This document shows, in pieces, positions 1 to 64,000 of a DNA stretch of 64,000 nucleotides. The translations under genes and the position numbers were made by a program. Under the pieces are notes generated by a model. The model searched no databases, had not been told where the DNA came from, and saw nothing but the letters and a program-made list of their open reading frames with translations. Origin of the DNA: Sipunculus nudus. Its lineage: Eukaryota > Annelida > Sipuncula > Golfingiida > Sipunculidae. The stretch covers positions 14,753,508 to 14,817,507 of the forward strand of contig CM049313.1 in assembly GCA_026874595.1 (NCBI GenBank). The letters run 5' to 3'. The stretch's first letter is position 1. Every line of letters starts with the position of its first letter.

Positions 1-2243
1 GGGAAAGCAAACCCTTTATACAATTCTGAATTTGTAACAATGTCACATTATGTGTGTGTGTATTTAAATAAATGTATTCCTATGGAAAATACCAAAGTTT
101 AAGAAAGGATACTCATTGGTTGTTCAATAGATATTTAGAACATAATTTGCATACTGGATATTTGTAACAGACAAATAAACCAACTGATATATCTTTGGAA
201 GTGTTCCAGATCAAACAATGGATAAATATTAATGCATGGATGCAATGTAAAATTATATGCATAGAAGAAACTCAAAGACTTATATGTATCATTTAATCCG
301 GTAATTTATATTATCTGGAACCTTAGCAATTATCTGACCCCCCTTTGTGAATATCTAAATCCGGACCAACTCAAACTAGCTCATCCTTTATAAACGTCTG
401 GACATGATTGATTCAATTCAATGTTACCTTATTTATCATATACAACTGTACCCGAGCGAACTTCTTGTTAGCTTGTTCATTTTTAACATTTGGATCAGAG
501 TCAACTCCCTGAAACATTATCCATTATTAACATCTTGATCCGATTCAACTCCCTGTTCTTTATTAATTATAAACATCTGGATCGAAGTGAAGTCTCTGTA
601 ACACTATCCATTATAAACATCTGGATCAGAGTCAACTCCCTGTTACCTTATTCTTTACAAACATCAACTAGCTGTTATTTCATTCATCTGCATAAACATC
701 TGCATCTGGATCGACTGTATGTAATCTGGTCCTCAATACGAACTTGGACCTGTGTTAACATATCTTTATTAATCCCTTATATAAAATAGATATATCTGGA
801 CCACGAACACGTATCAATAATGCTTCAACACCATAAACATATTTGTTTCAAATTCCGTGTCACTAATTATATTACTTGATTTGCTAATTACAAATACACA
901 GATACATATCATTGGTTCATGTACAAAATCAGTTTTGAGAGAACGCTACCTTTTCTAAAAACTTGCTTCCTAAAATATTTCAATGGAATTATTTGATAAC
1001 ATTGTCAGGTATCTCACACATAGACCTTGTACACACACAAACTTCCATTCCATGTTATATACTTGCTACCATAAACTTTCAATGTATAAGAAGTATCCTC
1101 AGATAATTTAACATAAATAAAACTTGATACAGTGTCCGTTTATTTACGAAAAGGTTTTGCCAGCGGCAGTATGCTTCCATTGTACACTATTTCACCATTA
1201 AGGGTGTAAATTGAAATTTTGCAGCATTTTAATAGATAAGCAGATCAGTTCTAAAAGGGAGCTACCATGAAGTAGTGGTGCAATTATTAAGTATTAATTA
1301 GGGAAAAAGTACTTTGTCAATTATTTTAAAATACAATAAAAAATCTATATCTGAGAAAGAGGTTTATTTTTGGTTAACAGATAACTCCAACTGATTGTCA
1401 GAATTATTGTGCACATGCACAAAACAATATGTATAACATTTTTTTTTCATGCCGATCAACAGACCTTTTCAGCCTCTGAAGCGCCACCTGCAGGTATTGG
1501 CTAATGGGTGTTCCGTTGTAGTATATGGACCAGAGGAACATATTTTTTTCATATTATAAAGGATACAAATAAAAAGTATATCTTCCCTTCCCAGTGATTT
1601 TAATGTTTAAGTCTCTGGATTGTATTTAATTTAAACTGGCAAAACCCGCCATACTTGATCTATCGATCCGAACACTGCAGACGATTATTAAACACAATGC
1701 TCATGCTCATTGAAAAGGACATTTAACCAGTCCCGGAAAGGAGTGGTTGCCTAATATAATGTTGATCCTGTACATTTAAAGGGGGCTTAGAATCTAAAAG
1801 TGGCAGGGTCAGTTTATGCCAGACTTTAACTACGACTCTCACGGTAAATGAGGAGATCATCAGATGGCCTTGCTTCATTGTATCGGCCTTGCCCAAGCCT
1901 AAATAAGAAGTGGGTTATCACTTCGCCTGGGGACTGTCAAGAGCACGCCCGGTCTCTCCGGTTGGGTAGAGAAATGAGACAATAGGTATACAATAGCGAT
2001 ATCTCGGATACTGCGAGATCTGATAAGAAGCGACAAGGCCGGCCGCATACTTGCTTTTCGTAAATCCATTCTTTACAAGGGAAGCAGTTGCATACACACC
2101 AAAGAATGAAAAAGGATACAAATCGATCTACTTATCGAGTCTATTCAGTGGGAGTTCTATTTCATATTCCAAAGAACCAAAACCAACACCAGGCTCCATG
2201 AATAATCTCCTCGGATTATGGGTGGTTTAGCGACGGCTTCTCA
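1..2243. other. Sequence downstream of the channel gene
   Basis: Apart from the degenerate repeat at 360-790, nothing recognisable was found. The 3' UTR and polyadenylation site of the channel gene should lie in the right part. Minus-strand ATTAAA occurs near 1603-1608, but it could not be confirmed as the signal. Confidence 0.4.
360..790. repeat. Degenerate ~60-bp tandem repeat downstream of the gene
   Basis: The phrase aaacatctggatcagagtca, ctccctgttacctta recurs with drift (for example at 490, 536, 573, 619 and 690). An open frame of 99 codons across it (490-789) reflects the repeat. No protein family is recognised. Confidence 0.6.
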
Positions 2244-2399
2244 TTAAGGTGTGGCTGTTTGTGTGCCGACCGAAGCCTGTTTCTTCGCAAAGATGTTGCA
2301 CAATTTAAAGACGAGCTCAATTACTTCAATCAACGTAAGGATAGACATTCCTATCCATAGACCAAGCTGACCACCAATATCCCCAAGCAAGTTCTCCAG
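2244..2399 (-). CDS. Channel exon 14: pore, TM2 and C-terminus
   Basis: Encodes residues 666-716 and the TAA at 2244-2246. [16 protein letters not shown] carries the conserved GGQxGLWxGxS pore; G682-M683-S684 is the selectivity filter. The residue at the degenerin position is Gly, as in ASICs. TM2 continues to about residue 700. The cytosolic tail is short ([13 protein letters not shown]), without the PPxY motif used by NEDD4-type ligases in vertebrate ENaC. Acceptor cttttccag. Confidence 0.95.
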   Translation of the reverse strand: MENLLGDIGGQLGLWIGMSILTLIEVIELVFKLCNIFAKKQASVGTQTATP

Positions 2400-5300
2400 C
2401 TGGAAAAGAGACACAAAAAATTGTTAGGTAAGGAGAGAAATCCCTACCAATATACCAAACCATCTGTCATTGTCCTAGAGCAAAATTTAAAGGTACAAGA
2501 AAAAGGTTAAATAAAATGGTTGCAGTCTAATAAGACATCCCAACTCACAGACCAAGCTGATCACCATTGTCCCAAAACAAATTCTCCAACTGTAAAGATC
2601 TACCAATGTCATCTTTGAGTCATAATAGACATCCCTAATCATAGACAAAACTATCCGCCATTGTTCCCGTGCATATTTTGAAGGTACAAAAAAGGTTTAA
2701 AAAAAGGTCAATCAGTAGACATCCACACCCACCGACCAAGCTGTCCACCATGTCCCCAAGCAAGTTTTCTAGCTATTAGCAAAGAGGTCGTTCAATATGG
2801 TTAGACACCTCTAGACCACGCAAACAATCAATACCGATGTCTTAAACTAGCTAGCAAAACATTATATACCCCATCGACCCACACAAAATCATTCAATTAT
2901 GACAGATATCCGTATCCAATTACTTTGCTCCCCACTTTTCTCCCAAAGCAAGTTCTCCAAGTAAAAAATAAAAACACACAATTTCTGCAATCAAAATATG
3001 TATCCGCACCAAAGACCAAGCTGAACACCGAGGTCAAAGAGAAGTTCTAGCTACAAGTAAAATAATACAATCGTTTAGTAAAGTTGGCTTATCCACAGTG
3101 ACCAAGTAAAAGATAAAAACACACACAATTGCTGCAATCAAAATAAGTATCCGCACCAAAGACCAAGCTGAACACCGAGGTCAAAGAGAATTTCTAGCTA
3201 CAAGTAAAATAATACAATCGTTTAGTAAATATAGCTTATCCACAGTGACCACGTGTACCTGATGAAAGTTCTCCCGCTTCCAAAGATAACACATAACATC
3301 ATTTAGTGAGCTGCGTTTTCCCTACCTTTTCCAATTTTCCCAAAATAAAAACACCGATACATTCATTATATATTTAAAAAACACCTTACTTAACCATTTC
3401 TCTCTCCTATAAACATTTAAGTACATACGGCAGAGTGAAAAAAACACGGGGACGTATAACATATTTACAACATCCGTTACTTGATTGAATCGATGGAAAG
3501 GAAATAATGCATAGCCATTTATACCCTGACCCAAGGTTGCAGGCCATTCATAAGGGGGCATCCATTCTGGTTGCGACTTGGGAACAGAAACTGTTTTGAA
3601 GATACCAGGGTTATCAAGGATAAAACAGTATCTGAACACACTCACATGGCAAAATTACTGCCATCATTCATGGATGATTTTTGTGCACTACACAACAATA
3701 CGGGGATTAAAAAATAAACCATAAATCTTATGTAGTTTTTTATCATCCTCATTCAACAGACATATCGGCTTCCCCCACATACTGGTGCTAATCTTGTATT
3801 CAACCTTGTTAACAATTCCATAACCCCAAACATAAATATTTGAAAGTTACACGTAATAAACGCCACTCACGGAATATCATATTTAGAAGAAAAAAAACGC
3901 ACCTCATAAGCTGGAACTTCCGTCAGCTTGTGATATATTAGCTCTTTGAAATACACCTCGATCTTCAGAAAGTTATCCCTGGAAGACAAACCAACAGCAT
4001 TCAACACGCATTTGCAAACGTATTAACCTTCAGACTTGTGAGGTTAACCCTCACGGCATACATGAGGACAGCACGGTTTAATTCCAATAAATATAGACAG
4101 CCGGGGTTGCTATGCCATTCCTGTTACATTAATGGTGCCCAGACCGGTAAGTTTTATTATTTGAGCTACAGTTGTCAATAGGAGAATATCTTGAATGGGA
4201 AACGATATGCCCCTTACTTATTCACTCAGAAACTTGTCTCGAACGGACAAGGCGTGAACAATATTCTAATTATATTAAATATTTTAGTACAGGAGGACAA
4301 CCTGTAGTGCATTCGAACCAGAAACCAGCCAGATGAGCGAGACATAAAATTCGACCTTGTCATGCGTCCGGAACTATCGCTATCCATTAATTCTCACTCG
4401 GGGGACCATAGGGAGTTCTATTTGGAGAGTTTTTAAAGCATGACTGAGAAGCCGAGCTATATTTATTGAAAACTGAATGGAAACCAAATTTTCCTGATTT
4501 GTCTCACTGTTTACAGTCATCATATTACTCAAAAAATGGAAGCCAGTTTATAATGTTTAATTTCAAATGACTGTTATTATAGGTGCGAAAATGCTACAAT
4601 GACTCAGCACTAAGGTAAGTAAACTTGCTTGCGCATGTGACAACTTGCGAAAAGGTCTTTCATGTTGCACATTAAATTTGCACTTTCACGTTTTATCGGA
4701 ATGAATGTCTCAATCAGAGATTAATAGTTAGATTTCATCCGGGTTATTTTTGTAATAATAGGAACAACAACTGCAATACTGATTTCGGCATGACTAAGAA
4801 CATGACTAATAATAGGTTCATGTCTTCAACTCAAATACCACTGGAACATGGCATTCATGGCTCGGCAGCAGTCTTCACCTCTTTGAATAGCAAAAAATGG
4901 TTCAAATAAAGGTCCAAGTCTAAAGGAAACTAGTAAATTAACCAAGACAGCCACAAGTTAGGTTGAGCTTGAAAAGTGAAAAAAATAAGAGAACCACTCT
5001 GAAAGAATGCTTAAAGGGTATATATGACACACTTTGGTATCAAGAGCCTACCTCATGGTGTGATTTTTAAGAGCTTCTCGAAGCTTTGTGTCTCGACGGG
5101 AAAATTGTTCCTTGAGCAATTCCTGAAATGCAAGAAGAAATATTATGTTACTGGTTTCTGAGTTAAAAGAACTCACTGATGTAAAAATAGATGCAATGAA
5201 GATGCAGAAATAAGTACATAATAAATTAATAATGTATGTTTCAGAAAACAAGAAAAATATCAAGCAAATTAAGGTCTTTTCGTTTCGTTAATTGGATATA

Positions 5301-8300
5301 ATGATTATTATGATATTGTGGCCAATAGTTTGTCTATGACTTTTAACTCGGAGGATCTTATGTCTGACACTAATATCTCAAAACTTTTTGTTTTACTTTT
5401 GGAAAATAACCGCTAGAGGGCGCTGCACTTGAACATTACAACATATGTTTATTTGGCTATTTCTCCAAAAGCTCAAATTGTTCCTCTATACTTTCTTCAT
5501 AGGATGGTCTAGTCAACTTTCATATTGGATGTGTCAGTGCGTCAGTATGTCTGTCTGTTTTTCAGTTGTCCTCAATTTGACCTGTTTGCTGGTTCTTGTG
5601 TCTTAAATATAACATTCTACGGGCAACAGTTTTGCAGGAATCCTTTAAAAACTGGTAAATCTTATGTCTTACACTAATATCTCAAAACCGGTTTTTCATT
5701 TTCGGAAAATAGCCGCTAGGGGGCTCTGCACTCGAAACACTAAATGATACCGGTTTTTGACCATATTTTCAAAACTATAAACCTTCGCTACATAAACTAT
5801 AGCTCAATATATTCCTCTATTCTTTCCCAAGTTGATGGTTTAGTCAATTGTCATCTCAGATATCTCAGTATGTCAGTATGTCCGTCATTTTTTCAGTTTT
5901 CAAAGTCGCCTTCCTGCTTGTTCTTTCGTCTGATATATGGCTTTCCACAGGCCAGATCTTATAAATAGTATCTCTGAAAGTTACAGTGTTGATACAATAC
6001 CTAGAGTTCTAGAATTTCTTATGTCTTTTAGACTAAATAGTCCAAAGTAAAAAGGTCAAGGTCATTAAAAACTACAAAATTTTTTTTTTTTCTTATCTTC
6101 ATTAACATTTTTCGATCCCGCATGAACTGTAGCTCATTTTACGCGCCATTCCATGGAGTTTACTTTGATACGTAGCTGTCTAAATCTGCTGTTACCATGG
6201 TTATGTTTTTTTGGAAAAATTCATGATATCCCAAAATATGGGGTCTCATTTATCAAACTTTGTCACTTTAAAAGCTAGAGAGGCTTTCAGGCACCATTGG
6301 ATCAGTTTTACTGGACTTTATACCAAATCACGGGAAATCTCGCACCGTTTCACGTCAAACGGGATATTACAAGATTTCACTTTTTTCGCTCTACAGTCTC
6401 AAATCTCAGCCAGTCGCTCTGAAAGTTATACAGTTGAAAGAAAAACGAAACTCCATCACGTCTTTAGTGGAGATAGGCCAACGGTCAAGGGTAAGGTCAT
6501 CGAAAAAATATTTTGCTCATTGCGTCGTGTAAAATTGCCCTATCTACACAAAACATGTCCTTATTAGTCCTTGCAATCCCCATTATAACTGTCTGTCCTA
6601 TTTCAATTTTCGGCAAGCTCTCGACCTATGATCGTCTTGTCTTTAATGTTAGACTGCGGTTTCCGAAAGAGTGTGCAATGAAAGTTCGATTGATACTGAA
6701 GTTTTGCTACCATTCTGAGTTACCTGACCACACAGGTTAAATATAAAAAAATATTTACCTCGAATTTTTCTCCAGGCCAGTCAGAAGCGGATATCGTCGT
6801 GGAGTAGAAATTTTCTCTGAAACAAATCAAACTTCGATACCAAGCCTCAAGAAATAATGTAGGCACAAATACAACCTGATGGAATATATTTAACGGCGTT
6901 ACTGAAATAAAAAAAAATAACTAGTAAAGATCTTTTAGCATTATGTCAGTACAAAGAACACTTAAAACAAAAATCAATCATTTATTAGCCAGTCGGCTTG
7001 TCCTCTTGTTCAAGCCTTTTAAGATAATATGTCAGTTATGGATAAATGTAGGCAAAGTTCGACGAACAATTGAAAGAAAAACCTTTTTAGGTACATGTGG
7101 AAAACACAAATTTAGAGTGACAGAAATTGTATTAAGATCAAAGCACTAAAAATAAAATATTCTTCAGTGTTTGAGCTTGCATGATCATGCTTAATTAACT
7201 TCTACTAATACACAGAATATTAAACATGTTCTTACCTGCATCTTAGGGGACAGTGACACTTCACCTGACCGATTTTTAACCATCGATCCACCTTCTTGAT
7301 ACATTCAAGTTCTAAAATATTAAAAGTGATTTATAAAGGCAAAACTGTTGCCCTTTTGTGGGCACATTCTCTGGAAGCTGTATGAAACAAAAACCGTTCT
7401 TATAAGACAACGTCTCTATAAAGTTCACCAATTAGTCAGCCGAACGCATTCACATTTCTCAAAATGACCTGACTGATAAGTATTATAACCATGTGTCCTC
7501 AGTCCCACGAGTGGCTTATTACACAATGTGTATATAAACAATCTGTATGTTCTAAATTATCAACTGCAACGGAGGGATATGACGGACCGAATTTCAAAGA
7601 TGTTTCTTACGAATTATTCCTAAAATGAATGGGTCAAACAATGGCATCTCCTGTTCAATATATTATAATTGGGATAATTATTATATAATATAATGAGATA
7701 TGGTATGCGATATATATCTTGGTTACCCGTATCAAACGCATTCAGTGAATATATTAAAACACATACGGTTAGTGTCATTGCACACTGGGGTTTTGCCGAC
7801 GATTGGTAGAGAAGCATCTCCACATTTGCATTCATTCATTTTATGCCTCTGGGAACACGAACGCAGACATGCCTGTTTTGATTTGAAAAAAAATGCAAAC
7901 TATACGGTCCGTTATATTGGAAACCAAAACCTATAGTTTGACCTGGAGGAATCAATTGCTTCCTGTCAAACATTCAAGCATTGATCCTTTATCTTACTGA
8001 ATGTCAAAAGGAGATGAATAGAAAATATTCAGAAGGAGATAAATATATACACATGACAGGCTAACCACCTTTTTTAGATCATTAATAGCCCCTTAAAGTC
8101 ATCCTTGGATAAGGTATAATACGGCTGTATGATTATTTGTGATACGATTGGTGGCATAAGGCATCCCTCTTATACTGAATGTAATTTCCACAAAGTATTC
8201 TGGACCACCCGACCCAAACTATCATGATCCTTATCAAACGTGGGTGTGAGCCACATAAGCCCAGGAAATATACGATTCCACAGATAAATAGGTCATGGGC

Positions 8301-11300
8301 TACAAACTCGATGGTGTGCATGACAGTCAGCTTTTCACGCCAGAAAGAAGGCGGTCCGTGATAAGAATAGATGGCTCTTAACCTCGGATGGGAGTAATAA
8401 ATGGCTAGGCGACCAAGACCAATGGCAAAAAATTAATCTAAATTTGGTGATCAAGATTATCTAGAACATTTAAATTTTAATGGGGTTTTCAATTTTACAT
8501 TAACGTTAACAAACACTTATCAAAATTAGAGCATTGATTTTTTCATTAAAATTGCCAACAGACCAACCGTTAAGTACGTAACATGCCGACTGCGATAAAA
8601 ACATGATATCTCCTAGGGGAGGTAAGCTTAATTCGTGATTTTACAGAGGATGAAAAAAATTCCCGGAGGGCCTTAGTTACGCATTGCTTATTTCTAAAAA
8701 AACTTTTCTTTGGTGTTATCGAACACTAGCTATCCGCGGAGAATCAAAAATATTCATGAATAAATCGTTATTATCCATCCCAGCAGTAGGTAAAACGAGC
8801 AGGAAGATATTGTAGGTTCGTTAAATTCAATTTGTTCAGTGAATCTAAACATTGAAAACTACAGGATAAGTCAAAATATCAACATTATAACTGATTTTTG
8901 TTTGACAGGGCGTAATTCCAACTGGACATTCCTTGGCGTGTTCCGAACATCTATACCGTAACGGTAACCTCTTGAGAAGCTGAACAGTTCGAATCATTCA
9001 GGATATTAAAAAAACTTAAACTCTTATAATGTCTAATGATATCAAATAAATGTGATTGAAAGTGTTCATATCAATCACGTCATCATAAAGATGTGTGCCA
9101 AATGGTCAATTTGAAGTACAATTAGTATTATTTCGGCAAAACTATTTTTGCTTTTTTATAAGTTATAAACATGTTCTTATATTCAATGGCAACTTTAACG
9201 GGAACTCAGTTGCTCCATTGAATACTGCTGCTTATATTTCTATTTCATTTTATGTCAGAAGACCTATCAATGTATTATCCTGTATGAACGTTTCACTCGA
9301 ATATCATGTGCTACAATAATTGAAAAAAAATGGTAGGAATGATGGACATATGTTTTCCTGTATCCCATCTTCAAGGGTTTTGTTAGTATTAAACGATGAA
9401 CTGTGCACCAGACATTACCTTCTGACACACGTACTGTGTAAAAACATGGTAGGAATGATGGAAATGTTTTTCTAGTATCGAACCTTCAAGGATTTTGTTT
9501 GTTTATAAACAATGAATCGTGCACTAGACATTGCCTACTCACACACGCACTGTGTATTGGCATATAAAAAGTGTTACCAAATTACCCGTAAATTGACATA
9601 AAATTCATGACGGTGACTTTCTCCATAAATTATACTATTTAGTGCATACCTTAATATATAAACTGCTGGTACATGTTGGGGAATTCAGTGGCAAATGTGA
9701 TTCTCATGACACACTGGACGTAGTAATGTGTATTTATCTGTATAATTCTTTGAACCCGGGCCCATCTATCCAACTGCATTTCCATTATAGCATACTGATC
9801 TGAGTCACCTCTGAGTTTGATTAGAATTCTCATTCAGTGTTTTAGTGTTTGAATTCTGTATCTAATGTCCTAGGTCTACACGAGCCCTTCACAAGACTTA
9901 AACGGAAAGAACGTGGCAAGATTTATGCCATTCGTATTCTCTTTCCGAGATAAAAAAAAGAGAATACGTCATTTCATTATTATTTGGCAGTTATACTTGG
10001 ATCTACAACTAATATTTTCCGGCTATGTATTTCAGTATGAAAATGAATCAAAATGTTCAGAAGAAGGGACCCTACCGATACAGAGTAGTGCTTGTTGTAC
10101 AGAATTTCCTGGCCAGTTCCATCTGAGCAGTTGCTTTTGTAAGGGTAACGCAGCCGATCTACACTGGACTAGAAAATAAACATGTTTCATCAATCATTTT
10201 CAGTTGTTGATAAGTAGTTATGTTGATAAACAGTGCTTGTTGTACAAAACTTTATGGCCAGTTCAACCAGAGCAGTTGCTGTTGTAAGGGTAATGGAGCC
10301 GATGTACACGGGACTGGAATATAAACATGTTTCATTAATCATTTTCAGTTGGTGATAAGTAGTTATGTTGATAGGCAGTGCTTGTTGTACAGACCATCCT
10401 GGCCAATTCCATCAGAGCCTTTGCTGTTGTAAGGGTAATGCAGCCGGTCTACACGGGACTGGAAAACAAACATGTTTCATTTATCATTCTAAGTTGGTGA
10501 TAAGTAGTTGTGTTGATAAGCAGTGCTAGTTGTACAGAACTTCCTAGCCAGTTCCATCTGAGCATTTGCTGTTGTAAGGGTAACGGGACTAGAAAATAAA
10601 CAGGTTTCTTTGATCATTTTCAGTTGTTAATCAGTAGTAACGTTGATAAGCAGTAATTATAGCTCTAATGGCTACTGTTTGTCATATAATTTGGCTAATC
10701 CTTCAGAAATCTCTATTTAACCCATTTTCATTTTCTCTTTAACGAAATGAAGAAACTTATGACTATCCAGCCAAAAGGCGTAAAATGTTGGTATTCTTCC
10801 AAGAAAGCATTCTGTAAGTACATTTTCCTTTTATTCATATTGATCATGTATAAACCATTAAGTCAGAACTATCACAACTTAAACTAAGTACAAATTGTAC
10901 TTTAAACTATAAATTTCTTACCATTCTCATGCTAATTGTGGTCTTCTGCCCTGGGCTGATGTCAATCCCTTCCTCCTCCGGAAATGGCTGAACGTCCTGG
11001 CTGTGTATGAGGACTCTAACCCCCGCCGCGGGCGACAAAGCCGCAACGTATTCTTGTTGCTCGATATACAGGGTGACCATGAAGCCTATAGAAATATATA
11101 TATACATCAAAAAGATTTAGAAATTTGATATTGGGTAACATTTAACTGATTAAGGGTCGGACCTTTATATTAGCTTAAATATATTCCTGGTATCAGGCTT
11201 CGGTCCAAATACATTTTTTCTTTTGAAAATGTCACACTTGCTTATGGATCTGAATACAGAATAACTCCATTTGAATTTGCATTTTTGAGCATAAGTCAAC

Positions 11301-13518
11301 TAGAGAGGACTATGTTGTATTTGTTTATTCTTATTGCATTTGCATTTGGTAATAATACTAAGGAGTAATTTAATTTTCGTTTTATTCAAGTGTGTTTGTA
11401 TTATTTGCATTTAACTACGCCAAGTCGCATCTGAGCCAAGCCTTTCGGTTACTCCTGTATCTTTTACTAAGCAGTTATTTTGAAATTATTGCCTAAACTG
11501 CTGTGTCTTAATTTTTCACAAACCATTAAAATAAAGCTATTACATTTGACTTTTGTAAATTGACATTTAAGAGAAATTTCATATTATCGGTTTATTGGAG
11601 ATAAAATGTTCTCCTGACTGTCCGTTATAAATGTATTTTAATTTTCCTCTACATAAGCTATATGGTAAGTTGTGGGTATTTTTACTGACAAGGACAATTA
11701 CGCACTAGTTGATTTCTATTTCGGAATGAGCGTTAACGTTATTCATGATTTAAATAATAGGTAATAAATAGGTGTATACATTTACATTTACCAAGCAGGA
11801 AGATAAAGCAGTGATACACGCGAACCAATACAGTCCGTTGTTCCACAATATCAATTCCATGACGAAGTAAAATGTTTAAAATAAAAATGAATGGTTTCAG
11901 ATCACTTTTTATGTTTATATCGTTTTATCTTGCAAATATTATATTTAGAGTATGTAACAGTTTTTGAGAAGTATTTTATATATCTTGACAAGATTTACAT
12001 ACTCTTTACAGATGTCTTTGTAACACAAAGATCGCCCAAGCGGGACTGATAATCATTACAAGGCAAATGCAAGGAAACTGTTTTTTGTTTACCTTTAATC
12101 ATGCTTGATACTTAAAGTCGACCCTGTAATATAAGCTCATTGCTCATATCCACAGAGTTTTTGGTTCATTGTCATGGTAAGAAGTTAAACTAGGAACCTA
12201 CCGTACAGTGGGCCTGGTTTTGAACTCTTTAGTATGGTCTGGTTTACTCCAGCATTGAATGTGTAACAGTTGCCATATCTGTGATGGTTTAAACCTTTGA
12301 AGTTCCTGTACAGTCAGAAGAATAATGTAAGTAGTAAGCTTTGGTGTTTCCAGTAACAAATACTTTCATATATGATAACTTATGAATTAGACCGTTTACA
12401 TTTTGTTTTCGGTCTCTTCACTGTCATATCAATTGACAAACTGTCCTTTTCCTTGTGGCCTAGTAAAATATTATCTCCGTAAATTTAAATTATGGCCTTA
12501 CATCCTTTTTATTCTCAATGCCTATTTTACATATAATTTAACATAAACGTATATGACCAATATTATCTACTGGTTATTTGTGCCCAAAATATATAAAGGT
12601 AGCGTGCCACAACCCTTTAATTTATAGCTTAATATTTAAAGAATTCTGTTTACCCATTAATGTGGTATTTTATATTAATAAACAAAACATGCAATAAATG
12701 AGTAACAGACACGGATAACAAAGATACTTACAGAGGAGAACACGTTTCGCCATTGTAGGTGCACTCCTGAATAAAGTCGATGATCTGATGGCCATAATTC
12801 CGACGTGTTTTTAAATCCATCCGGGCAACAATGCGAGACAGGTTCTCGGAGCTTGCCACAAGAGCGTTGTCGGAAACGCTAGTGAACCAGTGTTTGCCGG
12901 TCAGGTTTACATATGGATCGTAATAGTCATCAGCTGGACTCTGGAAAAAAAACAGATTATTTATGGCTTTCACAGCTTTTTTATACTGGATCAAGCCCGT
13001 ATCCAGGTTGTCCGGCAGCTCCCGCCCCTACTTTGTACACACACTGGTAATTACTCTTATCCAGACACAAAATATATGCTAGTCAATATATATAATGATA
13101 GTAAATTTTAAACATGATTATGCTCAGCTAAAACTTCATTATTCCATACTGTCATTTGCAACAAATTATCCCCTGGACACCATTTCTGAAATCTTCTCAC
13201 ATAATTTGAGTTGATAAATCATGGATTCCATTCAAATGATTACTTAAAAAATACTTCAAAAGTACTTGAGAACCAGTACGAGTACTTCAGACTATTTTAC
13301 AAAAGTACTCGAGTTGTAGAACCGAGTAGTCTAAATGTACTCATGAGCACTTGAAAGAGTTTAGTTTCCAATGCCATTGAGTTATACAGGAACACAGTTT
13401 GGTTTCGGAAAACTCTTTGTTTCTGAACATTCATGACAACATGTACAATAAAAGTATCATAATGCAATTGATCAAAGTATATTAATTATTTAGGAAACAT
13501 TTGCGGTCCCTCATCCTT

Positions 13519-13568
<50 letters not shown>

Positions 13569-16500
13569 AGACCAGAGAATCTTTTCTGAAATGCTGAAAA
13601 CCCATTCTACTGTGACTGACGAGGCTGTTATTGATAATACGTAGGCTGTCAAGCATATATCCATGAAAAAGGAGGACAGAAAGGATGATAATATATGAGA
13701 AAAATGAGGACAGAAGTAGAAATAAAACAATACATGTAATAATATTATTCATGCTCATTCTTGATACAAGAATGTGAAATCAAAAGATTATATTACTGAG
13801 AACATATTCATAAACCTTTATTTTATGCCTAGTTTGAACCTGCAGGTTTGAGGTAACATTATGCTAAAGCACTCATAAAAGTTGACAGAGAACAGCAGAA
13901 GGACCATTTCTCCATAAATCAAAACTGTTTGACAGTGCAATTTATAGCGCAAAATATGAAGCATGAAATATAGGAATCTCCTAGGATAAAAAGGACTAAC
14001 GCAACGAAATTTGGAAAAAAAAGTAGGAAAAGTAGAATCTCTTTACAGCCTGTAAGTCTTAAGGCCGTGGGAATTAACTGCAGATAAGTGCAGAATACTT
14101 TAATTGGTGATACAGGCACAAAATTTGGTATGTGTTTTCTCTTGGGCCTATCTTTTTCATAAAAAATAGGTGGCAACAAAAATATTCAAGATTTCTTTTG
14201 GTTACAAATCATGACTCATTTGTCCAATTTTAATGTTTTTTATCGATTCCAAGGATTTGGGGCATGCTGAATCAAATTGCGATACGAATTAAAGTTCGGA
14301 CGTTCCTGCTTTTACTAGATTTGTAATAATTAAGGTAAATATGTTACGTTTACACCCACCATTTCCATTATACCTTTTATATTTTGCTTGTTGTTTGCTT
14401 AAAATATCATATGTGCTTTGGATATCATTTCTTTGTTAATAAATGCGGCCTGCTATAACCTGAAGCATAGGGCATAGTCAAAAGAAAGCGATTTCCGCTC
14501 TAAACTTTGCCGCTACACGTCCCATTGCCGGCAAAATTTCTTCACAGGTAGATTATGGCCTTGACGCTTTCCCCGTATCAACTCGCCAGTAACGAATCGT
14601 CGCTCTTATTTCTCCCAGTTTCTCGAAACCGCACATTGGGCAGCCATAGATAATTCTAATTCAGAAAAGCGAAAACTAGAAAGCGATTGAAAAATAATCA
14701 GCCATCGAGACATAGTAAATTATTCTAAAAAATTTAAAATCATAACTTCCAAAAAGAGAATGCTCATTTTTAAAACGAAATAAAAAGGCAACACCATCAT
14801 TGATGATCATAACAGCAATGTACTCACATAAACACAGGATTAAAAGTTTAGGGGCCAACATGACATCCGTGTGTGGGTTTTGTTAGGCACGACTCTGTAC
14901 TTTGTATAGTAACCAGCTGCCTTGATGTACTTATCATTGTGCCATGAACTCATGTTATTAAGGAATTTAAGCATATATTTCAATGTGCAAACAATACGAC
15001 AATACGAGCATTAGTGTTTTCATGAAAACCAAATCTGACCATAAAAATCTGAAGTTAATTCATACTCACTCATTATACTATGGCACAACTTCAACACATG
15101 AGGTATGTTTAATATTATCCAGATGAAGGTATGATTGATTAGACTAAATAAAAATTACCGTTATTTCAAGAAATAAAAAAAATAGTTCATCGTCTCGTAG
15201 CTTCTTCGAGTAAACGTAATATATTTGAATCTGCTAAAGTTAATGTGGTCAAAGTACATTGTTCTGTTGTTCCTATGAAACCCGCAACAATAGGCCTTGT
15301 TGATTAATAACTTTTCAAATGAAGTTTGAACCCTGATGCATCATACAGTTGATGGGCGCCAACATTGGTGCAAAGTTAACCTTAGTTATGTTTGTCTGCA
15401 AAAGAAGTATGTGCAAAGTATTAATATGTCGATTTATAAAAGTCACGATGCATCAGCACAATTAAAATTGCCTATTTTTACAAGAGACGACATTTAAATT
15501 CTAATATAAAAAGAAATTTCCTATATTTATTTATAATTGTTAATATAAATGTTCATGTTTTAGGAGGCTTGCGTTGTGACTTCATAAACATGCCTGAAGT
15601 TAATTAATCAAAAAGGAATAAACGGGGCACGTCTCTGTCACTTTTATAAATTAATAATTACCAGGATACTCCCCTTTTTGTTGTGCATGGTAAATAATGC
15701 AGTGTTTCAATCAATTATCGAGACGGTCCATCCATATATCAGCAAGGTTTTCATGGTGCTTTTATAGTCTGTTTCTTCCCCTCATGCCCCTCTATTTGTT
15801 TGAAATTTAACTTTTATAAGTTACATTTCAATGGGAACTCGGTGATGTAGGATAGAAGATTAAAATGTATAATTTTCAACAAGTTAAATAAATACCTACT
15901 TTACACCGTATTTAATCAACATAATTACTTACAATTATGAGAAATTAGTCTATATTTAGAAATATATAAGCTGCTGATTGGATGTTTATTTTAGTAAAGT
16001 TTTTGATTCTGTAAATTATGCAATATTATTTGACAAACTATATAAATACGGAATGAAGGGTACCGCCAAATGGTTTATTAGTTATCTATCAAATCGCAGA
16101 GAATAGGTCTGTTATAAAAATATTTTTCAAGTTGTTATGCTGTACAATGTGGAGTTCTACAAGGCCAAGTACTTTGGTCAATATTATAAATGTTATACAC
16201 TAATGAGTTTCTCATTTACTCTTTTTATCTTTTTAGTATTATTTGCAAATGATAGTAATGTTTTTGTTATTGGAAGAAACCCATCTGATCTAATCGGTCG
16301 AATGAATATTGAACTGAGTAAACTAGTTCAATGGCTGAATGCAAATAAATTAACATTTAATGCAAAGAAAACTCATTTCATATATTTCAGCCTTGACAAA
16401 CGAAGTATTAATGTTAATAAGAGTACTGTGATGAAGAGTGACAATATCTCCAGAGTAGACTCTACACAGTTTTTGGAGTAATGATATATTCACAAATGAA

Positions 16501-17419
16501 GTGGTCCAACACATAAACCACATTGTTACTAAGACCAATTGCTCAGGGGAAAACATTGGCCGATCCTTGATTCGAACCCATGTTGCTGGCGCACAAGTCC
16601 GGCGTACCAACCGCTTCGCTAGCAAAGCAAGCTTCACTAGCGAGACAGTTCGGTCCGCATTTCTGTCACCCTGTAACAACATAAAGACTAACAATTCTAA
16701 AGGTTAAAGAATTAAAGGGAAAACAATGAAGATGTTACACTTTATTATTCTTTTAGCTTTCCATATTTATCCAATTGTATTGAGGTGTGGGGTTCTGCAG
16801 GGTTGTCTGCGCTATTGTCACTATTCAGGCTGCAGAATAGAGTTATACGAATGATCACCTCATCCAAATATAATTCACATACACATGATTTGTTTATGTT
16901 CCTTAGGTTACTTACTTAAGAAAATATCTACAATAATAGTGTTGATTTATGTGTATAAGGTTAATTATAAAATGTTATCTTTGATTATATCTTAATTATT
17001 TTACACAAACGTAGATGTTCATTATTATAGAAAAATAGAAAAATGATTTGTTTCATGTGCCAGAGTGTAAAACTACAGCCTATAGTAGAAGTTTACAATT
17101 GAAAGGGGTTGCAGATATATCATTAATATTTATATTATTAAACATATTGACCCTTGTTCTGCAATATCAACATTTAAACGTCATCTGAAGAATATTTTTC
17201 TTCCGCTTGATATTCATATTAATAATATTTAAATTCATTTTCATGATCAAATGTTTTAATATTTAGTTTTTTTTTCTATATTGCAAAAAGTGTAATTTTA
17301 GTGTTTTTATTGCACAGTGTCTGCACCTTTGAACTACATTATTCAATGTTAATAGTGAGAGGAAATATACTCTGTGAATCAGTTCTTTTTGTCACAGATA
17401 CAATTATTACAATTATTAC

Positions 17420-17491
<72 letters not shown>

Positions 17492-20400
17492 AGTTGTTTC
17501 ATGTAAAATTTATATATTTTTGTGTCAATAAAAATTAATTAAAATTGAAATGTAAACACTCTAAAAAATATAATCATCAAAACAAAAATGACTACTCATG
17601 CAGGGACACTTCTGATCTTCTCGTGCATAGTAATGTGTCGAAAAATACAAATAAATACATTAAGTCTATCTGAAGAGGCAAACAGATATGTAGACTTTTT
17701 TGACAAGTGAAGTAGTTATATATACAAAATGAGTTCGGTCCTCGGACTGGTGGATATGGACAAAATAATTTGACTCATTTTCCATGATACTCATATGAAT
17801 TCTTAGGAAAGACTAAGACAAGATTACTATTCAACGGGCTTACTGAGGACTTGCGGCTTATTTAAAAAAGAAATCAATAATTGTTTTGCAAAAAAGAGGA
17901 GCACGACTTCGGTAGAAGATTTCCTGGTGAACTTAAAAGTGAAAATGTAATGCATCATCGTTTACTCTGGGTAGATCATATATGTATTTGCTTTCGATGC
18001 AAATTGATAATTCCTTATTTATGTGATTTCTTTGTGTGCCTCTCGTGGGACAATCTACACCACTTGTGATAATCCTTCTGATCACATAGTAAGACAAACA
18101 TTTGTCCAAAACATCTTGTCTGTCCAAATATCAGACCCAAAAATACCCACTTATAGATTCCTCACTGTGGCTTTCGCTTTGATGCTAATGATGTAGATGA
18201 GCAAGGTTTCTGTTAGCCTTTTTGCCCAGTCATGTACCCATAATTTCACAACTATAACAACTAAAACGTGCGTAATTAGGTATTTTGGAAATAATAACCT
18301 ATTTCATGTAATTTTACTGTTAACAGTTTTAACAAAATTAATGAAACTATTCTATATGCAGAGAAGATTGATGACGTCTTAAGATACATGACATACAAGA
18401 GCGGCACCCATAACTAGGGGATCATAAATGAAATGCTGCCGACCCTTGTTTAAAATGAGGTGTGTGTTCTCCTCGTGCACGTGTTTTACCGTTAGATCAC
18501 ATATAACGTCGTGACAGTATTTCTGAAGGTCAAATAATGGTTATTCTAACAGATAAGTCAACTCAGCATAACATTTACATCCTAAGCAGGTATAATACAA
18601 TTTTATGATGGTGCCGTCTTATTCTTATGCGAATCTTGAAAAAAAGTTCGCATGTTTTTGGAACCATCAATGAGACTCTATGTGGGAAATAAGAAAAATA
18701 AGGACAGACCATCAGTAATGAAGCCAGTAAAACCGGTTCATGCTGATGGAATCACAATATAAGCTACATGTCGGAGCAAGAATATAGGGACGGACCAGTC
18801 TTAGACAGATCATGCATACTCAACTTTTACACAGGGTGATTTAGCAAGTAATCGCAAAGGAAAAGGTGTTCAGGGGTAGTGGATCAGATTATAAATGGAA
18901 ACACAATCACGAACCTATATTTTAACAAGTATAAGATATATATTACGAGAGCGTGTTTGATTATATAAAAATTAGGGTTGCATATTAAACAAGGTTATTA
19001 TATATAATGTTTGTATTGATCATCAAATGTTGGTACATTGTGATCACAGGGTATTTTTTACACGTTGATGTCAAGGACATCATGAATAATGTTTGGGCTA
19101 AGAAGAAGGACATGTTTGGTTAATCATGATAATATCATATCTAACACACAGAGAATTAATCGAAGTGATGACCAAGATACATTTTTTAGTGGTCTGCTAA
19201 AATATATATAAATATAAACTGGTTCCGTCTATGTAGGCCCTTCTTTTTGAGAACAAGAACGTCTTGTTTGTCCCAAACGTTTGAATATACTTTTAGTATA
19301 ACATTAACAAAGCGGGACTTTCGATTAGCCCTTCAAAATACTTGAGTGATTAATACTGAACTGAAAAATTATATTTATTAAATATACAATCCATATATTT
19401 GATTATATAACTATCTCTTCTATATTATAGAATAATTATACATAGATTCACATGATTGAATAATAATGAATGCATTTCTATTAAAACGCCTTAAGAACAA
19501 GATAGCTAAACCACACCATTAACACCCCCCCCCCACCGGCAAAATAAAAGACAAGCGCTACGGCTATTGAACCCATTCGGGGCTTGACATGTTTTATTTC
19601 CATTGAATTATGTGGATTCTCTGGAGATGCATTTGTAACACCAGTTTGGTTACTGTGTGCCTGGGTTAATTTGGAAGTGTACGATTAGGCATTAAGTATG
19701 ATGTGGTAATCTTTTCTTAGACTCGTGCGTTTTGAATTGCGGTTGTTCGAAGGACAACTGAGGAATACAAATGAGAGAGTGAACAAGGGAGTATATCAGA
19801 TTAAGTGTGGTCAATTCAGATCCACGAACTCAGTGCTATTAGACTAACTACAACAACTAGTATTCGTACGGCAACATAAAGAGTACCACCGATTTCTTCA
19901 AGAGCACTACCGATTACTCGTAGGAATGCGAACCGGTTGCATTCCACTCGCGACTGTTTAGGAGTAATTACGACTACTTTAGACAACCTACGACTTCTTG
20001 CGACTTGTTAGGACTTGTCGTATGACCTTTCAAAGACTACTTACGAATTTCAGGTCGCAAGTGTTCGTTACCTGTCGTTAACCGGTCATAGGTGCATGTG
20101 TGACTGAGGTCTTAGGTAGACACAGGCTCCACATTGCATCTGATGCACTTTACGACCGGCATTCGTTACCAATTACCAGCAAGTTCAGTTTAGTTGATGG
20201 TCTTCAATACCCTACCTGGACTACCACCAATGACGGGCGCCCGTTGTCTATGGGTAGAGCATAGGGCCCATAGACCGAAAAATAGTGAGTTCGAATCTCA
20301 GCCGAGGCGGAGAGATTTTACACCAAGGTATGCGCTCTGCTGACTTTATGTGAGTTTTGTCACTCTCGACCATGTGCGCTTACGGGTTTTCCTCGGAGTT

Positions 20401-21892
20401 TTAGCCCAGCAATGGGGGATGACTTTCACCCAGGACCTGCAGAAGTGGTAAACTATGCCTGGAAGACACCAGGATTATTACGTGTAAGCTGCTGCCACGT
20501 AAGGCGAAACCGGAATTGAATTCTGCAGATGTACCTAGTACTTAGGGCAAAAAACATAAAAAATATGGTTCTCAGGCACCGCCCGCATCAATTTTAAACC
20601 CCCGCATCAAAAATTTTTATTTTGATTTTCAATAGAAACTTACCAATTTTGTGCTGCAACCGCTCGGACATTTCTTTCAAGGAGATAAAATCATACAATT
20701 CTTTGTTTATGTAGGGCTTTTACTTGTTTAGCAAACTAAATATGTTATTTTCATGCTTTTCCCTAATCATTTGCCATTTATATCGAAACATACCAAAAAA
20801 TTAAAAATAAAAAAACCGCCCGCCCGCATTGATTTCTGAAAAAAAAGTGCTTGAGAACCATACCTTTTTTTATTTTGGCCTTAGTTAAGCAAACTTTAAA
20901 GATTGAGTCGGTTACATCCACCAAAAATCATCTGTTGAAAATGTGTTATAAAAAGTAACAGAATTTGTTACTTTGTTACTCAGAGACTTTCTGTCTTTTT
21001 ATGTGGGAAAATGCATCACTGCTCGAAGCTTTTTATGGTCCATCATATTGTTATCGAATACATGCTAACAGTGACATCGAAGCACATTTGAAGTATAAAG
21101 AAACTGAAAATATACCTTAAGACAGGACATTTGAGTTATTGCCTCCGCCAGGAGGGTGTGAGTTCATCTCAGCTCAAATGTATGTGTTTATTTGCATTAC
21201 AGCTCGTGCAATCCTGAAGGAATCTTATGAAATATTTATGGTATTTTGGGAACTGACCAATGAAAAAAGGTTAGATTAAGGTGTGGATCCGGAGCAGGAT
21301 CCGGTTTCAGGAGCGCCGTCAAGGAATATTTACAAATGTGTATTCACTAATGCACGAATGAACCTGTAATTTATAGGCTAATTAGTCTAATGCACACACG
21401 ATTTTTGGGCATCCCACAATTTGCATTCCTAAGAATTTGCATTCCTTCTTATTGATTTTATGTATATTAAATATTTAAAAAATATGCCTTTTAATTTATT
21501 TTGAATATTTGAAAACAAGTAATTATTTCAGTGAAGCACTTTATGCCAGCATTAAAAAAAATACCTTTTAGTACAAGATGTCTGTCTTAAATGGTTTCAG
21601 TATGATGTATAGGGTACTTGGTTTTATATATATATATACATCCGGTTTAAAGTGCTTTATGGCCTTCAGGCAAGACCAGTGCGATATAACACTGAACTAA
21701 AAAAACACTGTACATTCAATACGGACTCTTTCACGGGATGCGACCCGATCATGCATAACGTGAATTCACCTGATGATCGGATCGCATCCCGTGAAACAGT
21801 CTGTTGTGAATTTACAGTGTTGTTTTTCTTCAGCGTTTTATATCTTTATATATATATTTTCTTCAGAGTTATATATATATATATATATTTAT

Positions 21893-21928
<36 letters not shown>

Positions 21929-24900
21929 CAAAGCATGCATTTGTTGTTCAGCGCCTTAGAATTTGTTAACACAATAGGATCACCTTTATACCAATTTATG
22001 AATGTAAAGTAAATGTAAAATACCGTACGATGGAAATTTAACAGGTAATTTTTTAAAGTAGCCATTTTCTAAATTTATGCATATCATATGATTCCAATCT
22101 TCAACAGATCGAGCGTATTTTGAAAAGTATATATTTTAAAATTTAATAGTTTAAACACAACAAAATAAGAGGTGAGACCTTACACCTTCACACTAAGGGT
22201 ATGAAATGGCGCAGTGGCACACTAGGCAGACCTTATAAAATATAGGAAAAGGTCTTAATATCTGTCTACAGTTTAAGGGAGTTATTGTCATTTTTGTTGG
22301 AGGAATAGTTGAAAAAAATCTATGCACGGTTCGTAAGATCGTTCTACAAGTTATTTTACCGACAATCGACACATTTGTAGCCCGTTTACTAGCTGAGTTT
22401 TCTGACATTTATCTGTGCAATTCATAATCAACTGATTTTCAGTAGAGCCATTGTCCGGTTATGTTACACTTTCATTTTAAGATCATGTAGATTGAGTAAT
22501 ACTGAAGAACTGCCCTGTGGAAGAGATGCACGACCATGGAATATAACCTTCCCATTTAGCCTGCAAGGCGCTCACCTTGAGCATGCACCAACCGTGAAAA
22601 ATCTCGCTGAGATAATTTTCAGCACGATCTTCTGGCTTTGAGTCGTAGCTGTGTTCTACCACCCAGAAGACAATGCAAGTTAACATCAACATATTAATAT
22701 CATAAATAATTTAAAAGTCAACTTACATAATTATTTTCGGCAGCGGTAGCTCCCGGGGATAATGGGGCCGTAATCGCTGGACGAGTGTCGGTTGTTTCCT
22801 CTTGAGTTGTTTCCCGTGTTGTAGTACTCACTTCAAGCGTATAATTTGTTGGATGGTACGTCGAACCCCTGGTTGTATCATTTTCTGGGGAACTGGATGA
22901 TTCATTTTTCGGGGCATTTGCGGCAGTGGTTGCAGCATTTCTGGTGGCGTTTTCAGTGGAATTTGTCGACATCTTCATAGAAAAAAAATTACTTTTTACA
23001 AGAGTGTCGCTATAATAAAAGTAAATTTTTTATATAACGCAATTCATTCGAATGAATTGAGTAATAGCATACATAACAATTTGATAACAGAAATCAAAAG
23101 CCAGTTAATTTCATTATATTAATACCGTAAGTTATTTAAAGGTCGACTTACATAATTATTTTCGACAGCGGTAGTTCCCGGGGCTGATGGGGCAGTAATC
23201 GCTTGAGGAGTGTCGGTTTTTTCCTCTACAGTTGTTTCCCTTGTTGCAGTACTCACTTCAGGCCCATAATTTGTTGGATGGTAGGCCGGTCCATTGGTTG
23301 TAGCTTCATCGTCGGTTATTGGCGACGTCTTCATAGTAAATAAATTAGCTGTCTACAAACGTGCCATGATTTTAAAAAAACTTCATGATATTTTTATATA
23401 TCAGAATGACTTCTAATAATTTATATATAAATGCGTACATTACCATAAGATAAAAGGGCTTCTGCCTACACACCAAAATACTTGCCATACGTCGAGTATT
23501 CATGTTTATCTTCCCGTGTACTTTCAAAACAGTATGTTTCTTTACCTGTTTACAGTACCTGTGGGCAGCCAATGACTTAAAGGGGCTTATTTCCATATCT
23601 GACGCCTATTAACTAAAGAGAATCCCTTGAACCTTTCAGAAAATAGCCCAAGAAACACCGATCCCACGCAGGCTGTTAGTATGTTTATATCAATGTGTTT
23701 GTAACATTTGGCAGTCTAGCAACACACATTCAACAAGGACATCTGGCGGCAAAGTATTGTGAAGGGCGTTCTGTCGGCAAATAGTGAATTTTTAGTTTTC
23801 GCACATATGCAGCTGGCCATTACAGTTTTTCATCTGTTTGTCAACAACTGGCGCATGAAAACGTATTTAGTGAATAGTATAGTATTTGCGTAGTTGAAAA
23901 AGATCATACATCCGTCACAGAGGCAATATAATTTTTTTTTTCTTAATAGGAATAACCTACATCTCATCGGAAATCATATAAAATCTATGGTAAATGTAGG
24001 TAAGTAGCTGACTTTAATAATACAACCCACAATTATTTAAAAGATGTGAGTATTGTGCTTTATGGGCAGTAATACGAGATTTTTAGAATAGCGAATGAGC
24101 GAGGGAGTGAATCCACCTACCTAGGTCTAGAAACTTTTCAAAAATTTAGGCTGTCATGTTACAAAATGTAATATTTATAAAAGCATCATGATGCAAAATC
24201 CGGGTTTTTTTAACACTTTGCGCTTATTTTTTTCTATATCCAAGAGGGTAAGGTCGAAACAGGGGGAAGCGCCCACTCCCCCCAATCCGCAAGACATCGC
24301 AACATGAATAGGCGTGTTTTACAACCGCTTTTGCCTAGTTACGCACAGATAAATTGTAAATTAGATTTGCAGCCTTGATGTATATTTACCAAATGGGTGA
24401 CTGAAAGGAATAGCTTAGAAATTTATATATCAAGTGGCCTATTAATACAGTTTTAAATAATGAAGTTTATATTTGATATTATGTTTACGTATTTAATTGA
24501 CAAAACCTAATCTCTAGATATACACAGAGCGGACCCAAACGGACCGGCCTACTCAGTACCGATTTGAAATATGATAAAAAATAAAAATGGCTAGGTTCCC
24601 TAAAGACTAAGTGCCGCAAATTCGGATTCAAGTCTGTCATGTCCGATCTTGTCTCGCCCGCTCTGCGTGTGCCCTGCTTGATTAAATTTAGGTAACAATA
24701 ATGGATAGTGCGAAACATTGAGATGACAGATTAAAACATACACCATGTTCCAATATATCATCAGTGTTGAAATAGTTGGCATTTTTAACTGTTTATTGGT
24801 GGTATAGGTGTTAAAATGTCAATCAGTATGTAATAATAATTAGAAAAAAATGCTTCATCCATTGTTAATAAGGGGGTCTGAGACAGGTAGGATGGAATGG

Positions 24901-27900
24901 AGAAAAGATTTTATTTTTGTTTAAACGTTTGAATTTACAGTGCTCTAATGAAGATTATAATCGTAATAAAAATATGAAAAAGAAACGTAGGAAAGATTGG
25001 GAGTCCAGATTAAAAATAAGCTCTGCAAAGTTAGCTCCTTTTAGTCTCAAGTGATCGACTGTAAACAGGGATCATGTGACTGATCACATGATACTAACCC
25101 AACCTACATGGGGAATGTGTTTGTTTTAAAAATATCCTTTTTAAATGTTGTTACAAAAAAAATAAGCAAAATAATATGTATCTTCCAAATGTTAGCAAGT
25201 TTAATATACACAGCTGCGTAAACATTTACTAATAAAAGGACTTACTGTTGTCGTGCCATTTTGTTCTGGAGCAGCTCTTTTTTTCCGGATGTGAACTTCC
25301 GGAATTCCATCATCTTCTTTATCATCAACACCAGCCCCTCCATGATACAATGTATCATAGTAACTTTCTTCATCCTCAACAAAGTTACCTGAACCGACAG
25401 CAATCTCCTCATATGTTTCTTCAAATGAATTCCAGAATACTTCACGCTTTCTCCGCCTGGCCTTCGGTGCAGTCCGGGTACTGGACAAATCGTCAGCGCC
25501 CGAGTTGTCTGCAGAGCCGGAGTATAACTGAGATTTCAATGTTTTTTCGAAGTTAATAATGGCCGCGTCGAGATCTTCATCCCTGGCTGCTTTGCTACGG
25601 CGGAACTGGTTGACATTACAGATGGTCACAGCTGGAAAGTCCAGTTCCTCTACATGCACCTGTAATAGAAAATGATATAATGGTATTCGGAAAAAAAATA
25701 CCTGAGTATTCAGTCAAGGGGCAAGAATGCTATATCGGGTATTTATACTGAGAATATGACGTTATGACCACAGGTTTAAAGAGACTTTCGTGTATAGAAG
25801 TTATGAGTCTGTTGTCATTTTATAACCAGCTGCTCATTGTAAGCTGTCTTTCCAATTATAGTTAGATTCCCCTACATGTATATAATATACATTTCATTAC
25901 ATTTCATGACACACTACATACAAAATTTTAGATTATTAGAGAAATCCAGAGGAAATAAATTATAATAATGATATGTAAATAAATATCAGGAAATGGCTTT
26001 TTTGGGCGTTCAATCTAAAATGGTAATGGATAATCTGGAATTGGTTCCAAATTATCCTCGGGTAATCTGAAAGTGCTACAAAGCATCCTGAAGCTTAAGA
26101 TAATAATAAAGATTTATCTGCATCCATACAATTACCTTGCTAGTTCACAAAGATTTTATTTGCAGGGAGTGTGCGGAAAAGGAGAGAGAGAGCTAGTGAG
26201 AAAGAGGTGAATAAGGCTGGGTCTTTAGGCAGTTGCGCCTTTCAATTTCACCGATCCGTTCTAAGATTATTTTTTTCTACTTTTGATCATGGCAAATCCT
26301 TCCACAAAACTTCATAAAAAATTACTGGGAACTTCGAAATATTTGGTTCGGAAAAGCACCCCCCCTCCCCCCTCCCCCCCCCCCCCCCACACACATAAAC
26401 AAACCCGAATGATCACTTAACCTCTTGCCACCTTCAATGGTAATTTGGAAATTACGATTGAACGAAGGAATCACGTGACTGATAACAATTATAATTAATT
26501 AAAATGTAATTATGATTGATTTTACAACTGTATGAATTTTTTACACTGATCTCTTTTTTTTTTTTTGGTCAAACCAATGTTTAGACGTCATAAATATTAG
26601 TGCATTCGAAATGTATCGATCACATTACAATTACTATGAGAGATTAAATTTATCAGTAACCTTTAGACCTTATAAAAAAGACAATAGGTCATAACAATTG
26701 AAATAACTATTGAAATTTTTATCTGAGATGACTTTCAGTGATGCTGAACTGTAGCGATCAACTTTTGTCCGCCGTCCTCCCTCGGCCGTCCGGTTGATCA
26801 TCAGCACGGGACAAATCATTACCGCTCGAACTTCTAAATGAACATCCAGAGAGGTCAATGAAAATCTCCTTGGAAACCTGATAATTAGGTCTCTTTGACC
26901 TATATCCTCGTGCCCTAAGATCAATTAACATTTGATACAAAACCTCCAGTATCTCGATAATTTATGGAAAAATATGTCATGATTTTTGTTTAACTAATTG
27001 ATAGCTGCATAAGACTGACGGCGGCGAGATATTAGGAAATATTTTACATGGTTTGACATGTTCATAGATACGGGTGTCTATTCAGATTGGGATCAAGACC
27101 TTTTTAGGAGAATGCCATTGAACTTGAAAATATCTTGTTGAAAAACAAACGAAAGAATTATTGAAGAAAATGACACGTGAGTCTGGTATCACCATATTTT
27201 AAACTTTTCTCGTTCCATGCCTCATTGCCACTTGACAGTAATGTGCGCATTGTAGGTCAAATCTAAAGGTCAGATTTCTTTTATTTATTTACATGCATTG
27301 ATATGGATTATAGAATGAAGTCTATTCAAATTTGGATCACGACTTTATCATGAGAAAAACAAACAAAAGCATTTATTTCTTTAGATGGATATATTTTTAA
27401 AATAAATCAATAAGATATATGCTAGATGGTAAGTTTTGCCAGAGTTCGTGATTCACTGATCTTGACCTTTGTGTTCAATGTCAAATCTGGGGGAAACTTA
27501 TGTTTTTTGTAAACTCCAATACTTTTTTTACCCTACAGATTTCATACATGTTTAAAGACTGGTAACCGCGAGCATTGTGTTCAAGGTAAAATCTGTGAAT
27601 ATAAAGGATTTTTCTTAACACCATCACTTTTTCAATAACTGCAATAAAATCATTTTTGTGATTTTCTCCCGACAAGGCGGAGACATCCACTCATTAGAAT
27701 AGATATTTCTAGTTTTTGATTGATTTTGGTAGGATAACACTAAACCTACGTAATCAGTTCCCATGGGGCTAAGTGGCAGCGGTGGAAAAGGCCTGATAAG
27801 ACCACCGTTTAATTGTTGGTGCCATGGTGGAGGTATGCGGTCTACTGAGAGCCATTTTGGTTCATCGATGCGGTTAATCTAACAATAAGTAGTTGTAAGA

Positions 27901-30900
27901 TAAATCCGAATATTCGATTATTGATCAAGGGCTTTATTCTTTACATAAACAGAGTCAGACTTAAATACTGTTTAAGTGTATGATAACATATTTATACCCT
28001 TCCAGTTAAGCAAACTCCAACCATTATAGCATCAGCACGTGCTGGCAAACAGTGACCCTTTGCTATGTTTAGAATTCTGCTTTAAATAAATGATTTGGGC
28101 GTATCCCAAAAAGCGTTATTCCGCTCATATTTTGCCGATACATGCCAGTACCTAAACAGTCAGTTAGTTCACCAGTCTCTCTGTTAATTTCCCCAGTTGC
28201 ATCCATAACTCCTTAATAGAGAGAACTGTATTCTCCGGAACCACCAACAGTGCTTTTAACTGTCTTTACGTATTGTAAATGTAGCCCAAAATAGCGCGTT
28301 TGTTCATCGTCTTTCATATTTATACACTATTAAAATTCCATATTTTACGAAAGTATAATCTCTCTGTCAATATTAGCTTTATGTCCTTACTTTGTTTTGT
28401 ATAATGATGCACTACTGTTTTTCTTTGTTAGGCCGCCAACGCTAAGAAGAAAATGCTATGATCCATTAATGTGAATATACTTAGATGACATTTTATTGTA
28501 TAGAACCAATGATTACTTCCATACTCGTATATTTATGTGGTGCTGTATACCCAAACCCGGGACCATAGGTATCATTAAGTTCAGTAAACATATGAAGCCT
28601 ATCTGAAGCCAAAATGGTTGATTTATCAATAACACTTGTTTATAAATATGACATAATAACGCTCTGTGAGCCTCATTTAAGGCCTTGATACGAAGCAGGT
28701 TAGTTGAAATAACCAGGCTGCCATCCCTATCTTCGGCATGATCGGCAATTTGGTATCGGAGGTTAAGTTGCATTATTTGCAGCGTAACACCTGCCGATCA
28801 AACGAAGAAGTGACCTAGAGAATCCAGATCTGGAAATGTTGTGGGCCGAAGTTTGCCTTGCAAATGAAAAATACGTAATTGGTATTATATATCGCCCAAC
28901 TAGTACGCTAGTCTCATTTGGGAAGATTTGATTCACGTTATTTCCGAAGCAAAGGCTTAAAGGGGGAGGGGGTTCAATAAATGGACGTAAGACCGAAAAT
29001 GACCGAGTTTGACTTAAACCACCCAGCTGAAGAGTTAGGAGTCAAAAAATCCCAAAATGTCTTAAGTCACAAGTCTTCTTCAAGCTACTTGATAGGCAAA
29101 CATAAGAAATAATGAAAAATATTTGGATTGCCTATAAAAGAATATTGGAGTATCATGTGGACTTATATTACAGGGGCAGACGCAAATGATTGGAAAAGAT
29201 CCAGTTATATGCATCCAGAGTTGTCAACGGTGCACCTAATGGAACCAGTAATCGGGAAGTTTATAATGAACTTGGCTGGGTGACCTTGCAGGATAATAGT
29301 TTGTAATGAACTTGGCTGGGTGACCTTGCAGGATAATAGTTTATAATGAACTTGGCTGGGTGACCTTGCAGGATCGAAGAGAATAATCTCAATTAACAAT
29401 GTTAAATAAAATGATGAATAGGTATGCTCCAAACTACTCGACACACTTTGTTCCCAAACCTATTTATGAACGTGACCACTATTCCCTACGAAACATTCAT
29501 AATTCAGACTATTTGAGATGCAGAACATCTCTTTTCTCGGAATCGTTTATAAAAACATACATGTCCTGTCTGGAATAGTCTAGATAGTTCATAAAAAAAA
29601 CCTGTACAACGGTCAGAGAATTTGAATAGGAATTAAATCGGAACAAACGGAAATCGAATCGGCATTATTTAATAGGTAGAAAATTAGGAGTTTTACATGC
29701 AAGATTTAGAATGAAATGCTGTGTTCTAAACTTTCATTATTTTGTTTCATATGAAGATTATAGACAATCTTTGTGTGCATGTAGTAATCTTATGAAACAA
29801 TCGAACAAACATTAAAAATGTTGGTACTCTTTGAATAGACCTCATGTCATGTGGCGATAACGACCTCTCACTTCAAGAAAATTGTTTTAACTTCGACCAG
29901 GTCCAGCTCTATATTTCTGAGACAACCCCATTTATTTAATCTTAATTCCTACGGATCAGAATTTTTGGATAAGTGTAGATCTGTTATGTCTGTTGTTTTA
30001 TAATTGTTCACTCTTATAATAGTAGAACATGTGTATCCCCTCAACGATGATTTATTGCTTCGGGTTATATTACATTATTTATACAACAAAAAGGTCTTAA
30101 TAGACATGGCCTGTTGGCCAATTGTTGAATAAAATCTGCGTATAACATACATGCCCGTGTCGAACCATGACAGGTTTTTATCAGTTTCTTGAAACCACAT
30201 TTAGGGCTGTCATTTTGCGTACATACTAAAACCCGTATATCACGGGCCGCATGTCGAAATTCTGGGTGTACCGCAAGTACCTGTCTGGCGATTAACGTGC
30301 CAGAAAATAGTGATTGTTTGCCTTGTTCAGAATGGAATTTTCAGTCAGATATAACCAGCGGAATACCCAAGTAATATGTTTGAATACCTACTTTAAATAT
30401 TCAGCTACAAATTAAGCGCACACGGGTCATGTATTGAACACAGTTGCTATATATAAAACATGCTATACACGAAGCGAATGGGATATACATGAACTTTAGC
30501 AATATCAGATCATTCGACTCCCAGTTTATATTACCCGTCAATAACATGTTGATATGTATCATATTGTATTCTAGTTTGACAGATTTCAGTTTAATTTCCA
30601 AAGCATCATATCCACCATATGTCGGTATAGTATTTAACTGATCGTTAGTATCGGTTAAAAAAGGCCCCATGTGTAGAAAACCTACCTCCGTGCCATGGAA
30701 GTAAATACTTAATTGAGGGAAATCGTGTTACAAAATGGAAAATGTCAGGCCTACCTAGTATATATCTATTTTAAGTAATGTGATAACCCAATAAAAGTTA
30801 ATTTCGCTGCATCCATAATATCTATATCTTGTACGGCATTACATACTCTGCCTTGAAAAGGGAACAACTTGTCATTTAAATATTATCGGGTCGTTGCAGC

Positions 30901-32045
30901 TTCAGTCTCTTTCTTGACACCCATGGCGGTAAAAGAATCCCCTTGTGTGTGTATGTTGGGGGGGGGACCTCCAGTTCAATTCATTTATTTTAGCTAGTAA
31001 CGGGTTACTATCGAAGTAGGGGCAATAGGTCTCGACGCTCAGCTGAATTTGTCATCAAGGATATATTTATGAGCTTTTTTTAAATTTTGGTTGTTTCCTT
31101 CATCTCCAAACTAACGACCCTAAAAATTAATAGATTTTTCCCCTATTGATAGGTGAGCAAAATATGAGAGATTAAAGTTTTAGGAGGAAAGGTTGGCTTC
31201 AGTTTTATCCAGAAGCTTGTTAAAATGATAGTCTTATGACTTTGATATTGTGACCTCATAATAAAGTGTTCTTCCGTGATGGTAGGTAACCATACGTGAA
31301 AGATACGGAAGGTTTGGGATGGAAGGTTTGGTATTAAATGCATTACAAATCTTTCTAAAGAAGTGGGCCCTTTGACCATGAACATTAACTTTGTGAACTT
31401 ACAATTTGCAGGTTACTTCCCTATTAAGAGGCTATAGGAGTTTCTGAAAGATGGAAGGTGTAGCATAAGCAATTTTTCTAGTATTTCAAAACATATAAGG
31501 TAAACAAATATACTCAATTACCACCAATTTGACCTTGAATATCAAGGTCAAGTTTACCTATTACAGAGATTCTCTGAGACCTTAGCTGAAACAATAGGTG
31601 CAGTAATTTAAAAGTTATGAGATTCATTATTGTCCTTAATTGCAGATAATTTGACACAGGATCAAGGTCAAGGAAACCAGTTTCCCAATTCTTCTGGGAA
31701 CTTGGTGTTAGCAACTGGTAACAAAATTCCGAGGAAAATATGCAATACTTCCAAAGTTATCACAATCTCAAGAAATCCTAAAGTTGAAGAAATAAGAGAC
31801 GGTTTATTTGACTTTTGACAAGATCATATTTTTTCAATCTCATCTGAAAACTCAGCTTAAGCCAATTGAGTGTCAAATTTGAGGGGACAAAGTATGCTGT
31901 TCTTCCTAAGTTGTGTATTAAATCTGATGGGAGAATATGCAATACTCCCTAAGTTATTAGATTAACAAGAAATCATAAAGATTATGAACTAGAATTCAGC
32001 TGATCTGAATTAATTTATGTTTTTTTCTCTCTCTCTCTCTCTCTT

Positions 32046-32087
<42 letters not shown>

Positions 32088-32641
32088 TCTTCTTCTTCTC
32101 TTCGGGGGGATGTCTCAGTATTACTAGATATTTATTTTCAACGTTCTTTTTCATCATCGACATCCCTCGGAACAAGAAAAAAACTTACAAATCTTGTGTT
32201 TATAACATGAACATCTGCAGAATTGGAAGATTTTATATTCAGTTTTTCGGACAAAGTACATACAAATATTGATTCAACAAAAATAATTCAACAAGGGAAA
32301 GTTAAAATTGCTTGTATTGTTACTTATTTGTACTTTTTCAAAGACAAATGCATTTGGACCATGTAGACGTATTCCTGCCTAGAGGATACCAAATGAGTAT
32401 TGGTAAAGAGACTTCTATTTTGTTTACAAAAATTATATTATACCTCATTCTATCAATATATTTTCAATATCATTGGAAACTAACATTTAATTTAATAAGA
32501 ACAACACTGTTATTTGTAGATTTAACTAGTTTGTTCTGATCAACATAATATTTACCAGATCCAAATATAAATCTAAATATACATACATACGTATATATAC
32601 ATCCATGAAGGATCACGCATTCACGCGTTCATCTTTATATA

Positions 32642-32687
<46 letters not shown>

Positions 32688-35270
32688 AATATATACACAC
32701 AAATATATACACACATATACATACACACACTTGCTCAAACTCTTACCTACATCTGTATACACATTTCAAAATTATATTTTACAGCTAATTCTCAAAATTC
32801 TTCACTATTCAAAAACATTAAGTATTCAAACTTTTTTTTATGAATATACATTTTGTTATTTTTTTCAGCCACTCTTCTTTCCAAACCTTCCAATTTCTTA
32901 ACATGTGATATATATATATATATATATATATACAATAAAAGATGGATTTTCTATTTTAATAATAACATAAATTTTGTAGCAATAACAACAAATCTATCAT
33001 ACGTTTATTGACATTGTTTTTGTTACATCCTGTATATATAAAAGGAGCGGAGTCAGTGCAGGCATGTTTATTACAGCGTGTTCTGCCCACTGAATAATTT
33101 GTCTATAAAATGATTTAGCTGTGTAGCAGTCACAGAATAAATGCACTACTGTTTCTGTTTCTTTTTTGCAATATGAACACATATTGGTATCGGTTATTTT
33201 CCACGTATATAGCTTTACATCCACAGACAAAATATTATGGATAATTCTAAACTGAAATTGCCTCAAAAACATATCCAAAGTGGTATTATATATATATTCA
33301 ATTGCATCTTGTTATGGTACCCAATATTAACAGATCACGTATGCGTGATGAACATTAATTTTGTCAAGGAGATAAAAAAAATCAGATTCTGTAACTCTAG
33401 GCATTGTGAAATGTCTAGGGGAATGAATAAAGGAGTCAGTGTTTTTTTGTTTACAAATCACCATAATTTATTCTTAAAACAACCCTAACATTACCGTTCA
33501 CTAAATCAATACAATGAAACAGTTTAACAGCAGTATAACAGCAAATCAATACAATCACACAGTAAAATGAACAAAGTGCACAGTACCTGGTTACCACCAC
33601 TGTCAGGGCGATAAGTCCTTAAAAATGTATAAACCTGGCGAACAGTTCACACGAATTCTCTCGGAGAATAACAGTCCAATGTAAAGCTCTTGTATCAATC
33701 AAGAAAGTAAACTTGAGGCAGGCAGCATTAAATTGTATAGAGTTAGTAATAGCAGAATCCCTGAAATTACTGGATAATCGGATAGGGCCCACACACTGAC
33801 TAACTTGCTTCCGTGTCCGCTGGAATATTCTCTCACCTCTCTCTCGGTTTTAAAACAAAGCCCCCTATTTATAACTTTTCACCTCCAGCCGAGAACCTTC
33901 CATTGCTCGAACATTCTAAAGAATCTAACACAGTACACATGTTCAGAACAACGAATGCCGTGTCTCAACAAATTAGGGTTCACACGGTAGCTCGCCCCGG
34001 CTCAGCCAGGCGAGAAAGCCCGAAGCTAGCATGACAAGGAGAGTTCAACCAGTACGGATTAAACTGAGATTGCAACACGCGGCCAGGCGAGGGCGCTACA
34101 ACACGAGTTACGCCCGTGTCACACAATAAAAAAAGGCACCTGTAACAATCTTTCCAGGAAAATACGTGAGGTAAACTTTCCTCTAGTTTAATTCTATTAG
34201 CGAGCTCATTTGTATAGTCATTTATAACCATATTATACACCTTACGGTAATTGACTTTTCTTAAGTCTAGAACTTAATTATTCAATAATAAAAAACAAGT
34301 GTCTTTAACGTAAATATTACTCATATTCTCTGATTTAAGAATAAATTTTCACTCCTTCGGTACTGCATTTCGATCTCACGGTATGGTTTTATTAGAAATA
34401 ATTTCAGGCTTCTTACTGGAGTTTTTATTGACTTCCCTGGATATTAAGGTAGAATGTCCTAGGTCCAGCGGTTACGGTTTGTGCCTTGCCTGACGGACGG
34501 CCGGAAGGCTAAATAGCCAGTCGGACGACAGGCAAAAGCGCCATTACAAAACCTTAGTTGACCTTCAGTCAACTAAGCTAAAAACGAATGAATGTTTTAT
34601 TCAGAAGTCAAGCCCACAGTTCCAGAAGATCATGCATAATACAGTGATATTGATAAAAGTACATTCAGAATGTTCAATATTGTCACGAATGGCAGGTTGA
34701 CAGGATGACAGTTGACAGGATTTGAACAATATTTAAAGCATTTCAGGCAGATGGAATTGATTATCGCAAAGGACAAGACACAAGATTTAATGGAGAAGTG
34801 GCTTAAATATGTTTAATACGAATGAGATATGACATGGTTCGTAAGAGAAATGGTTTTATTTTTTAATGTGTATTGACTGTGGAATAACGTTTGAAAAAAA
34901 AGTTTTATATGTTGTGCTCGGGGTAAAATAAATTTAAATTTTGAAGTCTTACAAACGTGTACAATATTTAAAAATTAAGACGAATCAACCAAACAAATCA
35001 GAATTTGCTCACGGCATGTGAGTTTCCAATTATAAGACTGAACCCTACCCGTGACCGTGTTTCGATACACTTATTTGGCCTATATCCCTAAGTTTATTCT
35101 TGCATAAATGATTGGAATTTGAAAATAGTTTGGTTTACGTTCTTGGATCCGTATCATGTGCCGGTTGCACACCAAATTAAATTATTTTTCATTGGCTCAT
35201 TTCCCAAACACATAAACACACAAAAATACAGGGATGAATGTAAACCATCCTGGTGAAAGCAACAATATGC

Positions 35271-35335
<65 letters not shown>

Positions 35336-38300
35336 CTGTCATAAATACCCTGACTAGACATAGACACAGTTGAACTTGGTGGCGACGGCCCAGAGCACCT
35401 TCTTTCAATGCACCTCAATACCTCTGATAGTTCTCGTAAACTGCTGAATGTGTATGCTCACCCTCACAACGAGCAACAATGTCAAGGATGCATTCTATAA
35501 TCTTCTTCATCATCGTCATCGCATTACCCAAAACATGAGGTGTTGTCACCCTCAGAGACTTCAGTGCCAGAGTGGGCTGTGAGCAGGAGGCATGACCTAC
35601 ATACTTCGGCCACTTTGTGGTAGGGACCAATGACAATAGGCAGCAAATGCCTGAAATATACATACACCATGACCTATGTATCATAGATACCTTTTTTTCG
35701 GTATAAGGCCACATCATAATGTCTCGTGGAGGTATCAAATGTCAAAGCACTTGCTCCAGCTAGACCTCATCATCAGAAAACAGACACACCTCGACAAGGT
35801 GGAAGCACTGGCACCAGCTAAACTTCATCATCAAAAGACGAACACATCTTGACAAGGTCAAGGTACTGGCACCAGCTAGACCTCATCACCACAAAACAGT
35901 CATGTACCACGGTGCAGACTGCGACACTTTCTCATTTGCTCAAAGATCATACTTCAACCAAGGAAACTGAAAGCCATACATTGGGGTAACAAAGACCACC
36001 TCTCTAGACAGAGTTGCTGACTTCAGTACAACACAAACCAGGATTTTAGAAAAAGACAGCTGGCATTCTGAACAGAGGGAACATCAAAAGACAGCAAAAA
36101 AGTGACCCATGGGTCATGACGCTCAGCTGAATCTGTCATGTAAACAGGTGATGCATGTATTGATTTGATGTTATGATCTGGTTAAAAAAAAAATGTATTT
36201 GTTACGGAACCTTGAACAATGGGTAAAATTACTTTCAGACCACTTCAAATCATGCTATTTTGTCCATAGTCATTTGAAAATAGGTAACAGCAAGGAGGTT
36301 TTACTAGGAACTCCCCAGATGCTAGGTGAGAAGTTTCCACCTCAAATTGCAATGGCTTGGATCCATCTGACTTATAGGGTACTCAAATCATCATGTTCTA
36401 ACCAGCTCAGAGAATTAGGTCACAGTGCCCTTATCTTGGATGTAAGAGAAGACATTACAATAACCTCTTTTATATTAGGAAAGACATTACTAGAGCTAAC
36501 AGTTAAAATTCGTGACCTGTCTGACTTTCTGTGTGTGCTCAATATTAGGTTCAGTGACCTAATTTCAGGATTCAAGGGATGGGCCGAGCCTCCCTGGATG
36601 CCTTATAAAAGGTTCTTGGTTTAACAGTAAAATTTGATGCCTGACTGTCTATGTGCTATCAATTATATTTTTTGCCAGTTACTTGCAGAATATAGGTCAC
36701 CATGACCTACTCTCAGCTTTCAAAGGAGATTTTGCCAGAACTTCCTGGGATGTGTGTTATAAGACTAAGGACTAGCAGTTACAATTTCTGTCCTGCTTGA
36801 CTGTCCGCTGGTTTAAAATTATGTTTCGGGCCAGTCGCTCGGAGAATATAGGTCATCATCACCTAATTTCAAGTTTCCAACAAAATTTGCCCTAGTTATA
36901 TGGATATAACATTAGAAGATTCTAAGGCCAACGGATTCAGCTGGTGCACATTTGACTTCCAGACTGCTCAAACCATGTTTTTGTTCCTATAGCTTAAAGA
37001 ATATAGGTCCATATGACCTGGTTTCAGGTTTCTATGGAGATTTGACTAGAAGCTCCCTAAGTGTAAAGTTAAATTTCCAGGGCTAACTGTTACGATCTGT
37101 GCCCTATTAACGTTCAGACTGCTGCATTTGAAGGTCTCAACCATAGAAAAGAAATGCGTAAAAATTAGAACCAGTCTTTAGGGATTGATGAAACGCTATT
37201 TGTTCAATATGTGACATCATGACAATCAATGCATCAGTTATTCACATGTAAGAGCTTTTGTATCAAATTTTTCATTATCTTGGCGGTATGTTCAAGCCCT
37301 ATAGCTCGGGGGATATAGGTCACAGTGACCTATTTCAGGTTTCCAATTAGATATTTTAAGACTTCCTTTGGTTTTCGGTTAGAACATTTTAGATTCAGCG
37401 ATTTGTGCCCTGCTAACGGACGGTCAGTCAGGCGGACAGATGGCTTTCATTCAGCTGAGCTTAAAAATGGCAGCAGAAATGACCCCTTAAATACTGTCAG
37501 CGTGATCCATTTATATAGGTTAAACGCACCGCCTTCACAATCAAATGATCATCCTTCTGATCAGTACGTAAAGGCATTGCAGATTCCAAAATGCAATGTC
37601 CACAGGAGGACCAGGCAATACCTCAATTAATACTGTGCAGATCTGTGCACCAATAATTAACAAGCGTCTGGCATTGGCAACATCAAAAGCATTTATGACG
37701 GCACTATAAAGACCAATGGTCCCATTCCTATTAAGACTGATTAGATCACTGATTATCACTGATTAGAAAAAGCAGACCGAAAGATACCTCGTAACCTAGG
37801 AATCCCATGGCAGGACGAGGTCACCAACAACGAGGACCTCTCGAAAGCAATTATCCTCTCGATGTGCACCGTACTCCACCAACGCCGCCCATGCAGGCTC
37901 GGTCATTTTATGGTAATAATATGGAAGATGGTAGGAAATCCAAGGACCTTCTATACTTGGGAGCTGATCAGGGGACATGGAAACCGAGGACGCCCAAACC
38001 TGCGTTTAAAGAACGTATGTAAGTGTGACGTGAAGGTTCTCCTGATGGACACAGAGAACTGGGAGGCCCATGCCACAAATAGGGTATCATGGAGCGAGCA
38101 GTTTTGAAAACTGTTCGTAATGGAAAGTTTCATTCAAAATACCCGCTGATAAAACAGGAAAAATCGATACTGGAGCTTTTGTATCAAATTTGTAATTATT
38201 CTCTGAGGTACTTTCGAGCCCAAAAGCTCGGAGCATTGGGCAACAGAGTCCTAATTTCTTGGTTCCAAGGAGATTTTTCATTGACCTCTCTGGATGCCAA

Positions 38301-41300
38301 CGTAGAAGATTCTATGTTTAACGGTTACGAAATTTGCTCTGTTCACAAACGACCATTCCATTTGAAGGTCTAAAAATAGAGAAATAAATGCATAACATTC
38401 GAACAAAAATAAAGATGGCGCAACCAGTCCGCAGGGACTGATGAAACACTCCATGATCAATACGCATGCAAAGAATCATTAAGATCAATGCATTGTTATT
38501 CAAATTCTGGAGCTTTTGTATCACCTTTTTTTTTATCATTCTTTGGGGGGGGGTACTTACGAGCCCCATAGCTCGGGGAACATGGGTAACAGATAACAGG
38601 TAATTTCAGGGTTCCAAGGAGATCTATGCCATAGTTGCTCATTTAAGTAAGTATAAGACGGTATGATCAAGGCTATCAATTTTTTTTTCACTTCGGGGAA
38701 ACATGCTGCAGTGACATAATTGTTATTGAGACTGATTAAATATTCATAAATAATACTATGCAAGGCAAATGAATTTGAACCATTAGAAAGATAAGCAAAC
38801 TGTTTATCTGAAAACAGATTATTACTTTTTAAAAGTGTGATGAGGCTTAATTTAACGAACTGTTCTATTGTATTTCGCACATGACCTTTAACCGAAACCG
38901 GTCGCTAGTTATTAGGATCATCCTTACTTTCAGCTCCTTTATATATAGGAGTGATCTTAGTGGTCTTCCAAGCTGTTGGGAATTCGCCTATTTGAAGGGA
39001 GATGTTAAAAATATTGGCTAATAGAGCTGAAATATAAGGTGTGGCAATTTTAAGGAAACTACTGACATCCCTAGTATATCTTCTTTCACAACGGAGCTTA
39101 TTTTCAATAAATGTGACAAAAACAAACTGACTAGACACTATATTTAGATAAAAATAGATTCCATAATTGAGTTTGCAAGATGAGCGCACTTAAATGTTGT
39201 TTAGTGAAAATTATCGCTAAATTTCTTTCCAACAGAACTAAAGTAATCGTAAAATGCATCAGGATCAACCATAGCGCTTTCTTCGTTTGAGGGCATTTTA
39301 AAGGGTGGTATGTGTGTAAGAGCTTTACACACAACATCAGGGTTGGAGCCATTATTTGGATTAGCGTGGTATAATGCTGGCTAGGAGTGGACCTGATAGT
39401 ACCTGTTACATAATTTTATTGATTTCTTTATGCAGGCAAATCACTACTTTTATATTTTCTTAATGCCTTCCGATGTACATAATCGCGCAAATAAACGCAT
39501 TAAATATATCATAAGTGAACCATTTATTTTTGCAATATTTAATGCGGCGTTGAATGAAAGGCGCGTTGCTATTACAAATTCTCAAACATTGAAAGCGGCC
39601 CATTTCCAGCCTAAGTAAACAACAGAAAATTGCAGGATAATAGTTTATAATGAACTTGGCTGGGTGACCTTGCAGGATCGTAGAGAAAAATCTCAATTAA
39701 CCATGTTATATAAAATGATGAATAGGTATGCTCCAAACTACTCGACACACTTTGTTCCCAAACCTATTTATGAACATGACCACTATTCCCTACGAAACAT
39801 TCATAATTCAGACTATTTGAGATGCCAAAAAATCTCTTTTCTCGGAATCGTTTATAAAAACATACATGTCCTGTCTTGAAAAGTCTAGATAGTTCATAAA
39901 AAAAATGTACAACGGTCAGAGAATTTGCATAGGAATTAAATCGGAACAAACGGAAATCGAATCGGCATTATTTAATAGGTAGAAAATTAGGAGTTTTACA
40001 TGCAAGATTTAGAATGAAATGCTGTCCTCTAAACTTTCATTATTTTGTTTCATATGAAGATCATAGACAATCTTTGTGTGCATGTAGTAATCTTATGAAA
40101 CAATCGAACAAACATTAAAAATGTTGGTTCTCTTTGAATAGACCTCATGTCATGTGGCGATAACGACCTCTCACTTCAAGAAAATTGTTTTAACTTCGAC
40201 CAGGTCCAGCTCTATATTTCTGAGACAACCCCATTTATTTAATCTTAATTCCTACGGATCAGAATTTTTGGATAAGTGTAGATCTGTTATGTCTGTTGTT
40301 CTATAATTGTTCACTCTTATAATAGTAGAACATGTGTATCCCCTCAACGATGATTTATTGCTTCGGGTTATATTACATTATTTATACAACAAAATGGTCT
40401 TAATAGACATGGCCTGTTGCCCAATTGTTGAATAAAATCTGCGTATAACATACATGACCGTGTCGAACCATGACAGGTTTATTTATCAGTTTCTTGAAAC
40501 AGCATTTAGGGCTGTCATTTTGCGTACATACTAAAACCCGTATATCACGGGCCGCATGTCGAAATTCTGGGTGTACCGCAAGTACCTGTCTGGCGATTAA
40601 CGTGCCAGAAAATAGTGATTGTTTGCCTTGTTCAGAATGGAATTTTCAGTCAGATATAACCAGCGGAAAACCCAAGTAATATGTTTGAATACATACTTTA
40701 AATATTCAGCTACAAAATTATGCGCACACGGGTCATGTATTGAACTCAGTTGCTATATATAAAACATGCTATACACGAAGCGAATAGGATATACATGAAC
40801 TTTAGCAATATCAGATCATTCGACTCCCAGTTTATATTGCCCGTCAATAGCATGTTGATATGTATCATATTGTATTCTAGTTTGACAGATTTCAGTTTAA
40901 TTTCCAAAGCATCATATCCACTATATGTCGGTATAGTATTTAACTGATCGTTAGTATCGGTTAAAAACAAGCCCCATGTGTAGAAAACCTACCTCCGTGC
41001 CATGGAAGCAAATACATAATTGAGGGAAATCGTGTTACAAAATGGAAAATGTCAGGCCTACCTAGTATATATCTATTTTAAGTAATGTGATAAGCTAATA
41101 AAAGTTAATTTCGCTGAATCCATAATATCTATATCTTGTCCGGCATTACATACTCTGCCTTCAAAAGGGAACAACTTGTCATTTAAATATTATCGGGTCG
41201 TTGCAGCTTCAGTCTTTTTCTTGACACCAATGGCGGTAAAAGAATCCCTCGGTGTGTGTATGTGGGGGGGGGGGGCCTCCAGTTCAATTCATTTATTTTA

Positions 41301-42253
41301 GCTAGTAACAGGTTACTATCGTAGTAGGGGTAACAGGTCTCCACGCTCTGCTGAATTTGTCATCAAGGATATATTTATGAGCTTTTTTTTTAAATTTCCG
41401 TTCTGTTTCCTTCATCTCCAAACTTAGGACCCTAAAATTAATTGTTTTTTCCCTATTGATAGGTTAGAAAAATATGAAAGATTGAAGATATAGTAGAAAA
41501 GGTTGGCTGCAGTTTTATCCAGAAGCTTGTTAAAATGATAGTCTTATGACTTTGACATTGTGACCTCATAATAAAGTGTTCTTCCGTGATGGTAGGTAAT
41601 CATACGTGAAAGATGGAAGGTTTGGGATGGAAGGTTTGGTATTAAATGCATTACAAATCTTTCTAAAGAAGTGGGCCCTTTGACAATGAACATTAACTTT
41701 GTGAACTTACAATTTGCAGGTTACTTCCCTATTATGAGGATAGGAGTTTCTGAAAGATGGAAGGTGCAGCATTAGCAATTTTTCTAGTATTTCAAAACAT
41801 ATAAGGTAAACAAATATATAAATTACCACTAATTTGAACTTGAATATCAATGTCAAATTTACCTATTGCAGAGATTCTCTGAGAGCATGGCTGAAATAAT
41901 AGGTGCAGTAATTTAAAAGTTATGAGATTCATTATTATCCTTAATTACAGATAATTTGACACAGGATCAAGGTCAAGGAAACCAGTTTCCCAATTCTTCT
42001 GGGAACTTGGTGTTAGCAACTGGTGACAAAATTCCTCATCTCAAGAAATCCTAAAGTTGAAGAAATAAGAGAAGGTTTATTTGACTTTTGACAATATCAT
42101 ATTTTTTTCAATCTCATCCGAAAACTCAGCTTAAGCCAGTTGAGTGTCAAATTTGAGGGAACAAAGTATGCAGTTCTCCTAAGTTATGTGTTAATCCTGC
42201 CTAAGTTATCACATTATGAACTAGAATTCAGCTGATCTGAATTCATTTCGATC

Positions 42254-42295
<42 letters not shown>

Positions 42296-42855
42296 CTCTC
42301 TTCATTTTTCTCTCGGGGGGGGGGAGTCTCAGTATTACTAGATATTTATTTTTAACGTTCTTTTTCATCATCGACATCCCTCGGAACAAGGAAAAAACTT
42401 CAAAACTTGTGTTTATAACATGAACATCTACAGTATTGCAATATTTTAAATACAGTTTTTCAAGTTTTTCTGACAAAGTACATACAAATATTGATTCAAT
42501 AAAAAGAATTTAACAAGAGAAAGATTAAATTGCTTGTATTGTTACTTGTTTGTATTTTTTTAAAGACAAATGCATTTGGACCATGTAGACGTATTCCTGC
42601 CGAGGGGATACCAACCGAGTACTGGTGAAGAGTCTTCTATTTGGTTTACAACAATTATAATTATATCTCATTCTATCAATATATTTTCAATATCATTGGA
42701 AACAAACATTTAATTTAATAAGATCAACAATGTTATTTGTAGATTTAACTGGTTTCGTCAGATCAACATAATATTTACCAGATCCAAATATAAATCTAAA
42801 TATACATACATACGCATATATACATCCATGAAGGATCACGCATTCACGCGTTCAC

Positions 42856-42894
<39 letters not shown>

Positions 42895-45537
42895 AATATA
42901 TACACACATATACATACACACACATGCACATACTCTTACCTAGATCTGTATACACATTTCAAAATTATATTTTACAGCTAATTCTCAAAATTCTTCACTC
43001 TTTAAAAACATTAAGTAGGTTACCCCACTTTTGTTTATGAATATACATTTTGTTATTTTTTTCAGTCACTCTTCTTTCCAATCCTTTCAATTTTTTAACA
43101 TGTGATATATATATACAATAAAAGATGAATTCTCTATTTTTAAAAAATACATAATTTTTGTAGCAATAACAACAAATCTTTCATACGTTTATTGACATTG
43201 TTTTTGTTACATCCTGTATATATAAAAGGAGCGGAGTCAGTGAAGGCATGTTTATTACAGCGTGTTCTGCCCACTGACTAATTTGTCTATAAAATGATTT
43301 AGCTGTGTAACAGTCACAGAATAAATGCACTACTGTTTCTGTTTCTTTTTTGCAATATGAACACATATTGGTATCGGTTATTTTCCATCTGTGTAGCTTT
43401 ACATTCACTGACAAAATATTATGGATGATTCTAAACTGAAATTCCCTCAAAAACATATCCAAAGTGGTATTATATATATATTCAATTGCATCTTGTTACG
43501 GTACCCAATATCAACAGATCACATATGCGTGATGAACATTAATTTTGTCAAGGAGATTAAAAATTCAGATTCTGTAACTCTAGCCATCGTGAAATGTCTA
43601 GGGGAATGAATAAAGGAGTGAGTGTTTTTTTTTAACAAATTATTATAATTTATTCTTAAAACAACCCTAACATTACCATACACTAAATCAATACAATGAA
43701 ACAGTTTAACAGCAGTATGACAGCAAATCAATACAATCACACAGTAAAATGAACAAAGTGCACAGTACCTGGTTACCACCACTGTCAGGGCGATAAGTCC
43801 TTAAAAATGTATAAACCTGGCGAACAGTTCACACGAATTCTCTCGGAGAATAACAGTCCAATGTAAAGCTCTTGTACCGATCCAGAAAGTAAACTTGAGG
43901 CAGGCAGCATTAAATTGTATAGAGTTAGTAATAGCAGAATCCCTGAAATTACTGGATAATCGGATAGGGCCCACACACTGACTAACTTGCTTCCGTGTCC
44001 GCTGGAATATTCTCTCACCTCTCTCTCGGTTTTAAAACAGAGCCCCCTATTTATAACTTTTCACCTCCAGCCGATTACCTTCCATTGCTCGAACATTCTA
44101 AAGAATGTAACACAGTACACATGTTCAAAGAACAAACCAGAACAACGAATGCCGTGTCTCAACATATTAGGGTTCACACGTGAGCTCGCCCCGGCTCAGC
44201 CAGGGGAGAAAGCCCGAAGCTAGCATGACAAGGAGAGTTCAACCAGTACGGATTAAACTGAGATTGCAACACGCGGCCAGCCGAGGGCGCTACAACACGA
44301 GTTACGCCCGTGTCACACAATAAAAAAGGCACCTGTAACAATCTTTGCAGGAAAATACGTGAGGTAAGCTTTCCTCTAGTTTATTTCTATTAGCGAGCTC
44401 ATTTGTATAGTCATTTATAACCATATTATACACCTTACGGCAACTGACTTTTCTTAAGTCTAGATCTTGATTATTCAATAATAAAAAACAAGTGTCTTTA
44501 ACGTAAATATCACTCATATTCTCTGATTTTAGAATAAATTTTCACTCCTTTGGTACTGCATTTCGATTTCACGGTATGGTTTTATTAGAAATAATTTCAG
44601 GCTTCTTTTTGGAGTTTTGATTGACTTCCCTGGATATTAAGGTAGAATGTCCTAGGTCCAGCGGTTACGGTTTGTGCCTTGCCTGACGGCCGGCCGGAAG
44701 GCTAAATATCCAGTCGGACGACAGGCAAAAGCGCCATTACAACATCTCAGTTGACCTACAGTCAGCTAAGCTAAAAACGAATGAATGTTTTATTCAGAAG
44801 TCAAGCCCACAGTTCCAGAAGATCATGCATAATACAGTGATATTGATAAAAGTCCATACAGAATGTTCAATATTGTCACGAATAACAGGTTGACAGGATG
44901 ACAGGTGACAGGATTTGAACAATATTTAAAGCATTTCAGGCAGATGGAATTGATTATCGCAAAGGACAAGACACAAGATTTAATGGAGAAGTGGTTTGAA
45001 TATGTTTAATACGAATGAGATATGACATGGTTCGTAAGAGAAATGGTTTTATTTTGTAATGTGTATTGACTGTGGAATAACGTTTGTAAAAAAATGTTTT
45101 ATATATTGTGCTCGGGGTAAAATAAATTTAAATTTTGAAGTCTTACAAACGTGTCCAATTTTTAAAAATTAAGACGAATCAACCAAACAAATCAGAATTT
45201 TAAATTAGAAATCTGCATTCTGATGATCGAATGCGACCCTCCGGCATGTGAGTTTCCTATTATAAGATTGAACCCTACCCGTGACCGTGTTTCGATTCAC
45301 TTATTAGGCCTATCTCCCTAAGTTTATTCTTGCATAAATGATTGGAAATTGTAAATATTTTTGGTTTACGTTCTTGGATCCGTATCATGTGCCGGAAGCA
45401 CACCAAATTAAATTATTTTTCATTGGCTCATTTCTCAAACACATAAACACACAAAAAAACAGGGATGAATGTAAACCATCCTGGTGGAAGCAAAAATATG
45501 CATATATATTTATATATATACATATATATATATATAC

Positions 45538-45602
<65 letters not shown>

Positions 45603-48600
45603 CTGTCAGAATTGCCCTGACTAGACATAGAAACAGTTGAACTTGGTAGCGACGGCCCAATGCACCTTCTTTCAATGGACCTCAATACCTCTGATGGTTC
45701 TCGTAAACTACTGAATGTGTATGCTCACCCACACAACGAGCAACAATGTCAAGGATGCATTCTATAATCTCCTTCATCATCGTCATCACATTACCCAAAA
45801 CATGAGGTGTTGTCACCCTCAGAGACTTCAGTGCCAGAGTGGGCTGTGAGCAGAAGGCATGACCTACATACTTCGGCCACTTTTTAGTAGGGACAAATGA
45901 CAATAGGCAGCAAATGCCTGAAATATACATACACCATGACCTATGTATCATAGATACCTTTTTTTCGGTATAAGGCCACATCATATTGTCTCATGGAGGT
46001 ATCAAAGGTCAAAGCACTTTCTCCAGCAAGACCTCATCATCACAAAACAGACACACCTCGACAAGGTGGAAGCACTGGCACCAGCTAAACTTCATCATCA
46101 AAAGACGAACACATCTTGACAAGGTCCAGGTACTGGCACCAGCTAGACCTCATCATCACAAAACAGTCGTGTACCACGGTTCGGACTGCGACACTCTCTC
46201 ATTTGCTCAAAGATCTTACTTCAACCAAGGAAACTGAAAGCCATGCATTGGTGTAACAAAGACCACCTCTCTAGACAGAGTGGCTGACTTCAGTACATCA
46301 CAAACAAGGATTTTAGAAAAAGACAGCTGGCATTTTGAACAGAGGGTACATCAAAAGACAGCAAAAAAAGTGACCCATGGGTCATGACGCTCAGCTGAAT
46401 CTGTCATTTAAACAGGTGATGCATGTATTGATTTGATGTTATGATCTGGTTTAAAAAAATATTTGTTAAGGAACAATGGGTAAAATGACTTTCAGACCAC
46501 TTCAAATCATGCTATTTTGTCCATAGTCATTTGAAAATAGGTAACAGCAAGGAGGTTTTACTAGGAACTCCCTAGATGCTAGGTGAGAAGTTTCCACCTC
46601 AAATTGCTATGGCTTCGATCCATCTGACTTATAGGGTACTCAAATCATCATGTTCTAACCAGCTCAGAGAATTAGGTCACAGTGCCCTTATCTTGGATGG
46701 AAGAGAAGACATTACAATAACCTCTTTTATATTAGGAAAGACATTACTAGAGCTAACAGTTAAAATTCGTGACCTGTCTGACTTTCTGTGTTTGCTCAAA
46801 ATTAGGTTCAGTAACCTAATTTCAGGATTCAAGGGATGGGCCAAGCCTCCCTGGATGCCTTATAAAAGGTTCTTGGTTTAACAGAAAAATTTGGTGCCTG
46901 ACTGTCTATGTGCTATCAATTATATTTTTGGCCAGTTACTTGCAGAATATAGGTCACCATGACCTACTCTCAGCTTTCAAAGGAGATTTTGCAAGAACTT
47001 CCTGGGATGTGTGTTATAAGACTAAGGACTAGCAATTACAATATCTGTCCTGCTTGACTGTCCGCTGGTTTAAAATCATGTTTCGGGCCAGTCGCTCGGA
47101 GAATATAGGTCATCATCACCTAATTTCAACAAAATTTGGCCAAGTTATATGGATATAACATTAGAAGATTCTAAGGCCAACGGATTCAGCTTCTGCACAT
47201 TTGACTTCCAGACTGCTCAAATCATGTTTTGTTCCTTTAGCTCAAAGAATATAGGTCATTACGACCTAGTTTCAGGTTTCTATGGAGATTTGACTAGAAG
47301 CTCCCTGAGTGTAAAGTTGAATTCCAGGGCTAACGGTTACGATCTGTGCCCTATTAACGTTCAGACTGCTGCATTTGAAGGTCTCAACCATAGAAAAGAA
47401 ATGCGTAAAAATTAGAACCAGTCTTTAGGGATTGATGAAACGCTATTTGTTCAATATGTGACATCATGACAATCAATGCATCAGTTATTCACATGTAAGA
47501 GCTTTTGCATCACATTTTTCATTATTTTGGCGGTATGTTCAAGCCCTATAGCTCGGGGGATATAGGTCACAATGACCTATTTCAGGTTTCTAATGAGACA
47601 TTTTAAGACCTCCTTTGGTTTTCGGTTAGAACATTTTAGATTCAGCGATTTGTGCCCTGCTAACGGACGGACAGTCAGGCGGACAGATGGCTTTCATTCA
47701 GCTGAGCTTAGAAATGGCAACAGAAATGACCCCTTAAATACTGTCAGCGTGATCCATTTATATAGGTTAAACGCACCGCCCTTCACAATCAAATGATCAT
47801 CCTTCTGATCAGTACGTAAAGGTATTGCAGATTCCCAAATGCAATGTCAACAGGAGGACCAGGCAATACCTCAATTAATACTGGGCAGATCTGTGCACCA
47901 ATAATTAACAAGCGTCTGGCATTGGCAACATCAAAAGTATTTATGACGGCACTATAAAGACCAATGGTCCCATTCCTATTAAGATTAGATCACTGATTAG
48001 AAAAAGTAGACCGTAAGATACCTCGTAACCTAGGAATCCCATGGCAGAACGAGGTAACCAACAACGAGGACCTCTCCAAAGCAATTATTCCCTCAATGTA
48101 CACCGTACTCCACCAACGCCGCCCATACTGGCTCCGTCATTTTATGGTAATAATATGGAAGATGATAGGAAATCCAAGGATCTTCTATACTGGGAAGCTG
48201 ATCAGGGGACATGGAAACCGAGGACGCCCACACCTGCGTTTAAAGGACATATGTAAGTGTGACGTGAAGGTTCTCCTGATGGACACAGAGAACTGGGAGG
48301 CCCATGCCACAAATAGGGTATCATGGAGCGAGCAGTTTCGAAAACTGTTCGTAATGGAAAGTATCATTCAAAATACCCGCTGATAAAACAGGAAAAATCG
48401 ATACTGGAGCTTTTGTATCAAATTTTTAATTATTCCCTGAGGTACTTTCGAGCCCCAAAGCTCGGAGCATTGGGTAACAGAGTCCTAATTTCTTGGTTCC
48501 AAGGAGATTTTTCATTGATCTCTCTGGATGCCAACGTAGAAGATTCTATGTTTAACGGTTACGAAATTTGCTCTGTTCACAAACGACCGTTCCATTTGAA

Positions 48601-51600
48601 GGTCTAAAAATAGAGAAATAAATGCATAACATTCGAACAAAAATAAATGTGGCGCAACCAGTCCGCAGGGACTGATGAAACACTCCATGATCAATACGCA
48701 TGCAAAGAATCATTAAGATCAATGCATTGTTATTCAAATTCTGGAGCTTTTGTATCAAATTTTTACCTATTCTTTGGGGGGGGGTACTTACGAGCCCCAT
48801 AGCTCGGGGGATATGGGTAACAGATAACAGGTAATTTCAGGGTTCCAAGGAGATTGTTAATAAACCTCCCTGGCTTTCAGGTAAGAAGATTCAAGGTTCA
48901 ACGGTTACGATTTGTGTCCTGTTAACGTCGATCGGAAGGCCGGAGGGATGACGGACAGATTGATCGCTATAGCTCAATCGGCTGAGATAAAAAGGAATAA
49001 TATAGGTCCAAGCACAGTACCCTGTGGAGAGCCTTTCTCCAAGAAGGGCTATTCGGAAAGAATTCCATTTGAGTAAACAGCTTGTTGTCGATTCGACAGG
49101 TAGTTTTGAACCACATTTGCGAGATACCTTTTATGCCATAGTTGCTCATTTAAGTAAGTATAAGACTGTATGATCAAGGCTATCAATTTTTTTTTCACTT
49201 CGGGGAAACATGCAGCAGTGACATAATTGTTATTGAGGCTGATTAAGTATTCATAAATAATACTATGCAAGGCAAATGAATTTGAACCATTAGGAAGATA
49301 AGCAAACTGTTTATCTGAAAACAGATTATTACTTTCAAAAAGTGTGACGAGGCTTAATTTAACGACCTGTTCTATTGTATTTCGCACATGACCTTTAACC
49401 GAAACCGGTCGGTAGTTATTAGGATCATCCTTACTTTCAGCTCCTTTATATATAGGAGTGATCTTAGTGGTCTAACAAGCTGTTGGGAATTCGCCTATTT
49501 GAAGGGAGATGTTAAAAATATTGACTTATGGAGTTGAAATATAAGGTGTGGCAATTTTAAGGAAACTACTGACATCCCTAGTATATCTTCTTTCACAACG
49601 GAGTATATTTTCAACAAATGTGAAAAAAAAACTGACTAGATACTATATTTAGATAAAAATAGATTCCATAATTGAGTTTGCAAGATGAGCGCACTTAAAT
49701 GTTGTTTAGTGAAAATTATCGCTAAATTTCTTTCCAACAGAACTAAAGTAATCGTAAAATGCATCAGGATCAACCATAGCGCTTTCTTCGTTTGAGGGCA
49801 TTTTAAAGGGTGGTATGTGTGTAAGAGCTTTACACACAACATCAGGGTTGGAGCCATTATTTGGATAAGCGTGGTATAATGCTGGCTAGGAGTGGATCTG
49901 ATAATACCTGTTACATAATTTTATTGATTTCTTTACGCAGACAAATCACTACTTTTATATTTTCTTAATGCTTTCCGATGTACATAATCGCGCAAATAAA
50001 CGCATTAATTATATCATAAGTGAACCATTTATTTTTGCAATATTAAATGCGGCGTCGAATGAAAGGCGCGTTGCTATTACAAATTCTCAAACATTGAAAG
50101 CGCCCCATTTCCAGCGCCCCATTTGCATAATTTTCGAAAAAATATATTTCAATAATTAATCAATGAATTTGAAGTAATTGAATTTAAGAAGGGAACGGAA
50201 ATACCCAGACTTTAAAAATGTAAAGGATTAACATTTAGAGAGAGCCAGTTTATGGAAATGTACAGAAAACAGACCGGAAAGGGGGAAATTAGGATGTATA
50301 TGGAGCCAGATACGCGGATTAATAGCACCAACACGTCACAAAAATTTTTATTACGAATTTATTAGTTTTTAACCAATTAGGCTTTTTTTATATTAGCTGT
50401 TTACGTTATTTGTTGGATAATAAATTGAATTTTCCAACATTGACTGACAGTGGCAGGATTTACTCGTAGATATGCTGGATGCATTTTCTACATTTCCTAC
50501 AAATTTCCTATTTACTCGTTTCTTGATCTTTGAAGAATCACAGATTAGATAAAACGAATTCGACATCGTTTTAAGTTCTTATTTATAGTTTAGTTAACAT
50601 CCGTAGCGACCGCGAAGTTTAAGACGAACGAATAAAGGAGAATGTAGGTGTGATATTCTCCGCCCCTTGTGGTTGTTCCATGTGATTCGTACTTATGAGG
50701 CGACTGTCGGTGATTTGTTCATGTCACGGTCATTGGTAACGTTCCATCCATACAGGAGAAAAATGTTAATAGGAAGGGACGGTCACGTCAACAGATATCA
50801 AGACATATGTTATTACATAAAAAAGAAATATAAGTAAAATATATCCAACTATATGAAACATCCAATTAATCGTGTCTTGACAATGGTTTTATTCCTTTAG
50901 TTACAAAATAAATAGAAACAACTATTCTGAAAGTTTTATGTTATGTTTCTTTCTTGAAACTATTCAGTAGAACCAGTTCCGTAGAATGATTACACCACAG
51001 ATATATTAGTTAAGCGTTTCCAAAATATTTCATGCTTAAGATTTATTTTAGAAACTAAAACGGTCTTCTTTTCACCATCTTAGAAATATAAGGGCGTACA
51101 GCATTTTTTTTTCGGGGGGGGGGGGGGGCAGTGGACATGCCCTCCCCCCCCCCACCATTCACCTGAATATACATTTTCTTGTAATAAAATGGTATTTAGT
51201 ACTGAAATCAAAGAAACTTCTACTAGCATAAAAGTACATAGTTATTTAAGTTATTTTCAAACATGGGGAAGTGGACCATGTATATTCTTTAATTTGCCAC
51301 AAATGATATGGCCGGTTTCCAGCTCGATACTTCTTCCATTTTCTCTTTTTTTTTCTTTAATTGGACGTGTATGTGTAGATTTAATAAAACACTGACAGTC
51401 TCGTCTTGATAACCTACAAATACAGCAACCGAGGGGCCCAATACGTTCAATTGAAACATAATTCACTTATGAAAACATCATATTACTTACCCGGATATCC
51501 ACAATAGCTCATTATGATCAGCTTAAATATAAATATATCACTTATAAACAATAAAATGAACTTATCTGGATATCCACAATAGCTCAATATATTCAGCTAA

Positions 51601-51835
51601 AATATTATTTTAATTAATTAAAAAATAATCTTACCCGGATATCCAAAATAGCTGGCTTTTCAAGGAACCTTCGAAACAGACGCGACATCTGCCAGGAAAG
51701 TATGCCCAACGCTCCTAGAAGACATGCACTCCACAGGAATCTTTGCCAGAATCCTTTTGATGCTGACAGACGACCAACTCCGTGAATGCTTGTGTATTCC
51801 GTGAACTCTTTTATTTTGTCCTTTATTTTCCCCAT
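2244..51835 (-). CDS. DEG/ENaC-family sodium channel subunit, 14 coding exons
   Basis: This is the gene as a whole; the exons are listed separately. The joined exons (201, 414, 177, 246, 209, 104, 164, 93, 106, 76, 58, 71, 76 and 156 nt) give 2151 nt, or 716 residues plus TAA, with every splice phase compatible. Seen in order: His-Gly at 18-19, TM1 around 31-50, FPAVTICN at 75-82, two basic cleavage-type sites at 135-139 and 192-195, a Thr/Ser-rich stretch at 206-346, the finger/thumb cysteines at about 406-596, and pore/TM2 at 666-700 with G-M-S at 682-684. The family forms trimeric, usually amiloride-sensitive Na+ channels of the plasma membrane, gated constitutively or by protons, peptides or force. 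The pore helix ([12 protein letters not shown]) is closest to ASIC, whereas the cleavage sites recall ENaC, so the subfamily and stimulus cannot be named from this sequence. Promoter and UTRs are not defined. An upstream non-coding exon is possible. Confidence 0.95.
2430..3260 (-). repeat. Array of decayed partial copies of the pore exon
   Basis: In intron 13, beside exon 14, there are about six degenerate copies of the first ~55 nt of exon 14: near 2441-2495, 2531-2592, 2631-2690, 2712-2772, 2999-3060 and 3146-3207. On the minus strand the 2531 copy still reads [14 protein letters not shown] then a stop, behind a ttacag acceptor. The two last copies (147 bp apart, nearly identical) read [16 protein letters not shown]. 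All stop matching just after the GxS codons. Confidence 0.8.
3903..3978 (-). CDS. Channel exon 13: palm strand before TM2
   Basis: Encodes residues 640-665. [19 protein letters not shown] then TEVPAYE matches the family block N...V.VYF..L.Y.....P.Y that links palm to TM2. Acceptor cttccag|G, donor GAG|GTGCGT, phase 0 out. Confidence 0.94.
5052..5122 (-). CDS. Channel exon 12
   Basis: Encodes residues 617-640, a basic/acidic helix-like stretch ([20 protein letters not shown]) in the place of the thumb-to-palm connection, where family members vary. Acceptor atttcag|GAA, donor ATGAG|GTAGGC, phase 2 out, which joins exon 13 to restore Arg. No matching plus-strand exon is seen before the window ends. 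Confidence 0.88.
5350..5955. repeat. Direct duplication, ~303-bp unit, in intron 11
   Basis: Two diverged copies start with cttatgtctgacactaatat (5357) and cttatgtcttacactaatat (5660). They share ggaaaataaccgctagaggg, gcgctgcactt and the block gtcagtatgtctgtc...tttttcag. Unknown dispersed repeat. Confidence 0.75.
6759..6816 (-). CDS. Channel exon 11
   Basis: Encodes residues 597-616. [19 protein letters not shown] matches the family's C....Y....S...WP pattern after the last thumb cysteines. Acceptor tttcag|A, donor GAG|GTAAAT. The 58 nt length equals that of the plus-strand paralogue. Confidence 0.93.
7236..7311 (-). CDS. Channel exon 10: CHCPLRC block
   Basis: Encodes residues 572-597 with split codons at both ends. 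[10 protein letters not shown]...KCHCPLRC is the conserved C.C...C region of the thumb. Acceptor ttttag, donor GTAAG. Same length (76 nt) as the plus-strand copy at 63280-63355. Confidence 0.94.
7767..7872 (-). CDS. Channel exon 9: Cys-rich thumb segment
   Basis: Encodes residues 537-571 plus one base. The block [18 protein letters not shown] matches the family's C...C........C.C motif, and PVCND supplies a further cysteine. The acceptor is aaaacag|GCA and the donor ACC|GTATGT. The plus-strand paralogue is at 62707-62812, same length. Confidence 0.94.
9330..9560. repeat. Direct duplication, ~117-bp unit, in intron 8
   Basis: Two copies start with tggtaggaatgatgga at about 9330 and 9447. They share cttcaaggg/attttgtt and cacacacgtactgtgta. 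Confidence 0.75.
10076..10168 (-). CDS. Channel exon 8 (intact copy)
   Basis: Encodes residues 506-536 (31 aa), phase 0-0, acceptor ttttctag|TCC, donor TCG|GTAGGG. The protein ([19 protein letters not shown]... to YSVS) corresponds to the family's L..PY...C... segment before the CLRSC block. It is the only one of four tandem copies with a donor site and an open frame. Confidence 0.92.
10180..10655 (-). repeat. Tandem array with three dead copies of exon 8
   Basis: Units of about 144, 143 and 133 bp lie in intron 7. Each contains a copy of the first ~60-80 nt of exon 8, preceded by a working-looking acceptor (exon-like parts end at 10313, 10458 and 10588, read on the minus strand). The first has TGA at 10263-10265. 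The second stays open but runs into TAA in sequence that replaced the donor. The third has lost the VDRL codons and has two TAG codons. All lack the real exon's 3' end and donor. Confidence 0.88.
10922..11085 (-). CDS. Channel exon 7: palm/beta-ball segment
   Basis: Encodes residues 452-505. The block [16 protein letters not shown] then [23 protein letters not shown] matches the family pattern L.....EQ.EY......AG..V.IH.Q...PF....G....PG. The acceptor is tttctatag and the donor GTAAGA. A plus-strand paralogue with the same length (164 nt) and about 18 differences by eye is at 58920-59083. Confidence 0.95.
12202..12305 (-). CDS. Channel exon 6: RYGNCYTFN block
   Basis: Encodes residues 416-451 (partial codons at both ends; acceptor ctgtacag|G, donor TACG|GTAGGT). 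It carries [11 protein letters not shown], the conserved R/YGNCYTFN signature of the DEG/ENaC ectodomain, and ends in SSKPGPLYG, which leads into exon 7. Sequon NQT is present. Confidence 0.94.
12732..12940 (-). CDS. Channel exon 5: finger-domain segment
   Basis: Encodes residues 347-415 and two bases of codon 416. The acceptor is a good one (tttttttccag|AGT). The segment [19 protein letters not shown] followed by ETCSP matches the family block GHQ..D.....C.FNG..CSP, which marks the first ectodomain cysteines. N-glycosylation sequons NLT and NLS are present. It ends in phase 2 at CCTCT|GTAAGT. Confidence 0.93.
13235..13350. repeat. AAGTACT/AGTACTC-rich element in intron 4
   Basis: Motifs aagtactt, gagtactt and aagtactcgag occur at least six times in both orientations in 115 bp, as in the subterminal regions of some hAT-like MITEs. 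No ends or target-site duplication were recognised. Confidence 0.4.
13519..13568. repeat. (CT)n microsatellite
   Basis: About 50 bp of CT with one interruption, in intron 4. Confidence 0.97.
14455..14625. repeat. Dispersed repeat, copy in intron 4
   Basis: agaaagcgatttccgctcta, aactttgccgctacacg and tatttctcccagttt align with 28085-28215 (aaaaagcgttattccgctca, tattttgccgatacatg). Family unknown. Confidence 0.55.
15979..17230 (+). mobile_element. Dead non-LTR retrotransposon (reverse transcriptase part)
   Basis: Reads [20 protein letters not shown], then [11 protein letters not shown] and a stop, then [15 protein letters not shown] (the catalytic FADD box, with Asp changed to Asn), then [20 protein letters not shown]. 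Further on come [27 protein letters not shown] and [13 protein letters not shown]. This is the order of a CR1/Jockey-like ORF2 from the middle of the polymerase domain to the C-terminus. Stops, frameshifts and a SINE insertion show it is inactive. It sits in channel intron 4, opposite in strand to the gene. Confidence 0.85.
16563..16680 (-). mobile_element. tRNA-derived SINE nested in the LINE
   Basis: On the minus strand there is a box A (TAGCGAAGCGGTTGG) followed at tRNA spacing by a box B (GGGTTCGAATCAAGG), i.e. an RNA polymerase III internal promoter. The cloverleaf does not close well and the copy splits the LINE polymerase sequence, so a SINE is preferred to a working tRNA gene. Confidence 0.6.
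17406..17489. repeat. (ATT)n-(AT)n microsatellite
   Basis: ATT units run to about 17444, then pure AT to 17488, at the 3' side of the LINE remnant. This may be the descendant of its tail. Confidence 0.95.
18270..18610. repeat. Dispersed repeat, copy in intron 4
   Basis: Shares tttggaaataata.cct, gatgacgtc, ctgccgaccc and aagcaggta in the same order with 53300-53720. Family unknown. Confidence 0.55.
19855..20190. repeat. CGACTAC/TCGTA-rich sequence of unknown origin
   Basis: Short related words (acgactac, tgcgactt, acttgtcgta, aggtcgcaag) recur in a 330 bp stretch directly before the SINE at 20.2 kb. It is richer in CpG than its surroundings. No family recognised. Confidence 0.35.
20229..20540 (+). 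mobile_element. tRNA-derived SINE
   Basis: The head has a box A-like TATGGGTAGAGCATAGG and box B-like GAGTTCGAATCTCAGCC about 35 nt apart, followed by a ~230 bp body with cgggttttcctcggag, a motif common in conserved SINE central domains. The 3' end is unclear. It lies in channel intron 4. Confidence 0.6.
21682..21848. repeat. Long foldback (inverted repeat), MITE-like
   Basis: Arms of about 70-75 nt (21682-21753 and 21773-21848) are imperfect reverse complements, including tttcacgggatgcga against tcgcatcccgtgaaa, with a ~20 nt loop. AT microsatellite follows on the right. It could be a small foldback transposon; no target-site duplication could be fixed because of the flanking TA repeats. 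Confidence 0.75.
21845..21925. repeat. (AT)n microsatellite
   Basis: AT repeat with two interruptions, adjoining the foldback element. Confidence 0.95.
22490..22665 (-). mobile_element. Degraded SINE next to exon 4, with exon-like borders
   Basis: On the minus strand ggtagaacacag, atctcagcgaga, tttttcacggttggtgc and ggtgagcgc align in order with the SINE at 55.3 kb. By chance it contains an AG (22656-22657) and a GTGAGC donor (22570-22575) around 80 nt that are open in two frames. Including these 80 nt would break the channel reading frame, whereas exon 4 to exon 5 joins cleanly. Confidence 0.55.
22727..22972 (-). CDS. Channel exon 4: Thr-rich extracellular segment, copy B
   Basis: Encodes residues 265-346 (82 aa), phase 0-0. 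It duplicates exon 3 but has an extra Asn/Ser/Ala-rich N-terminal part with several N-x-S/T sequons (NST, NAT, NES, NDT, NYT). Acceptor context (tctatgaag) and donor (TTAT|GTAAGT) are the same as in exon 3. The frame is supported by the matching amino acids of the two copies. Intron 3 between them is only 179 bp. It joins exon 5 directly in phase 0. Confidence 0.85.
23152..23328 (-). CDS. Channel exon 3: Thr-rich extracellular segment, copy A
   Basis: Encodes residues 206-264 (59 aa), phase 0-0, acceptor ...tatgaag, donor GTAAGT. The composition is Thr, Ser, Pro, Ala and Glu, like a mucin-type stalk, with no cysteines. It is a paralogous duplicate of exon 4: both share YHPTNY, EVST, TRETT, AITAP and a terminal ENNY. 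Because the exon is phase 0-0 and a multiple of three, it could be skipped without breaking the frame. Confidence 0.85.
25246..25659 (-). CDS. Channel exon 2: start of ectodomain, two furin-type sites
   Basis: Encodes residues 68-205, phase 0 at both ends (acceptor ...ctattacag, donor GTAAGT). It starts [15 protein letters not shown], the family signature after TM1. Basic sites RRRKR (residues 135-139) and RKKR (192-195) fit the furin consensus R-x-K/R-R. They enclose 56 residues with about 16 Asp/Glu. In vertebrate alpha and gamma ENaC, two protease cuts in the finger domain release an inhibitory peptide and raise open probability; whether this happens here is inference. The segment before the first site is also charged and looks flexible. 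Confidence 0.93.
26358..26389. repeat. C-rich tract (G-rich in the channel pre-mRNA)
   Basis: Runs of 7, 6 and 15 C separated by T. On the transcribed-sense minus strand this reads as three long G runs, which could fold as a quadruplex in intron 1 RNA. Confidence 0.8.
28085..28215. repeat. Dispersed repeat, copy in intron 1
   Basis: Partner of the repeat at 14455-14625; diverged and not otherwise recognised. Confidence 0.55.
28500..28960 (+). mobile_element. LINE endonuclease remnants
   Basis: GAVYPNPGP near 28538-28565 resembles the ..NPGP leader common before the endonuclease domain of CR1-like elements. Further on, [20 protein letters not shown] then GIIYRPTS matches the endonuclease block LE.LW.E......Y..G..YRP. 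The region between is full of stops. Confidence 0.65.
29175..30070 (+). mobile_element. LINE ORF2 C-terminus, duplicon copy 1
   Basis: Reads [33 protein letters not shown], then after a 40-bp tandem repeat [18 protein letters not shown] and HYSLRN, the post-polymerase region of CR1-like elements. Frameshifts and stops follow. The duplicated 10.3 kb unit starts inside this element. Confidence 0.75.
29258..29372 (+). repeat. 40-bp tandem repeat, 3 copies, at the duplicon start
   Basis: Three units of aatgaacttggctgggtgac context (one partial, then 29293-29332 and 29333-29372) lie inside the LINE coding sequence. Only one unit is present at the corresponding place in copy 2 (39636-39675). Confidence 0.85.
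32028..32099. repeat. (TC)n microsatellite, duplicon copy 1
   Basis: TC run with a few interruptions and a TTC end; counterpart at 42258-42303. Confidence 0.96.
32635..32725. repeat. (TA)n and ATACACACA repeat, duplicon copy 1
   Basis: TA run followed by three atatacacac-type units; counterpart at 42858-42925. Confidence 0.93.
32997..33278 (-). mobile_element. LINE ORF2 C-terminal zinc-knuckle fragment, copy 1
   Basis: About 93 open codons read [20 protein letters not shown], then [18 protein letters not shown]. The C-x2-C ... H-x4-C arrangement after F..R..H.IL is the C-terminal domain of L1/Tx1-like non-LTR elements. The rest of that element is missing. Confidence 0.75.
35268..35332. repeat. 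(TA)n microsatellite, duplicon copy 1
   Basis: About 60 bp of nearly pure TA. In copy 2 (45505-45600) the same locus has become TA blocks separated by CATA. Confidence 0.95.
35745..35905. repeat. ~63-bp tandem repeat, about 2.5 units, copy 1
   Basis: Units share the order ccagctagacctcatcat, aaacagacacacctcgacaa and ggtggaagcactggca. It lies between an unassigned region and the ~150 bp array. Confidence 0.75.
36694..36708. promoter_or_regulatory. IR3 palindrome AGGTCA-cca-TGACCT
   Basis: Perfect inverted repeat of the nuclear-receptor half-site with a 3-nt spacer, the consensus form of an estrogen-response-type element. It is part of a tandem repeat monomer, so binding is only a possibility. 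Confidence 0.45.
37317..37331. promoter_or_regulatory. IR3 palindrome AGGTCA-cag-TGACCT
   Basis: Second perfect IR3 in duplicon copy 1. A further imperfect one, AGGTCC-ata-TGACCT, is near 37005-37019. Confidence 0.45.
37766..38107 (+). mobile_element. LINE C-terminal tail, copy 1
   Basis: An open frame reads [20 protein letters not shown], then [31 protein letters not shown] and NWEAHATNR. This matches the tail of Jockey-like elements: R.LGI.W.D.V.N...L, ..RR..LGH, GRP.LR.KD..K.DLK, WE..A.DR. Only the tail is present. Confidence 0.75.
38630..39360 (-). mobile_element. Non-LTR reverse transcriptase fragment, copy 1
   Basis: The minus strand reads [40 protein letters not shown], then [29 protein letters not shown]. 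This is the front of a CR1-like polymerase domain (...P..WK...I.PI.K.....D..NYRP...). Frames are broken between the blocks. A ~270 bp deletion removes the part with [13 protein letters not shown] that copy 2 retains. Confidence 0.8.
39640..40370 (+). mobile_element. LINE ORF2 C-terminus, duplicon copy 2
   Basis: [39 protein letters not shown] and [15 protein letters not shown] form an open stretch to 39879, then the frame is broken. It is the same segment as at 29.3 kb, with one instead of three 40-bp units. Confidence 0.75.
42258..42303. repeat. (TC)n microsatellite, duplicon copy 2
   Basis: Shorter than in copy 1. Confidence 0.96.
43181..43462 (-). mobile_element. LINE ORF2 C-terminal zinc-knuckle fragment, copy 2
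   Basis: Same as the fragment at 33.0 kb with a few substitutions (for example [20 protein letters not shown]). The frame is open in both duplicon copies. Confidence 0.75.
45505..45600. repeat. (TA)n/CATA microsatellite, duplicon copy 2
   Basis: TA blocks interrupted by C about every 10-20 bp; differs from the pure TA at the same locus of copy 1. Confidence 0.95.
46005..46165. repeat. ~63-bp tandem repeat, about 2.5 units, copy 2
   Basis: Same as at 35.75-35.9 kb, in the second duplicon copy. Confidence 0.75.
46951..46965. promoter_or_regulatory. IR3 palindrome AGGTCA-cca-TGACCT, copy 2
   Basis: Counterpart of the site at 36694 in duplicon copy 2, unchanged. Confidence 0.45.
47564..47578. 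promoter_or_regulatory. IR3 palindrome AGGTCA-caa-TGACCT, copy 2
   Basis: Counterpart of the site at 37317; only the spacer differs, so both half-sites stayed intact after duplication. Confidence 0.45.
48000..48345 (+). mobile_element. LINE C-terminal tail, copy 2
   Basis: Counterpart of the fragment at 37.8 kb; reads [16 protein letters not shown] and [10 protein letters not shown] few substitutions break or alter the upstream part of the frame. Confidence 0.7.
49000..49865 (-). mobile_element. Non-LTR reverse transcriptase fragment, copy 2
   Basis: Same as at 38.6-39.4 kb but longer. It includes [20 protein letters not shown] and, in a shifted frame, [13 protein letters not shown], the conserved PQGS/T.LGP.LF box of reverse transcriptase. 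The catalytic FADD region is not present. Confidence 0.8.
50116..51480 (-). other. 5' part of channel intron 1
   Basis: AT-rich sequence between the duplicon and the exon 1 donor copies. It holds only the G/C hairpin; no coding or RNA feature was recognised. Confidence 0.5.
51114..51153. repeat. G15 ... C10 inverted run
   Basis: A run of 15 G, a short spacer (cagtggacatgccct) and a run of 10 C make a GC hairpin with GGGCA/TGCCC-type pairing at its tip. It lies about 480 bp into intron 1. Confidence 0.75.
51485..51660 (-). repeat. Tandem copies of the exon 1 3' end and splice donor
   Basis: The last ~20 nt of exon 1 plus its donor (GGATATCCGG|GTAAG) occur again 75 and 69 bp apart in intron 1. 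The real donor is at 51634. The copy with its junction at 51490/51491 keeps a GTAAGT donor, a better consensus than the real GTAAGA. The middle copy (near 51565) has lost GT (now AT). Confidence 0.8.
51635..51835 (-). CDS. Channel exon 1: N-terminus and TM1
   Basis: Encodes residues 1-67. The chosen ATG (51833-51835) is the first in frame after an upstream stop codon, and it leaves a short basic cytosolic tail ([11 protein letters not shown]), as usual in this family. H18-G19 is the conserved His-Gly gating motif before TM1. The hydrophobic helix spans about W30-M50 and is followed by the basic stretch SRLFRR. The exon ends in phase 0 at ...ILDIR before a GTAAGA donor. Two tandem copies of this exon end lie just downstream in the intron. 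Confidence 0.93.
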
Positions 51836-53299
51836 TCTCTTCTCAGTTCCCTTTATCAAATAAAGATATATTTCACAGAGTTTGTGTCTTTCAGACTTAG
51901 TGATTATAAAGCACCTTTCCTGTCCATACGAAGTTCGTTAAATAAGACCATCTGACCTGATTTTCATGTTTAATACAAGTTCATCCTCGTGAAACATCGC
52001 GGGCCAATTCCTGTTTTTAAGTTGTGTCGATCGGTTGCAAAAGACTTTCCAAACCTGAATGTAACTTAATGTGTTCTAATTCATCAGCTGTCAACAAGAT
52101 TTCTTTGGAGGCTTTAAGCGGCTTCGGATTTCATTCAACTTGTTGGCGAACACGACAGAAACTGTTGGTAAACTTTTTCTTGCATAGAGACCGGTTCAAG
52201 TTTACTGGTTCTGTACAATTGTTGACTGTGTTTTGTGTATAGATAATGAGTGTCTCCCAATTGTGTTTAACATGGTTCTATGGCAACCTGTTTTATACAC
52301 CAATTCACAAACGCGAAAAAATGTATACCGGATCAATGGCACTGATGCTAATGTAACTGATGTGTCATGTGTCAGTGCTGCTCTTGGCTTCTGAACGTCA
52401 TTTTCCCGGATGATTCTTGAAAAATTTATAGATTTAAGTCCGAAAGATCGATCTATGCCTTACAATGCATGTCAAAACTAGTGAGTTTGCTAAAGGCTGA
52501 AAAGCGTAATGCTGAAATGGGCTTGTGTGCTCGACATGTAATCGTTAAGTTATGATTTTCACGTGCTATCGGTAGACCTAAATATCCGCGCCACAAACCC
52601 TGGACCACACTGAGCAGACTCACCCTTATAAGAGTATGACTCAGCTGTTTAGGGATTGTTGGTGTCAATATCCGACATCAAAAATGCAGCGGGGCTTCTT
52701 TATACACCAGCCGCGTAGGTATAAATGTAGTGAAGAGAAATTGATTACATACAAACATAATATACATAAAAAGATTAAACTTTCTTGATAAAAATAGAAA
52801 AAAAGATACCGCAATAACAATTTATACAAGATAATAAATATGTGACAACCAAGATTTGTTTTTTTTAAAGGAATCTTAGAGGTTTGGATGCAATCGATTT
52901 CAAGTTACCAAGGGTTATTCTGAAACCAAGTTCGACCTAACCCCCGTCCCCAACCCCGGGAACAATAACGTGCCCACTCACAATTATTTTCGAAAATGTT
53001 AAATTTTTAAAGTTGCTTTGAATCAAAATGAGTGTTGAAGATTTTTATATATACTTTATTGCAAATATTCCGCATGGATGGGGGCCCTGCCATTCTGGAT
53101 ATATAAGTAAAAAATAAATGAAAATTCAGTCTTAGTGGGTTACGTAACCCATCTCCCGTGCTCTCTCCCCACGCAATGCGATGAGACATACTATTGTCCA
53201 TTCCAGCACCCCTGTCCACCTGTTTTTCTCCAGATTATATTTTTGCAAGTCAAATATCGGCAAAACTGTTTGCCCCTAAAGCAGAAACGGAAAAATGCG

Positions 53300-53720
53300 T
53301 AATTAACAATTTTGGAAATAATAGCCTACCTTTTGTCATTTTCCTGTAAACAATTTAAAACCATTTTATGAGAAACAAGTCAATACTGTTGCGACATCTA
53401 ACAACCAATCTATGAAATGTACTTGGCAGGGAACAGTGATGACGTCATAATAGAGGTTACGCACAAAAGAGGCCTTATATTTATGGGACCAACAATCAAG
53501 AGCTGCCGACCCCGGTTCACAGCGAGGCTTGTAAATGTTCTCTTTGAGTTGTGCACGCTTCACTGTTACGTCATATTACTTTATACTCATATCCAAAGAT
53601 GTTAAACAATGGTCACCTGTTAGGGCCGCCATGAACCACGGATATATATGAGACGTCAAGCAGGCCGTAAAGTGCAAAATATTTATATCTTAAGCAGGTA
53701 GGGTACTAAATATCATGCAT
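53300..53720. repeat. Dispersed repeat, intergenic copy
   Basis: Partner of the repeat at 18270-18610, with cgtaattaacaattttggaa near its start and atcttaagcaggta near its end. Confidence 0.55.
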
Positions 53721-55249
53721 TTTCCTATTTTTGCAATTGATCCAAATTGGACCAGTGGTGGTGGAACTACAAATACCAAAACCACATATGCAATTCAAGA
53801 GATAATCGTTATTGTTAAAAAGAAATTGATCTCGAATGAACGAGAAAATTGTCATTTTCCAAGGTAAACTGTTTTTACGCGTCTGACAGTCCGTTGATTT
53901 AGGGCCAACTCAGCGTGTCCAGTTACTAGCAATGTTGGCTTCTCTTGAACAAAAGAAAATCTTGAAAAGAGAATAATTATATAAGAAATCATATTTAGGA
54001 ACGGGGTTATCCAGAAAGAAAAGTGATCCCTTCTGACATTCATAATGAATTTACTTTGCAAAAATACTAACAATTTAATTGAAAGGGCTGTATGAGGCAT
54101 GCATGCAATTGGTGCAAGGCAATATATATATTTGAGCATGTTGTCGATCAAGCCATCTTGATCATATAGACCATACTTTTGACACAATAGAGCTTACACT
54201 TCTAACCTTCCATCAAGAATTTTAAAACATTTAGATGTCCAAATTTGTATCAAAGACCTTATATTTACAAAAATTAATCGGTTTCACTCAGGTTGGTCGA
54301 ATAATTGAAAATATTTATATATATATTGTCGCAAATATGAAATGACATAACCTCTGGCATGTAGGTGATGCCGCTCTCCCCTGATAGGTTACCTTCCAAA
54401 TAGGCTCCTGACAGGTTACAAGTTAAGCCCACACGACGCACTCACTACATGGCGTTTGGCATGTGCCTGTTGCTGTCGCCCGGCCAAGTATTTACTTACT
54501 CTCCAGGGTACAGGGCTAATTATGCTTCAATTTTTCTTTCAAGAACTTAAAACTTATAATTATTATTCCTCGCTTAAACGTTAAAAGAATTTCTATACCT
54601 TATTATTTTTATTATATTTTATTTAAGATAAGGCTAATAAAAACATTTTTCTGCTTTTACCATATGTTAAATTGTGGACACACATTAAATTTTTTTTCTT
54701 GCAGCAATTACCAAGTTACCCCAACGTACACATGTACCAAAAGACCTTCATTTGACGAATATTTACTGTTACTGAATAGAGCTGCCCGACATTATCTTTA
54801 CATCGGGATACATCCCTAAATAATGTATCGGGATACAGGCACTCTCCATGGTGTAGATGGTGGCATTCGGTAGTCTTCATAGGTCTTTATAGCTGTTCGT
54901 CGATCCTTTAGGTAGACAAAATAACTGTCAGTCTTACAGTGCTCCAGTATAACATATCAACATGGGTCTTGCAAAAGTCTGAAATAATGTTTTTTTATAC
55001 AACTGAGTTAAACCTTGTGAATAAGGAATAAGGTATATATTTTTTTTTGTAGATGTAACCGCTTCTTTAACTAATCTCAACCTCAATCTGGATAAATATT
55101 TTTCGGTTTGGAATACGTGACAAGGCGATATCACACGCTTCCTGTCATTAATATTATATCCTGGAGTCAGGTAACTACTTGGTGTCAGGCAACTACCGTC
55201 CTGGTTGTGTAATCATCCCCAATTACTGAGTCATAACATGGAGGTACTC

Positions 55250-55440
55250 GCCAAATTTTGCACTCGTTTGTGAGTGATACATGGCTGTAGGGCACAGCCT
55301 TTCCATTATACAGAGCGCTCACCCTGGATGGGGACCGACAGTGAAAAGTCTCACCGCTTCTCGGCTGAGATTTGAACTCACATTCTCCCCCGCTCTAAGC
55401 CCTGTGCTCTACCTTTAGAACACATAAACCGGCATTTTCA
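55250..55440 (-). mobile_element. tRNA-derived SINE, same head family as at 20.2 kb
   Basis: Minus strand: tctaaaggtagagcacaggg, then gagttcaaatctcagccgag, then a body with gtgagacttttcactgtcgg. Intergenic. The body resembles the degraded element at 22.49-22.67 kb. Confidence 0.6.
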
Positions 55441-56040
55441 AATTGTTGTTTTGTTTTTGGGCGTAATGTGATTTTTAAAGATTAAATCAGTGTCACTCTT
55501 GAAGCACACGAATGACGCATCAAGGTTTTAACTTCAAATACGAGTGTTGAAAGCTCTTAGTCATCTTAACCTATGCATATACATGTGCACCAAACATTTT
55601 TAAAACTTGACTGATTTTTTTCTTAACATAGAATATAAAATAATATGAGCTCCGTATTCTAATCGATGTCAATGAGTCCGTGGATTCACACAAGACAAAT
55701 TGCAGCAGTACCTACATATATAATTTCTGAATCTAGGGAGATTTCAAGAGATAATATAAAATATTCTCAATGATACATTGAGCAAAACGCACTGATATTT
55801 AAATTTTCATGGTTTTATTTAAATGTTTAACAGAATTAAAATAAATTTAAATATATTCATAATGAGAGTTTTGTAGGTTTGAACATTATATTAGCAGTAT
55901 ATTAGCTTTAATGGACTCAGGCGCTTAAATAAATCCTAGAAATGTACCCAGAAGAAATATTAAGGTGTTTTCAGCAAACCAAAATTATATTCAATACGTG
56001 TTCTTGTTGGGTTTTATACAGACGCCAAAATACTACAACC

Positions 56041-56099
<59 letters not shown>

Positions 56100-56108
56100 A
56101 TAAAATAT
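56041..56108. repeat. (TA)n microsatellite, intergenic
   Basis: About 65 bp of TA with one shift near 56090. Confidence 0.96.
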
Positions 56109-56493
56109 ATTTATTTTATAAATCCTGTTTATCCTGTTTAAATACTTTATTATCCCATTTTAACACTGATTCAACCAAAGGATAAAAATGAATCATGGCC
56201 ATATTTCGCTCATCTTAGCTTGGTCTCCGTTTAAAACAGATTGTCATAATGTAAATCCAGTGTTTTTCATACTTGTATGTTCTCTAACACATTCGCGTCA
56301 ACAGAAGTCAATATCTGAATTGCCTTTGTTAATCTGCATGATGTTTGAATTATAATATTATTGGCCGTTTTACCCACTTGCGATTTTATTTCAATATGGG
56401 CAGGGTATTTATTTATATATTATCGAAAATAAGAGAAAGCAATAGATAATTTTGAAATATTAGAACATCGCAACTTTATGCATAATTGTCAGT

Positions 56494-56507
56494 TCTCTCT
56501 CTCTCCC

Positions 56508-56545
<38 letters not shown>
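56494..56545. repeat. (TC)n microsatellite, intergenic
   Basis: TC run with two CCT interruptions. Confidence 0.96.
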
Positions 56546-56548
<3 letters not shown>

Positions 56549-58919
56549 GTATGTAAATAGACCTATACTTAATGATAAATTTTTAATTACCTTTTTATGT
56601 TATATTTCATGTTTATTTTATTTTATTACCTTTGTTCTACTACCCCGTTGGATTTCTTTGAAACGACCCCGACTGTTGCAATAAATAGAAACCCTTCTTC
56701 TCATGTTTCATCTACCATGTTTCTTTCATGTTTAAACATGAATTTCTAAAAGTTTTATTATAGCAAAATTTAAAATCTAAGTGTTAAGTTACAAAGAAAC
56801 ATGATATAGGAAAAATGGAACAATGGTTCTGAGATGTTATTTAGGTGTCATTTAGTATGATATTTGCCCATTAAAAAGTTGTTAGCTATTACTTTTTGCT
56901 CAAAATTGTGTACCATTACAAAATTTAAAATTTCGAAAAAATATGGAATGAATGTGACTGTTATAAATACATATACCATAAAAAAAAGCTCAGTATCAGG
57001 TTTAAACGATATGTACTTCGTAGGGTCTGATATGCATTTGGTGCAGAATTTGGATTGATTTAAACCTTTTTTTTGCAAGGAAGGCTACCTTAAGACCTAT
57101 TGCTCATAAATATAATCACTCCACTATCCGGAAAATGTAAACAAGCAGATTTACTTAGTAAAGGGTTTTAATAAGTGAATCATAACACGTATAGTTGATT
57201 GGCATGACATAGTGAAACTGATTCGGACAGTCAGAAAAACAAAAATTAATTATACTTAAATAAACAAACCGTGACTTCATTTGTAGTAGAAACTTTTTTA
57301 TTAATAACGAAGACGATTTATTTTAACTTCGAGGCATTAGAAATTGTCAAACAATCTCATTCACAGAATATTATAGAAACCCACGCACACTTTCTTTACA
57401 ATATCATACGTCATGTTTAAATATGATTTACTGAACAGGCCCTGTATACAACAGAATGTGTGTGTTGTTCAGCCAGGTGTGAAACATTGGGATAGTTATC
57501 TGGATATAAAAGAATAACCAAAAAACAAACTAGATGTTTTGACTGGTATGCCCCTTTTTTACTTCAGAGTTACTGTTCATATAACAGAAGGAAACTGAAC
57601 AAAACTAAAAGAAATCGTAATAGCAACTGTGTCCACAAAGATAGGGCTATCTTGGAGATGACCGATGAGAAAATTTAGCATTTCTTCATTTGGAAATATG
57701 AGGCCGATATTTACAGATGGTCATGATAAACCTTGTAATTTGATTTTATTCAGATTCTGCAAGGTGATAGTGATGTTTCTTTGACAGAAGATTTTTTGTT
57801 ATATTCAATGTGAATTAATGTTATCAATAATGCAATAATACTAACGTTTAGAGAATAAGAGAACTTACCAGTGAAATAACATGCTAGCTGCATATGTATT
57901 GACCGCTATATAGTGTTATTATAAATTTAAACTTTCTGCGAAACGAAATGAGGCAGCACCACTGGTCTGTTTAAATGGGTAATTGGTATGAATTTGTTTA
58001 TTAGCTCATTAAAACAAAGAAACCGAAGCAATCAGTAGGCCAGAAATTTTAATTTGTTCATCCGATTTTTTTATGAAAATGCATCTGTCACCTATGTTGT
58101 TAAGGTTTTTACTAACAAACTTTCCATTCAGTCGGCATAAACATACATATGCATTAAAAAGACAGGTGGGAATTCAATGCAAATGTAAAATTGTTTCACG
58201 ACTGTGTTGAAACTGACCCAGACTGCTATTTTCGAGTATATCAGAGATGTACGTAAAATCGAGCAGTCTAATATAAATCAACCAACAAGTCTTTGAAAAG
58301 AAAAACAAGATCCATAGGGTATATATCATTTTAAACCTTTGAACCGAGTTAGTCGTCTTTCGTATGCTAAATGTATATATAAAATTCACATTAAATTTAT
58401 TATGATATTTGAAATTTCTTTGCGAACCTTTGACCTCCACAAACATACCCCGACCTACGAGCCTAGGCCAGAAGGTACATAAATCATGCATAACGTTAAG
58501 CCCATTAAGAACTGGAAATTCAAGTCGGTAATTTTTCGTGTCAACAAAAAATGATTTTGGTATATACCTAATGTAAGAAAAATAAAAATATTTTATAACT
58601 TAACAATCAGGCGAACAACTGCTTTCAATAACCTGATATTTTAACAGAAAGAAATGAATTTAAAATGTCAGTTATAAATGTCAAATGTAATAGCTTTAGT
58701 GTAATGGGAAAAAACGCCTGAATACAAAATAAAGGACACAGTTGTTAAAGAAATTATTTTAACATAACTGATAAACAAGAGGTACATATGCAAATGCAAA
58801 TAGGAGTTATTCAAGCCTGGTACCCTCAAGGAATATAAAAAGTTAATAAAACGGTCCGACCCTAGATCAGTTAAATATCACCAACATAAACATTCCTGAT
58901 GTAAATATATTTTCTATAG

Positions 58920-59083
58920 GTTTCACAGTCACTCTGTATATCGAGCAACAAGAATACGTGGCGGCTTTGTCCCCCGCGGCGGGGGTTAGGGTCCTCATAC
59001 ACAGCCAGGACGTTCAGCCATTTCCGGAGGAAGAAGGGATTGACGTCAGCCCTGGACAGAAGACAAGCATAAGCTTTAAAATG
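58920..59083 (+). CDS. Paralogue exon 7
   Basis: Reads [16 protein letters not shown] ... GIDVSPGQKTSISFKM, against [10 protein letters not shown] ... [16 protein letters not shown] in the minus-strand gene. Five residues differ over 54 codons while about 18 of 164 bases differ, so many changes are silent. Acceptor tttctatag, donor ATG|GTAAGA. Confidence 0.85.
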
Positions 59084-59586
59084 GTAAGAGAATTTTTTGG
59101 TACAACTCGTACAAATTCCAAATAGCGAGAGAAGACTAGCCTGTTGACTAAGTCAACACAACATACGATCATTATGTGCAATGTTTCAAGAAAATGTGCA
59201 TTATTTTCCGTCGTCATATCTTATCTGTGTTAAGTTGGGAGTGTAACCTTTCTTTAGATATCATACATGAAATATATGCTGTATTGCACCAAAGTGGTGT
59301 TAACTGTTAGATCCTGAGGGCATTTGTGACTTTATGGTTCTTTTAAAATAATTAATATAAAAATATACTTACTGAATGCTGTATGTCGAAAGATGGAACC
59401 AACATTTTACACCTTTTGGCTGGATGGTCATAATTTCTTCGTTTCTTTTTAGAGTGGTGGGGTAGCCAGAAGTTTTTTTGAAAAATTTGTCAAATTATGT
59501 GACAAAAATGTAGCCATTAGATCTTATTATCATTACAACTTACCAACAACTAAAAATGATCAATGAAGCTTATGTTCATTTTACAG

Positions 59587-59679
59587 TCCCGTGTAGATCG
59601 GCTTCGTTACCCTTACAGCAGTAACTGTACAGATTGAACTGGCCAGGAAATTATGTACAACAAGAAATACTCTGTTTCG
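59587..59679 (+). pseudogene. Paralogue exon 8 with in-frame TGA
   Basis: Reads [16 protein letters not shown], then TGA at 59635-59637 in place of the Gly codon GGA, then TGQEIMYNKKYSVS. Acceptor ttttacag, donor TCG|GTGGGT. The same codon is TGA in one of the dead exon 8 copies of the minus-strand gene (10263-10265). There is a single copy here, with no tandem array. Confidence 0.85.
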
Positions 59680-59762
59680 GTGGGTTTCCTATTTTCTGCA
59701 TATTGTTTTAAAAAAAATCAAACTGAACTAAATGGCGGGTTAATATTAGTACTCGATCTTGG

Positions 59763-59970
59763 TATTTACGGCTTAGTAAATACCCACAAGTGAAAAATAA
59801 TTATAAAATCAAATGCTGTATTCTCTTATTTTACCTTGATGAGAGTGTACGTAATTCATAATTCTTACGGCATAGTAAATACCCACAAGTGAAAAAATAA
59901 TTATAAAATTAAATGTCGTATTATCTTATTTTATCTTGATGAAAGTGTACGTAATTAATAATTCTTGTCA
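59763..59970. repeat. Direct duplication, ~103-bp unit, in paralogue intron 8
   Basis: Two near-identical copies of ttacggcttagtaaataccc ... gagtgtacgtaatt in tandem. Confidence 0.85.
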
Positions 59971-60412
59971 TGTTCTTTCGGTTTAAGTCTTGTTAAGTGC
60001 ATCTTTGACATTAGATACTCAATTCAAACACCAAAAAGTTATTATTGTGAATTTTAATCAAACTCAGAGGTGATCATTCAGTAAGCTATGTTAAAAATAC
60101 AGGTTGACAACTGGGTTCGAACTATTAAATATTAAATAAATAAGAATTATACAGATATGTACATTTTGTTTGGTTCAGTGTCATGGGAATCGTATTTGCC
60201 ACAGTCCGTCCAGCAGTTTATATGCAGATTAGTTACCTTCCCCTATTTCATGTCTATTTATAGGTGATTATGGTAATACTCTTTACATGCCGATACACAG
60301 AAGTGTATGTAGTGTGTCAGAACCATTGTTAAAATACAAATAGAATCTTTGAAGGTGGATCACAGGAAATGATATTACCATTATTGATTTCGGTAACATC
60401 AGTCTGTCTCCT

Positions 60413-60568
60413 AATACTATGTTTGTTCATTTTTTGAAGCACATTATATTTGAGGGAGACGTTCATATAGTATGATTCATTTATGTGTAAATAATACTAT
60501 GTTTGTTCATTTTTTAAGCACATTATATTTGAGGGAGACGTTCATATAGTATAATGCATTTATGTGTC
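60413..60568. repeat. Direct duplication, ~78-80 bp unit
   Basis: Two nearly identical copies of aatactatgtttgttcattt ... gagggagacgttcatatagt in tandem, in intron 8 of the paralogue. Confidence 0.88.
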
Positions 60569-61759
60569 ATCCGAAATAATATAAATTAAAAAATCAGCAG
60601 CAGTATTCATTAAAAGTAATGGAGTTAAATCAAGTTCCCTTTGAATATAAAAATATATGGTTAACATACAATGGAGAAACAAAAATAGTTTTTTTTCCGT
60701 AAATGACATTAATTGTGCCTAAAATTGGCCCTTTGGCATTTATCCTTATGAGGACGTGGTTGATTTCAACACCTTCAATTATAGTTTTTGCTTACATTTA
60801 CGGTATTGGTGTTTTTAACACAGTAGTGAATGTCCAGTTGGGATCACGCCCTGTAAAACAAGAGTCAATTAAAATATTGATATTTTGACTCATCTCCTAG
60901 TTTTTAATGTTTAGACTTACTGAAAAACTGAATATAAGGGACCTACAATGCCATCATAATCTGTTTACCTTCTGCAAGGATGAATACTGACGATTAATTC
61001 ATGAAATTTTTTTTATTTTCTGCGTGACAGTGACCGATTTAAATAGCGGAAAATTAGGGGTCGATAATATAATAGGAAAATTTATTTACCAAAACGTAAC
61101 TTATTGCCATCCGGGTAAATGAAATTTTCCTTCCCTGTGAACTAACGAATTATCAAAATTCCGCCACGAGATATTATGTGTTATCGCAGTCGGTATGTTA
61201 CGTACTTAGTCGGTTTGTCTGTTGGCAGTTTTACTCCAAAAAAAACTATCCTCCGATTTCGATGAAAGTTTACATTAAATTTAAACGAAACCCGCACTTA
61301 ATGTTTGTTTATCCCACCTGAGAAACAGAACCATTAATTCTTATAACTTGCCACCTTCTTTCTGATGTGCAAGGCTGACTGACATGCAACCATGCAGTTG
61401 GAAACCGGTGGCATACCTATTTGTGGACTCATTTACCTCCTTGGCTTATATGGCAAGTACGAGCATTTGATGAGGTTGATGATATTAGTTCGGATCGGGT
61501 CATCCAGAATTTGGCTGAAATATATTAATATTCGACCTGCTTTCTAGATTGCAATATATTGTGGAAATCATGTTCAATATAAGGGGGATGCCTTGCATGT
61601 TCACCAACCGTTTCACAAATATTCATACAGCCGTATTTTATCTTATCCAAGTTAGACTTGTCAGCCCCCATGTGGTTCAGAACCATAGTGCCAAATTAGA
61701 CCAGGCAATGCCGATGGAGCGGCAGGTTATCCCTTTTTACATCTAAGAAGTACCTTAAT

Positions 61760-62290
61760 ATTAGGTGCATCTCAATGACAAAACATCATCTCACTCCTGA
61801 TATATGTGCAAAAGTCGTCAATGCTACAGTCACATCACACCTGGATTATCACAATGGTCTTTTCCTAGGTCTTCCTCACAAGATGCTCCGCAAGCTCCAG
61901 TTGGCACAGAAAAATTGTGCTCGTCTTCTTACTGGTGCTAAACAGAGATCACACCAAACCTGTGCTATACGATATTCATTTTTGCTAGTCAGGCAAAGGA
62001 TTATATTCAAGGTGATGGTAACCATACATAAGACAGTAAACGCGCCCACAGCAACAACTTATTTGAGAAAGCTTTTCACAATGTCCCAACCTCGTAGAGC
62101 ATTACGCTCCGCATCAGACCCATGGTAACTTGTGACTCCATGGTCCACAAACAAATATAGTGACAGATCCATACAAGTACTTGGTGCCAAACTATGGAAA
62201 GAACTTTCACCTGACCGTCGGTCTGCAATGTTGCAAACTACATTCAAGAAGCACTTAAGAACTTGTTGTTTCAAAATATGTTTTATTAAT
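61760..62290 (+). mobile_element. LINE reverse transcriptase C-terminal fragment in paralogue intron 8
   Basis: An open stretch (about 117 codons) followed by a stop and a continuation reads LTPDICAKVVNATVTSHLDY, GLPHKMLRKLQLAQKNCARL and LGAKLWKELSPDRR. These match the connection region after the reverse transcriptase domain of CR1/Jockey-type non-LTR retrotransposons (...SRLDYCN..L.GLP...L..LQ..QN..AR.). It has no counterpart in the minus-strand copy, so it inserted after the inverted duplication or was lost from the other side. Confidence 0.8.
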
Positions 62291-62706
62291 TTTTAACATT
62301 GGTTCATCACTACATGAACTCATTGCAATATGCTTATTTATTTTAAATAGGAATAATGATTTTGAGAATAGGATTTTATATGTGAATGCGCATAGAAACA
62401 CGTACTTTTGCGCATAGAAATGAAATAAATGATAATAATAAAGACAATGATAATAATAATAATAATAAAAGACTTAAAGTAATTAATACTGATCTTAAAA
62501 CGTGTTAGGCCTGTCCTGTATATATGTTCATGTCCTTTTGACATATATTTCTATTAAACCTCCATTTGATATTCTCTCTAGTAAGATAAAGGATCAGTGC
62601 TTGGATGTTTGACAGGATGCCATTGATTCCTACACATCAAACTATGTTTTGTTTCACAAATAATGGACCACATAATTCGTATATTTTTTTTTCCAAAACA
62701 AAACAG

Positions 62707-62812
62707 GCATGCCTGCGTACGTGTTCTCAGAGGCACAAGATTGATGCATGCAAATGTGAAGATGCTTCTCTGCCAATCGTTGGCAAAATCCCAGTATGCA
62801 ATGAGACTGACC
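62707..62812 (+). CDS. Paralogue exon 9
   Basis: Reads ACLRTCSQRHKIDACKCE, then [17 protein letters not shown]. All cysteines of the minus-strand exon are kept. Acceptor aaaacag, donor GACC|GTGAGT, same phase 1 as the partner. Confidence 0.87.
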
Positions 62813-63279
62813 GTGAGTGTTTTTAATTATTCACTGAATACCTATGACAAGGGTAACCAAAATATATTGTATACCATATAACATTATATTATGTATTAAT
62901 CATCCCAATCAGAATATACTGAACAGGAGATGAAATTGATTGACCAAGTCATTAAATGAATAATTCGATTGAAACATCAGCTTTAAAATTTTGACCGTAA
63001 TATACCATAGTTCATTTTTGGTAATTTAGAATATACATGTTGCATTTTATCCGATACATTGAAACCTATATATTAAACCACCCGTGCTCTGAGCAAACGT
63101 GGTCTTATTTCATATTAGACAGATAAGTTAAACGCAAGGTAAATGTGTTCGGTTCACTCAAGAGTGGTCTTAACAGACAGGTTGTCTTATTATAAAGGTT
63201 TTCTTACAGACAGGTTCTACAGAACGTGGACACAGGACGGCTAGATATTTTCCATTATAAATCATGTTTCTTATTTTAG

Positions 63280-63355
63280 AACTAGAATGTATCATGAAGG
63301 TAGATCGATGGTTAGATATTGGTCAGCTGAGATGTCACTGTCCCCAAAGATGCAG
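63280..63355 (+). CDS. Paralogue exon 10
   Basis: Reads LECIMKVDRWLDIGQL then RCHCPQRC; cysteines kept. Acceptor tattttag, donor AG|GTAAG. Phases match the partner exon at 7236-7311. Confidence 0.87.
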
Positions 63356-63741
63356 GTAAGAACATACCGTTTTAATGTTCCTGTGTATGCAAGCTCAGTA
63401 CTTTGATCTTAATGCCATTTTCTGTTAGACAAAACTAGTGTTTTTCAAATGTTACTAAATAATTGTAATAGGGTAAGTAGTAGAAAAGATTTTTCTTGAA
63501 ATTTTTCATTATCCATTACTGCCATATTCTGTTAAACTGCTTGAACAAGAGAGCAGACATAATGGCTAATAAATGACTGATTTTGTTTAAAGTATGCTTT
63601 GCAAAGTTTCATACTGAATTAATGCCAAGAGATGTTTACTGGTTAAGTGATTTAAGTAACATCTTTAAATTTATCTCAACATGTTGTTTTCGGGCACACA
63701 TCATTTCTTAATAATAGGTTTCGAAGTCTTATTTGTTTCAG

Positions 63742-63799
63742 GGAAAATTCCTACAGCACCACAATATCCGCTTCTGACTGGCCTGGGAAAACATATGAG
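63742..63799 (+). CDS. Paralogue exon 11
   Basis: Reads [19 protein letters not shown] behind a gtttcag acceptor and before a GAG|GTAAAG donor, matching minus-strand exon 11. The next expected exon (12) is beyond the window end. Confidence 0.86.
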
Positions 63800-64000
63800 G
63801 TAAAGCTGTTTCTTTTTCATATTTGATCTGTCTTTTTCCAATCGTACAACAGCTTCTGTATCATTCCAACCCGCAATACAAACTTTTCAGAAATCGCAGT
63901 CTAACATTAAAACAGAACCCCGCCTCTGTGGTCTGGAGCACAAGTTCAAAGCCGATTGTTCATTAGTTAGAATATGTTCTCTGGGGGGACTCTGCAGGCT

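Follow-up and report, generated by a model that had tools for sequence, protein, structure and literature searches.

Paired furin-type sites around an acidic tract in an ENaC/ASIC-branch channel subunit of Sipunculus nudus: a candidate for control by double cleavage

Does a sodium channel gene of the annelid Sipunculus nudus carry two furin-type sites that are held by selection, and, if so, would cutting at them control the channel? This question is raised by a stretch of 64,000 nucleotides (GCA_026874595.1, contig CM049313.1, positions 14,753,508 to 14,817,507), called the window here in its full length, in which an initial annotation had described two basic motifs enclosing an acidic tract in an ENaC-like protein. 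The reading that we favor, with a probability of about 0.5, is that of a selected proprotein-convertase site pair, cut to control channel activity, in an intact subunit of the ENaC/ASIC branch.

The gene and its paired sites

The window locus is an intact DEG/ENaC subunit gene. It lies on the minus strand, where 14 exons, from 51835 down to 2244, join in frame into a model of 716 residues. Motifs, splice signals and tblastn searches with other DEG/ENaC proteins encoded in this genome were used to trace these exons, and every internal exon of the spliced model is preceded by AG and followed by GT. The Pfam ASC profile matches model residues 11-694 at 1.2e-100, along positions 1-455 of its 455. 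Hallmarks of DEG/ENaC channels are an HG motif before the first transmembrane segment (TM1) and a GxS filter before the second (TM2); both are present in the model, together with the conserved strand. Transcription would probably proceed as modelled, judging from the sequence.

Exon 1 (51635..51835, on the minus strand like all exons that follow) encodes 67 residues, comprising the start codon, an N-terminus with the motif SIHGV, and TM1; it ends in phase 0 before GTAAGA, and the ASC match begins at its residue 11. Exon 2 (25246..25659, phase 0-0, with an AG acceptor and a GTAAGT donor) encodes the strand FPAVTICN, both furin-type sites and the acidic tract. Two Thr/Ser-rich cassettes come next, exon m1 (23152..23328, phase 0-0), in which an N-glycosylation sequon of its own is absent, and its sequon-bearing duplicate m2 (22727..22972, phase 0-0), which is 65% identical to m1 over 60 residues and has five sequons inside plus one spanning the exon end. 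Exon F (12732..12940) encodes the end of the finger region according to the spliced model and the comparison with gamma-ENaC. The spliced model then runs through exons at 12202..12305, 10922..11085, 10076..10168 and 7767..7872, the cysteine-rich exon J2 (7236..7311, with VKCHCPLRC), and exons at 6759..6816, at 5052..5122, which has counterparts in the paralogues D, E and F-prime described below, and at 3903..3978, where comparison with paralogues was also used.

The C-terminus of the protein contains SVGTQT (2247-2276, minus strand), which is present in all four lineages of the gene distinguished below (the terminal exons of D, E and F-prime lie in L062, L064 and L065, respectively); we take its TQT to resemble motifs that bind the dynein light chain LC8. 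Intron 1 contains a repeat, at about 33000-40000 and 43200-50000, in which matching ORF pieces occur twice, about 10 kb apart, and some of these pieces are reverse-transcriptase-like by eye.

On the minus strand, within exon 2, the paired sites span 25276-25458: RRRKR opens this span at 25458 and RKKR closes it at 25276. Site 1, RRRKR followed by EV, occupies residues 135-139 (25444..25458), and site 2, RKKR followed by AA, residues 192-195 (25276..25287); the numbering first given for these furin-type sites matches the spliced model. Between them lies a tract of 52 residues (25288..25443), with 16 D/E and one K/R. The acidic count of about 16 in the initial annotation is thereby confirmed, but its length of 56 residues includes the second site. 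All three features are drawn from the spliced model and from paralogues, and RX[KR]R motifs occur in the 716-residue model at these two places only. When the 603-residue ectodomain was shuffled 20,000 times with its composition kept, 17.9% of the shuffles had one such motif or more, 1.4% had two or more, and 0.2% had two spaced 20-70 residues apart. A chance pair was considered and rejected; conservation among the paralogues, counted below, is a stronger argument against chance than the composition shuffle and was given more weight.

Placement in the DEG/ENaC family

The best PDB match to the window protein is gamma-ENaC (217 bits), followed by the beta (197 bits), alpha (194 bits) and delta (191 bits) subunits. 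ASIC1, likewise a DEG/ENaC channel, scores lower (180 vs 217 bits for gamma-ENaC), FaNaC reaches 143 bits, and the RX[KR]R motif is absent from the 445-residue stretch of ASIC1 that was compared. The initial description is supported in so far as the protein is a DEG/ENaC subunit with gamma-ENaC as its best PDB match.

In a 23-row tree with alpha-, beta- and gamma-ENaC and two FaNaCs, built without ASIC, the window clade pairs with ENaC (100/99). In a 20-row tree that includes ASIC1, there a long branch, and in which delta-ENaC was not included, ENaC, ASIC1 and the window clade are grouped apart from FaNaC (100/99), with their inner order not fixed. Alpha-, beta- and gamma-ENaC form a clade of their own (99/99), and the window clade stands outside it. 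Among the constrained topologies, the window clade with ASIC1 was not rejected (p-AU 0.42), and the window clade with gamma-ENaC alone was (p-AU 5.6e-5). Membership of FaNaC was also rejected, the window clade joined to Aplysia FaNaC having a p-AU of 0.0008. Published trees, in the available part of PMC10507113, place ENaC and FaNaC in clade B, ASIC in clade A, and uncharacterised protostome channels beside ENaC; against this background, it comes as no surprise that a protostome should have a relative of ENaC.

Annelid and mollusc FaNaC/WaNaC channels have the DEG/ENaC fold in common with the window protein. Three FaNaC relatives (L001, L002 and L003) are present in the same genome, none of them with the site pair. 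One of these, L001, is 69% identical to Malacoceros FaNaC1 over 517 positions (864 bits), whereas, for the Aplysia FaNaC stretch used, the highest identity reached by any of the 23 own frames examined is 29%. According to the accessible text of PMC9234716, the annelid FaNaC/WaNaC genes, some of them from Malacoceros, group in one clade and those of molluscs and brachiopods in another; the match of one gene of that study to the FaNaC1 of the PDB is assumed by name. The initial label "mollusc-like" does not agree with these identities, which likewise disfavor a mollusc origin and point to an annelid as the probable source. The annelid haemoglobin-linker family PF16915 had no match in the genome, nor in any of the controls, and carries no weight for this question.

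The alignment with gamma-ENaC stops at residue 91 of the window protein (110 of gamma) and restarts at residue 381 (235 of gamma). Since the furin site of gamma-ENaC is R138 (PMC8791634, in the part available), both window sites lie within the interval that holds it, and their assignment to the part of the ectodomain where vertebrate ENaC is cut is upheld. Vertebrate alpha- and gamma-ENaC and the window protein have in common a pair of polybasic sites located after the FPAVTICN strand and before the finger cysteine block (PMC8791634, same part). The two kinds of subunit also differ. Unlike the vertebrate ones, the window gene lies outside the alpha/beta/gamma clade, and its cleavage is predicted from sequence; a Thr/Ser-rich stretch follows site 2, and a PY motif ([LP]PxY) is absent anywhere in the 716-residue window model. 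The window tract is acidic, unconserved in sequence and 52 residues long (79 in F-prime), and the tracts of vertebrate alpha- and gamma-ENaC are shorter, with lengths of 26 and about 43 residues, and contain an inhibitory peptide. Presumably, the window tract shares no evident sequence with these vertebrate inhibitory peptides.

Conservation among exon-2 copies

Seven long copies of exon 2 (L021-L027) were found in the genome, all on the contig of the window (C8), with L022 being the window itself; three weaker rows (L028-L030) match the first part of exon 2 only and were excluded from the seven. Both sites are kept in six of the seven copies, window included (L021, L022, L023, L025, L026 and L027). 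Compared with the window, exon 2 is identical in L021 (copy A), 94% identical in L023 (copy C), 63% in L025 (D) and 61% in L026 (E), and that of L027 (F-prime) is 40% identical over the first 85 residues. Given the identity of L021 and the closeness of L023, we counted four lineages: window/A/C, D, E and F-prime. In the remaining copy, L024, site 1 has lost its P4 and site 2 its P1 residue, and no other exon is listed within about 29 kb of it in a search scoring best candidates only; since such a search might miss nearby exons, we call L024 decayed provisionally. Twelve open exons were found in each of D and E, that is, all except m1 and m2. In F-prime there were ten, with J2 unmatched and the G region left out, and a stretch of 85 residues with 41 Ser/Thr follows site 2 as part of its exon 2.

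Of the 85 ungapped columns in the variable second half of exon 2, 13 are invariant among the window, D, E and F-prime, a count that leaves out L021 (identical), L023 and L024. Seven of the eight site columns are invariant in those four lineages (hypergeometric p 2.6e-6), and the eighth is R/K at P3. The result is the same when L023 is added; with both L023 and L024, invariance falls to 9 of 85 columns, and to 5 of the 8 at the sites (p 1.9e-4), and with the window, D and E alone the counts are 32 of 85 and 8 of 8 (p 2.2e-4). All of these p values are to be taken as a guide, since they come from a single MAFFT alignment in which the F-prime tract is poorly alignable. At the codon level, the eight site codons show synonymous changes only among the window, C, D and E, and site 1 of F-prime has the R/K difference at P3.

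The tract itself gives dN/dS values of 0.95 (window-D), 1.01 (window-E) and 1.35 (D-E), and 0.18 was obtained for window-D over 330 codons of seven other exons. The latter value, together with the open, spliced frame, leads us to reject the possibility that the window gene is a pseudogene. Positions that are the same in the window, D and E number 19 of 52 in the tract, and the F-prime tract is barely alignable; acidic residues make up 16, 18 and 15 of 52 in the window, D and E, respectively, and 24 of 79 in F-prime. As the tract drifts almost neutrally and its acidity is kept, selection seems to hold the two cut sites and the charge, and not a peptide. Both sites thus appear to be held by selection in the paralogues. 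This conservation is one of paralogues on one contig of one genome, in which A, the window and C are recent tandem duplicates and do not count as independent evidence.

Furthermore, two RX[KR]R motifs were found in none of 23 other DEG/ENaC frames of the same genome (L001-L020 and L028-L030, out of 114 family matches), of which several are partial; both interval landmarks could be recognised in 11 of them. A single such motif, located beyond the interval, is present in L001 and in L015.

The surroundings of the gene also bear traces of duplication. Tandem copies A, window and C occupy C8:14660740-14911779 with spacings of about 95 kb and 106-109 kb, and the 100% identity of A and the window in exon 2 points either to a segmental duplication of recent date or to a duplicate created in assembly. 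Copy A has an interrupted m1 frame, and hence splicing may omit m1 or the protein may do without it. A partial inverted copy on the plus strand, at 58850-63800, includes exons H, I (with a stop inside), J and K, and its Z match is situated beyond the window, at C8:14827195; similar H and Z matches (14717231 and 14731871) adjoin copy A. Beside the good exons, at 10233-10585 and about 2400-3200, lie decayed tandem copies of exon I (three, built on a unit of 145 bp) and of exon Z, which encodes TM2. Decayed exon copies are seen in the paralogues as well (L065:3026-6380, L062:3976 and L064:6682), and F-prime has 11 further Z-like matches near its terminal exon. Local exon amplification is recurrent in separate lineages.

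Possible role and origin of the double cut

Cutting at the two sites is very likely, and control of gating is plausible. In the mechanism that we propose, a furin-like enzyme would cut after RRRKR-139 and RKKR-195 during transport, and this double cut would remove the acidic segment, which is probably disordered. The chains left on either side would remain associated in the folded ectodomain, and the Thr/Ser-rich stretch would lie at the newly formed N-terminus, with glycosylation if the m2 sequons are occupied. Before cutting, the acidic tract would keep the finger/thumb region at low activity through its charge and bulk, and double cutting would release this region. Eight P-domain matches, of the proprotein-convertase type, are present in the genome. 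By analogy with vertebrate ENaC, the tract would most likely be an inhibitor. Its near-neutral drift suggests an action by charge or bulk rather than by a peptide that docks, and is just as compatible with a simple spacer for maturation.

Constitutive removal of such a spacer is the main rival to gating control. The acidic tract would then be a pro-segment for folding or transport that is removed from every channel, with no regulation involved. Since each site satisfies the furin rule, with arginine at P1, cleavage could go almost to completion in the Golgi, and a tract that drifts almost neutrally while its charge alone is kept is what would be expected of a spacer or an intramolecular chaperone. 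However, the sites sit where cleavage of vertebrate ENaC affects gating (PMC8791634, in the part available), and furin cutting of alpha-ENaC is also intracellular yet alters activity. We regard a purely constitutive cut as somewhat unlikely.

A different concern is whether the basic clusters are cut at all. In the available text of PMC8791634, a polybasic site of human delta-ENaC in the same region stays uncleaved, and therefore the motif alone is no proof of a cut. This precedent, together with the basic-acidic-basic layout, would be compatible with uncut clusters that serve as electrostatic partners of the acidic tract or as binders of matrix polyanions. Such a role is improbable for the window pair, as P4, P2 and P1 are constant across the four lineages while charged residues elsewhere turn over, and the sole variable site position, P3, varies between R and K, as the furin rule permits.

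Cleavage at site 2 might instead free the Thr/Ser-rich N-terminus as an extracellular tether or a mucus-facing tail, which would suit both the two duplicated Thr/Ser-rich exons after this site in the window, the second with its five sequons, and the Ser/Thr-laden 85 residues (41 of them Ser/Thr) at the corresponding place in F-prime. Nevertheless, no match to m1/m2 was found for D and E in the partly covered exon 2-F interval, copy A has a broken m1 frame, and site 1 would in that case need no conservation, which makes such a function decidedly improbable. Finally, that the excised acidic peptide is a secreted signal, released by enzymes of the prohormone-processing kind, is barely credible for a sequence that is so little held (19 of 52 positions identical in the window, D and E, and barely alignable in F-prime).

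A selected site pair whose cutting controls the channel is accordingly the reading that we retain. We advance more tentatively its specific form, namely, that a protostome (annelid) channel lineage of the ENaC/ASIC branch evolved, without common origin with the vertebrate case, a regulatory tract that furin excises from the corresponding place in the fold and that inhibits by charge. If inhibition acts by charge and not through a specific peptide, the letters of the tract would drift neutrally while its acidity and the cut sites are held.

The available text of PMC8791634 presents the activation of ENaC through double cleavage as an innovation accompanying vertebrate life on land. Paired sites are reported there for the sequenced tetrapod alpha and gamma subunits and for the gamma subunits of ropefish and Australian lungfish; single tracts are reported for coelacanth and elephant shark, and none for two lampreys (its Table 1) and the West African lungfish. 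The same source prefers independent origins in alpha and gamma, and the word "invertebrate" is absent from its main text. Because the lampreys are without the pair (PMC8791634, as available), an independent origin of the window pair fits better than retention, and the different length and charge of the window and vertebrate tracts also make it the simpler account. The initial proposal that this control arose, or was kept, outside vertebrates is therefore best followed in its first half, since retention is disfavored by the lampreys. Loss of an ancestral pair, in lampreys among others, would be a less simple account than convergence, although it could still have taken place.

Protease sensitivity of an invertebrate DEG/ENaC channel is not in itself new. 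In C. elegans, plasmin potentiates MEC-4(d), an invertebrate DEG/ENaC in which the protease effect has been assigned to the finger domain (PMC8223032). That system differs from the one proposed here in relying on an added extracellular protease and predicted plasmin sites, and the accessible part of PMC8223032 describes no furin pair or excised tract. Paired furin sites in an invertebrate DEG/ENaC were found in none of the matches listed in full-text literature, a scope outside which most subscription papers lie; within those matches, the earlier statement that no described invertebrate channel has the double-site layout is borne out. Additionally, the word "furin" is absent from the main text, as available, of four papers on invertebrate DEG/ENaC channels (PMC10507113, PMC9822975, PMC11750451 and PMC11026163).

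If true, double cleavage in a protostome at the same place of the fold, with selection on the cut sites visible in paralogues, would be a repeatable solution and not a one-off. It would also provide a natural comparison for the excised tract, between a defined inhibitory peptide on the one hand and a charged wedge only on the other. Twin-site control of sodium channels may have evolved more than once.
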